Under the pieces are notes generated by a model that did no database searches, was not told where the DNA came from, and saw only the letters and a program-made list of their open reading frames with translations. From the NCBI GenBank assembly GCA_026874595.1, contig CM049314.1, forward strand, positions 23,385,729-23,449,728: a stretch of DNA of 64,000 nucleotides, read 5' to 3'. The position numbers and the translations under genes are program-made. The DNA comes from Sipunculus nudus (Eukaryota > Annelida > Sipuncula > Golfingiida > Sipunculidae). The stretch's first letter is position 1. Each line of letters opens with the position of its first letter. Positions 1 through 64,000 of the stretch are shown here, piece after piece.

Positions 1-2477
1 CATTCTTTAGTTCTTAGAATAAAGGTTGACATCTCGATATATAGACAAGCATACGCTGTCGCCGAGCAAAAGTTATAATATATATTTAATAAGCGTATGA
101 ACAAATCATACGTACAACATTTCCTTCTAAAGGATCTATTGAAAGGAGCGTATCTTACAACGTTGTAATATCTGAAGGTCTGAATGGTGCCCCCTGCTCT
201 CTAAAAGCAAATCGAGCTTTTTATACGGGGAACCAACGCCTGTATCTCCCCAAGAATTTGAGTACCCTTGGAAATGACCAATAATAATAATAATAATAAA
301 GACATGGAAGGCCGCATTATCACGTGTGCATAAATTAATATATAATTATTTTGGGGAGTCACGCATCACGTCATCATGATCCAATCAAATATCGAGAGGA
401 CTGCTACCTAATGCGTGTTCACACCTGTTGTAGTGTGGACCTGGAGACAAGATGGGGGAGAAACATTATCGAACAACACGTGGTATTCAAGTCATGGTAT
501 GACCAGTAAAATAAAGTGCTGTTTTCTGTATTTTAGCTGGGTAGACTTAGGAATAGCTTGATGGAGGGAAGCCCTATTGTTGCAGGTGAGAAATTTGAAC
601 TGTTATGGTATATGTGCTTTTTGATTAGACAAAATTTCAACTGCAAATCTAATTTGGATAAGAAAACAATATTTCAGTGTACGCCGACAGTTATTCTCAG
701 TGCTCGAGAGTACTCGGTGGCAGTTCGTGGTTGGCGCTGGGGGGGGGGGGGGGGGGGTCGCAGCAATTCCCTGTTCCTGATCAACTTGTTCAGTATCATA
801 CACATCGAATTTTTTAACTTATATGTCACAAATAATTATGTTGTCTATGTAGAATGTGTTACCAGCACAAAAAATATACATTATTTGTAATAATTTAATA
901 TAGATACTCTACATTATGATAACTTAGTATCCCATGTTTGCATATTTTATATACATGCATATATTTTTATTTTCATTCATGGATAGCAACACAACTGCCA
1001 TATGGTTTGTTGGCATTTATTTTGAATATGTATCTTGATGTTTTTACAGTTTTTTTTACAGATATCAGTAAGAGACACATAAGAATGCCTCATATGTAGG
1101 AAAAGATGATAGTTCTTTGGATGACAGAACACTGGTAGAGTCATTTTCACAGTGGCCACTGTTAAATAAATTACAAATGATAATGAGTGAGTTTTCACGG
1201 CTGTAATTTATTTAATTTAGAGATAGTGTTAACATTTCTGATTTTAATAGCCATGTAGTCTCATTATAGGATGCTTTTATAATAAATGGGGTAAAAACAT
1301 TTTGAGTGTGAGTGAAGGTCAGCCATCAAACCGTTCCTGTGGTGATATCAACAAAAATAGACCGCACCAGAATCTACTTGAAAAGCATTTGCATAACAAT
1401 ACATACATGAAACATAAGACTATTATGACATATAGCATAAATGATAACATAAAAAATATTCTCCCAAATTATGCGATCTGCTATACGAGATAGTAAACCT
1501 AGAGACCAGCAGTAACCGTTAACAAAATAAACATGCTAACAATTTCTTGTTAAACCACCGTATCGTCCCTCACATGCAATGGCATGGTCATCAAAATACA
1601 CCTTACATGGAGCTGGTTCTTGCGCAAGGCCTAGAACAAATTCCTGGCTTATTCCAGTGACCACGGTCATCCCTGTAGAGGCTGGGGGTCCGAGGGTAAA
1701 TGGCGGACCTATTAACCTCCTCTACACGATTAGCAATTGGGCTGGACCCATCGTATACCCGGGATGTTCAGAATAAGTGCTTTAAGAACAAGCTTTGGGG
1801 GCTGTAGCATTAGAACTGGAATTCCATTCAGATACATCGGCGTTTTTTGCCCACCACCTCCCCGTTTCCACCACCTTTATGTCAGATAACAATTTTGCTC
1901 AAACTTAATTTTACCTTCTTAACATAATTGCAAAGACTCCGAACAACAGCCACACACAGGACCTGTAGAACAACGGCCAACACAAATCAAATGATCATCA
2001 GATACTCCGTAGAAACAGGACGCCAGCGTACAACATAACTGCGAATACTTAATACAAAAAGAGACTGACGTGTTAATATATTATTTATCTAATGAACAAA
2101 AGTGATTTTCGTTTCAGTGATTAATCTTATGCTATATATGTGTTGGCGGTTTCCTTGTCAGACCCCACTGCAAAAGAGGGAGTAAATTCCTTGCAATATT
2201 TTGGTAATATGACATGTTATATAATTATTGACTATTAAAATATTTAGTTTTGTCGCAGAAGGCGGCTACAACAACAACATATCTGCTGTTATATTTTTCA
2301 TTTCTTAAATTTGGTGAGCTTGTGTCAGAGAGGACGAATGATGGTAGAATGAGTGTTAGCTATCACTGAGCTCTATAAGACTTTAATCTAAGAGAGCACG
2401 TATAATTATCCCCTCTCATCTACGAACATGCCCTATGTGCGAAAGGCTAGTGGTTTGTATGATGCAAGGATGTTTGG
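1..2477. other. Intergenic, no gene recognised
   Basis: No open frame here resembles a known protein. The longest frame, near 558-890, is crossed by a poly-G run and has no recognisable domain. An ATA/AAT microsatellite lies at 281-300. A short inverted repeat (GGTCCG and CGGACC) flanks about 1688-1710. I see no promoter or RNA gene I could defend. Confidence 0.6.
739..757. repeat. Poly-G tract, 19 G
   Basis: An uninterrupted run of 19 G on the plus strand. Its length may be inexact, because long homopolymers are a common sequencing error. It could form a G-quadruplex. Confidence 0.9.
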
Positions 2478-2765
2478 ATTAAATTAACAGTACTGTGTAA
2501 TGACACGTAAATACAGTGTAACAATGTACTGTACTGGACAGTGCGATATATGTACAATGTGAATAAACGTTATGTACAACTTGGTAACGTGCACGGTACA
2601 GCAGTTACACGTCACATACCGTGAAATAACGCGTTGTTCAACGTAATGACAGCGATGTGCAGGGTATTAGCACGTAATGCATATTGTAATAACACGTAAT
2701 GTATATACTAACACGTCGTGTTCAGTGTAGTGACAACTTATGTACAGTGTTGTAAACGCAATAAA
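2478..2765. repeat. Degenerate short-period repeat (CACGTAATGTACAGTG-like)
   Basis: The stretch is made of loosely repeated pieces such as taacacgtaatgtac, acagtgtaacaatg and taatgacacgtaa, at irregular spacing of about 20-30 bp. The same word set recurs at 10,300-10,700, and twice as taatgacaccgt near 9,130-9,155. It is non-coding in all frames. This is a degenerate mini-satellite or part of an old dispersed element. Confidence 0.6.
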
Positions 2766-2884
2766 ACATTGACTTAATCTAATTGTTTCTTTAATTAAAA
2801 TAAATAAAAATTCTTATGACCCCTATTTAATTCAGGTGGATTCGACGTGATACAAAGTTTTGTAAATTGACCCTCCATAAATAG

Positions 2885-3996
2885 GCAGAGACGGATCAGC
2901 TTTGGTATGATTTAAACGTGTGCATCTTAAATGGTAGATTTGACTCTGACAAAATTGGTAAATTTACATTCGGCTCTACAATTCGAAAGAGTGTCATTGA
3001 TTATATAATTGTTATAATAGATATGTCCAAATATTGCACAAAATTTGAGGGCTTAAATATGGATCTATCCGATCACCTTCCTGTCTCAGCCACTCTTATC
3101 ATAAAATAATTGGAGAGACACTTTGTAGGGGTTGAAATGTTAAATGATAAATCATGGATCCAGTACAGAGAAAGGAAAGTTTCCCACTTTGTGTGGGAAG
3201 AAGACAATAATGTGGAAAGCTCAACAAATCAAATTAATATGTATGTTTTGCAAAAACCCTAACTATGCTGCTGATAAAATGATGATGCTATTACAATATG
3301 TAGCAAATCAAACTCGCCTCCCAAAAACATGCGAGAGAATGAAACTAAAAACACAACCAAAATGGTGAACCATGATTGTTAAAATGCACAACAAGAAAAA
3401 TATAAATTATTAAATAGCTATAGGCTGACAAATGATCCATCAGGTCATAATATATATAAGGAGCAACAGAGAGCTTTCAAAAATTTATGTGCTAATAAAC
3501 AACTAATGCAAGAAAGAAAAGCCACCAATCAATTGTTGAGGTGCCAGTCTGTATAAATAATGTGGCTTACAATGAGGCAGATCAGAAGGAATACTGGTCT
3601 AAAGAAAAATACCTCAAAACATGATTGGCATAAACCCTTTAAAACTTTATATTCAGATAAATCACAACCCTTTGTATGTGAAACTACAGAATTTAGATTA
3701 TCAGGAACTCCTACAAGTGGAAACCCACAGGATTCAGAACTTAACAGAGAAATAACCTCTTTTGAAATGAAAAAAGTGATACATGAAATGAAAACCATAA
3801 ATAGCAGAACCAGGCGGGCAGGTTGCTGATATACAATGATAATAATGTAACATCGAGGATATGTTACTGAATTTATTTAATGAGACCTTGCATCAAAGGG
3901 GTATTTCCAGAAGTCTGGGCACAAGCAATCATAATGCCTTTATACAAGCATGGTGACATCTATAAAATGAACATTTATAGAGGAATTTCATATTAA
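2885..3996 (+). pseudogene. Non-LTR retrotransposon (LINE) ORF2 remnant: endonuclease to early reverse transcriptase
   Basis: Several frames joined by frameshifts and stops read in order as LINE ORF2. At about 2885-3106 is the C-terminal end of an APE-type endonuclease, with an SVIDYIIV stretch and the catalytic SDHLPV motif near 3070-3090. At about 3400-3800 is a linker with LLNSYRLTNDPSGHNIYKEQ, then EADQKEYWSKEKYLKT and EMKKVIHEMKT. At about 3857-3995 is the start of the reverse transcriptase, with FPEVWAQAIIMPLYKHGD and NIYRGIS, which corresponds to the NYRGIS box of CR1/Jockey/L2-type elements. The copy stops there, before the catalytic YxDD box. At least four frame breaks or stops make it non-functional. 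The clade is uncertain; its identity as a non-LTR element is secure. Confidence 0.85.
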
Positions 3997-4004
3997 TTTC
4001 ATAT

Positions 4005-4475
4005 AATATTTTAGATATTCGCATGCGAATATCCACTTAATCGCTGATTTTTTGTGATACTCGATATTATAATGCGAATATCGAATGTAGCTGATTGGTG
4101 TCGTATTGATATGCAAAATTAAAATGTCGTTTATTATTTTGTTATCCGCATATCAAATTATTGCTCTTACAATATTTGAAATTTCAAAAGAATATCAGAA
4201 GTGAGTCCCTGCTGTCTAGATGAAATACCTGCCGACTGGCTTAACTGTCACAAATTAATATGAAAATTTTGTGACATTCGGGTGCGAATATCGAATGTAA
4301 CATATGTATGATATATTGGGTATTCGCATGCGAATAGAGAATGTCACTAATTTGTGGTTTTGTGATATTTGCATGCAATATCAAATGTCACTTATGTATG
4401 ATATATTGGGTGTTCTCATGGATTTATTGAATGTCACAAATTTATGTTTTTTTTTTATAATCGAATATACCATGT
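4005..4475. repeat. About 45-bp repeat with palindromic core TATTCGCATGCGAATA
   Basis: A perfect 20-bp palindrome, GATATTCGCATGCGAATATC, lies near 4015-4036. Decayed copies follow near 4271, 4319, 4362 and 4408, each ending in GAATGTCAC(T/A). The segment TATGTATGATATATTGGG at 4303-4320 is repeated 90 bp later at 4393-4410, so two 45-bp units make one larger unit. Related units occur at 12,706-12,905. Confidence 0.7.
4094..4240 (+). repeat. Dispersed repeat, copy 1 of 2
   Basis: This shares long stretches with 11,036-11,187, including ATCAAATTATTGCTCTTA and cagaagt(g/t)agtccc(t/c)gctgtc. It lies inside the 45-bp palindrome field and appears to be part of the same decayed mobile sequence. No coding potential is seen. 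Confidence 0.65.
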
Positions 4476-4877
4476 TTCAAATTTTAGTTAGCTGATTTAA
4501 TATTTAAATAGAGTATTTTTGTTATTATCATTATTGTTATTATTATTATTCATGCACCTTTTTATACTTGTATGTCTATGCATTACCTTGGATGAACACT
4601 ACAGATTTATGTATTGATTAGATTACTTTGTTTATTGTTCTGGTTCTATGGGAAGGAGGCCTTTATACCTGAAGAAAATATTTATTCATTCAATAATTTT
4701 TGCATGAAAAATGAACATATGTTTCATTGACAAAGAACAATTAGATACAGTCAATGCATTACACTCTCCAGTTTTAAGTACCTAGGCCATACACACACAC
4801 ATTTATATAACACACGATATTTTCGATGCTTTTCAGTTTCTTTTTTTTCTCGTCACACTTTCAGGGATGTGTGACGT

Positions 4878-4883
4878 TTTATT
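4878..4883 (-). promoter_or_regulatory. Candidate polyadenylation signal of the TLR gene
   Basis: The plus strand TTTATT reads AATAAA on the minus strand, about 60 bases downstream of the receptor stop codon at 4942. Its spacing suits a short 3' UTR. Chance occurrence is possible in AT-rich DNA. Confidence 0.5.
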
Positions 4884-4941
4884 GTTTCTATATGATTTTA
4901 TCACAGCTAGGTAACAGTAAAACGAATTATTATCAGAATAA

Positions 4942-6798
4942 TCACGAATTCCCGCCAAAGTGTCCTCCTTTAAGAGCGCTGCGCAAGCGCGGCCAGAACA
5001 AAGTCACGTGACCTTCAGAACCATCCCCTGGCCACTCAATATACGTCTGTTTTCGGAGAATATTCACCAGCGTGCGCGGCATGTCAGACACAGGAACATC
5101 TTTCAACAGGACCAGAACTAGTTTGTCGACTCCGCGTTCTATTAAATGGAGCCGCGCCATGTGCATTTCGAATTTACACCACCCGCTGCTCATGAAGCCC
5201 CGTGACAGGACAAGTAAGGTCTTCCGACTGTTGGAAATACTGTTGACAATATTTTCTTCAATGGCAATACCAGGCATGAAGTCTCTCTGGTGAATACAGA
5301 GGCGCATTGGATTCTCACATTCTTCAATGTTCGGCAGAAGTTCATCGTATACCCAGTCAATATCATTTTCACAGTGAGCAACAAAAGCATCGTACACGAA
5401 ACTGCCCTGATCCTCCGTAAGCTCCTCGTACAGGGCCCGCCTGATTCTAAACTGGAGAAAGGCGTACTTAATATCCCACCGGAAGCGGTATATAAACAAG
5501 GACACAAAAAGCAAAACTGCCAGCAAACCAGCAAAACTTAATGTCGCGTAAAGCCACCCGATATCGAAACATTTTCTTTCCAGGTACGGCAGAATGTAAC
5601 CTTTTAACTGCGTCATGTTCACTCTGTTTTCGTGAATATAACAATGCGTTAACTGAAGTGCATGGAAATACTTACTCCTGTCCTGTAACCATCGTAAGAA
5701 ACTGAGGGACTCGCACGAGCATTCCAAAGGATTCCCGTCCAAACGAACCACAAATCTACGCTGTTTGCTCCTTTCAAAGGCTCTGTCAAACGTCTTCATA
5801 GCGTTTACGCTGAGAAAACGCAGTTTGTTTTTTGATATATCAACCATGTCTAATATGTTTAGGTTATCTAGATTTAAACTAAAGTTTAACATGTTATTGT
5901 CAACTAGGCGTAATCTGCGTAATTTCGTATTGTTGCTTAAGAGATGTGGGTGCATTTCAATGATCTCATTTTGAGAAAGGTCTAAAATTTGAAGTCGAAC
6001 TAGATGTGGAAATGGCCCTCTAAACCCTTTGACCATGTCACCTAGCCTGTTGTTACGTAGATTTAATCGAATGATGGAATATGCAATGTTAGGACCAAAA
6101 GCCTTGAAGGCTAATTCCTTGCAGTTGTTGTCTGACATGTCCAAACGAAATCCTTGGCTTGGTTTATCAAGCTCCACGGTCCCAGTCATACTTTGGATAT
6201 TATTATTTGATAAATCGATCAACTTCGCTTTCAATTTATTCGTGATATTGATCTTTACCATACTGCCTTTCTTGAACACTCCGATATTGAAACTGTTCCT
6301 TGCATATATTGTCTGTAGTGTGTATGGCAAGCGTATTACTAGTGATGATTTTCTGACGTCACTTGGGTCGTCGTCATAACTAGAAAACATCCACGTCTGG
6401 TGACTGATATCTAGTACTTTTAACTGCTTCAGTTTCCAGAAGTTTGCGTCTTTCAGAGTCAGCCATCCCAAAAGATTACGACTTAAATTGAGGCTGTCCA
6501 ATTTGTAAAGTCCGCTGAAACTATCCGGATCTAGCTTATTTATAGAACATTTGTCCAGAGCAAGAAGCTTTAAACGTGTACAGTTTGAGAAAGTGTTGTT
6601 TTGGATCCTTATGAATTGGTTGCCAGATAAAATAAATTCAGAGACATTTCCTGTGCACAGATCTGGAACTTGCTTTAGGCCTCTGAAGCTGCAGTCCACC
6701 TTTTGGTCAATCACTCTACATGCCGATGATCTCAAAGGGTGGCCGGTAGTCAAGGTCAAGGTCACAAGAAGCAGATTAGCAAGGTACAGAATTTCCAT
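4942..6798 (-). CDS. Toll-like receptor, single coding exon, 618 aa
   Basis: This is a type I membrane receptor of innate immunity, expected to bind microbial ligands or a cytokine-like ligand and signal through MyD88-type TIR adaptors. In residues from the chosen ATG: signal peptide about 1-20; N-terminal cysteines 27, 36 and 48; leucine-rich repeats about 55-355 (for example LKLLALDKCSINKLDPDSF and LQILDLSQNEI); C-terminal LRR cap with Cys 360, 362, 386 and 410; transmembrane helix about 414-437; TIR about 467-608. The TIR has box 1 YDAFVAH (469-475), box 2 BB loop RDFMPG with the signalling-critical proline at 509, and box 3 FW (601-602). The frame also opens at a TTG 15 bases upstream, but the ATG at 6798 has a near-ideal context (GCTGCCATGG) directly before the signal peptide. 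The single LRR cap and the short ectodomain fit invertebrate single-cysteine-cluster TLRs. No break is seen, so it should be functional. An exact vertebrate orthologue cannot be named. Confidence 0.95.
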   Translation of the reverse strand: MEILYLANLLLVTLTLTTGHPLRSSACRVIDQKVDCSFRGLKQVPDLCTGNVSEFILSGNQFIRIQNNTFSNCTRLKLLALDKCSINKLDPDSFSGLYKLDSLNLSRNLLGWLTLKDANFWKLKQLKVLDISHQTWMFSSYDDDPSDVRKSSLVIRLPYTLQTIYARNSFNIGVFKKGSMVKINITNKLKAKLIDLSNNNIQSMTGTVELDKPSQGFRLDMSDNNCKELAFKAFGPNIAYSIIRLNLRNNRLGDMVKGFRGPFPHLVRLQILDLSQNEIIEMHPHLLSNNTKLRRLRLVDNNMLNFSLNLDNLNILDMVDISKNKLRFLSVNAMKTFDRAFERSKQRRFVVRLDGNPLECSCESLSFLRWLQDRSKYFHALQLTHCYIHENRVNMTQLKGYILPYLERKCFDIGWLYATLSFAGLLAVLLFVSLFIYRFRWDIKYAFLQFRIRRALYEELTEDQGSFVYDAFVAHCENDIDWVYDELLPNIEECENPMRLCIHQRDFMPGIAIEENIVNSISNSRKTLLVLSRGFMSSGWCKFEMHMARLHLIERGVDKLVLVLLKDVPVSDMPRTLVNILRKQTYIEWPGDGSEGHVTLFWPRLRSALKGGHFGGNS

Positions 6799-6830
6799 GG
6801 CAGCCGTTCTCAACGCACTTCATATGCTTA

Positions 6831-6855
6831 CTTGAAAAAGACGATTCTGTCAGTA
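6831..6855 (-). promoter_or_regulatory. Candidate 3' splice site upstream of the TLR start (5'-UTR intron)
   Basis: On the minus strand a branch-like TACTGAC (6855-6849) is followed by a pyrimidine stretch and CTTTTTCAAG ending at 6831, 33 bases before the ATG. If used, the exon begins at 6830. It would still carry an out-of-frame ATG at 6823 that opens a 15-codon upstream ORF overlapping the receptor start. This is inference from sequence only. Confidence 0.35.
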
Positions 6856-7300
6856 TTGGACAGGAAAGTAATTATGTACATATATCTCAGGTAAAGATCG
6901 ATATGATTTTCCAATGATAACTAACAATAAGAGGACAGGTATACCAAAACAAAAGCCTATATGATTATAAAATGTACAGTTTGAAAAAAAATAAATATCC
7001 AGCTTGGCAGGAAACATTTAGACATCGATGTGACAATTATCTAATGATATTTTTTGCATTATAATTTTTGTTATGTTTAAGTCAGCCAAAACATTTTCAT
7101 TTTGTGTCTACCGGGCATATATCACTTTTAAACCACCGAAAACTCGTCGGTTTGGTGGCATACCCGCTTCATTGGCATGTATATTGTTCAGGCACCTGAC
7201 GTATGGGCAAAGGAATATGACATGTCGAGTATTTAGCAAATACTACACGATACAAGTATACAGTTTACATAAAAGACCAAAATTTAAACACAAAATCAAT
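6856..7300. other. Intergenic, upstream of the TLR
   Basis: AT-rich DNA that should hold the receptor promoter if no distant 5' exon exists. I could not pick a TATA box or NF-kB site with confidence. An imperfect inverted repeat (CCACCGAAAA and TTTGGTGG) lies at 7134-7160. Confidence 0.4.
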
Positions 7301-8102
7301 CGGTTCAAAATAATTATAAATGGCCGAGGATAAACTCACGAAAGTTTTTACCGGTGAGGTAAGTGTGCATAAAGAAATGCCTAAAGGGAAGTCTCTATAT
7401 GGAAAGTATATCAAATCTTACCGACTAGGGGGTTTCCACGAAACAGGACTCGCTGGATGTATTGAGTCACGTGTATTGCACTGTAACACATTGTCATTCA
7501 CGGTTTAGCCTATTATTGTTTCTGTCTCATGTACAGAATAAATCCTTGGTCAGCAGACACAGAGGAAAGCGCATATATATATACATAGGTTTCTTATCTT
7601 AGATACCATAATTTTAACAAGCCTCACATAAACCAGATCAAATTCCGCCGATATATCTTGCGCGTCAGTTACGACCTTTTTCGACCTGTGCTACATAAAC
7701 CCCACCTTAGTTAGCACAAAAAATAACTCACTAGCGTAAAAGTAAGGGCATGTTTTAAGAGCCATTGACAGACCTTATCTATTGTTGTATGACGATATAT
7801 CAAAATAATGCCACTCTTCGTCCGACCAAACCAAATGACTTCAAGTGCATAGCATGTCTCACAAGTACACCGGTCATCATTGGAAGGCGTATATAAACCA
7901 ATACAAGGGGAAGGGACAGATGTAAAACTCTTTCTCACGCTATCTGCGTGCATTATTTTTATTGTTTAGATGCTTAGATATATGCATGGTAAAGCCGGGT
8001 ACGGATTCATAGTTTGGTTGGCACGCCGCAGTCCTGTTATCATTATCATGATATATGGAAGAGTGTACTAGAGGTGATGTAATATATGTTTATCATCAAC
8101 AT
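7301..8102 (+). repeat. 0.8-kb duplicated element, copy A
   Basis: This is collinear with 13,625-14,420 over its whole length, with many substitutions and small indels. By eye, identity is about 75-80% in the best parts. Shared anchors include CGGTTCAAAATAA, cataaagaaatg, TCTTACCGACT, CAGGACTCGCTGGA, gagccattgaca, the segment (g/c)TATATAAACCAAT(a/g)CAAGG, CTATCTGCGTGCATTAT, and GGCACGCCGCAGTC. No known protein is encoded, although a short frame with HKEM, SYRLG and GLAG is open in both copies. It may be a decayed mobile element or a duplicated non-coding locus. Confidence 0.75.
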
Positions 8103-8703
8103 TACTACAGCGGTAATCAGAGTCCGATCTCAGCCAAGCCTCGGCCTTGATTATACCACGTGCTTCTCTTGTTTTTGTATATAGGGATCACAATGATGTA
8201 ACTACATATGCTGTAGCTTTCATACTTTCGAGACCAGAGGCGGTTTTAAAACATTTTAAATCCCTTATACGGTTTAACATGAAATATCACATTTACACAT
8301 TTAGAATATGTTTTGTTTGTCATGTATGTAATCTTATTAAGAATTTTGCTGCAATAATGTCATTAAAGTAAGTGTATAATGTTAACCTTATTTAAAAAAA
8401 AGCTTTCTGAATAAACTGTCCTTTGAAATAAACTGTAATGAATAAATATATTGTAATACATATCGAAGTGTGTTTGTAGGTCCCCAGAAGCGTATAACCC
8501 ACCAGTGAGACTGCACCGTCAGAGCTTTGACGTGAGGTGATGATGTCATATTTACCTAATTAACTAGATACGCGTCAGTGTCTCGGCACACATCTGCTCT
8601 CCTCGTTCTGTATAACTTTTAAATTACTGCAAATGTTTATACGTGAATTATAAATAACTGTTGAGAATAATAGCGATAGAAACATCAATTAAATTTAAAA
8701 AAA
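8103..8703. other. Intergenic, no gene recognised
   Basis: A 74-codon frame near 8147-8371 has no recognisable domain. Several AATAAA words near 8410-8450 are expected by chance in AT-rich DNA. Confidence 0.5.
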
Positions 8704-9042
8704 AAATATAGCCTATATGATTGACAACAGAAACGACTGTTTGGTCGAGATAACAAAATAGGAAGAGGACGTGTGCAACGTATGAAGACCATAGAAAAAA
8801 CTTAACCAAGTGCTCCGGTCCGGAATTTTGGTGGGGGGGGGGGGTTGGATTCGGGTTTATATGTCACATAAAATATAGCCTATATGATTGACAACAGAAA
8901 CGACTGTTTGGTCGAGATAACAAAATAGGAAGAGGACGTGTGCAACGTATGAAGACCATAGAAAAAACTTAACCAAGTGCTCCGGTCCGGAATTTTGGTG
9001 GGGGGGGGGGGGGGTTGGATTCGGGTTTATATGTCACATAAA
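8704..9042. repeat. Tandem duplication of a 167-bp unit, each with a poly-G run
   Basis: The unit beginning AAATATAGCCTATATG at 8704 starts again at 8871. The two copies appear identical except for the length of a G run after CCGGTCCGGAATTTTGGT (longer in the second). Both end in TTATATGTCACATAAA. The near-identity shows a recent event. Confidence 0.9.
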
Positions 9043-10299
9043 TTTCTTTGAGTAAGCCGCCTGAGAAGGAACCTGTTTTTGTATGGTGGGGGGGGGGGGG
9101 CACGGGGGAGGGGGCACGACAAGACTATGTAATGACACCGTTAAGTAATGACACCGTACATGGGTGCGCTTCCGCTATAATCACATTTCAATAAAATATA
9201 ATATTATATTTAAATATTATATCATAGGAGTCACGCACAAGAGACGAACCTCGGCGTAACTAACATATATACGTAAACTTGAAACTACCACAAAGGCAAT
9301 CAGGTTAAAGATTTAATACTAAGTGCTATGTACAACATTAAAATTACATAATAATTATTAATAGGAGTGGGTAATATTTTACAAATTGGGGAAATATGAA
9401 ACTTTAACCCCCTGAATTTATTGAACTGCATATAATACTGCACCTGTGAATTTTTTGTTTCCGAATTTTCAGTGTAACACCCTGTTCACCCCCGCTGAAG
9501 TTTGCATAATTATAAATAATACCCTTTTTTCATTTTTTACCCTTTTTTATATATTCTTCAACTCCTTTCTAAACTTGGCTTCAAAACAGTCTGAAGTTGT
9601 GTAAATATATTGACATGATTATCTTAACTGGTACTGATATATTGTTACTATATACTGTATTGATATAACTATCGACGGCCTTAGCGTTGCCTAAAAATGT
9701 GATACAAAAAGTAAATGAAGCAAATATAGCCATATATTCATGTGCCATATTGATATTATCAAAACATATACTGGAAAAATGCTTTATAAAAGCTGGACTA
9801 TAGCTTCCGAGTCTTAAAAAGATGTTCAATACACTTTTGTTAAATATTTGTTAAATGTGTGAAGAAAGTAGTATAAATTAGTATTGGCTCAACAAACCTA
9901 TATTTGTCTAACATTTTACGATTACTACCTTCTTATCCAAGAATGATCATGTAGACATGGTTTGGTTATTCCAAACTTCTGTTCTATAGACTAGAATTTA
10001 TAATATAATCTTGCTAAATATGCCTAAAACAGTATGAAAACATATATCAAACAGAAAAATACACAAAATATATACCGCTTGTAAATATTTCGTTTACATG
10101 TTACAAATGAGGACTCAGAGGTTCAGGGCGCCCTTTTGGAATATTTCATTCGTGTTTAGGTTGTGTGCATTTTTGACAGACAAACTAGGGTTATAAAAAC
10201 TCTCCCCACATGGCGGATATATAATACGAGATCCAAGTGTAAAATTCTGCCATGCAGTATGTAATAAATTTAAATGTAGGAGTGTTATATCAAACAATA
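9043..10299. other. Intergenic with G-rich patch, no gene recognised
   Basis: At about 9085-9115 there are three G runs in 30 bases, able to form a G-quadruplex. The word taatgacaccgt occurs twice near 9130-9155. The rest is AT-rich with no supported gene. Confidence 0.5.
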
Positions 10300-10700
10300 T
10301 ACAGTGTTATAATGCATTATTTAGAGTGCAGTAACACGCGATATGCAATATAAAATGAGGCAGTCTAAAGGGTTATATCACGAAAGCTACCGTATAATGA
10401 AGCGTAATTTACAATGTAATAACAAGCAATGGACAGTATAATTGCAAGTATTTCAGAGTTAAATATCATACCGCGTAGAGTGTAATAACAAGAATACTTT
10501 ACAATCGCGTAATTTGCAGATTAAAGAAATCCAATGCACCTACATCTGATGTAGGTCTACAATGCACTATGACACGTAATGAACAGTGTAATAACAGACA
10601 GTCTACCGTGGTACTAACACGTCGACTGCTATTGAATACAATGTTTGTTGCAATAACATGTAATTTACAATGTAACAACATTTAATGTATGGTATTGTTA
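10300..10700. repeat. Degenerate short-period repeat, second locus
   Basis: The same vocabulary as at 2,478-2,765 appears here (acagtgtaataacag, gtaatttacaatgtaa, taacacg), again without a strict period. A short hairpin, CCTACATC-T-GATGTAGG, lies near 10,538-10,555. Confidence 0.55.
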
Positions 10701-11035
10701 CAAGACTCCTTTGGGATAGAGAGTACCTTGCAACGCGTTAGAAGTTTACGGGGAGCGCACTCACTTTCACGAACATACCGATCGATTAGAGGGCTAGATG
10801 TCCATATAAGGTTCACTTCATTTCTTATGTTCCCCCATCGAGTACAATCTCTGGTACAGTAATAAATATAGTACTACACATATATACAAAGTTCACCTAG
10901 TTCCAGTTGATCCGGAGCACTCTAGAAACGAATATCATCCAAGTCTTCGAGGCGTTGCTTCTTCGCGGCACAAGGAAACTAAGACCGGTATGTCATGTTG
11001 CCTATAAGTATTTGGCGGTGCCGAATAAGTAGCTT
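10701..11035. other. Intergenic, nothing recognised
   Basis: No gene, repeat or RNA could be supported in this stretch. Confidence 0.4.
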
Positions 11036-11187
11036 ATTGGTGTGATATAATTGTAGATAATCAGATTAAAATGACCTTAATTATTTGGTATACGCTTATC
11101 AAATTATTGCTCTTAACAGAATTTGATTTTTTTTTTAAATTTCAGAAGTTAGTCCCCGCTGTCCAGCCGAAATACTTTCCGACCAGG
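11036..11187 (+). repeat. Dispersed repeat, copy 2 of 2
   Basis: The partner of 4,094-4,240. It begins with ATTGGTGT, carries TTATCAAATTATTGCTCTTA, then a T-rich patch and GAAGTTAGTCCCCGCTGTCC. The order is the same in both copies. Confidence 0.65.
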
Positions 11188-12705
11188 GCCTATGGGATCA
11201 AAACATTTGCAAATTTGCGCTTGCGAGAGAATTTGCGGTGTTTGTGAAGGCTCGCATTATTTTTATTTTTTGCACAGTGTGCTGGAAACCTCTCGCAATT
11301 TTGCGATTAATCAGCTGTTGCGAACATTCGTAAGCTGTGTTTTATTGACTTTCGAGATACGCCTGTGTCATACACAGCTGACATGAACATGTTCAAAAGT
11401 GGTAAATGATTAAAGTGTTTGATATAAAGTCTACACGGATCTTCTTGTACAGTTTTTGTACAGTATATTGAAAGAAGATTAAGGTAACAAAAATGTTATG
11501 AAATAATTTAAGGGACATTGAACCTTTTACATCTTGCTATGTTTTCCAACGCCGATCCAACGCATCCCTAAATTACATATTTAATTACATTAATTATTTG
11601 AACGCCTGGTAATCATCCGCAAATAATACTTAAACTTGTTTATTTACACTTAAATAACTGTCATAATCATCATGCCTCATTGAGAGAAATTCGCTTTTTT
11701 TGTGGTATTTACTCGGTATGATATTACGAAAGCCTCTCACTTAACAAGATTTATATGTGCACATGCTTCAGTCGTTGTTTGTATGTGGATCTTGTTATTG
11801 TTTTAGTAATTATACATTTTTACATATGCATATGTTCTGATTGTTGAGAATTCGGTAAACTCATATATACTTACTTATGTTCAAAATCAAGAATATATCC
11901 AAGGTATCTATATCATATAATTGTTTAAATATAGTAAAAATCTTATTCATAAAAATGTAGTGTAAGAATTAACTTTCATTATTCGCATTAATGTGAACCT
12001 GTATAGATTCATGTCATACAAATTCGATAATTTACCAAGTTTAGTAACTTTCTGATTTTACATGCTATAGACATGCAACCTTTGACCAGTGCCAAAATTA
12101 AACTTGAAACATTGATTTTTTTACATCACCATTCTTGTTTTTTTTATCTTAATGTCTTCAAAGTTTTTGTGAATTCCTCTGTAGAATCCAATGGTCAATG
12201 GAACATTTTAATTTTGTACTTTTACTGTCCATTATATATACAAATTCTCCAATAAATCGTACAGAGAACCGATAGCACCGATGCAAAAATAAGAGATAAT
12301 TAATCAGCTAATTCAGCTCACGGAATACTGTTAATATATAATATAATAATGTATATGATATATAGGTATGATCTATATGATTTTATAAACCTATATACAT
12401 TTATTGACGTCATTTAAATGGAAACTCAGTTCTGAGACTTCAGATTCATAAATTTTCTTTTAAAATAACAACAATTTATTTCCAAGCAGCAAGTATAAGA
12501 TATTTTTCATAAAATAGGCATTTTTAACTCTATTTAGCTAGTCAAAATTGTGTATGCACAAAGGAAGCCGATTTTGTAAGGGAAGGACCACATACGATAT
12601 AAAAAAGTGTTTAGCCATATTGGATATATGATATATATTATATGTTATATATGTTATGAAAATTAAATGAAATAGAAACATATAATGTGCAAAAACATAT
12701 TTATC
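11188..12705. other. Intergenic, AT-rich, no gene recognised
   Basis: Only short frames without domain signal. Several TATA-rich patches lie between 12,330 and 12,400. Confidence 0.5.
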
Positions 12706-12905
12706 CCTGATTGAGTGATATTCGATATTCATATGCGAATATCTAATATCCTTTTGTTGAGTGATATTCGATATTGCCTTCGAATATTGAATATCCCTAA
12801 TTTAAGTGATATTTTATATTCGCATGATATGAGTGATAATCGATATTCACATGCAAATACTGAATATTCCTGATTGGAGTGATATTCGATATTCAAATAA
12901 AATAT
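12706..12905. repeat. About 45-bp palindrome-cored repeat, second locus
   Basis: Four to five units of the form gagtgatattcgatatt, then (c)atatgcgaatat, then c/gaatatcc, starting near 12,714, 12,758, 12,800 and 12,870. Each unit can fold on itself through TATTCG/CGAATA arms. They match the 4.0-4.5 kb units. Confidence 0.7.
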
Positions 12906-13624
12906 ATTTAGAATGTGTCAAACAGACAATAAAATGTTAATAAAAAAGTTCTTCCAACTTTGACTACCCTAACATGCCTGCGAATCATCATCACACTTGA
13001 AAATAAATTGACGCCACTGACAACAAGGGTTCAATCTGAAACTTTGCTAGAAGTTATGATCAGGGCAAGAACCTCCAGGTGCCCGATGGGACCTTTTCAC
13101 TGAGAAACACAAGAACCCTTTTTTCCTTAGAGTGTATGGTAACAAAATGTAAAAGTATAAATTAATCTCTGGCAGGGCAGGCCTTAATGGAAGCATGGAT
13201 GTTAAAATATTCAAATGATGTCCTGCACATTCAATCATTTTATGTTCTAGTCAGCCAATAAAACATTGTCGTGCCTAACAGACATCTCCTAGCGAAAAAC
13301 AGGCATCTAATATAGCACAGCTCTTTTGAACTGCGAACAAATGGGTTAGGATTCATACCTTCTTTATTGCCAGTTATTTTGGCAAGGAATCTAATATATG
13401 ATCAGGGGAATATGAAATGTCAGCCGGGAGATAAAGAAACACTTGGTGTTGGTATGAGAGAGGAGACGTCTTCCTTAGGGTAATAGGGAAATTTGACCGC
13501 CGATGAAATGGTGACATCTGGAAGAGGTGAAACCATATTAACTGTTTCAGCGTTTTGTACGTGCCAAATAAGAGACCCATCGGTTCTTATAAAATCCTCG
13601 CTGCAAGTTACAAGACAAAAAAGT
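12906..13624. other. Intergenic, no gene recognised
   Basis: Somewhat more GC-rich than its surroundings around 13,050-13,100 and 13,420-13,560. Short frames on both strands have no recognisable domain. Confidence 0.45.
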
Positions 13625-14420
13625 CGGTTCAAAATAACAATATTTGGCCGTGGTTGAATTCACGGTTATTTTACCGGTGGGTAAAGGCGCATAAAGAAAT
13701 GTCTGATTATGGTTCATCTCGATCTATACTGAGAGTATCTATATCTTACCGACTGGGGGATGTTCACGTACCAGGACTCGCTGGACGTTTCAAGACACGT
13801 ATGTTGCTCCGTAAGGCATTGATTGTCAGCCTGAAAATCTTTCTTCCTCATGTAAAGGAGCAATACTTGATCAACAAGCACGGCAAGAAATGCATGTATA
13901 AACAAATACATATTGGTTTCTTATCTGAAGTATCATAACTTAGAACAATTAACCCTTATATAAACCGGATCAAAGTCCGACCCTATATCTTGTGAGTCAA
14001 TTAAGAAATTTTCCTACCTCCGTGACATAGGCCCAGCCTCGGTAAGCACAAGAAATAACTCACTGCAGCTTAAATAAGGGACTGTTTGAAGAGCCATTGA
14101 CACCGCTTACCTATTGCTGCACGATGTTATAGCAAAATAAATGACCCATCGTCCGACCTAAAAAAAGGACTTAAAGTGCATTGCATGTCTCACCAGTACA
14201 CCGGTGATCCTTGAAAGGCGCATATAAACCAATGCAAGGGAAAAGGGCAGATATAAAACTCTTTCACACGCTATCTGCGTGCATTATCGTTTTGTTTAGA
14301 TTCATACATGCCAAGGCCGGGTACGGTTTCATAGGTTGGGTGGCACGCCGCAGTCTTGTTATCATGATATATAGAAAAGTACCCGAGAGGTCATGTAGTA
14401 CATGTGTTTATCATCAACAT
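13625..14420 (+). repeat. 0.8-kb duplicated element, copy B
   Basis: The partner of 7,301-8,102, in the same orientation 6.3 kb away. Homology fades on both sides just outside CGGTTCAAAATAA and TTTATCATCAACAT. A 127-codon frame (13,555-13,938) runs across the left boundary. Because it extends into non-homologous DNA, I do not call it a gene. Confidence 0.75.
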
Positions 14421-14971
14421 GAAGAACCAGTGAGTCATATGGACCTTAACGTATGTGTGATATTGATAGCTTAATCGGATTCATGCAAAGGAACTGAAAA
14501 TTATGTAACAACAGCTGTAGGGGATTTGCCCACGAACTCATATCAATTGTCATTTGGATAATAATTAAGATCCCGGACTTTAATATCAAATAAAATACTC
14601 AATATATGGGGTTGTATATCGTCGGTCCAGGAAGTAATGCTGGTTATGATAAAAGTGAGGATATGTCTCTTGATAATGTTATTTCCTTTTTAGTTTTGTT
14701 TCTGAGAAACTGTCAGCAGTGCAGAGACCCTGTGCTTGCACTTCCGGATGAATAATGTCGATAGGCCACATGAAAGATCAGATTGTTGTTCGAAATCTGA
14801 CACAAAAGCTTAAAGAGCAAATATTTTTTATATTTTTTTCCCGGTAAATTCAGAATGAATAAAGACGAATACAAAAAATGCCCCAGCACCAGAAATGGCA
14901 CAATATGAACAACACAAAGCTTACTTCATTTTTCATTATAACTTTTTCATGAATACTTTGAAATGATCGAG

Positions 14972-14974
<3 letters not shown>
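14421..14974. other. Intergenic, no gene recognised
   Basis: No supported gene or RNA. Confidence 0.45.

Positions 14975-15054
<80 letters not shown>
14975..15054. repeat. Compound microsatellite (TC)n(TA)n
   Basis: About 16 TC repeats directly followed by about 24 TA repeats. Confidence 0.95.
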
Positions 15055-15057
<3 letters not shown>

Positions 15058-15280
15058 GAGGGTCTGGTTTTCATTTCAAGTTAAAACTGATCCGTAAAAA
15101 TATAAGCGACGATTCCATTTTTTGCACGGCCTTATTATTTCTTCCACTGCACCACACAAAACCAGGGCCTGTGGGGCTGATTAGTTATTTACAACAGTTA
15201 TCATAGTATACACAACATGACTGGTTGTTCAACGGGGCTTCCAATGGCTATACGACTATATGAGTCAGTAGTTTCAGATG

Positions 15281-15284
<4 letters not shown>

Positions 15285-15330
<46 letters not shown>

Positions 15331-15393
15331 ATAACAAAAGAGAAAGGTTGGCTTGAAATGAAAACACGTGTGTGTGTGTGTGTGTGTATATAT
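15285..15393. repeat. (TA)n and (GT)n microsatellites
   Basis: A TA run at about 15,285-15,327 and a GT run at about 15,368-15,387 passing into TA. They are separated by 40 bases of unique sequence. Confidence 0.9.
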
Positions 15394-15519
15394 ACTGAAA
15401 CTGATATGTTCACTGCTTCCCAGACCCTATTACGCATGGGAATTCCGCCTTAATGACGTCACATTTGGGGGTTTCCCCGTACTCGTGTGTTTAAGTCCGT
15501 TCAGTTGTGTCAGGATGGC

Positions 15520-15638
15520 ATGCGATTGCCGCGCGGCAAACGCATACAAAACGCTCACATGGAAAAGGACTGGCCGCGCGGCAAACGCATGCGTTTGACG
15601 CGCGGCAGTTTCTGCCGCGCACATGGAAAAGCACCCTT
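15520..15638. mobile_element. GC-rich palindromic block, candidate non-autonomous DNA transposon end
   Basis: GCCGCGCGGCAAACGCAT occurs at 15,528-15,545 and again at 15,573-15,590. The second copy is the left arm of a 34-bp palindrome (15,573-15,606) with a single mismatched pair. ACATGGAAAAG occurs twice (near 15,558 and 15,621). The composition is far more GC- and CpG-rich than its surroundings. Such arms resemble the termini of some small Harbinger- or hAT-like elements, but I could not find both ends or a target duplication. Confidence 0.45.
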
Positions 15639-15990
15639 ACAAATCAGTTCAATATGCTAATTGAGCATCCTGGTATATATCTTTGTATTATATATTAAAT
15701 TTAAAACAACAAATAACCTCCTTGCCGTGCTCTGTTGTGTTCCAGTATCGCACGTGTACCCCGACCAATCCTATTGTGCACCCGAGGACAATAGGATCAG
15801 TGTCAGTCTTTCACATGCCCCCCCCCCCCCCCGCCCGCCCCGAATCGCACAAAGCATAATCAAGTAATCTCGTAAAGTCTCGGCTTTTCAAACCACGCCG
15901 TTAGCTTTCATTCTAACCACATTCACCTGATGGTCGGGTCGCATCCCGTGAAACAGACTGTTGTGAATTAACTTTGTTGTTTTTCTTCAG
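15639..15990. other. Intergenic with poly-C run
   Basis: A run of about 15 C at 15,818-15,832 followed by GC-rich sequence. No gene. Confidence 0.5.
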
Positions 15991-16112
<122 letters not shown>

Positions 16113-17028
16113 GAGGGAGATGTATAGGTTAAGATACGTTTTCTCTCGTGCCTCCCCATATCAACGAATCATTATATGATATCCGTGCATGTGCCAGTGA
16201 TTTATTATTTTCACGTAACTTGGCTGCATTGTTTCTAGACCCATTCAACATATGTATGGTAAACTCCACGTATAGATCTATTTGCATGCAAACACAAACA
16301 TATACACACTCATGTGTAAAAATACTCAATGAGGCTTAATTTTGGACCTGGCTCGTTAAAGTGTAAAGCAAGTAAAACATCACTTTTCTCTGAATCGGAC
16401 TCACAAGAGTACATTTTTAGACATGAGTTGATACGACCTCTGGCGGAAGTGTGGTTAAATATTAGTCCGTGCAGTTTCCTTTGCGTATATGATAGTTCCC
16501 TATACTTCTCTGATAAATCCGCATCGCTTCCCGTATAAGGGGATTTCTTTAATGAAATGACACCTCATGAATTCGTGATATAGTGTACGTGGTAAAACAC
16601 GTGGGAAGTACTGAAACTGGGGAATACACCACGTTAGTACCTACACCCACACGAAAAGAGAAACATCCATAAATCCCACAATACCCGACATCTTCCTATT
16701 TTTCTTGCCCATTTTTAACATGAAGCAAAATTAAGATTTGCCATTTGTGAATTTCACTCCGAGGTAAACGTTTAAATGTTGGATATCTTATTGTTAAATA
16801 AGAAGAATGCCGGTAAGTTCTTAAAAAAGCTACCACTGGTTTTAATAAATAATAATTGAATAATAATATTCATTAAATAGTAATACTAGTATCATAATAC
16901 TTATATGTTTTCTTTGTACAGAGATTATGTTGATACTTAATTTTTTATACAGTGACGTTACTTCATGCATTTTAAAAGTTGAAATACGTTAACGAAAAAA
17001 AAAAGCTAATTAAAATTTACTGTTTATA

Positions 17029-17031
<3 letters not shown>
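16113..17031. other. Intergenic, no gene recognised
   Basis: Short frames only. Two CACGTG-like words lie near 16,588-16,605. Confidence 0.45.
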
Positions 17032-17068
<37 letters not shown>

Positions 17069-17079
17069 TATATATATAG

Positions 17080-17133
<54 letters not shown>
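17032..17133. repeat. (TA)n microsatellite, about 100 bp
   Basis: TA repeats interrupted once by GCATATATATATAGTATATAC. Confidence 0.95.
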
Positions 17134-17136
<3 letters not shown>

Positions 17137-18394
17137 AGCTATTATTTAAAAATTAGAAACTGCTTTTAGACACTGACGGTGTGGAATTTTGATCCCTTTA
17201 GTATAATATCATTCAGTCGAAAAAACACGCGTTTATTGCATGTGACTATACCACACATTTGGTAGGAAACAAAGGAGACATGCCTTCCCCCCCCCCCCAA
17301 CACTTATTTAACCAAGGAAAACAAAGTATGTTATACGCGTCACATTTTTTTTAAATTAAAGAATGTCATTTCTAATAAAATAGGTTGTATTTTCAAACGG
17401 TAAAGATAGGAGTTGTTAACAAACATGTCTCACAGTCCCTTAAATATTAGTGATATACAGGATTTCAGAAATGACTTGCCCATCAAAATTTATTATAATA
17501 TGACGAGATTCGCATGTGTTCATGAAATAATGAAACAGGGCCATTAAACACACACAAAAATAATTTATCTATGCAAGTTTAAAAACATAACTTAAAGTAA
17601 ATTGGCTGACCCAAGGGAGAATCTTTAAGATAAAGATTTTTCATTTCTTGGGATCGTAAGTGGAAATATTCCGTTATGTAATTCTAAAATTGCTTAAAAT
17701 TATAACGAAAATTGTAAACAGTTTCCAGAGCATAAGGTGTCACACTTCCCCGTCCATCCTCTTTGGCTGATAACCCCTCCCCCGCAAGGTATTAAAATAT
17801 GGTATTTTCCATTGCAAGGACCTATGTATGTGTGTGTCGGGTTGAGGGGATCCGAAGTCCACCAGAGCCACATTGTAGACGGAAACTGCGTCCCTGCTGT
17901 CCTATAAGTGCCCCAGTGTTTTCTCCAGATCGGTTCGGGGTATAGATGCTTTAGATATACGATGGCAGACCTTTCCACTTTTAGGAATTAAGTTTTGGGG
18001 CAAAGCATTGAACTTCTGGCAGGAAATTTTAGGCCTTTCAGGAACCGCACGGTCTTTTATAGAACCTTAGATACATCAGTGGCGGGGAGCTATGCGCTCT
18101 CCCGTTGCTCCAAATGGGGCGCCCCCTTGCGGCCGCATAAGAGACTACAAACATGTGCACCAGTCGCCACTTTTTGAAAGACACCGAAGGTACGACATGC
18201 GGTTTCATCGAGAGCAAGGCCAGGCCCCGAAGCAACGTTTCATGAGTTCTCCACTACGCACCCCCACCCCACCCCGACAAACTGCTAAGCCTTCATTCTT
18301 GCACGTACAAGACACGGAGTTTGAATAATAATGTACGGCGTATAATAGGCCTACGCCATAGAATACAAGGTGCTACACAAGCACTTACCACTTA

Positions 18395-18396
<2 letters not shown>
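17134..18396. other. Intergenic, no gene recognised
   Basis: A C run lies near 17,288-17,298. The stretch 17,700-18,300 is more GC-rich, with a 92-codon minus-strand frame (17,700-17,978) that matches nothing I know. CAGTGGCGGGGAGC at about 18,078 resembles a hAT-type terminus, but no partner end was found. Confidence 0.4.

Positions 18397-18466
<70 letters not shown>
18397..18466. repeat. (TA)n microsatellite
   Basis: TA repeats with one TTT interruption. Confidence 0.95.
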
Positions 18467-18467
<1 letters not shown>

Positions 18468-18489
18468 GTAGACTTCGTTTGAAATAAAT

Positions 18490-18570
18490 TATAGCTAAAC
18501 GTTTAGTTCGTCGTAATTCGTGGAGCACAACAATCATAGCATTGGAGATAGCGAGTTCAAATCTCAACCG
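18490..18570 (+). mobile_element. Possible tRNA-derived SINE head
   Basis: GAGTTCAAATCTC at about 18,554-18,566 fits an RNA polymerase III B box (GTTCRANNC). TAGCTAAACG about 60 bases upstream is a weak A box. The flanking stem is too short for a working tRNA cloverleaf. It may instead be a chance match. Confidence 0.3.
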
Positions 18571-18993
18571 GGGCACCGAATGGGACGTAACCTGTGTCCG
18601 CAGGTGCGGAAGTCACCAGGTCTGGTTAACATCAGGATATATATAAAATGAGAGGAAGCATGTGCTGCTTCTAAGTTACGTAGATCGGAGAAGGAATGGA
18701 ATTCTGCAGATGTAAATATATACTTAGTTAAGCTAGCATTAAAAAATAATTAAAATTGAAAAACCTAGTGCAATTAAACCTAGTGCAGGGTAAATTAATG
18801 AATGCAGAAAACCCTTTGCATATATAGCCTGTTATATTGAAGCTCCTACCTCAAATCGAAAACCTGAGCCTGAAATGTACTTTTAAAACTGTATTTTCCG
18901 TAAGGAAAACATATATTAAGAATTAACTTGAAATTAATCCGGATTTTATGTGTGCATTTGGCACGTTATCGTGAAATATATGGGCTACCTCCT
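18571..18993. other. Intergenic, nothing recognised
   Basis: Could contain the body of the candidate SINE, but no 3' end could be identified. Confidence 0.35.
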
Positions 18994-19176
18994 ATAGTAA
19001 AACCTGCTCTAACGACCACCTCGGTTTAGAGACCACCTAAAAATAACGACCACTTTTTCATTTTCCAATTTCTGATTAGCTCTTTATTGAAGACCTCACT
19101 TAGCCGTACACCCAGAAAATGAGACTACTCTCTCGAGGTCCCCGTTGGCGGTCATAATTTCGAGGGTTCACTGTAT
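18994..19176. mobile_element. Small non-autonomous DNA transposon (MITE), about 180 bp
   Basis: The left end, TAGTAAAACCTGCTC with taacgaccacc, pairs imperfectly with the complement of the right end (ggcggtcataatttcgagggttcactgta). Inner arms GACCACC and GGCGGTC also match. TA flanks both ends, as for TA-targeting elements. The interior repeats GACCACCT and GACCACTTTTT. I recall similar short repeats as common in molluscs. Confidence 0.5.
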
Positions 19177-21060
19177 ATGTGTAGACAATTATATATATGG
19201 AGGCGTTTTTATTTGGCATTTTCTCGCACAATGGCCAATTTTTTTAATACTTTATCAGGGGTTAATACTTTTTTTATACATTTTCAAAAATTCATAATTG
19301 ACTTTTCCTTCTATTCATACTTTTTTTAACAAATTTATTTTATACGTTTTTCTTGTAAGATTTTATACTTTTCCCCATTAAATCCAAATTGACCGCGCTG
19401 GTTTCTTTGGTAGAAAACGATCGGGAGAATTCACGAACAAACTGGGAAACTGTGTGACAGTAAATTAAAAGATACAACATATATAATATGCATTTTTAAT
19501 CATTAAAAAATATTTATAAATTTAACTATTCATGTGCTGATATATAACATTCAACAGTTTATTCGGTTACATGGTAAACGATGTCATCTGTTGTAATTTT
19601 GGAGAAGGCTAGACACGTGTTATCGAGTTACTGTAAATCGTCACTGAGCCTATTGATGAACAAATGTGACTCCACTTGAAGTGCATTCAGACATTAATGC
19701 AAGCATCTACAACCAGGCGGCAGCACTGAATTGGATTTTTTTTAAAAATCGGAACCTGGAGCATTCAAACCTACGGACATATAAATGATAATATCACTAG
19801 AAGTGTTTCATTAAGGGGCAGAGTTGGTACTTGAAATGTAATCAGTTGTGATGATGATCACTTTAAACTGTATGATTTCAATTACAATTAAGATAACATG
19901 AAATATCATTGTATTTGATTATGATTAGAATTAATTTGATATGTAATCATGACTACAACTTTTTATATTTAACAAATAACACAAAAATATACATGCATAC
20001 TCTATATCTAAACAAAAAATTCAGTTGTGAAAAATACATCATATCATACACAATCTGCATCCAAAATGTAAAATCAAGTAAACTGGGATTAATACACCAT
20101 ATTCTTCAATGAAAATTAAAAACTTATTTATGAATAATACCTCACAACATTTATATATATATATTCTCTGCATCAGTATACATAGTATGACTATGTATGA
20201 TAAACCACAACATACACTCTCTGCATCTAAAATGAAAAAAAATGCTTGTAAGTTTAAAAAAATGTTACCAAAATGAGTCAGTAGTTTATCTGAGACCCTA
20301 AAATTTATACCAGGTTTAATGTATATCTTTAATAAATATAACTAAATATAAATATAAATATAGATATAATATATATTGCATAAAAACAACGTTTAGCTTT
20401 AATATATATCAAGAAACAGAATAACATTGTAACATGTAGTCAAGTGATCACAGAGTCAACTATAATTACGAATACTTTTTGCAACTTGATTGATTTTGAT
20501 AATAGTATTGAATACAATAACTATTACATTTAAAACATAATCTGCTACTGATTAATGATTACGACTACCCTAACCCTGTTAAGGGGTCATTCACAATTAT
20601 CAAAGTGCATGTTTATCAGTAAAATATGAGGAAACCTGATTCTTGTGACATGATACTTTATCCAGTTCAGTCTGAGAATTTTTTAACATTTTAATTCTGA
20701 CTGTCACGTGATAAGACTACTTATAGACAAACTGTTGGGAAGAATGTGTTCCTCTGAGGATGACATGAAGATTCCTAATAACTAAAACTTCGGCCTAATT
20801 TAAGGTGTATATATATAAGGTACCGTATAAATAAAATCAATCTGGAATTTTAATATATATCATCAAATGTATATAATAAATAATATATGACTTCTTTGTT
20901 GACTTTTTGGGAGGAAGAGGGAACACCTAAAAAAGCAATCTCTTTGTACGCCTAGGAAATGATGATGGTTGTGAAAGACCTCTAAACAAACATGAAAATG
21001 TTTACTTTTTTATTATGCAGTAATTCAGGTGTAAAGTTTCACACACGATTCATATCATAA
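19177..21060. other. Intergenic, strongly AT-rich, no gene recognised
   Basis: Many TATATA and T-run patches. A small hairpin, TACATAGT-atg-ACTATGTA, lies near 20,179-20,199. No coding signal. Confidence 0.5.
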
Positions 21061-21691
21061 AATTATAGTCCGTTCCAGTACCCCTGTCCACCTGTTTATT
21101 CGCGATTATTTATTTGTGAACCAAAGAACGCCAAAACTGTTTGACCTTGGGGAAGAAAGAGGAAAAAGCGTAATTAACAATTATGGAAATAATAGCCTAT
21201 CTTATGTAATTTTCCTGTAAACAATTTAAAACCATTTTATGAGTAACTAGTCTATTCTTTAGCGACATCTTGCCACTAATCTATTAAATGGGCATATCAG
21301 GGGGTGTGATGACGTCATAATAGACGTGACGTACTAAAGAGGCACCAACATTCACGGTACCAATAATCAAGAGCTGCCGACCTCTGTTTACAGCGAGAAT
21401 TGTATTCTTCGCGTGCACGCGCTTCACTGTTACGTCACATTACTTTATATCCAAATCCAAGGAGGATAAACAATGGCCGCATATTAGGGACGCCATGAAC
21501 CACGGATATATATGAGACATGTCAACCAGGCCGTAAAGTAAATAATATTTATATCTTAAGTAGGTAAGGTACCAAAAATTACGCTTTTGCCTCTTTATGC
21601 CAATGGTGCAAATTTTGTTTGCCAAATTTGTCTTAAGTAGAGATAATCGCGAAAAATCAGGTGAACAGGGGTACAGGAACGGACTATAATT
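21061..21691. mobile_element. Non-autonomous DNA transposon, 631 bp, with 49-bp terminal inverted repeats
   Basis: The left arm 21,061-21,109 begins AATTATAGTCCGTTCC and includes GTACCCCTG, CACCTG and TTCGCGATTAT. The right arm 21,643-21,691 is its reverse complement, with 45 of 49 positions paired by my count. The interior has no transposase frame, so mobility would need an enzyme in trans. It contains a perfect CRE-like TGACGTCA (21,310-21,317). The outermost TTATA/TATAA could include a TA target duplication. The superfamily is not assigned. Confidence 0.85.
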
Positions 21692-22040
21692 CAAAAGGAC
21701 ATGGCAAAAATACCTATCTTAATGAACAGATGTAAAGAGTAATATTAATACTTTGGATATCATCATGTATCTATCTTGCCTTTTCTAAAAATATTCTGGA
21801 AAAAAAGAACATCTGACATACTAATATGATAGTTTCTATTCAAATATAATAAAATTGAAATTTGTCAAGTACCACGAATAGTTATTTTCATCAAAAATAA
21901 GCAGTATGCAGAAACTATGCCTTTGGTAAGGGCAGTCGACAAGCGACTACTGTGTTTCCATAAATTAACTGACACATTCACTAATAAGATATAATTCAGG
22001 TATGGAATTTCCTCCTAAATATCCTGAAAGCCTTCAAATT
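21692..22040. other. Intergenic, nothing recognised
   Basis: No supported feature. Confidence 0.4.
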
Positions 22041-22803
22041 TTTCGCACCCCAGATGCCTAAGTATCCTCAAGATTTCCATTTCTTGGCTTCTGGCCCCTG
22101 TCTATTGCATTGCTGCATAGTTGAAAGAGATAACAAATCTGTAGGTGGCGCCACAGGCATGGGCAATGGAAGGCGATGGCGAATATCTGTGGGAATATCT
22201 ATTTTCATTATGAAAAAAATGAACCAACAAAAAGATAATTTACATAAATTTTACAATAAAATTGACCAATATGATGTCAGGGTCATTTTCTTATCACGGT
22301 CATTGTACAAATTTGCATGAACACTGACCTCAGCTATGCATATATTTGAGCAGATGAATAATTTTAAAGAAATCCGTCAGGTCGATTTGGATTGAAAAAA
22401 AAAAACTTTTATTGTACCGGTGATTGGCGGTTAAACTGCATGCATAAGGGTGGTAAATTACAGTAGGAGGCCCTAAAATTTTGGATGATTTGGTTTATTA
22501 ATCACTCAAGAGCTCAGTCCAATTAACCAAAGCATACCTATCAGATTAAAAGCCATGGTCAAACATAACTAGACTTTATTATTAGACTCGTCTAAGCACA
22601 TGGAAAATTTGACAGAAATTTCCTATCATTGGTTGTTTCAAACAGTGTCAATTGTTTAACTCAATAACTTTCTGCTTAATGTTGCAAGGAAAGCTGCACC
22701 AAACATTCTATAGGTGGCGCAACCAGTCCGTGCACGAGATAAGGCCATCAAAGATGTATAAATATTAATAATTTACATAATTTTAAGCCTATACATCCAC
22801 TCT

Positions 22804-22849
<46 letters not shown>

Positions 22850-23640
22850 CTGCAAAAACAGAGAAAAGATTGCAGTTTTCTTCACCAGCCTCGTGTATGA
22901 CATAACCTTCCAAGTTTTTAGAATTATGCAAATTCCAGGCTAATACATTCCAACACTCCTGAGATATGTGTTACTTTAATCAAAAATAGATACAGGATAG
23001 ATGCCATGCAACGTACTCTGTATAGATGGCGCCATTTTTCGGATGTGCGAGAGTACGCTGTCCAAGGTTTATTAATATATAAAATTTCAGATATTTAAAC
23101 TGCCCAAAAAGGAAGAGAGGATTTTATTTAGCACCACCAGTCTCATGTATTGTGCAAGTTCTATGAATATGCAACATTTCGCTCTATTCAACCTTTCCCG
23201 AAATATGTGCGATTTTAACGCAAAAAATATACAAGGATAGACATGTAAGGCTAAAACGATTTACTACGGCGTCACCAGTCTTGTGTACGAAAGAAAACAA
23301 GCCAAGTTTTATGAATATGCAAAAATTTCATGCCAATACAGTCAATCACTTCTCAGAGATTTTAGATTTACATCTTAAATAAATGCGCCGTGGGATGCCG
23401 AGTAAACTGGACGACAGATGGTGCCATTTGTCTCGTGTTGAGGTAGAAATATCCAAGATTTATGGAATGCAAAATTTCAGGCTAGTATACATCAAACCAA
23501 TCCTGTATAATTTCAGCTCAATACATCCAACCTTCTCCGCAAAATCAATAGCAGATGGATGTCAACAACGGTCTGAGTGCCAGATACAAGATCTGGGATC
23601 ATGCAGCACTTAAGCCAATGACATTCATCCAATTCTGAGA
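22041..23640 (-). repeat. Degenerate tandem repeat field (about 150-330-bp units, minus orientation)
   Basis: Recurring modules appear in a fixed order: cacca(g)t/cc with tcgtgtatg or tcttgtgtac; caagttttatgaatatgcaaa; ccaatacattcaa; and cctgagatatgtg with a following attttaac. They recur near 22,880-22,980, 23,130-23,215, 23,270-23,370 and 23,465-23,640. TAGGTGGCGCCACA (22,143), taggtggcgcaacc (22,711) and gatggcgccat (23,025) belong to the same field. Read on the minus strand, the modules align with those of the 42-64 kb satellite. Confidence 0.6.
22805..22848. repeat. (TA)n microsatellite
   Basis: About 22 TA repeats inside the degenerate repeat field. Confidence 0.95.
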
Positions 23641-24424
23641 TGTGTAATGTACACCCAGAATAGTGGCAGGAACGGACTCCCGGCAAAGAAGAAAGTCAGA
23701 GGTCACACCAACAAATGCTATAGTTATATTATTTAAAGATGCCAAGTTTCGGGAAATAAAATCAATTTTATAGTAATTGGTTTGAAACGTGACCCCCGTA
23801 ACCCGGTTAGAAACATAATATCCGCTATATAACGAAGACATATATACAGTCAAATTTACATTTAATCTGCAGTATAAGGGGTACCGTTACACGTGTAGAA
23901 CACCTTATTTACCAGTCTAATGGCTAAGATACAGACTAGAAGGATTAATGTTATTAACTACACAGGGCCGTCAATACGGGGTATTGGGTATATATCCTCC
24001 ACTTTTATTGCAAGGGAGGGTGGTTAATGTAATCATACCTCTGCTAATAAAAGAATAATATTTACATATTGAAAATCGAAAACATTTTTTCCTTAGCAAG
24101 AAAAAGCTTTGAAAATGTGTAAAAAGTATGATCCATGACCAAAGAGAATAAACCCTTCCACATTTGTGAGTATAGGGTGTCTCTTTTTGCGTTGTAACTG
24201 TTCTATATCGAAGACAGGATCCCACAATTTGGCCGAACTATTATCAGGGCTAATTAAGGAGTTTTCAATGATTTTCCGGGACAACAATATCTATTACATG
24301 TAGAGCAGCTCAAGCTGTAACATTTCTCATTTACGCAGCTGCAAGTATCAAAATCACTCATATGTGCATGATTTTTTTTTTTACATGCAATGTGATACAA
24401 AAGTAAAGATGGTACAATATATAT
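23641..24424. other. Intergenic, no gene recognised
   Basis: Short overlapping minus-strand frames without domains. Confidence 0.4.
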
Positions 24425-24494
24425 CAGTGGCGTATCCAAGATTTGAAAATAGAGGTGGCGCCTCCCTAAAGTCGGGAAAGGGGCTGTTATGCGT

Positions 24495-24495
<1 letters not shown>

Positions 24496-24557
<62 letters not shown>
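24496..24557. repeat. (TA)n microsatellite
   Basis: About 31 TA repeats near the left end of the candidate hAT-like element. Confidence 0.95.
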
Positions 24558-24561
<4 letters not shown>

Positions 24562-25519
24562 CATTTTTTTTAGATTATATTGATGTTCCACAAAGGCCTT
24601 TTAGTAGTAGGCAAGCTTATTTAAACTTGTTTGAACACACTACGCGGCTGTAAAATTGTCTCCTTCTAATCATATCAAATATTGCTAGTTCGTGCATTAT
24701 TATTACGCTTATTATTATAGTTTTGTAAGGTATCCAATTGCTAATTATGTTAACCGCATTATTATGTTAAAGGCATTATTTAAACAACGGAAAAATACAT
24801 GCATCAATAAGTGCAGTGTTGTAAGGTAATTGTAATTTGTAAGTATAAGATGGTCAGCAAGCACACATGTAAAAGAAGTGAAATGGATTAGCTATTAAAT
24901 GTCACTGAATCTGTAAAACCTGCATCTATTTTTCATGTGAAGCTTCTGATAATGAATTCCATAATATAGGTCTTTCGTAGATAAATTATTTTTGCAGCAA
25001 TTCTTTTAGAAATGGAGCCAGTTGGTGTTGAAAAGTAATAAAGATAGTCTGATCTGAGATAATTAGAGTACATACACACAAAAAAAAATATCAGAAGTGA
25101 AAAATACTCATTGACTGTTATTTGCATGTATTTTTGAAAATGCGATTTTCAAATATCAATCCTGGTCTTTCATTTCAGTGACAATAGCTGGGTATTTAGA
25201 GGTGATTTTAATTACCCAAAACCAAGAAACCGGAAGCTTTTCTATAGTCTCTTGGTGTATTCCAGAGTAATTTTTAAAAAAAAATGAGGCATAGCAAGCA
25301 TCTAGTGAAAGTTCAAATAGCTTGCATTGATTGTTTCACAGTTTTTGGCCACCCACCATGATGTTACAGAGCAATCATATAAGGTGTGGGACTTCACTTC
25401 TACACAAACAAAGTAGAAAAGAGAGAAAATAAAAAACACGAGAGAAATGTGTGAGTATATAATCCCTTTACTTTTTAGATTTATTTTAGAAATTATCAAA
25501 GTCTGACACTCTTTAAATC

Positions 25520-25885
25520 TATATTACAGACAATATCTTGCTTAGCTTTTGTTCTTTCTTCACAAAATTTCAACGAATACAACAAAAAATAGTTTCTCTT
25601 TAGGTCAATAGGAACCTTTAAACTGCATATAAATATATATTATCATATAATATATTATATATATATGTATATATATATATATATATATTTATATTTCAGA
25701 CAATATCTTGCTAAGCTTCTGTTCTTTCTTCACAAAATTTCAACAAATACAACAAAAATAGGTTCTCTTTACGTCAATAGGAACCGATAGAACTGATAAT
25801 AAATATGCATCATTATATAAGATATATATCTTTATTTACTTTACAGACAATATCTTGCTAAGCTCTTGCTCTTTCTTTTCCATAT
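25520..25885. repeat. Tandem repeat of about 150-170 bp, 2.2 copies
   Basis: CAGACAATATCTTGCT starts at 25,527, 25,697 and 25,844. The first two copies continue with nearly the same 100 bases (ttctttcttcacaaaatttcaac, gtcaataggaacc). The copies differ mainly in the length of the AT-rich segment between them. Confidence 0.85.
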
Positions 25886-26104
25886 GGGACTAACATTATC
25901 ACACTCGTCAATAGAGAAACACGAAAATATTTATTAACTCATACCCCATATTTTATCTAAGGGTGTGTATACTTAAATAATCGAACAAAAAATAAATGTG
26001 AGTCAACAAACGTAACACTTGTCACTAGTTGACTGGCATAAGTATTAGCAGAATAAAAGGGGGGGGGGGCTCGCCCCTTTGCGCCCCATATGAATACACC
26101 CCTG

Positions 26105-28404
26105 TATATAGTCTATAAAAATGTCTATATAAAAGACAGATAACTTTCAGGTTCCAAAATGACCAGAAACTTTGGTAATTCTCCAACAATCTTTGCATGC
26201 ATTCATTAGTTATAGTAATTAAGTTGGCTCTTATATGAACTCTTGCACAAGATTGACGACTGCAGATGCTGAAGAACGTCTAGACTGAAGTGAATATAAT
26301 TGACGTTAGTCAATATTATGGCGAGCGAAGAAAGAAAAAAGTGTATTCTTTTCTATTCTTTTCATTTAAACGCTGTAAGCCTTAAACATTAAATTTAAGA
26401 ATACTACAGGCGTACGTAGTTCCAGGGGAAAAAAGTGTTGATAAATATCTTTACTCTGTTAATACAGGTATATGCATGCTACAGACCTTATTTTATACCA
26501 GTTACCCAATGCATCAGTACTACAAGTCTACAGCATATCAATGTTTGAATGCTAAGTCCTACGTACAGGCCCTACTAAATAGATGAAATCTGTAATAAGT
26601 CTGTGAGCTCATATGAGATAGTAACTGTCTGTTATGCAGTACCCGGATTCAATACCCCCGACATATCCCAGCATCACAGCCATGTCCAATTCCAGTCAAA
26701 TGTTGACCTCCCTGGAAGATTGTGTAAATTCCAGGATTTCCCAGGAAGTTCCGGGAAGCAATACAGTTCTAGAACATTCCAGGAATTCCATTAGGCGTGG
26801 GAACACTGTGGAGGCGTTAAGTCTAAGCAAGCAAACCAGCACAAAAGGAGTTATTATAATACGGCATTGGAAGTGGTCAGTATAATGCAAGCCACTTGTT
26901 ACAAGTTTCCGCGGAAATCCGGGTTTTACCTCGTTCTTTTTTATTTCATGGCTGTGATATTTTCCCGTTTCTTACCTTCATTGTAACCCCTATTATCGCC
27001 CGCTGTTGTCACGAACGCTTGCAAATAGCCTTAGGTAGGCACATTAATGTAGTGGTTTGTGTACTAACTGTTCTACATATATGTGTAATTGTCGTTGATT
27101 TATGCTGATCATGAACGTCTCAGATTTTAAAACACATTTTGTTGAAATGTATGACACCATACGCGGGAAACAGCCTGTCCACAAGCACGTGTACTCAAAT
27201 TTTGAAATTTGACTTTGTTGATATCACAGTATCACACCTGTTTGCACCTTTTGTCATTATTTTCATTTCATCAGAAGTAACCGTTCATTATTTATATAAG
27301 TAAAACAAATTATATCAAAGAAACAAATACCTATCTTCCAGAATATTTAAGAATTCAATAAAACTAAAAATTTGAAAAGTCGTCTTTTTTTCATATTTCA
27401 ACCATTTTTCCATTATTTTTCACCTCAAACTCTTGTTTATTATAAAGCCATTATAGTGAGTACAAACTCGAGCTAGATCTTGTCAGTCCTTGGGTTTCAT
27501 TACTGTTGTCACAATTTTGCGTCTCTTCCAGACAGTTGTTTCCTTTCATCATGGCAGTCAAGGTCATTGGTCTTCTAATTAAAAATTTAACAAATAAATG
27601 AAACTCCAGTGGTGTACCTGCGAATCAAGAAGTTAATGACTGTCACAGCTGGGTCCGACTGATAAAATATTGTGGTATTTTAAAGTATCATCCGTTTTTC
27701 ATGCCAAATGAAGATTTATATATTGTACCATGCAATATCTGACAATATGCAACTGTACCCTAATATGTGACCCTCTCTCCTCCACTCCACCTCCCCTTCC
27801 TCCATGATTTCATGCTGCCTGACAAATTACTCATTACCAGCAGTTCAAAGAGGCCATTCCTTTCAGTCATATATTATCATATCAATCATTTATTCTTGTT
27901 TACATGTTGCCTGAGCATTCAGCCTTTATTCATGAATGGAGTCTGAACAACCGTGGGGAAGGGTTCCCCTCTGATTCCACACAACCCAAAAAAGGGCAGA
28001 CAAAAAGACCAAAATATCCTTCATCTTTAAATAGTGATTTTTTATGCACACGACTGGTGTTACCTGTCTGCCATTTTAATCTGACAAAGGAAATGGACTC
28101 ATTTTTCATTGGATAATTTGTTTTCTCATTTTCTGTTACATCTATGGCATTAGTTTTGTTCTAAAATATAATTGCTTTATTTCTTATTCATCCACTGGAA
28201 AGTAATTTTTTCACTGGAATGTAAAAAATTTCTTTTAAAAGTTGAGTGTATGTTTACAAATGTATCCATGAAACTCTACCAGAATATTTGCAGGAACTTT
28301 AAAAAATCCATGCCCTGCCATGGGATTGACAGTAAAAAGATAATGTCTCATTAAGCCAACAAGTTAACTGAAAATTGGTGACATATGTCAAGTGAAGTGT
28401 GACA
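26105..28404. other. Intergenic, no gene recognised
   Basis: Only short frames. TTTCCGCGGAAA (near 26,906) is a perfect 12-bp palindrome. A small cluster of TTC/GAA motifs at 26,738-26,785 is listed separately. Confidence 0.45.
26738..26785. promoter_or_regulatory. Heat-shock-element and GAS-like motif cluster
   Basis: TTCTAGAACATTC (26,767-26,779) is three contiguous inverted TTC/GAA blocks, the heat-shock-factor consensus. TTCCGGGAA (26,749-26,757) and TTCCAGGAA (26,777-26,785) fit the STAT/GAS pattern TTC-N3-GAA. No gene is seen next to it, so function is doubtful. Confidence 0.3.
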
Positions 28405-28845
28405 GGATCTAATTTGTGGAACAACCTACTTTTAAATCTTTGCCCAGCAGATTCTGTACGCTCTTTTAAACAAAGTTTAAAGATAAACGTTTTTCATCAA
28501 TTATTTTATGTATATATGTATATATATATATTTATATTTGAATTTTTATCAGAGAACGTTAACCTTTTACAGTCATAGTATCTGATATAATTCTCATATC
28601 TTATTTTCAATTTTCTTAGCTTTATCATTTAAAAAAAAAAGTATCGGATGGTTTAATTAATGTTAGGCTGATCTTTACTATCTAATTGGTTTTATATATA
28701 ACCACATGATTTTTTTATCTATTTTGTACATGTATATATTGCATATATTATAACATATTTTGTATGTTGTGTCAGTCCTCCAGATCTCATTTTCATTGTT
28801 AATATTTGCGCTTTATCAGTATTGGTGAAATAAAATCAAATTAAT
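28405..28845 (+). mobile_element. LINE 3' end remnant (ORF2 C-terminus and 3' UTR)
   Basis: The frame near 28,410-28,510 reads LWNNLLLNLCPADSVRSFKQ and then SLKINVFHQLFY, the usual C-terminal end of CR1/Jockey-like ORF2 proteins. A 3' UTR-like stretch ends with GGTGAAATAAAATC near 28,825-28,840. Stops lie upstream of the frame, so only the tail is present. It is a separate copy from the fragment at 2.9-4.0 kb. Confidence 0.65.
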
Positions 28846-28899
28846 AATTTTCCTTTTATTTAAAAAAATTATTTGAAAAAGCTTCCCATGGTGGGGTAA

Positions 28900-31800
28900 T
28901 TAAGGTAATTGTAACACGAAGAAGTATGTCACTTTGACAGGTGAATTTTATTAAACAGTTTCCCAGTTGGGCAGGTAAGAATGAAATCTGACTCTAAGGA
29001 ATTACAAGATATATTTATCATTTAAAGGGAAGAAATGTTATAAGGAAATATTTTCAACAAAAAAAGCTGAAAAAAAGGGTATACTAGAATCAACAAATAT
29101 TTCAAATAAATTTTCATAAAAAATAAGAATGTGGAAATTAATTCCTGATCGGCTGATAATGTTTAAGACATTAAAAAAATTAATACAAAAATATAGAAGA
29201 ACAAAGATTAACTTTAAAATTTAATTAAGAATTAGATGCAGGGGTTCCCTGTGTTTTAATTTTAAGTCATAATAGCATTGACAGTTCTTTATCTATTTTG
29301 AAATTTATAGTCAGGTCACAATATTAGAAAGACAGTGGTGCTCATGTGTATATTTAAATCAGGGGTGGGCAACCATTTTGGGATAAAAAGGAAGGGGGCG
29401 GCCTTTATGGGGTACAAAAATATTTTATAGAATTCAATTATGGTGATATTTTTATTGGTACTTTGAGAGCTTAAATTATTGCACAAGACTGGTGTCAATT
29501 ATGATTTCTTTAATTTTTTCATAATTTTTTTAGAGCAACAAAAAGCTGTTGATATGACATTTTCAGCTCAATAATTAATATTTTTCTTTGAAATATTAAA
29601 CCAAGTTTGGTATGTCAATTGAACTTGGATAGCTTTACTCGCTGCACAAGATTGTAGTACCCCAACCAGTTTTGTTTTCTTTATTATTGATACATTTTTT
29701 GAGTGAAAAATAAGTTTTCATTTCACAGTTTATGCACATCTATCAGCAAATCATTTTTCATTTTATTAAAATATTTTATGCACTTCATTCTAATATGATT
29801 GTTATTTGAAGATAAAAAATTGTTGATATTTAAATAAACAATTAGATTTTTCTTATAATATTTTAATATTTTAAATAAAATATAAATAATTGTCTGATGA
29901 AATGACTGCAAATTTGACACGCCAGATGACCATGCATAATTTCATCCTCTGCTCAAGACTTGCAGCACCATTTTAAATTTCTTTATTTTTTTTTTATTTT
30001 AATTTTTTAAAACTCACAAATAGCTATATCTCTCATAATATCAGCTCAAACAAAATATTTTTGAATATTTAATAAAAATTTTAATAATTTGATTTGTTGT
30101 AACATGTATCCTTTCATCATGGCAAATTTGAACAAAACTGGCACAAATATCTCCATGAATAATTTAACGTCACATAAGTTTTCTGACATGTTTGTAAAGA
30201 TAGTGTCACTATTGCCTTAGAACTGCTCACAGTTGTCAAATATTAGTCTCTTCACATATTCTACAAGTCTAGTGGTGCCACATACATTTTCTCTAATTTT
30301 TAGTAATTTTTTTGTATTTTTTTAGACTGACAAAAGTTTGTATGAAAGTCTGTGCTCAGCAATCAGATATTATGCATTGAATCATGAAATATTAATAATG
30401 ATGTTCGTAGGACATACATGTGTACACATATATATTCAAGGCCTGTGAATTGTTTGGGCACTTAGAATCGATTCAATTATCTATTCATCACCTTCAATTC
30501 AATTCGTGATTCAATTTTTAGTTAAGTAGTAAATTTCAGACTTTTTGAAAAATAAAAGCAATTTTACCAAAATGGATGTTAGTATATTCTATAATTTTAA
30601 AGATAAATACAGCTCTCCCTTAGTCTTTCACCATCATATTTGGTTCTGTGCGAGTTCCATCAGCAAATGTTTAAAGTAGATTTAAGGCACATACGCCATA
30701 AAGAGCTTGGACATAGCACACTGCTTGGTCTAAACTGAGAGCTTACAGAGGACTTTGTGATGGAACAGGCTAACATAATAATCCAAATTAATTGATTCAG
30801 AGGTTAGTAGTCAATTACAATTTAATCGAGGGCTTTCAGTTCAATGCAACGATTTTTCAATGCATTGTTACACCCCTAATGTCACCATGTAAAATTTGAA
30901 GAAACAAGCACTTAGCTGGTTAGAAATGTTGAGGAAATACATCACAATTGGGCAATTTTAGTGACATTTGTGCCAATTGATGTAATTTATACACTGATGG
31001 TTGCATAAACTGCTTTGAAATTTTGTATTCCTATTGAACATTGATAGCTTCATACTGCACTCTAGATGCTCCGTAAAATTTATTTTAAAAAATTAAACCA
31101 TTGTGGCATAGAATGCCTTGAAATTTGGCATGCATGGATCAAACATAATAATTTCACTCACCAATTTATAGTTTTGTGCCCTCTGGCAATTCAACATTTT
31201 TTAGTAATTTTAATTGTATTTTTCAAAAATTGACATGAAAAATAGTATTATTCTCAAACTTTTAGCTGTAAATGTAATTATTTACATAAAAAAATAATTT
31301 ACATCATTCTAATTTATATCTCAGTCACCATAAGAAGTTTAAAGCAAATATGACCTTAACATTCTTAAAAAATAAATATCAGAAATATATTGGCCCATTA
31401 TGATTAAACATTTGTGCAAAAGTTTCAGCTTCTCACTTATGATGACATGGCTTGTCTTAAAATTTGGAATGGCTGTCGAACATCGCTATTCAGGTCTTTA
31501 CACAAGGCTTGTGGTGCCACCGATAAATTAAAAAAAAAAATTATTGTATTATTCAGACAGATAAACTACCTATTAATACTAAATTATCTGCTCAATGATC
31601 AAATGTTTTGCAGTGAATAAAAATTTGTAATAATGTACCTCATGGGACATCTCTATTAATGTCACCATGACACCTTTGAGGATTATTATTCTGAATAGTT
31701 TTTCAGGAATAGGATTAATTATTGTGGTTTCACATAATTTTTGCAATTTTGATTACAATTTTACCAAATGATACAGTTTTGACAATGATCGATGGCCACT

Positions 31801-33380
31801 TAGAGTGCCTTAAAATTGTGTATGCCTGTTAAACATCGTAAACTATTTTCTTTACACAAAATTCATGTGATGTATTTCATTATAATATTAATATCTCTTT
31901 CCAATGGAAGTGCTAAGAAAATCAGTCTGATCAGCTGTCAAAAGTCACTTATTAATCGTTCATTGATTGACCATTTTATAAATAATAAAACAAATGTGAA
32001 GAATGCATGGAATGTTTGGAGATTATGCATGCCTAGATTGACCATGATAACTTTACTCCTTGTTAAAGATTTTTTACTGTCATTTTCAATATCTTTATTT
32101 TTTATTAATAATTATTGTATTTTTCAAACATATCAAATAGCTATTTATGTCAGTTTTAGCTCAAATATGAAATATTTGATTGAATTACAACATTTTTATT
32201 GGATGAAATTTATAATTTATTTTTTTAAATGTATTTTCAAATTAAATTCTTATACAATTGTCTGAAAAATATTTTCCATAAAATCAGATAAAATTGAAGC
32301 TTAAGAAGTCACCATTAACAAATGTAATTTACAAAGACATCATGACCATGCAGTGCGCATTTGCAAAACATCATATAAAATAGCATTGCTTTATAACAAT
32401 TTGCCACTAGTAGGACAGCTGGTAGCACCAGATCGGCCCTCTTACATTATGGCCAAATCACTGGCTTGCCCAGCTGGTAGCAATGGGGGTCAAACACAGG
32501 TTCTTTGACAGGTCCTAAAAAACACTTATGACTGCACTTATGCACCATTAAAATACACCAGAAGAAAAAGAATTGTATTCCCATATACATACCTTATGTC
32601 ATAAAATCAATATAAAGATGACCTTTTTGAGAACATAATAATTTCCAGGCCTGTTCAACACATAATAATGTCCAGGCCTGTTCAACACGCTGAACAGGGG
32701 GTTTGTGATACCTAAAAAAATTGAAATCAACTTCATTCTAACATTTATCCTGGTCACCGTTGGAGGTTCAGTGTAAACAGTCAATTTTAGTAATAAACAG
32801 ATTTCACAAAAAATATAATTTTCCTCAAAAATAGATATATATGGCCAAAAAAATAAAAGGTATGATTCTCAGGCACCGCACGCATCAATTTAACCCTCCC
32901 CCCATCAAAAATATTTATTTTGATTTACAATAGAAACTTACCAATTTTGAGCTTCAGTTGCCCATACATTTCTTTCAAGAAGATAATACAATTTTGATAA
33001 GACTTCCTTTAATTGTTATGTAGTGCTTTTACCTTTTTAACAAAAAATTCTGTTATTATCATGCTTTTCCCTGAGCATATGACATTTTTATCGAAACATA
33101 CAAAAAAGGTAAAAAATAAAAAATCGCCCGCCCGCACTTATTTCTGAAAAAAAGTGCCTTTGAATCAAACCTTTTTTTTTGGCCTAACAAAGCTACCTTT
33201 AGCTAACATGCTCATTACTCAAGGGTGGTGTCACACATATCCTGTGGGGCCGTCTCCAATTTAATTTTTTTTCTGTGCAACATCAGTTGTACTTGTCAAA
33301 CTTACTAATGCATGTCATGTCACAACTTCAGCTCAGTAATCAATTATATTAAAGTAAATTGAATCATAAATTTTTATAAT
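28900..33380 (+). repeat. AT-rich degenerate tandem repeat field, no gene
   Basis: Modules recur in order. They include: aatatcagctcaaa with a T-rich patch (29,565, 30,040, 32,155); gccttgaaatttggcatgc or its decayed forms (31,110, 31,455, 31,808); and acaag(a/g)ct(a/t)gtggtgccac (29,480, 30,265, 31,505). This implies an original unit of roughly 330 bp. Frames up to 149 codons exist (31,816-32,265) but are low-complexity and arise from the AT bias. I see nothing coding. Confidence 0.55.
32634..32687. repeat. 27-bp direct repeat, two copies
   Basis: CATAATAAT(t/g)TCCAGG followed by CCTGTTCAACA occurs at 32,634 and again at 32,661. Confidence 0.85.
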
Positions 33381-33389
33381 ATGGTCCAT

Positions 33390-34530
33390 TCTGATATTTA
33401 GGCTCTGATTTTCATGCCTGTTCTATCTGAAACAATTCAAATGTGATATGAGATCTCAAAAATGTCTTTCATGTCCACTTGTCAGGTTCATCTGATAGGC
33501 CTTCTCATCGATAAGATTTTGGTGACTATTGGACAATTTTTTAATATTTTTGTTACTAATTTTTTAAATTTAAATGCAATATCTCACAAATGTTTATCAT
33601 GTCTGTCTTTTATTTATTAGGTGCACTTGATGGTTCTCCACACCATATATGGTTTTACAGAGTCTTTGATTGATTTGTGGATTTTTTTCTATTTTTTTCC
33701 ATTTTCAAAATAAATTATCTTATTCACTGTGATATCTTAAAAGGAATGTCTAAAGGATACTGTGAAAGAATTTTTCAATTTTCAAATTAAATTTGCATAT
33801 TTTACTCTCGGATGCTCTACATTCATTGTGAAAATGTTTTACTCTTGTCCAATTATAAGGAATTGTAGAAATGCCTGGTACACATGTGAGCTTTAACAAA
33901 ATTAGCAATTGTGTATTATATGTCTATTTACCTGATTAAATTTTGGTGACTCTTGATTGAATTTTGGATTTTTCATGAATTTTTAAAAATTTTCTAATTA
34001 AATATTCATATGTGCTGCTATAGGTAAAAATAATAAATAATGTCCACTTCTAATGAAATGAGAGGGTGTGGTTTTTTTCTACTTTTCTGATTAAGTTTTA
34101 GTGACTCTTCATTGAATTTTTTGTTTTTTTATGAAATTTTTTAATTTTCAAATTAAATTTTCTTATAAGCTGCAATATTTAACAGGTGTATCTCTTATCC
34201 CCTCCTAATGAAAATAGTATGTATGTTTTTGGTCTATTCACCTGATTAAGTTTCGGTGACTCATCCTTGAAATTTGGATTTATATATGAATTTTCACTTT
34301 TTCAAATTACATTTTCTTATATGCTGCATAATGTAAAAATTAATTTCTTATATCCACTTCTAATGATTTTTGCAAGTGTGTTTTTTTTTTTTTTTTTTAA
34401 TCATATTTGCAAGTGTGTTTAATGTGTCTACATATCAGAGTAGCATTTGGCGACTCATGACTCAATTTAGGACATTTTTTATGAATTTAAAAAGTTTTTC
34501 AAAATACATTTATTATATCACATAATTTTA
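33390..34530 (+). repeat. Degenerate tandem repeat, about 155-190-bp units
   Basis: GATTAA(a/g)TTT(t/c)GGTGACTC starts at about 33,934, 34,089 and 34,244. More decayed copies lie near 33,517 and 34,437. Between them come a T-rich patch with ATGAATTTT, then CTTATATGCTGC and a piece like tccacttctaatga. An 18-T run lies at 34,381-34,398. The field ends about 150 bases before the FASTKD-like start codon. Confidence 0.7.
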
Positions 34531-34687
34531 AGCATTGCTTTTATTTGCTGATTTAATAATTCCGATAATATTTATTAATTTTCTTTAATCTCTTCTTAAA
34601 TGTATCATTTGTTCATGGTTCATACATTTCAAATTTATTTATTTAATATTATGTCCGTTCTCATGTAGGGGCCTGAGATTCAGCATC

Positions 34688-36116
34688 ATGGCTGTTCGCA
34701 CTCTGTTCCCGCTACATCTAGCAATGTGTATGAGAAAAAGCAGTCAGAGTTTCAGGAATGTCAGTTTGTGTGCCTTTACTAGAATTCTGTCACCAAAACT
34801 TGTATATAATATCAATGATCATCAGCTATACAGCAGGTATCTTGGTATCAGTGATGACAATGGTCCCTCAACAGATAATACAGATCACAAGAACACCAGT
34901 CACAGTGGTACTCTTGACACCAGTTTAGTGACAGACGAGTACACATCTCCAGAAATCCAGGAATTAAATCGTAAATACATGTTGCCAGTTCTTCCTGAGA
35001 GGGAGCAAAGATATGTGCCCGCAATCAAGATAAAAGCTGGTCGGGACATTTTTCCACCTCCAGAAGAGGAGTTGGAGAACTTCATCTGGACAGCCGGATG
35101 TGGAGATATCCTGGCTCTGGTAAAGGCACAGGGCAAGCAGCTCAGTGGGTACCATTTGTTTCATTGTATTAAAAGAATAAGCAACATCCCTCAGGTCATT
35201 AAATGGCAGGAAGTATCTGATCAATATGCGGAAGATTTAGCAGCTGTACCAGAGTTTCATATACTATGTGCTTTGGTTGCCAGAAGAAGTAATATGTTTG
35301 GACCAAAGATGACTTTGGAAACCCTACTGACCATGCAGAAGTTGAATCTAGACAGTTCTTCATCGCCGATGATGGTTGTTCTGCAGCTAATGAAGCACCA
35401 CCTCAGTGACCTTTCACCTGACCAGGTCATCGTGTTAGGTAGGGTCGTGTCATCATTAAAGCAGACTGAGCAAACGGAAACTATCCTGGCAGGAGTCGCA
35501 GTTTGGCTTCAGGAGAACCTTGAGAAACATCATATAGAGTTTTTAACTTTCGGTGAGACACTGCATTTGTTACTCTTGTTTGGTGTTCAACTCTCTGATG
35601 ATATCGTACAAACTGCTTTTCGTCATTTGTATGAAAATGATGTCCAGTTTGGACACAAAGTTTCAATGAAGATCAAACAGCTTTTGTTGCAGCTGGAATA
35701 CAACCACCCAAATTTAGATAAAATGTGTCGCAACAAAATACTGAAAGCCAAGAACAGGCTGGAACCAGCAGAGATCTTCCCACTGTTTCAAGAATATGTA
35801 AATTTAAAGCATAATCTACATTGGGCTGATGCCCACTTGGTGGCGGCACTGTTTCAGAGTTTACATCAGGCTGATCTGAGGCTTCCAGAATTATTGCAGG
35901 CTCTACAGTATGGTTCTCATTTATCATATCTGGATGAAAAATTGCTGACTCAGTTGAATTCAGTCCTTCTATGGCAAGATGAGAGACTGAAAGAGGAACA
36001 AGTTGTGTCTTTTCTGACAGTTTTGACAAACATGTGGCATATCATGAACCTTAGCCAGGAATGCATTTCTGCTATCAGGACGGTTCTTGAGAAAAGCTGT
36101 GAGGACTCTGCTACAG
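34688..36116 (+). CDS. FASTKD-family-like mitochondrial RNA-binding protein, exon 1 (476 codons)
   Basis: This is the first coding exon of a probable FAST kinase domain-containing (FASTKD) protein, a family that acts in the mitochondrial matrix on mRNA processing, stability or ribosome assembly. Residues 1-43 contain no Asp or Glu and several Arg/Lys, as in a matrix-targeting peptide. Residues about 128-475 are alpha-helical with leucine-rich helical pairs, and LENFIWTAGCGDILALVKAQ plus HLFHCIKRISNI match the N-terminal helical repeats of the family. The ATG has A at -3 and G at +4. The frame stays open to 36,265, but CTACAG followed by GTCAGT at 36,116/36,117 is a good splice donor, and the sequence beyond turns AT-rich and low-complexity. 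The intron phase is 1. The family assignment comes from pattern memory; the exact paralogue is not known, and another helical-repeat mitochondrial protein is possible. Confidence 0.75.
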
Positions 36117-37865
36117 GTCAGTATAACTTATATTCATTGATAAAGCATAAGAAAATTGAATTCACACATAGCATTATTCCACTCTTTCTTTTTAAAAATT
36201 ATTTAGATTTAATTGAAGTTTTGGAAATTCTCACATTTGACATGATACATGGAAGATTTAGCTAAAGTCAAGAGTTTATGTGGACATGGTTGGGATGATT
36301 GCAATATCATTTGTCGCTCCTTTAGCTAAGCTGATTTTGAGTCTTAATGAGTTATAGCAATTGGTCTGTTATCCTTACATCTAGCCATGAATTACACAAC
36401 TCAGTAGTCACTTATATTGGGTTAGGCAGGGGAATGTACTGCAATGGTCAAGCATCCTGTTGCATTGATATAGCTCTTATTCTTAACATTAGGCAACGAG
36501 TGATGAATTTATACAAAAGAATGATGAAAACTCATTAACCAAGCTGAAAATCTACCTCTGTGGTAACAAGCCCTGCATCATTTACAAGTTGCCTGTTGTC
36601 CAGTACCCATGTTTGCCATGCTTGTATTCAGGTGGCCATAAGGTAAACGAACATGCAGAAAGATTTATATATGCTGAGGTAAAATGAACACATAGTAGGT
36701 GTTTCCAGGATTATACTAAAAACCTAACAATTGGTAGAGTCAATGTCAGAAATGACAAACCTGTTTACATCCTCATACAGCCTGAGAGTGCAGTCCTTGA
36801 TGCAAGATTTAAAGGTTGCAGAGTAATACAGACTGTCTAAAGTCAGAGGGCCGAAATGGCGCTACCTTCCATTTTGTTTTACTGAAAGTCTGGGCAAACA
36901 GGGTACAGATCATAGCTTTAAGACAAGTTCTAACTTGATATCAGAATTGGTCCTCATGGAATCTTATCGGAAACATGAAATGAGGCCATATAGGATATGG
37001 ATGAAAACACAATTTTTAGCACCCTTTGATTCACTCTTCTTGGTGTTTAGTGTTTACTGAATATCTGTACCCTGTTTGCATCTGCCTGCAAACAGGGTAC
37101 AGATCATAGCTTTAAGACAAGTTCTAACTTGATATCAGAATTGGTCCTCATGGAATCTTATCGGAAACATGAAATGAGGCCATATAGGATATGGATGAAA
37201 ACACAATTTTTAGCACCCTTTGATTCACTCTTCTTGGTGTTTAGTGTTTACTGAATATCTGTACCCTGTTTGCATCTGCCTGCAAACAGGGTACAGATCA
37301 TAGCTTTAAGACAAGTTCTAACTTGATATCAGAATTGGTCCTCATGGAATCTTATCGGAAACATGAAATGAGGCCATATAGGATATGGATGAAAACACAA
37401 TTTTTAGCACCCTTTGATTCACTCTTCTTGGTGTTTAGTGTTTACTGAATATCGGATTTGTATTTGATTATATAATTGAAATTACAAGCCTCATTTCAAC
37501 ATACTTCTGTCAGCATTATAATTTTAAACAAAATGGCAGAGCAAATTTCTAAAATTTGCCCCTAACATTTGTGAAACTTTTATGCTTTTTTTAATTCCAT
37601 TTAAAGTAAATCCATGCAGCAACTCATGATTTCTTATTTATAGTGATTATGATTGTCTTGAACTTTGACATGTGTGCTGTTATGTGGCAGCTTTTTTCTG
37701 TTTTGTAAGATCAAGTTGTGGCCCCATCCATAATTTCTTATTTCTTTATGCAGGTTTTCAAAATGGTAATTTAGGACCTGCATTATCATGTGCCACTTTA
37801 CAAATTGGTAGCAATTATTTCAATATTGAATTAAGGTATGTGAATTTGTGTGACTTTGTTTCCAG
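36117..37865 (+). other. Intron 1 of the FASTKD-like gene
   Basis: GTCAGT donor and TTGTTTCCAG acceptor. It contains the 194-bp triplication. No other exon is needed, because exon 1 (phase 1) joins exon 2 in frame. Confidence 0.6.
36894..37453. repeat. 194-bp tandem triplication with perfect hairpins at the unit junctions
   Basis: GCAAACAGGGTACAGATC recurs at 36,894, 37,088 and 37,282, giving a 194-bp period over 2.9 units. The three copies look identical. Each junction (37,063-37,104 and 37,257-37,298) is a perfect inverted repeat with two 18-base arms, ATCTGTACCCTGTTTGCA and its complement, around the loop TCTGCC. The array can equally be read as 188-bp elements with 18-bp terminal inverted repeats, separated by a 6-bp spacer. 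Confidence 0.95.
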
Positions 37866-37938
37866 AGTTTGAACAGAAGACTCTGGTAATTCAGCTGATC
37901 GGTTTTCTCACAGAGAGAGATTCTTCAGGAGTTACTAG
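37866..37938 (+). CDS. FASTKD-like gene, exon 2 (73 bp)
   Basis: A small exon between acceptor TTGTTTCCAG (ending 37,865) and donor ACTAG/GTATGT (37,938/37,939). Joined to the single leftover G of exon 1 it reads E-FEQKTLVIQLIGFLTERDS and on to SGVT without a stop, leaving two bases (AG) for exon 3. Both sites and the phase fit, and its composition is less AT-rich than the flanks. No other evidence supports it. Confidence 0.65.
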
Positions 37939-39433
37939 GTATGTCAAACTGTTGTTTGAGTCAATTTGTGTCAGCAATCATAGTCTCTTGTTCACACAGT
38001 AAAATTTCTTGCATAAGGATATAGATTATGCTCTTTTCAAATGTATTCTATGATTTTTTTCTCATAGAATTGCCTTACAGGGCCTTGCTTTTTTTTTTGC
38101 ACTTTTTCAAAATGGTCTATAATAAAAAATATATATCATTTGTGTTATATTTACATATATTATTGGTTGTAACAGTTGAAATGGATATATACATGTATAC
38201 AACATTGATTTGCTCTTATTTTTAATATGTTTAAGGAATCTATTTTAAATCTTAGATATAAATGAATTTTTCAATGTTAGTTGATTAAATATGCTAATAA
38301 GAATATAATTAAGTGTGAAACCTATATAAAATTTTATGTGCAAAGGCTCCGATGAATGGCAGTTGGAAATATTGTTGTCATGGAATAATATTTCTTGTCA
38401 TTTAACGAAAATATAGCTGTTTCATTTTTAGTGTTATTTATATTTTCTAAAAATGGTTTAAAATAAAACTTCTTTTTTTGGTGGGGGGAGGGGGAGATAT
38501 ATGATGAAATACAGACTGACACCAGTCCTGGCTACACCTCACCCCTTCTCATTTAAAATTGTTTAACAATTGTTCTATTAAAAACATCAACAGTATATGA
38601 CATGATATGTATGAATAAGCAATATTCTTTAACAAGAAAAGGTATGAAAGGTTTTACAATAGATGTTAGCGTAGTAAGGCCTGATAACATTAAATTTTTA
38701 TTAGTTCTATATAAAACCTGAGCACATAAAACTATTTTTTTTTGTCCCCAACATCACAGACAGGGGACATTGATTTGGGTTTGTCTGTCCTTCTGTCTTT
38801 CTGTCTGTCAGGTTTTCAATTCCATGCAATAACTTTCCTAAATATTATCTGATTTGATTCAAATTTTGGTCAGTGAATGCTCTTATGCAGACCTTAGTTG
38901 GGATTGGTTTGGTAGTGTCTGTCTGAAAACTCATTCTCTAGCTCAAAGACAAATATATTATTTTTTTTTCCTATTTCACAACCAAAATTATGAAGTGGAG
39001 ACACCTTCAGGCAAACATAAAAACTTAAACATAATGATCAGGGTAGCATGAAAGACAACAAGAGGCTGAAGCGGGGGACTTAAAATTCCATGAATTTGCT
39101 TGCTTTTATTACACATCTAACATTACTTGCAGTAAAACTTTCATATGAAGACTGTTACTCTACTGATGTACTAGTGCTAACCCTAAAAAATGCTTAGTGT
39201 GCAAGGGAATGCACATAAAAGATAAAATATAATAAAATAAAAAAAAAAAATTTAATGTTTGCATCATCAAGGAGAAAAACTTTAGCAGATCTAGATTTTA
39301 AATAGAAAATATTACTTTCTGAATAAAAAAAAATGAATCAAGAATCAGATCAAAATGCAGTTAATGTATTTGTATGTCAAATTGATGGAAGACTACTCAG
39401 CAAATTATCTGGCATACTTTATTTATATTTCAG
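37939..39433 (+). other. Intron 2 of the FASTKD-like gene
   Basis: GTATGT donor and TTTATATTTCAG acceptor. It contains poly-T and poly-A patches and the hairpin-led repeat fragment at 38,744. Confidence 0.6.
38744..39060 (+). mobile_element. Hairpin-led repeat fragment
   Basis: GTCCCC (38,744-38,749) pairs with GGGGAC (38,763-38,768) and is followed by a TCTGTC-rich stretch (GTCTGTCCTTCTGTC). The build matches the leaders at 40,018 and 40,183: hairpin, CTGTC-rich stretch, then sequence like that of the tandem units (ataactttccta, attcaaattttggtcag). The right end is unclear. Confidence 0.45.
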
Positions 39434-39558
39434 TCCTCCAGGCCTCCAAAGGTCACCTATTTCTCATGATCAGCTTATACTGGCAGGGGCACTGGACGCA
39501 GTTTTCAAGGATGAAGTTGTAAAGCATGGAGTTCACTCACAGAATGGAATATTGATAG
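39434..39558 (+). CDS. FASTKD-like gene, exon 3 (125 bp)
   Basis: Acceptor ATTTATATTTCAG ends at 39,433 and donor ATAG/GTATGC is at 39,558/39,559. Exon 2's leftover AG plus the first T gives Ser, followed by PPGLQRSPISHDQLILAGAL and DAVFKDEVVKHGVHSQNGIL, then I. This resembles the segment of FASTKD proteins just before the RAP domain (aL-xx-vf-xx-v-x-G-xx-ID). One base, G, is left over. The strong acceptor at 39,823 (TTTTGTCTTGCAG) would give Glu-Lys-Ser-stop in the required phase, so the true next exon is not identified. No RAP-domain exon occurs before the satellite begins at 40,013. The stretch 39,559-40,012 shows no other feature. Confidence 0.65.
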
Positions 39559-40012
39559 GTATGCAGGAACTTTTAAAATGGTATTAACACAAAGAAAAGA
39601 TTGTTTTATTGAAGGGTAGGTCCAAAGCCTGTTGATGGGATTGATAGATGATGAAGGTATGCAAACAAAAAGGATGATATGTTATAATAAAGCCTTCTGG
39701 ATGTCAGGTTTTATAAGCACAGAGCCAGAAGTTATCCAGAAATCATAACCAGTCAGTGTCATTTAAACCTGTGAGTGAATCTCTTAGGTTCTGTCTATAT
39801 TTTACTACCATTTTGTCTTGCAGAAAAATCGTGAATATGAAACCCTCTGGGGGAAAAAGATGAGCCATCAGCTAAAAAGAACAAATGGCCTGTATGCATC
39901 CACAAATGCAAACCCATTAGTTATCACGCCTTCTAGAAATATGGTCCGTTAATCAGCAAGCATAACTCTGTATAATATGGAATGGTAACTGGCCCATGCA
40001 AATATAAATGGA

Positions 40013-40182
40013 TTTTTTAGCTCGGCTTACTGTAAGTCATCTGAGCTATAGCGATACCCTTGTCTGTCGGCTGTCTGACCATCCGGCTGTCTGTCCCTTA
40101 ATAAGGCACAAATTGTAACCACTGGACCTGGAATCTTCTAACTTGGAAACCTGGAATTAGGTCACTGTTACCCATATTATTG
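40013..40182 (+). mobile_element. Hairpin leader and truncated first monomer of the satellite
   Basis: TTTTTTAG (40,013-40,020) runs into a hairpin whose ends are TAGCTC (40,018) and GAGCTA (40,043-40,048), with an inner palindrome CTTACTGTAAG. A CTGTC-rich stretch follows to about 40,097. From about 40,101 (ataaggcacaaattgtaacc) the sequence is a 339-bp satellite monomer entered midway, lacking about 35 bases after AATCTTCT. I recall similar TTTTTAGCTC leaders as very common in bivalve genomes. It looks like the 5' end of the element whose interior became the satellite. Confidence 0.6.
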
Positions 40183-42173
40183 TATCCCCAGACAAAGTCG
40201 GGATACTATGGTTTCACAACCGTCCGGCCGCCGCCGCCGCAGAAAAACATTGTGAGCGGGATAACTCAAAAAATGTTTCACTGATCTTTTTCAAACTTAA
40301 CATTTGTATAGATATAGGTAATGGGATGAAGCCTATTTAAAATGGGGTCATGACCTATGCTAGGAGAGTGACCTTGACCTTGAATAGGTCCATTTTTGCT
40401 GAAAATAACATAAATTCTTAAATATCTCAAGAAAGCTTGCATGGACTGATCCAAAAATCAAGGTGAGTGAAGATCTTTGATAGCCATGTGATATACCGGA
40501 AACTGGTGGCGCCACCTATTATCCTTTTCTTGTTTTTACGCCTTTTAATACCCCCATAATTGCCACTTGACAGTACTGTAAGCATTATAAGTCAAAAACT
40601 AATGGACAGATTTCTTTCATATTATGCACATGTAGAGAGATGGGTTATGGGAATAGGTCTATTTACATTTGGGTCATGACCTTTACCATGAGAGTGGCCT
40701 TGACCTTTAATGTGTCCATATTTGGTGAAAACCACACACCTCTTATGATATCTCCAGTGTTGATAGCCATATGGATTTCAAACGTGACTTATGTATGGCC
40801 CACCACTAAAGTAAGAACCCTATAGGTTCTAGGGTCATAAGGTCAAAGGTTAAGGTCACTGGACTCGCATCTTAAAAGATACTGTGGATGCATTTTAAGC
40901 CAAATATTCATCCCAGGTCTTCCATCTTGAATATATACCTCACTTGCCAATAGTGGATGATCCATATCAAATTTGCGGTCACAAGGTCAAAGGTCAAGGC
41001 CACTGGAGCTATCTGTCAAAAAAATAGTTTCTGGATGATAATTCCTGCTTTTATTGATGTATTGATTTCAAACTTGACTAATATATGTCCAATTGAAAAA
41101 GCAAGACTCCAATTGATTTTGGGATCATGAGGTCAAAGGTCAAGGTCACAGGACACATCTTTAAAAAGATTGTGGATGCATTTTCAGCCAAACATTTCAT
41201 CTCAGACCTTTCATCTTGCACATTTAGTTAATCTGCCAATAGAGGAAGACCCCTACCAAATTTGAGGTCACAAGGTCAAAGGTCAAGGTCACAGGAGCCA
41301 TCTGTCCAAAAATTAGTTTCTGGATGATAATTCCTGCTTTTATTGATGTATGGATTTCAAACTTGACTTGTATATGACCCATTGGAAAAGCAAGACCCGA
41401 ATTAATTATGGGGTCATGAGGTCAAAGGTCAAGATTACAGGACACATCTTTAAAAAGATTGTGGATGCATTTTCAGCAAAACAATTCATCTCAGATCTTT
41501 CATCCTGCACATATAGTTCACCTGCCAAGAGAGGAAGACCCCTATCAATTTTGAGGTCACAAGGTCAAAGGTGAAGGTCACAGGAGCCATCTGTCCAAAA
41601 ATTAGTTTCTGGATGATAATTCCTGCTTTTATTGATGTATGGATTTCAAACTTGACTTGTTTATGTCCCATAGGAAAAGCAAGCCCCGAATTGATTTTGG
41701 GGTCATGAGGTCAACGGTCAAGGTCACAGGACACATCTTTAAAAAGATGTGGATACACTTTCAGCCAAACATTTCATCTCAGATCTTTCATCTTGCACAT
41801 ATAGTTCACCTGCAAAGAGAGGAAGAACCCTATCAATTTTGAGGTAACAAGGTCAAAGGTGAAGGTCACAGGAGCCATCTGTTCAAAAATTAGTTTCTGG
41901 ATGTTAATACCTGCTTTTATTGATGTATAGATTTCAAACTTGACTTGTATATGTCCCATTGGAAAAGCAAGACCCAAATTGATTTTGGGGTCATGAGGTC
42001 AAAGGTCACAGGACACATCTTTAAAAAAATCAAGGTCACAGGACCAACATCTTCAGAAAGATTGTGGATTGGTAGATGGAAGAAACAATAATTGCTTGCC
42101 AAGTGTCAGTATATGCTGCTAAAAATGGGGGCCTATTCTTAAAGGGGTGGTGGGCGTAATATGTCTGGGGATA
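40183..42173 (+). mobile_element. 2-kb element with 12-bp terminal inverted repeats inserted in the satellite
   Basis: TATCCCCAGACA (40,183-40,194) and its exact complement TGTCTGGGGATA (42,162-42,173) bound the insert. The left end folds again (GTATCCC with GGGATAC). Outside, the left flank ends in satellite sequence (gttacccatattattg) and the right flank resumes it (actatggagctccgaag). The insert therefore splits one monomer. Inside are two copies of a roughly 330-bp unit (from about 40,290 and 40,620) and then the 289-bp array. There is no open frame for an enzyme. The architecture (hairpin ends, internal tandem array, no coding capacity) is like the Pearl/Helitron-related elements described in bivalves. 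Superfamily not proven. Confidence 0.75.
40760..42075 (+). repeat. 289-bp tandem repeat rich in AGGTCA half-sites
   Basis: CTGGATGATAATTCC starts at 41,031, 41,320 and 41,609, with CTGGATGTTAATACC at 41,897, so the period is 288-289 bp over about 4.5 units. Each unit has two half-units of about 145 bp. Each half-unit carries one block like AAGGTCAAAGGTCAAGGTCA, so about nine blocks lie between 40,829 and 42,015. Confidence 0.9.
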
Positions 42174-42484
42174 TATCTAGTTCAAACTATGGAGCTCCGA
42201 AGTACCCCCCAGAATAATGAAACATTTGATACAAAAGCTCAAATATCTGAACAACTAATGCATTGATCGCCATGATTCTTTGCATGGATATTTATCATAT
42301 TTTCTGCAAACTGGTGGCGCCACCTGTATTTTTTTATTTGTTACGATATTTTTTCTCTGTTTTTGAGACCTCAAATGATGCCGTCATCTGTTAACAGAGC
42401 ACAAATAGTAACCACTGGATCTGGAATCTACCCACTTTACATCCAGAGAGGTCCATTAAAAGTCTTCTTGGAAACCTGGAATTA

Positions 42485-43560
42485 GGTGTCTGTTACCCAT
42501 ATTCTTCCATCTATGGGGCTCCCCAGCACCCCCCCCCCCCCCAGAATAATGAAAAATTTGATACAAATGCTCAAATATCTGAATAACTCATGCATCGATC
42601 ACCATGAATCTTTGCATGGATATTGATTATGGAGCGTTTCATCAGTTTCTGCAGACTGGTGGCACCTACTGTATTTTTTTTTAAATTTTTATGATTTTTT
42701 ACTCTATTTTTGAGACCTCAGAAGATGCCGTCATATGTTAACAGGGCACAAATCTTAACCACTGGTCCTTGAATCTTCTCACTTTACATCCAGAGAGGTA
42801 CATGAAAAGTCATCTTGGTATCCTGGAATTAGGTCTCTGTTACCCATATTCTTCCATCTATGGGGCTCCGAAGTACCTCCCAGAATAATAAAAAATTTGA
42901 TACAAAAGCTCAAGTATCTGAACAACTAATACGTTGATCACCATGATTCTTTGCATGGATATTAATCATGGAATGTTTTATCAGTTTCTGCAGACTGGTG
43001 GCCCTATCTTTCTTTTTTCGATTTTTTACAATTTTCTTTCTGTTTTTGAGACCTCAAAAGATGCCGTCATCTGTTAACTAGGCACAAATCTTAACACCTA
43101 GACCTGGAATCTTCTCACATTACTTCCAAAGAGGTCCAAAGAAAAGTCTTCTTGTAAACCTGAAAATAGGTCTCTGTTACCAATATTCTTCCAACTATGG
43201 GGCTCCCCAGTACCCGCCAGAATAATAAAAAATTTGACACAAAAGCTCAAGTATCTGAACAACTAATTCATTGATCACCATAATTCTTTGCACCAATATT
43301 GATCATTGAGTGTTTTATCAGTTTCTGCAGACTGGTGGTGCAACCTGTATTTTTTTATTTGTTACGATTTTTTTTCTCTGTTTTTGGGACCTCAAAAGAT
43401 GCCGTCATCTGTTAACAGGGCACAAATTGAACCGCTGGACCTGGAATCTTCTCACTTTACATCCAGAGAGGTCCATGAAAAGTCTTCTTGGAAACCTGGA
43501 ATTAGGTCTCTGTTACCAATATTCTTCCATCTATGGGGCTCGAAGTACCCCCCCGATTTA
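42485..43560 (+). repeat. A-B-C monomer cassette, copy 1
   Basis: Three diagnostic monomers in order: A (GGTGGCACCTACTG, ACCTCAGAAGATG), B (GGTGGCCCTATCTTTC, TTAACACCTAGACC) and C (GGTGGTGCAACC, TTTTTGGGACC). The left edge is the change ATTAGGTGTC followed by a long C run. The right edge is a C run followed by GATTTATAAAAA. Confidence 0.9.
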
Positions 43561-46500
43561 TAAAAAATTTGATACAAAAGCTCAAATATCTGAACAACTA
43601 ATGCATTGATCACCATGATTCTTTGCACGAATATATATCATGGAGTGTTTTATCAGTTTCTGCAGACTGTTGGCGCAACCTGTATTTTTTTTATTTTTTA
43701 CAATTTTTTTCTCTATTTTTGAGACCACAAAAGATGCTGTCATCTGTTAACAGGGCACAAATCATAACCGCTGGACCTGGAATCTTCTCCCTTTACATCA
43801 GAGAGGTACATGAAAAGTCTTCTTTGAAACCTGGAATTAGGTCTCTGTTACCCATATTCTTCCATCTATGGGGCTCAGCAGTACCCCCCAGAATAATAAA
43901 AAAATTGATACAAAAGCTCAAATATCTGAACAACTAATGCATTGATCACCATGATTCTTTGCACGAATATATATCATGGAGTGTTTTATCAGTTTCTGCA
44001 GACTGTTGGCGCAACCTGTATTTTTATATTTTTTTACAATTTTTTTTCTCTGTTTTTGAGACCTCAAAAGATGCCGTGATCTGTTAACAGGGCACAGATC
44101 GTAACAGCTACACCTGGAATCTTCTCACTTTACATCCAGAGAGGTACATGAAAAGTCTTCTTGGAAACCTCGAATTAGGTCTCTGTTACCCATTTTCTTC
44201 CATCTATGGGGCTCCCCAGTACCCCCCAGAATAATAAATAATTTGATACAAAAGCTCAAATTTCTGAACAACTAATGCATTGAACACCATGATTATTTGC
44301 TTGGATATTAATCATGGAATGTTTTATCAGTTTCTGCAGACTGGTGGCCCCATCTCTATTTTTTTTTATTTTTTACGATTTTTTTTCTCTGTTTTTGAGA
44401 CCTCAAAAGATGCCGTGATCTGTTAACAGGGCACAGATCGTAACCGCTGGACCTGGAATCTTTTCACTTTACATTCAGAGAGGTACATGAAAAGTCTTCT
44501 TGGAAACCTCGAATTAGGTCTCTGTTACCCATATTCTTCCATCTATGGGGCTCAGCAGTACCCCCCAGAATAATAAAAAAATTGATACAAAAGCTCAAAT
44601 ATCTGAACAACTAATGCATTGATCACCATGATTCTTTGCACGAATATTTATCATGGATTGTTTTATCAGTTTCTGCAGACTGGTGGCGCCACCTGTATTT
44701 TTTTTATTTTTTACGATTTTTTTTCTCTGTTTTTGAGACCTCAAAAGATGCCGTGATCTGTTAACAGGGCACAGATCGTAACCGCTGGACCTGGAATCTT
44801 TTCACTTTACATTCAGAGAGGTCCATGAAAAGTCTTCTTGTAAACCTGGAATTAGGTCTCTGTTACCCATATTCTTCCATCTATGGGGCTCAGCAGTACC
44901 CCCCAGAATAATAAAAAAATTGATACAAAAGCTCAAATATCTGAACAACTAATGCATTGATCACCATGATTCTTTGCACGAATATATATCATGGAGTGTT
45001 TTATCAGTTTCTGCAGACTGTTGGCGCAACCTGTATTTTTATATTTTTTTACAATTTTTTTTCTCTGTTTTTGAGACCTCAAAAGATGCCGTGATCTGTT
45101 AACAGGGCACAGATCGTAACCGCTGGACCTGGAATCTTCTCACTTTACATTCAGAGAGGTCCATGAAAAGTCTTCTTGTAAACCTGGAATTAGGTCTCTG
45201 GTACCCATATTCTTCCATCTATGGGGCTCAGCAGTACCCCCCAGAATAATAAAAAAAATTGATACAAAAGCTCAAATATCTGAACAACTAATGCATTGAT
45301 CACCATGATTCTTTGCATGAATATATATCATGGAGTGTTTTATCAGTTTCTGCAGACTGTTGGTGCAACCTGTATTTTTTTTATTTTTTACAATTTTTTT
45401 CTCTATTTTTGAGACCACAAAAGATGCTGTCATCTGTTTACAGGGCACAAATCGTAACAGCTACACCTGGAATCTTCTCACTTTACATCCAGAGAGGTAC
45501 ATGAAAAGTCTTCTTGGAAACCTCGAATTAGGTCTCTGTTACCCATTTTCTTCCATCTATGGGGCTCGAAGTACACCCCAGAATAATAAATAATTTGATA
45601 CAAAAGCTCAAATTTCTGAACAACTAATGCATTGAACACCATGATTATTTGCTTGGATATTAATCATGGAATGTTTTATCAGTTTCTGCAGACTGGTGGC
45701 CCGAACTCTATTTTTTCGATTTTTCACAATTTTTTTACTCTGTTTTTGAGACCTCAAAAGATGCGGTGATCTGTTAGCAGGGCACAAATCGAAACTCCTG
45801 GACCTGGAATCTTCTCCCTTTACATTCAGAGAGGTCCATGAAAAGTCTTCTTGTAAACCTGGAATTAGGTCTCTGTTACCCATATTCTTCCATCTATGCA
45901 TGGGGCTCTGCAGTACCCCCCAGAATAATAAAAAAATTTGATACAAAAGCTCAAATATCTGAACAACTAATGCATTGATCACCATGATTCTTTGCACGAA
46001 TATTTATCATGGATTGTTTTATCAGTTTCTGCAGACTGGTGGCGCCACCTGTATTTTTTTTATTTTTTACGATTTTTTTTCTCTTTTTTGATGCCTCAAA
46101 AGATGCTGTCATCTGTTTACAGGGCACAAATCGTAACCGCTGGACCTGGAATCTTCTCACTTTACATCCAGAGAGGTACATGAAAAGTCTTCTTGGAAAC
46201 CTCGAATTAGGTCTCTGTTACCCATTTTCTTCCATCTATGGGGCTCCCCAGTACCCCCCAGAATAATAAATAATTTGATACAAAAGCTCAAATTTCTGAA
46301 CAACTAATGCATTGAACACCATGATTATTTGCTTGGATATTAATCATGGAATGTTTTATCAGTTTCTGCAGACTGTTGGCCCCATCTCTATTTTTTCGAT
46401 TTTTCACAATTTTTTTTCTCTGTTTTTGAGACCTCAAAAGATGCCGTGATCTGTTAACAGGGCACAGATCGTAACCGCTGGACCTGGAATCTTTTCACTT

Positions 46501-47721
46501 TACATTCAGAGAGGTCCATGAAAAGTCTTCTTGTAAACCTGGAATTCGGTCTCTGTTACCCATATTCTTCCATCTATGGGGCTCAGCAGTACCCCCCAGA
46601 ATAATAAAAAAATTGATACAAAAGCTCAAATATCTGAACAACTAATGCATTGATCACCATGATTCTTTGCACGAATATATATCATGGAGTGTTTTATCAG
46701 TTTCTGCAGACTGTTGGCGCAACCTGTATTTTTTAATTTTTTTTACAATTTTTTTTCTCTGTTTTTGAGACCTCAAAAGATGCCGTGATCTGTTAACAGG
46801 GCACAGATCGTAACCGCTGGACCTGGAATCTTCTCACTTTACATTCAGAGAGGTCCATGAAAAGTCTTCTTGTAAACCTGGAATTAGGTCTCTGGTATCC
46901 ATATTCTTCCATCTATGGGGCTCAGCAGTACCCTCAAGAAAAATAAAAAAAATTGATACAAAAGCTCAAATATCTGAACAACTAATGCATTGATCACCAT
47001 GATTCTTTGCACGAATATATATCATGGAGTGTTTTATCAGTTTCTGCAGACTGTTGGTGCAACCTGTATTTTTTTTATTTTTTACAATTTTTTTCTCTAT
47101 TTTTGAGACCACAAAAGATGCTGTCATCTGTTTACAGGGCACAAATCGTAACAGCTACACCTGGAATCTTCTCACTTTACATCCAGAGAGGTACATGAAA
47201 AGTCTTCTTGGAAACCTCGAATTAGGTCTCTGTTACCCATTTTCTTCCATCTATGGGGCTCGAAGTACACCCCAGAATAATAAATAATTTGATACAAAAG
47301 CTCACATTTCTGAACAACTAATGCATTGAACACCATGATTATTTGCTTGGATATTAATCATGGAATGTTTTATCAGTTTCTGCAGACTGGTGGCGCCATC
47401 TCTATTTTTTCGATTTTTCACAATTTTTTTTCTCTGTTTTTGAGACCTCAAAAGATGCGGTGATCTGTTAGCAGGGCACAAATCGTAACCCCTGGACCTG
47501 GAATCTTCTCCCTTTACATTCAGAGAGGTCCATGAAAAGTCTTCTTGTAAACCTGGAATTAGGTCTCTGTTACCCATATTCTTCCATCTATGGGGCTCAG
47601 CAGTACCCCCCCCCCCCCAGAATAATAAAAAATTTGATACAAAAGCTCAAATATCTGAACAACTAATGCATTGATCACCATGATTCTTTGCATGAATATA
47701 TATCATGGAGTGTTTTATCAG

Positions 47722-49762
47722 TTTCTGCAGACAGTTGGTGCAACCTGTATTTTTTTTATATTTTACAATTTTTTTCTCTATTTTTGAGACCTCAAAATAT
47801 GCTGTCATCTGTTAACAGGGCACAAATCATAACTGCTGGACCTGGAATCTTCTCACTTTACATCAGAGACGTACATGAAAAGTCTTCTTTGAAATCTGGA
47901 ATTAGGTCCCTGTTACCCATATTCTTCCATCTATGCATTGGGCTCCGCAGTACCCCCCAGAATAATAAAAAAATTTGATACAAAAGCTCAAATATCTGAA
48001 CAACTAATGCATTGATCACCATGATTCTTTGCACGAATATTTATCATGGAGTGTTTTATCAGTTTCTGCAGACTGTTGGTGCAACCTGTATTTTTTTTAT
48101 TTTTTACAATTTTTTTCTCTATTTTTGAGACCACAAAAGATGCTGTCATCTGTTTACAGGGCACAAATCATAACAGCTACACCTGGAATCTTCTCACTTT
48201 ACATCCAGAGAGGTACATGAAAAGTCTTCTTGGAAACCTCGAATTAGGTCTCTGTTACCCATTTTCTTCCATCTATGGGGCTCGAAGTACACCCCAGAAT
48301 AATAAATAATTTGATACAAAAGCTCACATTTCTGAACAACTAATGCATTGAACACCATGATTATTTGCTTGGATATTAATCATGGAATGTTTTATCAGTT
48401 TCTGCAGACTGGTGGCCCGAACTCTATTTTTTCGATTTTTCACAATTTTTTTTCTCTGTTTTTGAGACCTCAAAAGATGCGGTGATCTGTTAGCAGGGCA
48501 CAAATCGTAACCCCTGGACCTGGAATCTTCTCCCTTTACATTCAGAGAGGTCCATGAAAAGTCTTCTTGTAAACCTGGAATTAGGTCTCTGTTACCCATA
48601 TTCTTCCATCTATGGGGCTCAGCAGTACCCCCCCCCCCAGAATAATAAAAAAATTTGATACAAAAGCTCAAATATCTGAACAACTAATGCATTGATCACC
48701 ATGATTCTTTGCATGAATATATATCATGGAGTGTTTTATCAGTTTCTGCAGACAGTTGGTGCAACCTGTATTTTTTTTATATTTTACAATTTTTTTCTCT
48801 ATTTTTGAGACCTCAAAATATGCTGTCATCTGTTAACAGGGCACAAATCATAACTGCTGGACCTGGAATCTTCTCACTTTACATCAGAGACGTACATGAA
48901 AAGTCTTCTTTGAAATCTGGAATTAGGTCCCTGTTACCCATATTCTTCCATCTATGCATTGGGCTCCGCAGTACCCCCCAGAATAATAAAAAAATTTGAT
49001 ACAAAAGCTCAAATATCTGAACAACTAATGCATTGATCACCATGATTCTTTGCACGAATATTTATCATGGAGTGTTTTATCAGTTTCTGCAGACTGTTGG
49101 TGCAACCTGTATTTTTTTTATTTTTTACAATTTTTTTCTCTATTTTTGAGACCACAAAAGATGCTGTCATCTGTTTACAGGGCACAAATCATAACAGCTA
49201 CACCTGGAATCTTCTCACTTTACATCCAGAGAGGTACATGAAAAGTCTTCTTGGAAACCTCGAATTAGGTCTCTGTTACCCATTTTCTTCCATCTATGGG
49301 GCTCGAAGTACACCCCAGAATAATAAATAATTTGATACAAAAGCTCAAATTTCTGAACAACTAATGCATTGAACACCATGATTATTTGCTTGGATATTAA
49401 TCATGGAATGTTTTATCAGTTTCTGCAGACTGGTGGCCCGAACTCTATTTTTTCGATTTTTCACAATTTTTTTTCTCTGTTTTTGAGACCTCAAAAGATG
49501 CGGTGATCTGTTAGCAGGGCACAAATCGAAACCCCTGGACCTGGAATCTTCTCCCTTTACATTCAGAGAGGTCCATGAAAAGTCTTCTTGTAAACCTGGA
49601 ACTAGGTCTCTGTTACCCATATTCTTCCATCTACGCATGGGGCTCTGCAGTACCCCCCAGAATAATAAAAAAATTTGATACAAAAGCTCAAATATCTGAA
49701 CAACTAATGCATTGATCACCATGATTCTTTGCAGGAATATTTATCATGGATTGTTTTATCAG
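47722..49762 (+). repeat. Three-monomer higher-order unit (about 1,021 bp), two copies
   Basis: 47,722-48,742 and 48,743-49,762 are near-identical trimers. The first monomer has CAGACAGTTGGTGC and CTCAAAATATGCTG, the second GACTGTTGGTGC, the third GGTGGCCCGAACTC and GCGGTGATCTGTTAGCAGG. The few differences include the C-run length. Confidence 0.9.
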
Positions 49763-50779
49763 TTTCTGCAGACTGGTGGCGCCACCTGTATTTTTTTTAT
49801 TTTTTACGATTTTTTTTCTCTTTTTTGATGCCTCAAAAGATGCTGTCATCTGTTTACAGGGCACAAATCGTAACAGCTACACCTGGAATCTTCTCACTTT
49901 ACATCCAGAGAGGTACATGAAAAGTCTTCTTGGAAACCTCGAATTAGGTCTCTGTTACCCATTTTCTTCCATCTATGGGGCTCCCCAGTACCCCCCAGAA
50001 TAATAAATAATTTGATACAAAAGCTCAAATTTCTGAACAACTAATGCATTGAACACCATGATTATTTGCTTGGATATTAATCATGGAATGTTTTATCAGT
50101 TTCTGCAGACTGGTGGCCCGAACTCTATTTTTTCGATTTTTCACAATTTTTTTTCTCTGTTTTTGAGACCTCAAAAGATGCGGTGATCTGTTAGCAGGGC
50201 ACAAATCGAAACCCCTGGACCTGGAATCTTCTCCCTTTACATTCAGAGAGGTCCATGAAAAGTCTTCTTGTAAACCTGGAATTAGGTCTCTGTTACCCAT
50301 ATTCTTCCATCTATGCATGGGGCTCTGCAGTACCCCCCAGAATAATAAAAAAATTTGATACAAAAGCTCAAATATCTGAACAACTAATGCATTGATCACC
50401 ATGATTCTTTGCAGGAATATTTATCATGGATTGTTTTATCAGTTTCTGCAGACTGGTGGAGCCACCTGTATTTTTTTTATTTTTTACGATTTTTTTTCTC
50501 TTTTTTGATGCCTCAAAAGATGCTGTCATCTGTTTACAGGGCACAAATCGTAACAGCTACACCTGGAATCTTCTCACTTTACATCCAGAGAGGTACATGA
50601 AAAGTCTTCTTGGAAACCTCGAATTAGGTCTCTGTTACCCATTTTCTTCCATCTATGGGGCTCCCCAGTACCCCCCAGAATAATAAATAATTTGATACAA
50701 AAGCTCAAATTTCTGAACAACTAATGCATTGAACACCATGATTATTTGCTTGGATATTAATCATGGAATGTTTTATCAG
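49420..50779 (+). repeat. Two-monomer higher-order unit (680 bp), two copies
   Basis: 49,420-50,099 and 50,100-50,779 each contain a monomer with GGTGGCCCGAACTC followed by one with GGTGG(c/a)GCCACC and TTTTTTGATGCCTC. Confidence 0.9.
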
Positions 50780-53700
50780 TTTCTGCAGACTGGTGGCCCC
50801 ATCTCTATTTTTTCGATTTTTCACAATTTTTTTTCTCTGTTTTTGAGACCTCAAAAGATGCCGTGATCTGTTAACAGGGCACAGATCGTAACCGCTGGAC
50901 CTGGAATCTTTTCACTTTACATTCAGAGAGGTCCATGAAAAGTCTTCTTGGAAACCTGGAATTAGGTCTCTGTTACCCATATTCTTCCATCTATGGGGCT
51001 CAGCAGTACCCCCCAGAATAATAAAAAAATTGATACAAAAGCTCAAATATCTGAACAACTAATGCATTGATCACCATGATTCTTTGCACGAATATATATC
51101 ATGGAGTGTTTTATCAGTTTCTGCAGACTGTTGGCGCAACCTGTATTTTTTTATTTTTTTACAATTTTTTTTCTCTGTTTTTGAGACCTCAAAAGATGCC
51201 GTGATCTGTTAACAGGGCACAGATCGTAACCGCTGGTCCTGGAATCTTCTCACTTTACATTCAGAGAGGTCCATGAAAAGTCTTCTTGTAAACCTGGAAT
51301 TAGGTCTCTGGTACCCATATTCTTCCATCTATGGGGCTCAGCAGTACCCCCCAGAATAATAAAAAAAATTGATACAAAAGCTCAAATATCTGAACAACTA
51401 ATGCATTGATCACCATGATTCTTTGCACGAATATATATCATGGAGTGTTTTATCAGTTTCTGCAGACTGTTGGTGCAACCTGTATTTTTTTTATTTTTTA
51501 CAATTTTTTTCTCTATTTTTGAGACCACAAAAGATGCTGTCATCTGTTTACAGGGCACAAATCGTAACAGCTACACCTGGAATCTTCTCACTTTACATCC
51601 AGAGAGGTACATGAAAAGTCTTCTTGGAAACCTCGAATTAGGTCTCTGTTACCCATTTTCTTCCATCTATGGGGCTCGAAGTACACCCCAGAATAATAAA
51701 TAATTTGATACAAAAGCTCAAATTTCTGAACAACTAATGCATTGAACACCATGATTATTTGCTTGGATATTAATCATGGAATGTTTTATCAGTTTCTGCA
51801 GACTGGTGGCCCCATCTCTATTTTTTCGATTTTTCACAATTTTTTTTCTCTGTTTTTGAGACCTCAAAAGATGCGGTGATCTGTTAGCAGGGCACAAATC
51901 GTAACCCCTGGACCTGGAATCTTCTCCCTTTACATTCAGAGAGGTCCATGAAAAGTCTTCTTGTAAACCTGGAATTAGGTCTCTGTTACCCATATTCTTC
52001 CATCTATGCATGGGGCTCTGCAGTACCCCCCAGAATAATAAAAAAATTTGATACAAAAGCTCAAATATCTGAACAACTAATGCATTGATCACCATGATTC
52101 TTTGCAGGAATATTTATCATGGATTGTTTTATCAGTTTCTGCAGACTGGTGGCGCCACCTGTATTTTTTTTATTTTTTACAATTTTTTTTCTCTTTTTTG
52201 ATGCCTCAAAAGATGCTGTCATCTGTTTACAGGGCACAAATCGTAACAGCTACACCTGGAATCTTCTCACTTTACATCCAGAGAGGTACATGAAAAGTCT
52301 TCTTGGAAACCTCGAATTAGGTCTCTGTTACCTATTTTCTTCCATCTATGGGGCTCCCCAGTACCCCCCCGATAATAATAAATAATTTGATACAAAAGCT
52401 CAAATTTCTGAACAACTAATGCATTGAACACCATGATTATTTGCATGGATATTAATCATGGAATGTTTTATCAGTTTCTGCAGACTGGTGGCCCCATCTC
52501 TATTTTTTCGATTTTTCACAATTTTTTTTCTCTGTTTTTGAGACCTCAAAAGATGCCGTGATCTGTTAACAGGGCACAGATCGTAACCGCTGGACCTGGA
52601 ATCTTTTCACTTTACATTCAGAGAGGTCCATGAAAAGTCTTCTTGTAAACCTGGAATTAGGTCTCTGTTACCCATATTCTTCCATCTATGGGGCTCAGCA
52701 GTACCCCCCAGAATAATAAAAAAATTGATACAAAAGCTCAAATATCTGAACAACTAATGCATTGATCACCATGATTCTTTGCACGAATATATATCATGGA
52801 GTGTTTTATCAGTTTCTGCAGACTGTTGGCGCAACCTGTATTTTTTTATTTTTTTACAATTTTTTTTCTCTGTTTTTGAGACCTCAAAAGATGCCGTGAT
52901 CTGTTAACAGGGCACAGATCGTAACCGCTGGACCTGGAATCTTCTCACTTTACATTCAGAGAGGTCCATGAAAAGTCTTCTTGTAAACCTGGAATTAGGT
53001 GTCCCTTACCCATATTCTTCCATCTATGGGGCTCCCCAGCACCCCCCCCCCCCCAGAATAATGAAAAATTTGATACAAATGCTCAAATATCTGAATAACT
53101 CATGCATCGATCACATTGAAACTTTGCATGGATATTGATTATGGAGCGTTTCATCAGTTTCTGCAGACTGGTGGCACCTACTGTATTTTTTTTAATTTTT
53201 ATGATTTTTTACTCTATTTTTGAGACCTCAGAAGATGCCGTCGTCTGTTAACAGGGCACAAATCTTAACCACTGGTCCTTGAATCTTCTCACTTTACATC
53301 CAGAGAGGTACATGAAAAGTCATCTTGGTATCCTGGAATTAGGTCTCTGTTACCCATATTCTTCCATCTATGGGGCTCCGAAGTACCTCCCAGAATAATA
53401 AAAAATTTGATACAAAAGCTCAAGTATCTGAACAACTAATACGTTGATCACCATGATTCTTTGCATGGATATTAATCATGGAATGTTTTATCAGTTTCTG
53501 CAGACTGGTGGCCCTATCTTTCTTTTTTCGATTTTTTACAATTTTTTTTCTGTTTTTGAGACCTCAAAAGATGCCGTCATCTGTTAACTAGGCACAAATC
53601 TTAACACCTAGACCTGGAATCTTCTCACATTACTTCCAAAGAGGTCCAAAGAAAAGTCTTCTTGTAAACCTGAAAATAGGTCTCTGTTACCCATATTCTT

Positions 53701-54848
53701 CCAACTATGGGGCTCCCCAGTACCTGCCAGAATAATAAAAAATTTGACACAAAAGCTCAAGTATCTGAACAACTAATTCATTGATCACCATAATTCTTTG
53801 CACCAATATTGATCATTGAGTGTTTTATCAGTTTCTGCAGACTGGTGGTGCAACCTGTATTTTTTTATTTGTTACGATTTTTTTTCTCTGTTTTTGGGAC
53901 CTCAAAAGATGCCGTCATCTGTTAACAGGGCACAAATTGAACCGCTGGACCTGGAATCTTCTCACTTTACATCCAGAGAGGTCCATGAAAAGTTTTCTTG
54001 GAAACCTTGAATTAGGTCTCTGTTACCAATATTCTTCCATCTATGGGGCTCGAAGTACCCCCCCCCCGATTTATAAAAAATTTGATACAAAAGCTCAAAT
54101 ATCTGAACAACTAATGCATTGATCACCATGATTCTTTGCACGAATATGTATCATGGAGTGTTTTATCAGTTTCTGCAGACTGTTGGCGCAACCTGTATTT
54201 TTTTTTATTTTTTACAATTTTTTTCTCTATTTTTGAGACCACAAAAGATGCTGTCATCTGTTAACAGGGCACAAATCATAACCGCTGGACCTGGAATCTT
54301 CTCACTTTACATCAGAGAGGTACATGAAAAGTTTTCTTTGAAACCTGGAATTAGGTCTCTGTTACCCATATTCTTCCATCTATGCATGGGGCTCTGCAGT
54401 ACCCCCCAGAATAATAAAAAAATTTGATACAAAAGCTCAAATATCTGAACAACTAATGCATTGATCACCATGATTCTTTGCAGGAATATTTATCATGGAT
54501 TGTTTTATCAGTTTCTGCAGACTGGTGGCGCCACCTGTATATTTTTTATTTTTTACGATTTTTTTTCTCTTTTTTGATGCCTCAAAAGATGCTGTCATCT
54601 GTTTACAGGGCACAAATCGTAACAGCTACACCTGGAATCTTCTCACTTTACATCCAGAGAGGTACATGAAAAGTCTTCTTGGAAACCTCGAATTAGGTCT
54701 CTGTTACCCATTTTCTTCCATCTATGGGGCTCCCCAGTACCCCCCAGAATAATAAATAATTTGATACAAAAGCTCAAATTTCTGAACAACTAATGCATTG
54801 AACACCATGATTATTTGCTTGGATATTAATCATGGAATGTTTTATCAG
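50780..54848 (+). repeat. 12-monomer superunit, copy 1 (4,069 bp)
   Basis: The monomer order by diagnostic words is F-E-D'-H-G-F-E-A-B-C-D-G. F: GGTGGCCCCATCTC with CCGTGATC. E: GTTGGCGCAACC with CCGTGATC. D': GTTGGTGCAACC with ACAAAAGATGCTG. H: TTAGCAGGGCAC. G: GGTGGCGCCACC with GATGCCTC. The A-B-C cassette lies at 52,998-54,075. Confidence 0.9.
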
Positions 54849-57800
54849 TTTCTGCAGACTGGTGGCCCCATCTCTATTTTTTCGATTTTTCACAATTTTT
54901 TTTCTCTGTTTTTGAGACCTCAAAAGATGCCGTGATCTGTTAACAGGGCACAGATCGTAACCTCTGGACCTGGAATCTTTTCACTTTACATTCAGAGAGG
55001 TCCATGAAAAGTCTTCTTGTAAACCTGGAATTAGGTCTCTGTTACCCATATTCTTCCATCTATGGGGCTCAGCAGTACCCCCCAGAATAATAAAAAAATT
55101 GATACAAAAGCTCAAATATCTGAACAACTAATGCATTGATCACCATGATTCTTTGCACGAATATATATCATGGAGTGTTTTATCAGTTTCTGCAGACTGG
55201 TGGCGCAACCTGTATTTTTTTATTTTTTTACAATTTTTTTTCTCTGTTTTTGAGACCTCAAAAGATGCCGTGATCTGTTAACAGGGCACAGATCGTAACC
55301 GCTGGTCCTGGAATCTTCTCACTTTACATTCAGAGAGGTCCATGAAAAGTCTTCTTGTAAACCTGGAATTAGGTCTCTGGTACCCATATTCTTCCATCTA
55401 TGGGGCTCAGCAGTACCCCCCAGAATAATAAAAAAAATTGATACAAAAGCTCAAATATCTGAACAACTAATGCATTGATCACCATGATTCTTTGCACGAA
55501 TATATATCATGGAGTGTTTTATCAGTTTCTGCAGACTGTTGGTGCAACCTGTATTTTTTTTATTTTTTACAATTTTTTTCTCTATTTTTGAGACCACAAA
55601 AGATGCTGTCATCTGTTTACAGGGCACAAATCGTAACAGCTACACCTGGAATCTTCTCACTTTACATCCAGAGAGGTACATGAAAAGTCTTCTTGGAAAC
55701 CTCGAATTAGGTCTCTGTTACCCATTTTCTTCCATCTATGGGGCTCGAAGTACACCCCAGAATAATAAATAATTTGATACAAAAGCTCAAATTTCTGAAC
55801 AACTAATGCATTGAACACCATGATTATTTGCTTGGATATTAATCATGGAATGTTTTATCAGTTTCTGCAGACTGGTGGCCCCATCTCTATTTTTTCGATT
55901 TTTCACAATTTTTTTTCTCTGTTTATGAGACCTCAAAAGATGCGGTGATCTGTTAGCAGGGCACAAATCGTAACCCCTGGACCTGGAATCTTCTCCCTTT
56001 ACATTCAGAGAGGTCCATGAAAAGTCTTCTTGTAAACCTGGAATTAGGTCTCTGTTACCCATATTCTTCCATCTATGCATGGGGCTCTGCAGTACCCCCC
56101 AGAATAATAAAAAAATTTGATACAAAAGCTCAAATATCTGAACAACTAATGCATTGATCACCATGATTCTTTGCAGGAATATTTATCATGGATTGTTTTA
56201 TCAGTTTCTGCAGACTGGTGGCGCCAACTGTATTTTTTTTATTTTTTACGATTTTTTTTCTCTTTTTTGATGCCTCAAAAGATGCTGTCATCTGTTTACA
56301 GGGCACAAATCGTAACAGCTACACCTGGAATCTTCTCACTTTACATCCAGAGAGGTACATGAAAAGTCTTCTTGGAAACCTCGAATTAGGTCTCTGTTAC
56401 CCATTTTCTTCCATCTATGGGGCTCCCCAGTACCCCCCAGAATAATAAATAATTTGATACAAAAGCTCAAATTTTTGAACAACTAATGCATTGAAAACCA
56501 TGATTATTTGCATGGATATTAATCATGGAATGTTTTATCAGTTTCTGCAGACTGGTGGCCCCATCTCTATTTTTTCGATTATTCACAATTTTTTTTCTCT
56601 GTTTTTGAGACCTCAAAAGATGCCGTGATCTGTTAACAGGGCACAGATCGTAACCGCTGGACCTGGAATCTTTTCACTTTACATTCAGAGAGGTCCATGA
56701 AAAGTCTTCTTGTAAACCTGGAATTAGGTCTCTGTTACCCATATTCTTCCATCTACGGGGCTCAGCAGTACCCCCCAGAATAATAAAAAAATTGATACAA
56801 AAGCTCAAATATCTGAACAACTAATGCATTGATCACCATGATTCTTTGCACGAATATATATCATGGAGTGTTTTATCAGTTTCTGCAGACTGTTGGCGCA
56901 ACCTGTATTTTTTTATTTTTTTTTTACAATTTTTTTTCTCTGTTTTTGAGACCTCAAAAGATGCCGTGATCTGTTAACAGGGCACAGATCGTAACCGCTG
57001 GACCTGGAATCTTCTCACTTTACATTCAGAGAGGTCCATGAAAAGTCTTCTTGTAAACCTGGAATTAGGTGTCTGTTACCCATATTCTTCCATCTATGGG
57101 GCTCCCCAGCACCCCCCCCCCCCCAGAATAATGAAAAATTTGATACAAATGCTCAAATATCTGAATAACTCATGCATCGATCACCATGAATCTTTGCATG
57201 GATATTGATTATGGAGCGTTTCATCAGTTTCTGCAGACTGGTGGCACCTACTGTATTTTTTTTAATTTTTATGATTTTTTACTCTATTTTTGAGACCTCA
57301 GAAGATGCCGTCGTCTGTTAACAGGGCACAAATCTTAACCACTGGTCCTTGAATCTTCTCACTTTACATCCAGAGAGGTACATGAAAAGTCATCTTGGTA
57401 TCCTGGAATTAGGTCTCTGTTACCCATATTCTTCCATCTATGGGGCTCCGAAGTACCTCCCAGAATAATAAAAAATTTGATACAAAAGCTCAAGTATCTG
57501 AACAACTAATACGTTGATCACCATGATTCTTTGCATGGATATTAATCATGGAATGTTTTATCAGTTTCTGCAGACTGGTGGCCCTATCTTTCTTTTTTCG
57601 ATTTTTTACAATTTTTTTTCTGTTTTTGAGACCTCAAAAGATGCCGTCATCTGTTAACTAGGCACAAATCTTAACACCTAGACCTGGAATCTTCTCACAT
57701 TACTTCCAAAGAGGTCCAAAGAAAAGTCTTCTTGTAAACCTGAAAATAGGTCTCTGTTACCCATATTCTTCCAACTATGGGGCTCCCCAGTACCCGCCAG

Positions 57801-58917
57801 AATAATAAAAAATTTGACACAAAAGCTCAAGTATCTGAACAACTAATTCATTGATCACCATAATTCTTTGCACCAATATTGATCATTGAGTGTTTTATCA
57901 GTTTCTGCAGACTGGTGGTGCAACCTGTATTTTTTTATTTGTTAAGATTTTTTTTCTCTGTTTTTGGGACCTCAAAAGATGCCGTCATCTGTTAACAGGG
58001 CACAAATTGAACCGCTGGACCTGGAATCTTCTCACTTTACATCCAGAGAGGTCCATGAAAAGTCTTCTTGGAAACCTGGAATTAGGTCTCTGTTACCAAT
58101 ATTCTTCCATCTATGGGGCTCGAAGTACCCCCCCCCCCCGATTTATAAAAAATTTGATACAAAAGCTCAAATATCTGAACAACTAATGCATTGATCACCA
58201 TGATTCTTTGCACGAATATATATCATGGAGTGTTTTATCAGTTTCTGCAGACTGTTGGCGCAACCTGTATTTTTTTATTTTTTTACAATTTTTTTTCTCT
58301 GTTTTTGAGACCTCAAAAGATGCCGTGATCTGTTAACAGGGCACAGATCGTAACCGCTGGACCTGGAATCTTCTCACTTTACATTCAGAGAGGTCCATGA
58401 AAAGTCTTCTTGTAAACCTGGAATTAGGTCTCTGGTACCCATATTCTTCCATCTATGGGGCTCAGCAGTACCCCCCAGAATAATAAAAAAAATTGATACA
58501 AAAGCTCAAATATCTGAACAACTAATGCATTGATCACCATGATTCTTTGCACAAATATTTATCATGGATTGTTTTATCAGTTTCTGCAGACTGGTGGCGC
58601 CACCTGTATTTTTTTTATTTTTTACGATTTTTTTTCTCTTTTTTGATGCCTCAAAAGATGCTGTCATCTGTTTACAGGGCACAAATCGTAACAGCTACAC
58701 CTGGAATCTTCTCACTTTACATCCAGAGAGGTACATGAAAAGTCTTCTTGGAAACCTCGAATTAGGTCTCTGTTACCCATTTTCTTCCATCTATGGGGCT
58801 CCCCAGTACCCCCCAGAATAATAAATAATTTGATACAAAAGCTCAAATTTCTGAACAACTAATGCATTGAACACCATGATTATTTGCTTGGATATTAATC
58901 ATGGAATGTTTTATCAG
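54849..58917 (+). repeat. 12-monomer superunit, copy 2 (4,069 bp)
   Basis: The same order and the same length as copy 1. The A-B-C cassette is at 57,068-58,148. The eleventh monomer is of E type here where copy 1 has D, and the second monomer has GGTGGCGCAACC. These differences suggest gene conversion or exchange inside the array. Confidence 0.9.
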
Positions 58918-61297
58918 TTTCTGCAGACTGGTGGCCCCATCTCTATTTTTTCGATTTTTCACAATTTTTTTTCTCTGTTTTTGAGACCTCAAAAGATGCC
59001 GTGATCTGTTAACAGGGCACAGATCGTAACCGCTGGACCTGGAATCTTTTCACTTTACATTCAGAGAGGTCCATGAAAAGTCTTCTTGGAAACCTGGAAT
59101 TAGGTCTCTGTTACCCATATTCTTCCATCTATGGGGCTCAGCAGTACCCCCCAGAATAATAAAAAAATTGATACAAAAGCTCAAATATCTGAACAACTAA
59201 TGCATTGATCACCATGATTCTTTGCACGAATATATATCATGGAGTGTTTTATCAGTTTCTGCAGACTGTTGGCGCAACCTGTATTTTTTTATTTTTTTTT
59301 TACAATTTTTTTTCTCTGTTTTTGAGACCTCAAAAGATGCCGTGATCTGTTAACAGGGCACAGATCGTAACCGCTGGACCTGGAATCTTCTCACTTTACA
59401 TTCAGAGAGGTCCATGAAAAGTCTTCTTGTAAACCTGGAATTAGGTGTCTGTTACCCATATTCTTCCATCTATGGGGCTCCCCAGCACCCCCCCCCCCCC
59501 CAGAATAATGAAAAATTTGATACAAATGCTCAAATATCTGAATAACTCATGCATCGATCACCATGAATCTTTGCATGGATATTGATTATGGAGCGTTTCA
59601 TCAGTTTCTGCAGACTGGTGGCACCTACTGTATTTTTTTTAATTTTTATGATTTTTTACTCTATTTTTGAGACCTCAGAAGATGCCGTCGTCTGTTAACA
59701 GGGCACAAATCTTAACCACTGGTCCTTGAATCTTCTCACTTTACATCCAGAGAGGTACATGAAAAGTCATCTTGGTATCCTGGAATTAGGTCTCTGTTAC
59801 CCATATTCTTCCATCTATGGGGCTCCGAAGTACCTCCCAGAATAATAAAAAATTTGATACAAAAGCTCAAGTATCTGAACAACTAATACGTTGATCACCA
59901 TGATTCTTTGCATGGATATTAATCATGGAATGTTTTATCAGTTTCTGCAGACTGGTGGCCCTATCTTTCTTTTTTCGATTTTTTACAATTTTTTTTCTGT
60001 TTTTAAGACCTCAAAAGATGCCATCATCTGTTAACTAGGCACAAATCTTAACACCTAGACCTGGAATCTTCTCACATTACTTCCAAAGAGGTCCAAAGAA
60101 AAGTCTTCTTGTAAACCTGAAAATAGGTCTCTGTTACCCATATTCTTCCAACTATGGGGCTCCCCAGTACCCGCCAGAATAATAAAAAATTTGACACAAA
60201 AGCTCAAGTATCTGAACAACTAATTCATTGATCACCATAATTCTTTGCACCAATATTGATCATTGAGTGTTTTATCAGTTTCTGCAGACTGGTGGTGCAA
60301 CCTGTATTTTTTTATTTGTTAAGATTTTTTTTCTCTGTTTTTGGGACCTCAAAAGATGCCGTCATCTGTTAACAGGGCACAAATTGAACCGCTGGACCTG
60401 GAATCTTCTCACTTTACATCCAGAGAGGTCCATGAAAAGTCTTCTTGGAAACCTGGAATTAGGTCTCTGTTACCAATATTCTTCCATCTATGGGGCTCGA
60501 AGTACCCCCCCCCCCCCGATTTATAAAAAATTTGATACAAAAGCTCAAATATCTGAACAACTAATGCATTGATCACCATGATTCTTTGCACGAATATATA
60601 TCATGGAGTGTTTTATCAGTTTCTGCAGACTGTTGGCGCAACCTGTATTTTTTTTATTTTTTACAATTTTTTTCTCTATTTTTGAGACCACAAAAGATGC
60701 TGTCATCTGTTAACAGGGCACAAATCATAACCGCTGGACCTGGAATCTTCTCACTTTACATCAGAGAGGTACATGAAAAGTCTTCTTTGAAACCTGGAAT
60801 TAGGTCTCTGTTACCCATATTCCTCCATCTATGCATGGGGCTCTGCAGTACCCCCCAGAATAATAAAAAAATTTGATACAAAAGCTCAAATATCTGAACA
60901 ACTAATGCATTGATCACCATGATTCTTTGCAGGAATATTTATCATGGATTGTTTTATCAGTTTCTGCAGACTGGTGGCGCCACCTGTATATTTTTTATTT
61001 TTTACGATTTTTTTTCTCTTTTTTGATGCCTCAAAAGATGCTGTCATCTGTTTACAGGGCACAAATCGTAACAGCTACACCTGGAATCTTCTCACTTTAC
61101 ATCCAGAGAGGTACATGAAAAGTCTTCTTGGAAACCTCGAATTAGGTCTCTGTTACCCATTTTCTTCCATCTATGGGGCTCCCCAGTACCCCCCAGAATA
61201 ATAAATAATTTGATACAAAAGCTCAAATTTCTGAACAACTAATGCATTGAACACCATGATTATTTGCTTGGATATTAATCATGGAATGTTTTATCAG
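58918..61297 (+). repeat. Superunit deletion form, 7 monomers (2,380 bp)
   Basis: F-E-A-B-C-D-G, that is the superunit without its first five monomers. The A-B-C cassette is at 59,444-60,532. It is followed by F-E-G-F-E-D'-H-G to the window end. Confidence 0.85.
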
Positions 61298-64000
61298 TTT
61301 CTGCAGACTGGTGGCCCCATCTCTATTTTTTCGATTTTTCACAATTTTTTTTCTCTGTTTTTGAGACCTCAAAAGATGCCGTGATCTGTTAACAGGGCAC
61401 AGATCGTAACCGCTGGACCTGGAATCTTTTCACTTTACATTCAGAGAGGTCCATGAAAAGTCTTCTTGTAAACCTGGAATTAGGTCTCTGTTACCCATAT
61501 TCTTCCATCTATGGGGCTCAGCAGTACCCCCCAGAATAATAAAAAAATTGATACAAAAGCTCAAATATCTGAACAACTAATGCATTGATCACCATGATTC
61601 TTTGCACGAATATATATCATGGAGTGTTTTATCAGTTTCTGCAGACTGTTGGCGCAACCTGTATTTTTTTATTTTTTTACAATTTTTTTTCTCTGTTTTT
61701 GAGACCTCAAAAGATGCCGTGATCTGTTAACAGGGCACAGATCGTAACCGCTGGACCTGGAATCTTCTCACTTTACATTCAGAGAGGTCCATGAAAAGTC
61801 TTCTTGTAAACCTGGAATTAGGTCTCTGGTACCCATATTCTTCCATCTATGGGGCTCAGCAGTACCCCCCAGAATAATAAAAAAAATTGATACAAAAGCT
61901 CAAATATCTGAACAACTAATGCATTGATCACCATGATTCTTTGCACAAATATTTATCATGGATTGTTTTATCAGTTTCTGCAGACTGGTGGCGCCACCTG
62001 TATTTTTTTTATTTTTTACGATTTTTTTTCTCTTTTTTGATGCCTCAAAAGATGCTGTCATCTGTTTACAGGGCACAAATCGTAACAGCTACACCTGGAA
62101 TCTTCTCACTTTACATCCAGAGAGGTACATGAAAGTCTTCTTGGAAACCTCGAATTAGGTCTCTGTTACCCATATTCTTCCATCTATGGGGCTCCCCAGT
62201 ACCCCCCAGAATAATAAATAATTTGATACAAAAGCTCAAATTTCTGAACAACTAATGCATTGAACACCATGATTATTTGCTTGGATATTAATCATGGAAT
62301 GTTTTATCAGTTTCTGCAGACTGGTGGCCCCATCTCTATTTTTTCGATTTTTCACAATTTTTTTTCTCAGTTTTTGAGACCTCAAAAGATGCCGTGATCT
62401 GTTAACAGGGCACAGATCGTAACCGCTGGACCTGGAATCTTTTCACTTTACATTCAGAGAGGTCCATGAAAAGTCTTCTTGGAAACCTGGAATTAGGTCT
62501 CTGTTACCCATATTCTTCCATCTATGGGGCTCAGCAGTACCCCCCAGAATAATAAAAAAATTGATACAAAAGCTCAAATATCTGAACAACTAATGCATTG
62601 ATCACCATGATTCTTTGCACGAATATATATCATGGAGTGTTTTATCAGTTTCTGCAGACTGTTGGCGCAACCTGTTTTTTTTTTTATTTTTTTACAATTT
62701 TTTTTCTCTGTTTTTGAGTCCTCAAAAGATGCCGTGATCTGTTAACAGGGCACAGATCGTAACCGCTTGTCCTGGAATCTTCTCACTTTACATTCAGAGA
62801 GGTCCATGAAAAGTTTTCTTGTAAACCTGGAATTAGGTCTCTGGTACCCATATTCTTCCATCTATGGGGCTCAGCAGTCCCCCCCAGAATAATAAAAAAA
62901 ATTGATACAAAAGCTCAAATATCTGAACAACTAATGCATTGATCACCATGATTCTTTGCACGAATATATATCATGGAGTGTTTTATCAGTTTCTGCAGAC
63001 TGTTAGTGCAACCTGTATTTTTTTTATTTTTTACAATTTTTTTCTCTATTTTTGAGACCACAAAAGATGCTGTCATCTGTTTACAGGGCACAAATCGTAA
63101 CAGCTACACCTGGAATCTTCTCACTTTACATCCAGAGAGGTACATGAAAAGTCTTCTTGGAAACCTCGAATTAGGTCTCTGTTACCCATTTTCTTCCATC
63201 TATGGGGCTCGAAGTACACCCCAGAATAATAAATAATTTGATACAAAAGCTCAAATTTCTGAACAACTAATGCATTGAACACCATGATTATTTGCTTGGA
63301 TATTAATCATGGAATGTTTTATCAGTTTCTGCAGACTGGTGGCCCCATCTCTATTTTTTCGATTTTTCACAATTTTTTTTCTCTGTTTATGAGACCTCAA
63401 AAGATGCGGTGATCTGTTAGCAGGGCACAAATCGTAACCCCTGGACCTGGAATCTTCTCCCTTTACATTCAGAGAGGTCCATGAAAAGTCTTCTTGTAAA
63501 CCTGGAATTAGGTCTCTGTTACCCATATTCTTCCATCTATGCATGGGGCTCTGCAGTACCCCCCAGAATAATAAAAAATTTTGATACAAAAGCTCAAATA
63601 TCTGAACAACTAATGCATTGATCACCATGATTCTTTGCAGGAATATTTATCATGGATTGTTTTATCAGTTTCTGCAGACTGGTGGCGCCACCTGTATTTT
63701 TTTTATTTTTTACGATTTTTTTTCTCTTTTTTGATGCCTCAAAAGATGCTGTCATCTGTTTACAGGGCACAAATCGTAACAGCTACACCTGGAATCTTCT
63801 CACTTTACATCCAGAGAGGTACCTGAAAAGTCTTCTTGGAAACCTCGAATTAGGTCTCTGTTACCCATTTTCTTCCATCTATGGGGCTCCCCAGTACCCC
63901 CCAGAATAATAAATAATTTGATACAAAAGCTCAAATTTCTGAACAACTAATGCATTGAACACCATGATTATTTGCATGGATATTAATCATGGAATGTTTT

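Follow-up and report, generated by a model that had tools for sequence, protein, structure and literature searches.

Alpha satellite of primates consists of units of diverged monomers that are repeated at about 99% identity, together with shortened variants and hybrid monomers. In Drosophila, a satellite derived from DINE-TR1 was reportedly described by Dias et al. in 2015, in which repeats of the element expand into satellite. In the available excerpts of the literature, satellites of shellfish and flies are proposed to arise from Helentron-borne repeats, and the growth of a few monomers into a long array has so far been inferred from separate loci. The available text on Cg_HINE of the Pacific oyster (PMC7492417) describes a left module with a 5' subTIR, a complementary inverted repeat (IR) and, in several, a GTCY/GTCC microsatellite, together with tandem satDNA-like repeats, a 3' subTIR plus palindrome, a TT target and no target-site duplication; the term 'higher order' is absent from it. 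According to the accessible parts of PMC5139131 and PMC8268682, monomers of the oyster Cg170/HindIII satellite occur inside Helitron-superfamily elements and also standalone. In mollusc satellites composed of subrepeats, unequal crossing-over of the subrepeats may form higher-order units, as discussed in the excerpt of PMC5874043. No HINE-borne higher-order array in a mollusc was found in the available portions of the open-access literature on higher-order repeats in molluscs, bivalves and Helitrons.

In this study, we analysed a 338-bp tandem array in a stretch of 64,000 nucleotides (the window). Positions follow the numbering of the window, and those past 64000 are extended coordinates. The features are as follows.

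40014-40182, + strand: head of a HINE (non-autonomous Helentron), with T-run, inverted-repeat hairpin (5' subTIR and IR), degenerate GTCC-type microsatellite and the start of the first monomer
40183-42173, no strand assigned: insertion of 1991 bp that splits the first monomer (terminal inverted repeats, joined-flank alignment to a dispersed element, TRF)
42187-64000, + strand: 338-bp tandem array (TRF, monomer cutting, extension), with 64 monomers counted from 42301
42301-43992, + strand: array-start block A-B-C-D-E, putative source of the central part of the 7-mer module
50780-54848, + strand: 12-monomer superunit, copy 1, 4069 bp; 5-mer M-I-J-K-L plus 7-mer M-P-B-C-D-Q-L
54849-58917, + strand: 12-monomer superunit, copy 2, 4069 bp; I-type monomer at position 11; 99.0% to copy 1
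58918-61297, + strand: 2380-bp 7-monomer module on its own, a mosaic of both superunit copies
61298-62310, + strand: 3-monomer stretch M-I-L (monomer typing)
62311-64000, + strand: 5-mer module variant M-R-J-K-L (monomer typing), whose final monomer extends beyond the window to 64005

The word TTTCTGCAGACT occurs 61 times and, with three near-sites, gives the 64 monomers in the window. An initial annotation had proposed two 12-monomer units of exactly 4069 bp each, followed by a 7-monomer form. Both units were found at 50780-54848 and 54849-58917, and the 7-monomer form lies at 58918-61297. In a self-comparison, the 338-bp period was not the only one: the strongest self-match lag in 50780-61297 was 4069 (0.562), followed by 2376 (0.465) and 338 (0.459). 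The two superunits differ by 39 mismatches and 14 gap columns (99.0% identity, gaps not counted), and their lengths are equal because indels compensate (339/337, 345/348, 338/340 and 342/339 bp). Mean monomer identity between them was 99.0% in register and 90.8% out of register, with an out-of-register maximum of 99.7% because type M is present twice per superunit. Multi-monomer units are thus far more alike than the monomers among themselves, the relation by which higher-order repeats are recognised. The expected ten or so monomer types were also recovered, with ten in the 12-mer at a 2% cut-off, a number that varies with the cut-off chosen. The monomer order is the same in both copies overall, but not at monomer 11, where the types differ (95.3% between copies) and that of copy 2 is 98.8% identical to position 2. 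Positions 2 and 7, which had been given a single type 'E', are in fact types I and P, about 92-94% alike. The 7-monomer form matches positions 6-12 at 99.4% in unit 1 and at 99.0% in unit 2. Gaps aside, its positions 7, 8 and 10 equal copy 2 and its positions 8 and 12 equal copy 1, and position 11 is 99.4% to copy 1 and 95.0% to copy 2. The ordered higher-order arrangement is therefore confirmed.

The array does not begin at 50.8 kb, as had been read, but at 42187, and runs beyond the window to 75891. This contiguous part holds 99 monomers in 33.7 kb; the array then resumes twice around inserted elements, and its final satellite piece ends at 85143, for a total of about 107 monomers and about 36 kb at 23.43 Mb on a 79.8-Mb contig. 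Among the 99 contiguous monomers, diagonal runs at 2% divergence or less reached lengths of 13 (lag 5) and 11 (lag 12), compared with at most 4 in 300 shuffles of monomer order. When identity was averaged over all 99 monomers, lag 12 (0.9246) was unexceptional beside the best lags in 2000 shuffles, which had a mean of 0.9225 and a maximum of 0.9296; the 12-mer is therefore a local feature and not a rule of the whole array. Lags 19 (0.9309) and 22 (0.9306) exceeded the shuffle maximum. When the type string was cut at L|M joints to set module borders, stretches of 3, 5, 7, 9 and 12 monomers were present; the array before 50780 and after 70421 does not fit this cutting. The 12-mer equals the 5-mer plus the 7-mer, the 5-mer also stands alone beyond the window, and a 5-monomer tandem at 99.6% is present in the array. 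The monomer was also considered as a dimer (2 x 169), and this found no support, as the best half-to-half score of 26 lies close to the mean of shuffled sequence (25.4; maximum 45).

Two HINE insertions lie in T-runs of the array, and their flanks can be rejoined. The two empty sites rebuilt from the satellite flanks differ from the monomer in T-run length and by scattered mismatches. A 4038-bp insertion is probably composite, given further head-like motifs within it. The 2598-bp inserted element has open stretches of up to 106 aa, and a neighbouring inserted element carries a 166-bp array matching positions 75-239 of the 338-bp monomer. In the window, no RNA family reached the gathering score and no tRNA was found with bacterial settings.

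Chimeric monomers lie at the module joints, and the 7-mer has them at both of its joints. Type P, which shares the first half of I, is an I/A chimera with 1-6 mismatches, compared with 20-25 to the better parent. Type Q is an E/K chimera (2-3 mismatches versus 12-13 to the better parent), and type S is D joined equally well to M, H or E (1 mismatch versus 13 to the best single type). In a chimera test that allowed all type consensuses as parents and left parent versus product unsettled, 51 of 104 monomers, those of one type being non-independent, were at the permutation floor of p = 0.005. I and K stand on the two sides of the 7-mer, whose copies of B, C and D are 99.1-99.4% identical to those of the start block. 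The module looks like a 5-mer in which a segment four monomers long from the start of the array stands in place of the middle. The 7-monomer form had been described as a deletion form lacking the first five monomers; the form exists, but a reading as one of two interchangeable modules fits better, because the 'lost' 5-mer occurs alone and the 7-mer can be derived from the 5-mer. The proposed exchange of large blocks is supported by the chimeric monomers at module joints and by the mosaic 7-mer at 58918. Three of five hand-examined joints overlap at consensus positions 173-189, a figure uncorrected for how densely informative sites are spaced; P and Q mark the two ends of a single putative event, and other chimeric types break elsewhere.

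The same 338-bp monomers occur in dispersed elements with Helentron/HINE-type ends. Among 22 loci fetched, the tail was found in 20, the full head hairpin in 14 and both in 13, and a looser scan of the first 18 loci found at least one head arm in 17 and the tail in 18. The loci carry 3-13 monomers each, or 4-9 in the 13 with both ends; the minimum aligned monomer length was 280 bp in this count, where nine L021 monomers span two neighbouring elements, and 300 bp in another monomer survey. The 13-bp subTIRs of head (GCTCAGCTGACTG) and tail (CAGTCGGCTGAGC), within the roughly 11-15 bp expected of a HINE, are reverse complements with one mismatch. In the head, an arm complementary to the subTIR lies a few bases on and a GTCC-type microsatellite comes after; the hairpin has a folding energy of -10.6 kcal/mol (z -4.5). 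The sequence TGACCCATGGGTCA within the tail is a perfect palindrome, but the 44-nt end folds no better than shuffled sequence (z -0.5; 56 of 200). TT stands immediately 3' of the tail in 20/20 cases, four or five T's stand 5' of the head in 13/14 (TTTCT in the other), and there is no target-site duplication beyond the T's. By their ends, microsatellite and T target, the dispersed elements are of the HINE type. A separate tandem of about 880 bp is present at one of the loci, L015. Of 18,994 candidates in the genome search, 38 were scored; since the matches listed lack even the array's own continuation (64001-75891), there may be other close or long arrays.

A head of this kind stands at the left edge of the array. 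The head at 40014 matched dispersed heads at 89-91% over 163-168 bp in its best five matches (gaps not counted), and its score of 201 compares with at most 29 in 20 shuffles (tried on 6 loci). The insertion that follows has 12-bp perfect terminal inverted repeats, TATCCCCAGACA/TGTCTGGGGATA, and contains a 289-bp minisatellite (40770-42017; TRF). With the flanks joined, head and first monomer align colinearly with the L014 element, and the head's first-monomer start is in register with the array. The sequence after the insert (42187-42375) averages 83.0% to first monomers and 81.1% to others, with best values of 87.1% and 87.2%, which does not clearly mark it as a first monomer. No head, tail or microsatellite was found within 42187-75891 (best 16/33, 14/30 and 7/16 mismatches). 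A short inverted piece lies beyond the final satellite piece, and tail-like termini occur at 88222 and 88394, preceded by sequence unlike the tails of monomer-bearing elements. As these termini follow such sequence, we term the array HINE-derived and not an intact HINE.

We compared monomers by their position in the elements, with EXT2 and the long array excluded from element counts. L019_1 (faulty coordinates and an empty sequence), L019_2-6 (a near-identical duplicate element) and L021_1-2 (a second element) were left out of the position tests. First monomers found first monomers in 15 of 18 elements (reached in 0 of 1000 shuffles) and last found last in 12 of 18 (reached in 1 of 1000), with a shuffled mean of 2.8 in each case. 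All 102 long-array monomers compared had an interior element monomer as best match (87.7-92.3%, from an earlier comparison whose averages still include L019_1). The mean best identity to the long array was 88.0% for first, 88.3% for interior and 83.8% for last monomers, and 11 of 18 last monomers were below 84.5% to anything in it. Because first monomers are as close as interior ones, an interior origin rests on the best matches, mostly to one element, L012. An earlier view that put the long array at a distance from first as well as last element monomers was dropped on recount, as only the last ones are more distant. The distance of the last monomers and the types common to the elements indicate that the elements are not just segments of the long array.

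Because dispersed HINE-type elements share its monomers and a head stands in register at 40014, we consider it likely that a single HINE gave rise to the array by overgrowth of its inner tandem repeat. A HINE with a handful of monomers would have landed at the locus, and its inner array would have grown to about 107 monomers via unequal sister exchange or template switching between monomers. The 5-mer module would have formed first; the 7-mer would then have formed by replacement of mid-I to mid-K with mid-A to mid-E, and the 12-, 9- and 3-mer combinations would have arisen after that. Two HINEs are observed inserted in T-runs of the array and may have arrived after the first element had landed. 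We propose no host function, and the array appears to be selfish sequence becoming a local satellite.

The superunits might be an assembly artefact in which two haplotypes or repeated read paths were joined in tandem. Allelic differences in bivalves are of the order of 1%, and the unit divergence is of that order. However, 39 substitutions, 14 gap columns and the type of monomer 11 distinguish the units, the stretches of 3, 5, 7, 9 and 12 monomers with chimeric joints are unlike the product of one mis-join, and a separate locus, L015, has its own tandem; an artefact is thus improbable. It is also unlikely that a free-standing satellite came first and that HINEs captured short stretches of it and spread them. 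According to the excerpt of PMC8268682, tandem repeats are captured by Helitrons and exist both on their own and inside elements. At this locus, the far end has no tail of the monomer-bearing type, HINEs sit inserted in the array, and first monomers are as close to it as interior ones. Such capture does not account well for the HINE head and first-monomer start in register at the left edge, or for first and last monomer types that are shared among dispersed elements, with most last monomers distant from the long array.

Centromeric alpha satellite has higher-order organisation, and the likeness to it raises the idea that the array is a centromere or other chromosome-structure element whose order is kept by selection. 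This is extremely unlikely for an array of only about 36 kb at 23.43 Mb of a 79.8-Mb contig, and centromere ChIP in C. gigas reportedly recovered no centromere-specific repeat in the available text of PMC8268682. Helentron rolling-circle replication or reinsertion of an extrachromosomal circle could have made the blocks in place of sister crossover, as Helitrons can leave tandem copies in this way (accessible parts of PMC8268682 and PMC7492417) and the 5-monomer tandem at 99.6% would fit a reinserted circle. The 33.7-kb stretch has no recurrent head, tail or microsatellite, so whole-element rolling circles did not build it, and tandem amplification of whole elements was rejected for that stretch. 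A simple circle insertion leaves the same monomer on both sides, but the 7-mer has I and K. We therefore regard this origin of the blocks as quite unlikely.

If the array is an expanded inner repeat of a HINE, one locus may show the birth of satellite DNA from a mobile element. Since a single contig holds the head, start block, modules, chimeric joints and insertions, reads from other individuals can put the proposed sequence of events to the test. If it holds, higher-order organisation would require no megabase array and, as far as is known here, no centromere. More tentatively, a Helentron may have been caught becoming satellite, with its own head and first-monomer start at the left edge, more than 100 monomers grown inside, a readable module history and joints recurring at 173-189; this recurrence would point to a recombination-prone site within the repeat.

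The initial annotation had likened the array to alpha satellite. The multi-monomer units at about 99%, shortened variants and hybrid monomers are as generally described for alpha satellite, but the setting was missed, as the monomer is an internal repeat of HINE-type elements. Unlike alpha satellite, the array has a 338-bp monomer, spans tens of kb and not megabases, has a probable mobile-element origin and shows no centromere evidence. As is said of the DINE-TR1-derived satellite, repeats appear to have expanded into satellite. The 13-bp subTIRs, IR near the 5' subTIR, microsatellite and T-rich target given for DINE-1/HINE of arthropods in the excerpt of PMC4067079 are found here as well, and the 3' palindrome has a counterpart in sequence, though not in folding better than shuffles; the animals and sequence are different, and here head, expansion and module history are at one locus. 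The left module, inner tandem repeats, 3' subTIR plus palindromic sequence, TT target and lack of a target-site duplication are shared with Cg_HINE, whose monomers are mostly 140-180 bp and whose longest array has 29.3 monomers in the available text (PMC7492417), compared with 338 bp and about 107 monomers after one head here. As in Cg170/HindIII, monomers occur both within Helitron-superfamily elements and standing alone, although that monomer is about 166-170 bp in the accessible parts of PMC5139131 and PMC8268682. The excerpt of PMC5874043 concerns subrepeats inside monomers, whereas here an ordered multi-monomer array stands beside a HINE head. The array is thus of a known kind, unusually long and ordered.

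A single 338-bp array was reported by TRF from 42187 to the end of the window. Cutting at TTTCTGCAGACT and at three manually chosen near-sites yields 64 monomers in the window (mean pairwise identity, 91.5%). The 4069-bp period proposed in the initial annotation was reproduced as the strongest self-match lag in 50780-61297 (0.562), followed by lags 2376 (0.465) and 338 (0.459). A 12-monomer unit had been described as occurring twice in this interval. Both units, 50780-54848 (unit 1) and 54849-58917 (unit 2), are indeed 4069 bp long and 99.0% identical (39 mismatches, 14 gap columns), but they carry different monomer types at position 11. The equal lengths are the outcome of four compensating length changes. 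Between the units, monomers in register were 99.0% identical on average versus 90.8% out of register, where the maximum was 99.7% because type M is present twice in the unit. The 7-monomer form said to follow is also present, at 58918-61297, as a mosaic of units 1 and 2. Gaps aside, its positions 7, 8 and 10 equal unit 2 and its positions 8 and 12 equal those in unit 1; at position 11 it has 99.4% identity to unit 1 versus 95.0% to unit 2.

The array was traced beyond the window (C9:23385729-23449728) with 30 kb more sequence of the same genome (1.43 Gb, 153 contigs). In window numbering carried on past 64000 (extended coordinates), it reaches 75891, restarts at 78490-80513 and then at 84552-85143, with ~107 monomers altogether, 99 of them contiguous. 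Clustering of 104 monomers gave 25 types at 2%, 32 at 1.5% and 18 at 3%. At 2%, the type order over 50780-70421 was MIJKL MPBCDQL MIJKL MPBCDIL MPBCDQL MIL MRJKL MPBCSIJKL MIJKL MIJKL, where the module borders are our own cuts at the joints between L and M. The order before 50780 and after 70421 differs from this. Diagonal runs at ≤2% reached 13 at lag 5 and 11 at lag 12, against a maximum of 4 in 300 monomer-order shuffles. At lag 12 the mean over the whole array (0.9246) lay inside the shuffled best-lag range (mean 0.9225, maximum 0.9296, 2000 shuffles); the means at lags 19 and 22 were above the range from 2000 shuffles. The lag-12 run is long but the whole-array mean is unexceptional, and the 12-mer is therefore real yet local.

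We next considered chimeric monomers. Monomer P matches I over its first half and A over its second (1-6 mismatches vs 20-25 to A alone), and Q matches E followed by K (2-3 mismatches vs 12-13). S begins as D and continues as M, H or E, which fit equally (1 mismatch vs 13 to the best single type). A two-parent fit placed 51 of 104 monomers, which are not independent, at the permutation floor (p = 0.005). Breakpoints in P, Q and S fall in ranges that have consensus positions 173-189 in common, and breakpoints lie elsewhere in F (106-114) and H (47-60). Within the 7-mer, monomers B, C and D match the copies at the array start at 99.1-99.4% identity. The simplest history for the 7-mer would be replacement of the mid-I to mid-K stretch of the 5-mer by a mid-A to mid-E stretch; four monomers would stand in place of two, so that five become seven. 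The 9-mer may be a fusion by way of S. The modules could have arisen by two unequal exchanges or by a single repair event in which the template switched twice, and the data fit both alike.

In a genome search with the superunit, 38 of 18,994 candidates were scored. Among the matches listed, one is the present array beyond 78487; the other 37 lie dispersed over 15 contigs, and their principal matches are at 80-88%. The list lacks the array's own continuation at 64001-75891 (C9:23449729-23461619), so even near-identical copies were missed. Of these 37 dispersed loci, 22 (L001, L012-L032) were retrieved together with their flanking sequence. Their common architecture consists of a T-run, a hairpin AGCTCAGCTGACTGTAAGTCATCTGAGCT and a GTCC-type microsatellite, then 3-13 monomers of 338 bp, frequently partial ones in addition, a tail GGCTGAGCGTCATGACCCATGGGTCACTTG and TT. 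A strict scan found the tail in 20 of the 22 loci, the full head hairpin in 14 and both in 13; TT followed the tail in 20/20, and T-rich sequence preceded the head in 14/14. Loci with both ends hold 4-9 monomers, the 9 extending over two elements. When the scan was relaxed, 17 of the first 18 loci showed at least one head arm and all 18 showed a tail. The 13-bp inverted repeats of head and tail differ from perfect complementarity at a single position. The head folds into a strong hairpin (z -4.5), and folding of the tail palindrome is unexceptional (z -0.5). This architecture is the plan of HINEs (non-autonomous Helentrons), as described in excerpts of reports on Drosophila and mites (PMC4067079) and the Pacific oyster (PMC7492417).

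First monomers were best matched by first monomers in 15/18 cases (reached by 0/1000 shuffles; shuffled mean 2.8), and last monomers by last monomers in 12/18 (1/1000; shuffled mean 2.8). The elements preserve monomer order on spreading. One dispersed locus, L015 (C14:38600000-38609900), has its own higher-order tandem at ~4076-6690, in which a ~880-bp unit (2.6 monomers) occurs three times with repeated monomers 98-99% alike. Another, L019 (C8:13034500-13043000), holds the same element twice, at 1-2547 and 2941-5885; compared monomers are 99.4-100% alike and the first 46 right-flank bases are the same. This pair is a recent local duplication of ~3.3 kb.

The array itself is interrupted or flanked by inserted elements.

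Inserted elements in and beside the array
40183-42173: 2.0-kb insert enclosing a 289-bp minisatellite rich in GGTCAAAGGTCAAGGTCA; probably a non-autonomous DNA transposon of a different kind
In a T-run of the array: 2598-bp inserted element with HINE ends
In a T-run of the array: 4038-bp inserted element with HINE ends, probably composite

A head with its microsatellite, followed by the beginning of a first monomer, occupies 40014-40182; identity to the five best-matching dispersed heads is 89-91%. The head score was 201 versus ≤29 in 20 shuffles (tried on 6 loci). The insert at 40183-42173, which has perfect 12-bp terminal inverted repeats, interrupts this first monomer, and with its flanks joined, head and array are colinear with an element of dispersed locus L014. 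The matching head and the colinear flanks suggest that the array starts within a HINE. A search of this locus revealed no tail of the sort borne by the dispersed elements, and the stretch following the insert (42187-42375) fits first monomers (mean identity 83.0%, best 87.1%) and other monomers (81.1% and 87.2%) about equally, so the locus is HINE-derived rather than an intact HINE. The span 42187-75891 is free of heads, tails and microsatellites; growth therefore took place among inner monomers. An interior element monomer was the best match for 102/102 long-array monomers compared (87.7-92.3% identity), 101 of them to element L012. Even so, mean closeness to the long array was much the same for first (88.0%) and interior monomers (88.3%), and only last monomers were further (83.8%). 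Joining the flanks of both insertions with HINE ends restored the monomer save for T-run length and scattered mismatches. A 166-bp array at 83759-84396 (extended coordinates, C9) lies within an inserted HINE. The unit of this array corresponds to positions 75-239 in the 338-bp monomer, and its length is near that of typical oyster HINE monomers.

Elsewhere in the window, a 625-aa open frame (stop to stop) at 4942-6819, minus strand, combines leucine-rich repeats with a TIR domain (PF13855, PF01582) and resembles a single-exon Toll-like receptor gene. A 558-aa open frame at 34589-36265, plus strand, had no Pfam match at E ≤ 0.001; it may resemble a FAST-kinase-domain (mitochondrial RNA) protein. 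At 36894-37453, 2.9 copies of a 194-bp unit match at 100%, and this repeat is thus either very recent or an assembly duplication.

The excerpts consulted from open-access literature on higher-order repeats in molluscs, bivalves or Helitrons contain no comparable array. They describe Helitron-borne satellites and subrepeats, and subrepeats building higher-order units are discussed for mollusc satellites (PMC5874043). In excerpts of the Pacific oyster study (PMC7492417), arrays of five or more monomers make up ~9% of the studied sample, and the longest has 29.3 monomers, whereas here ~107 monomers follow one head.
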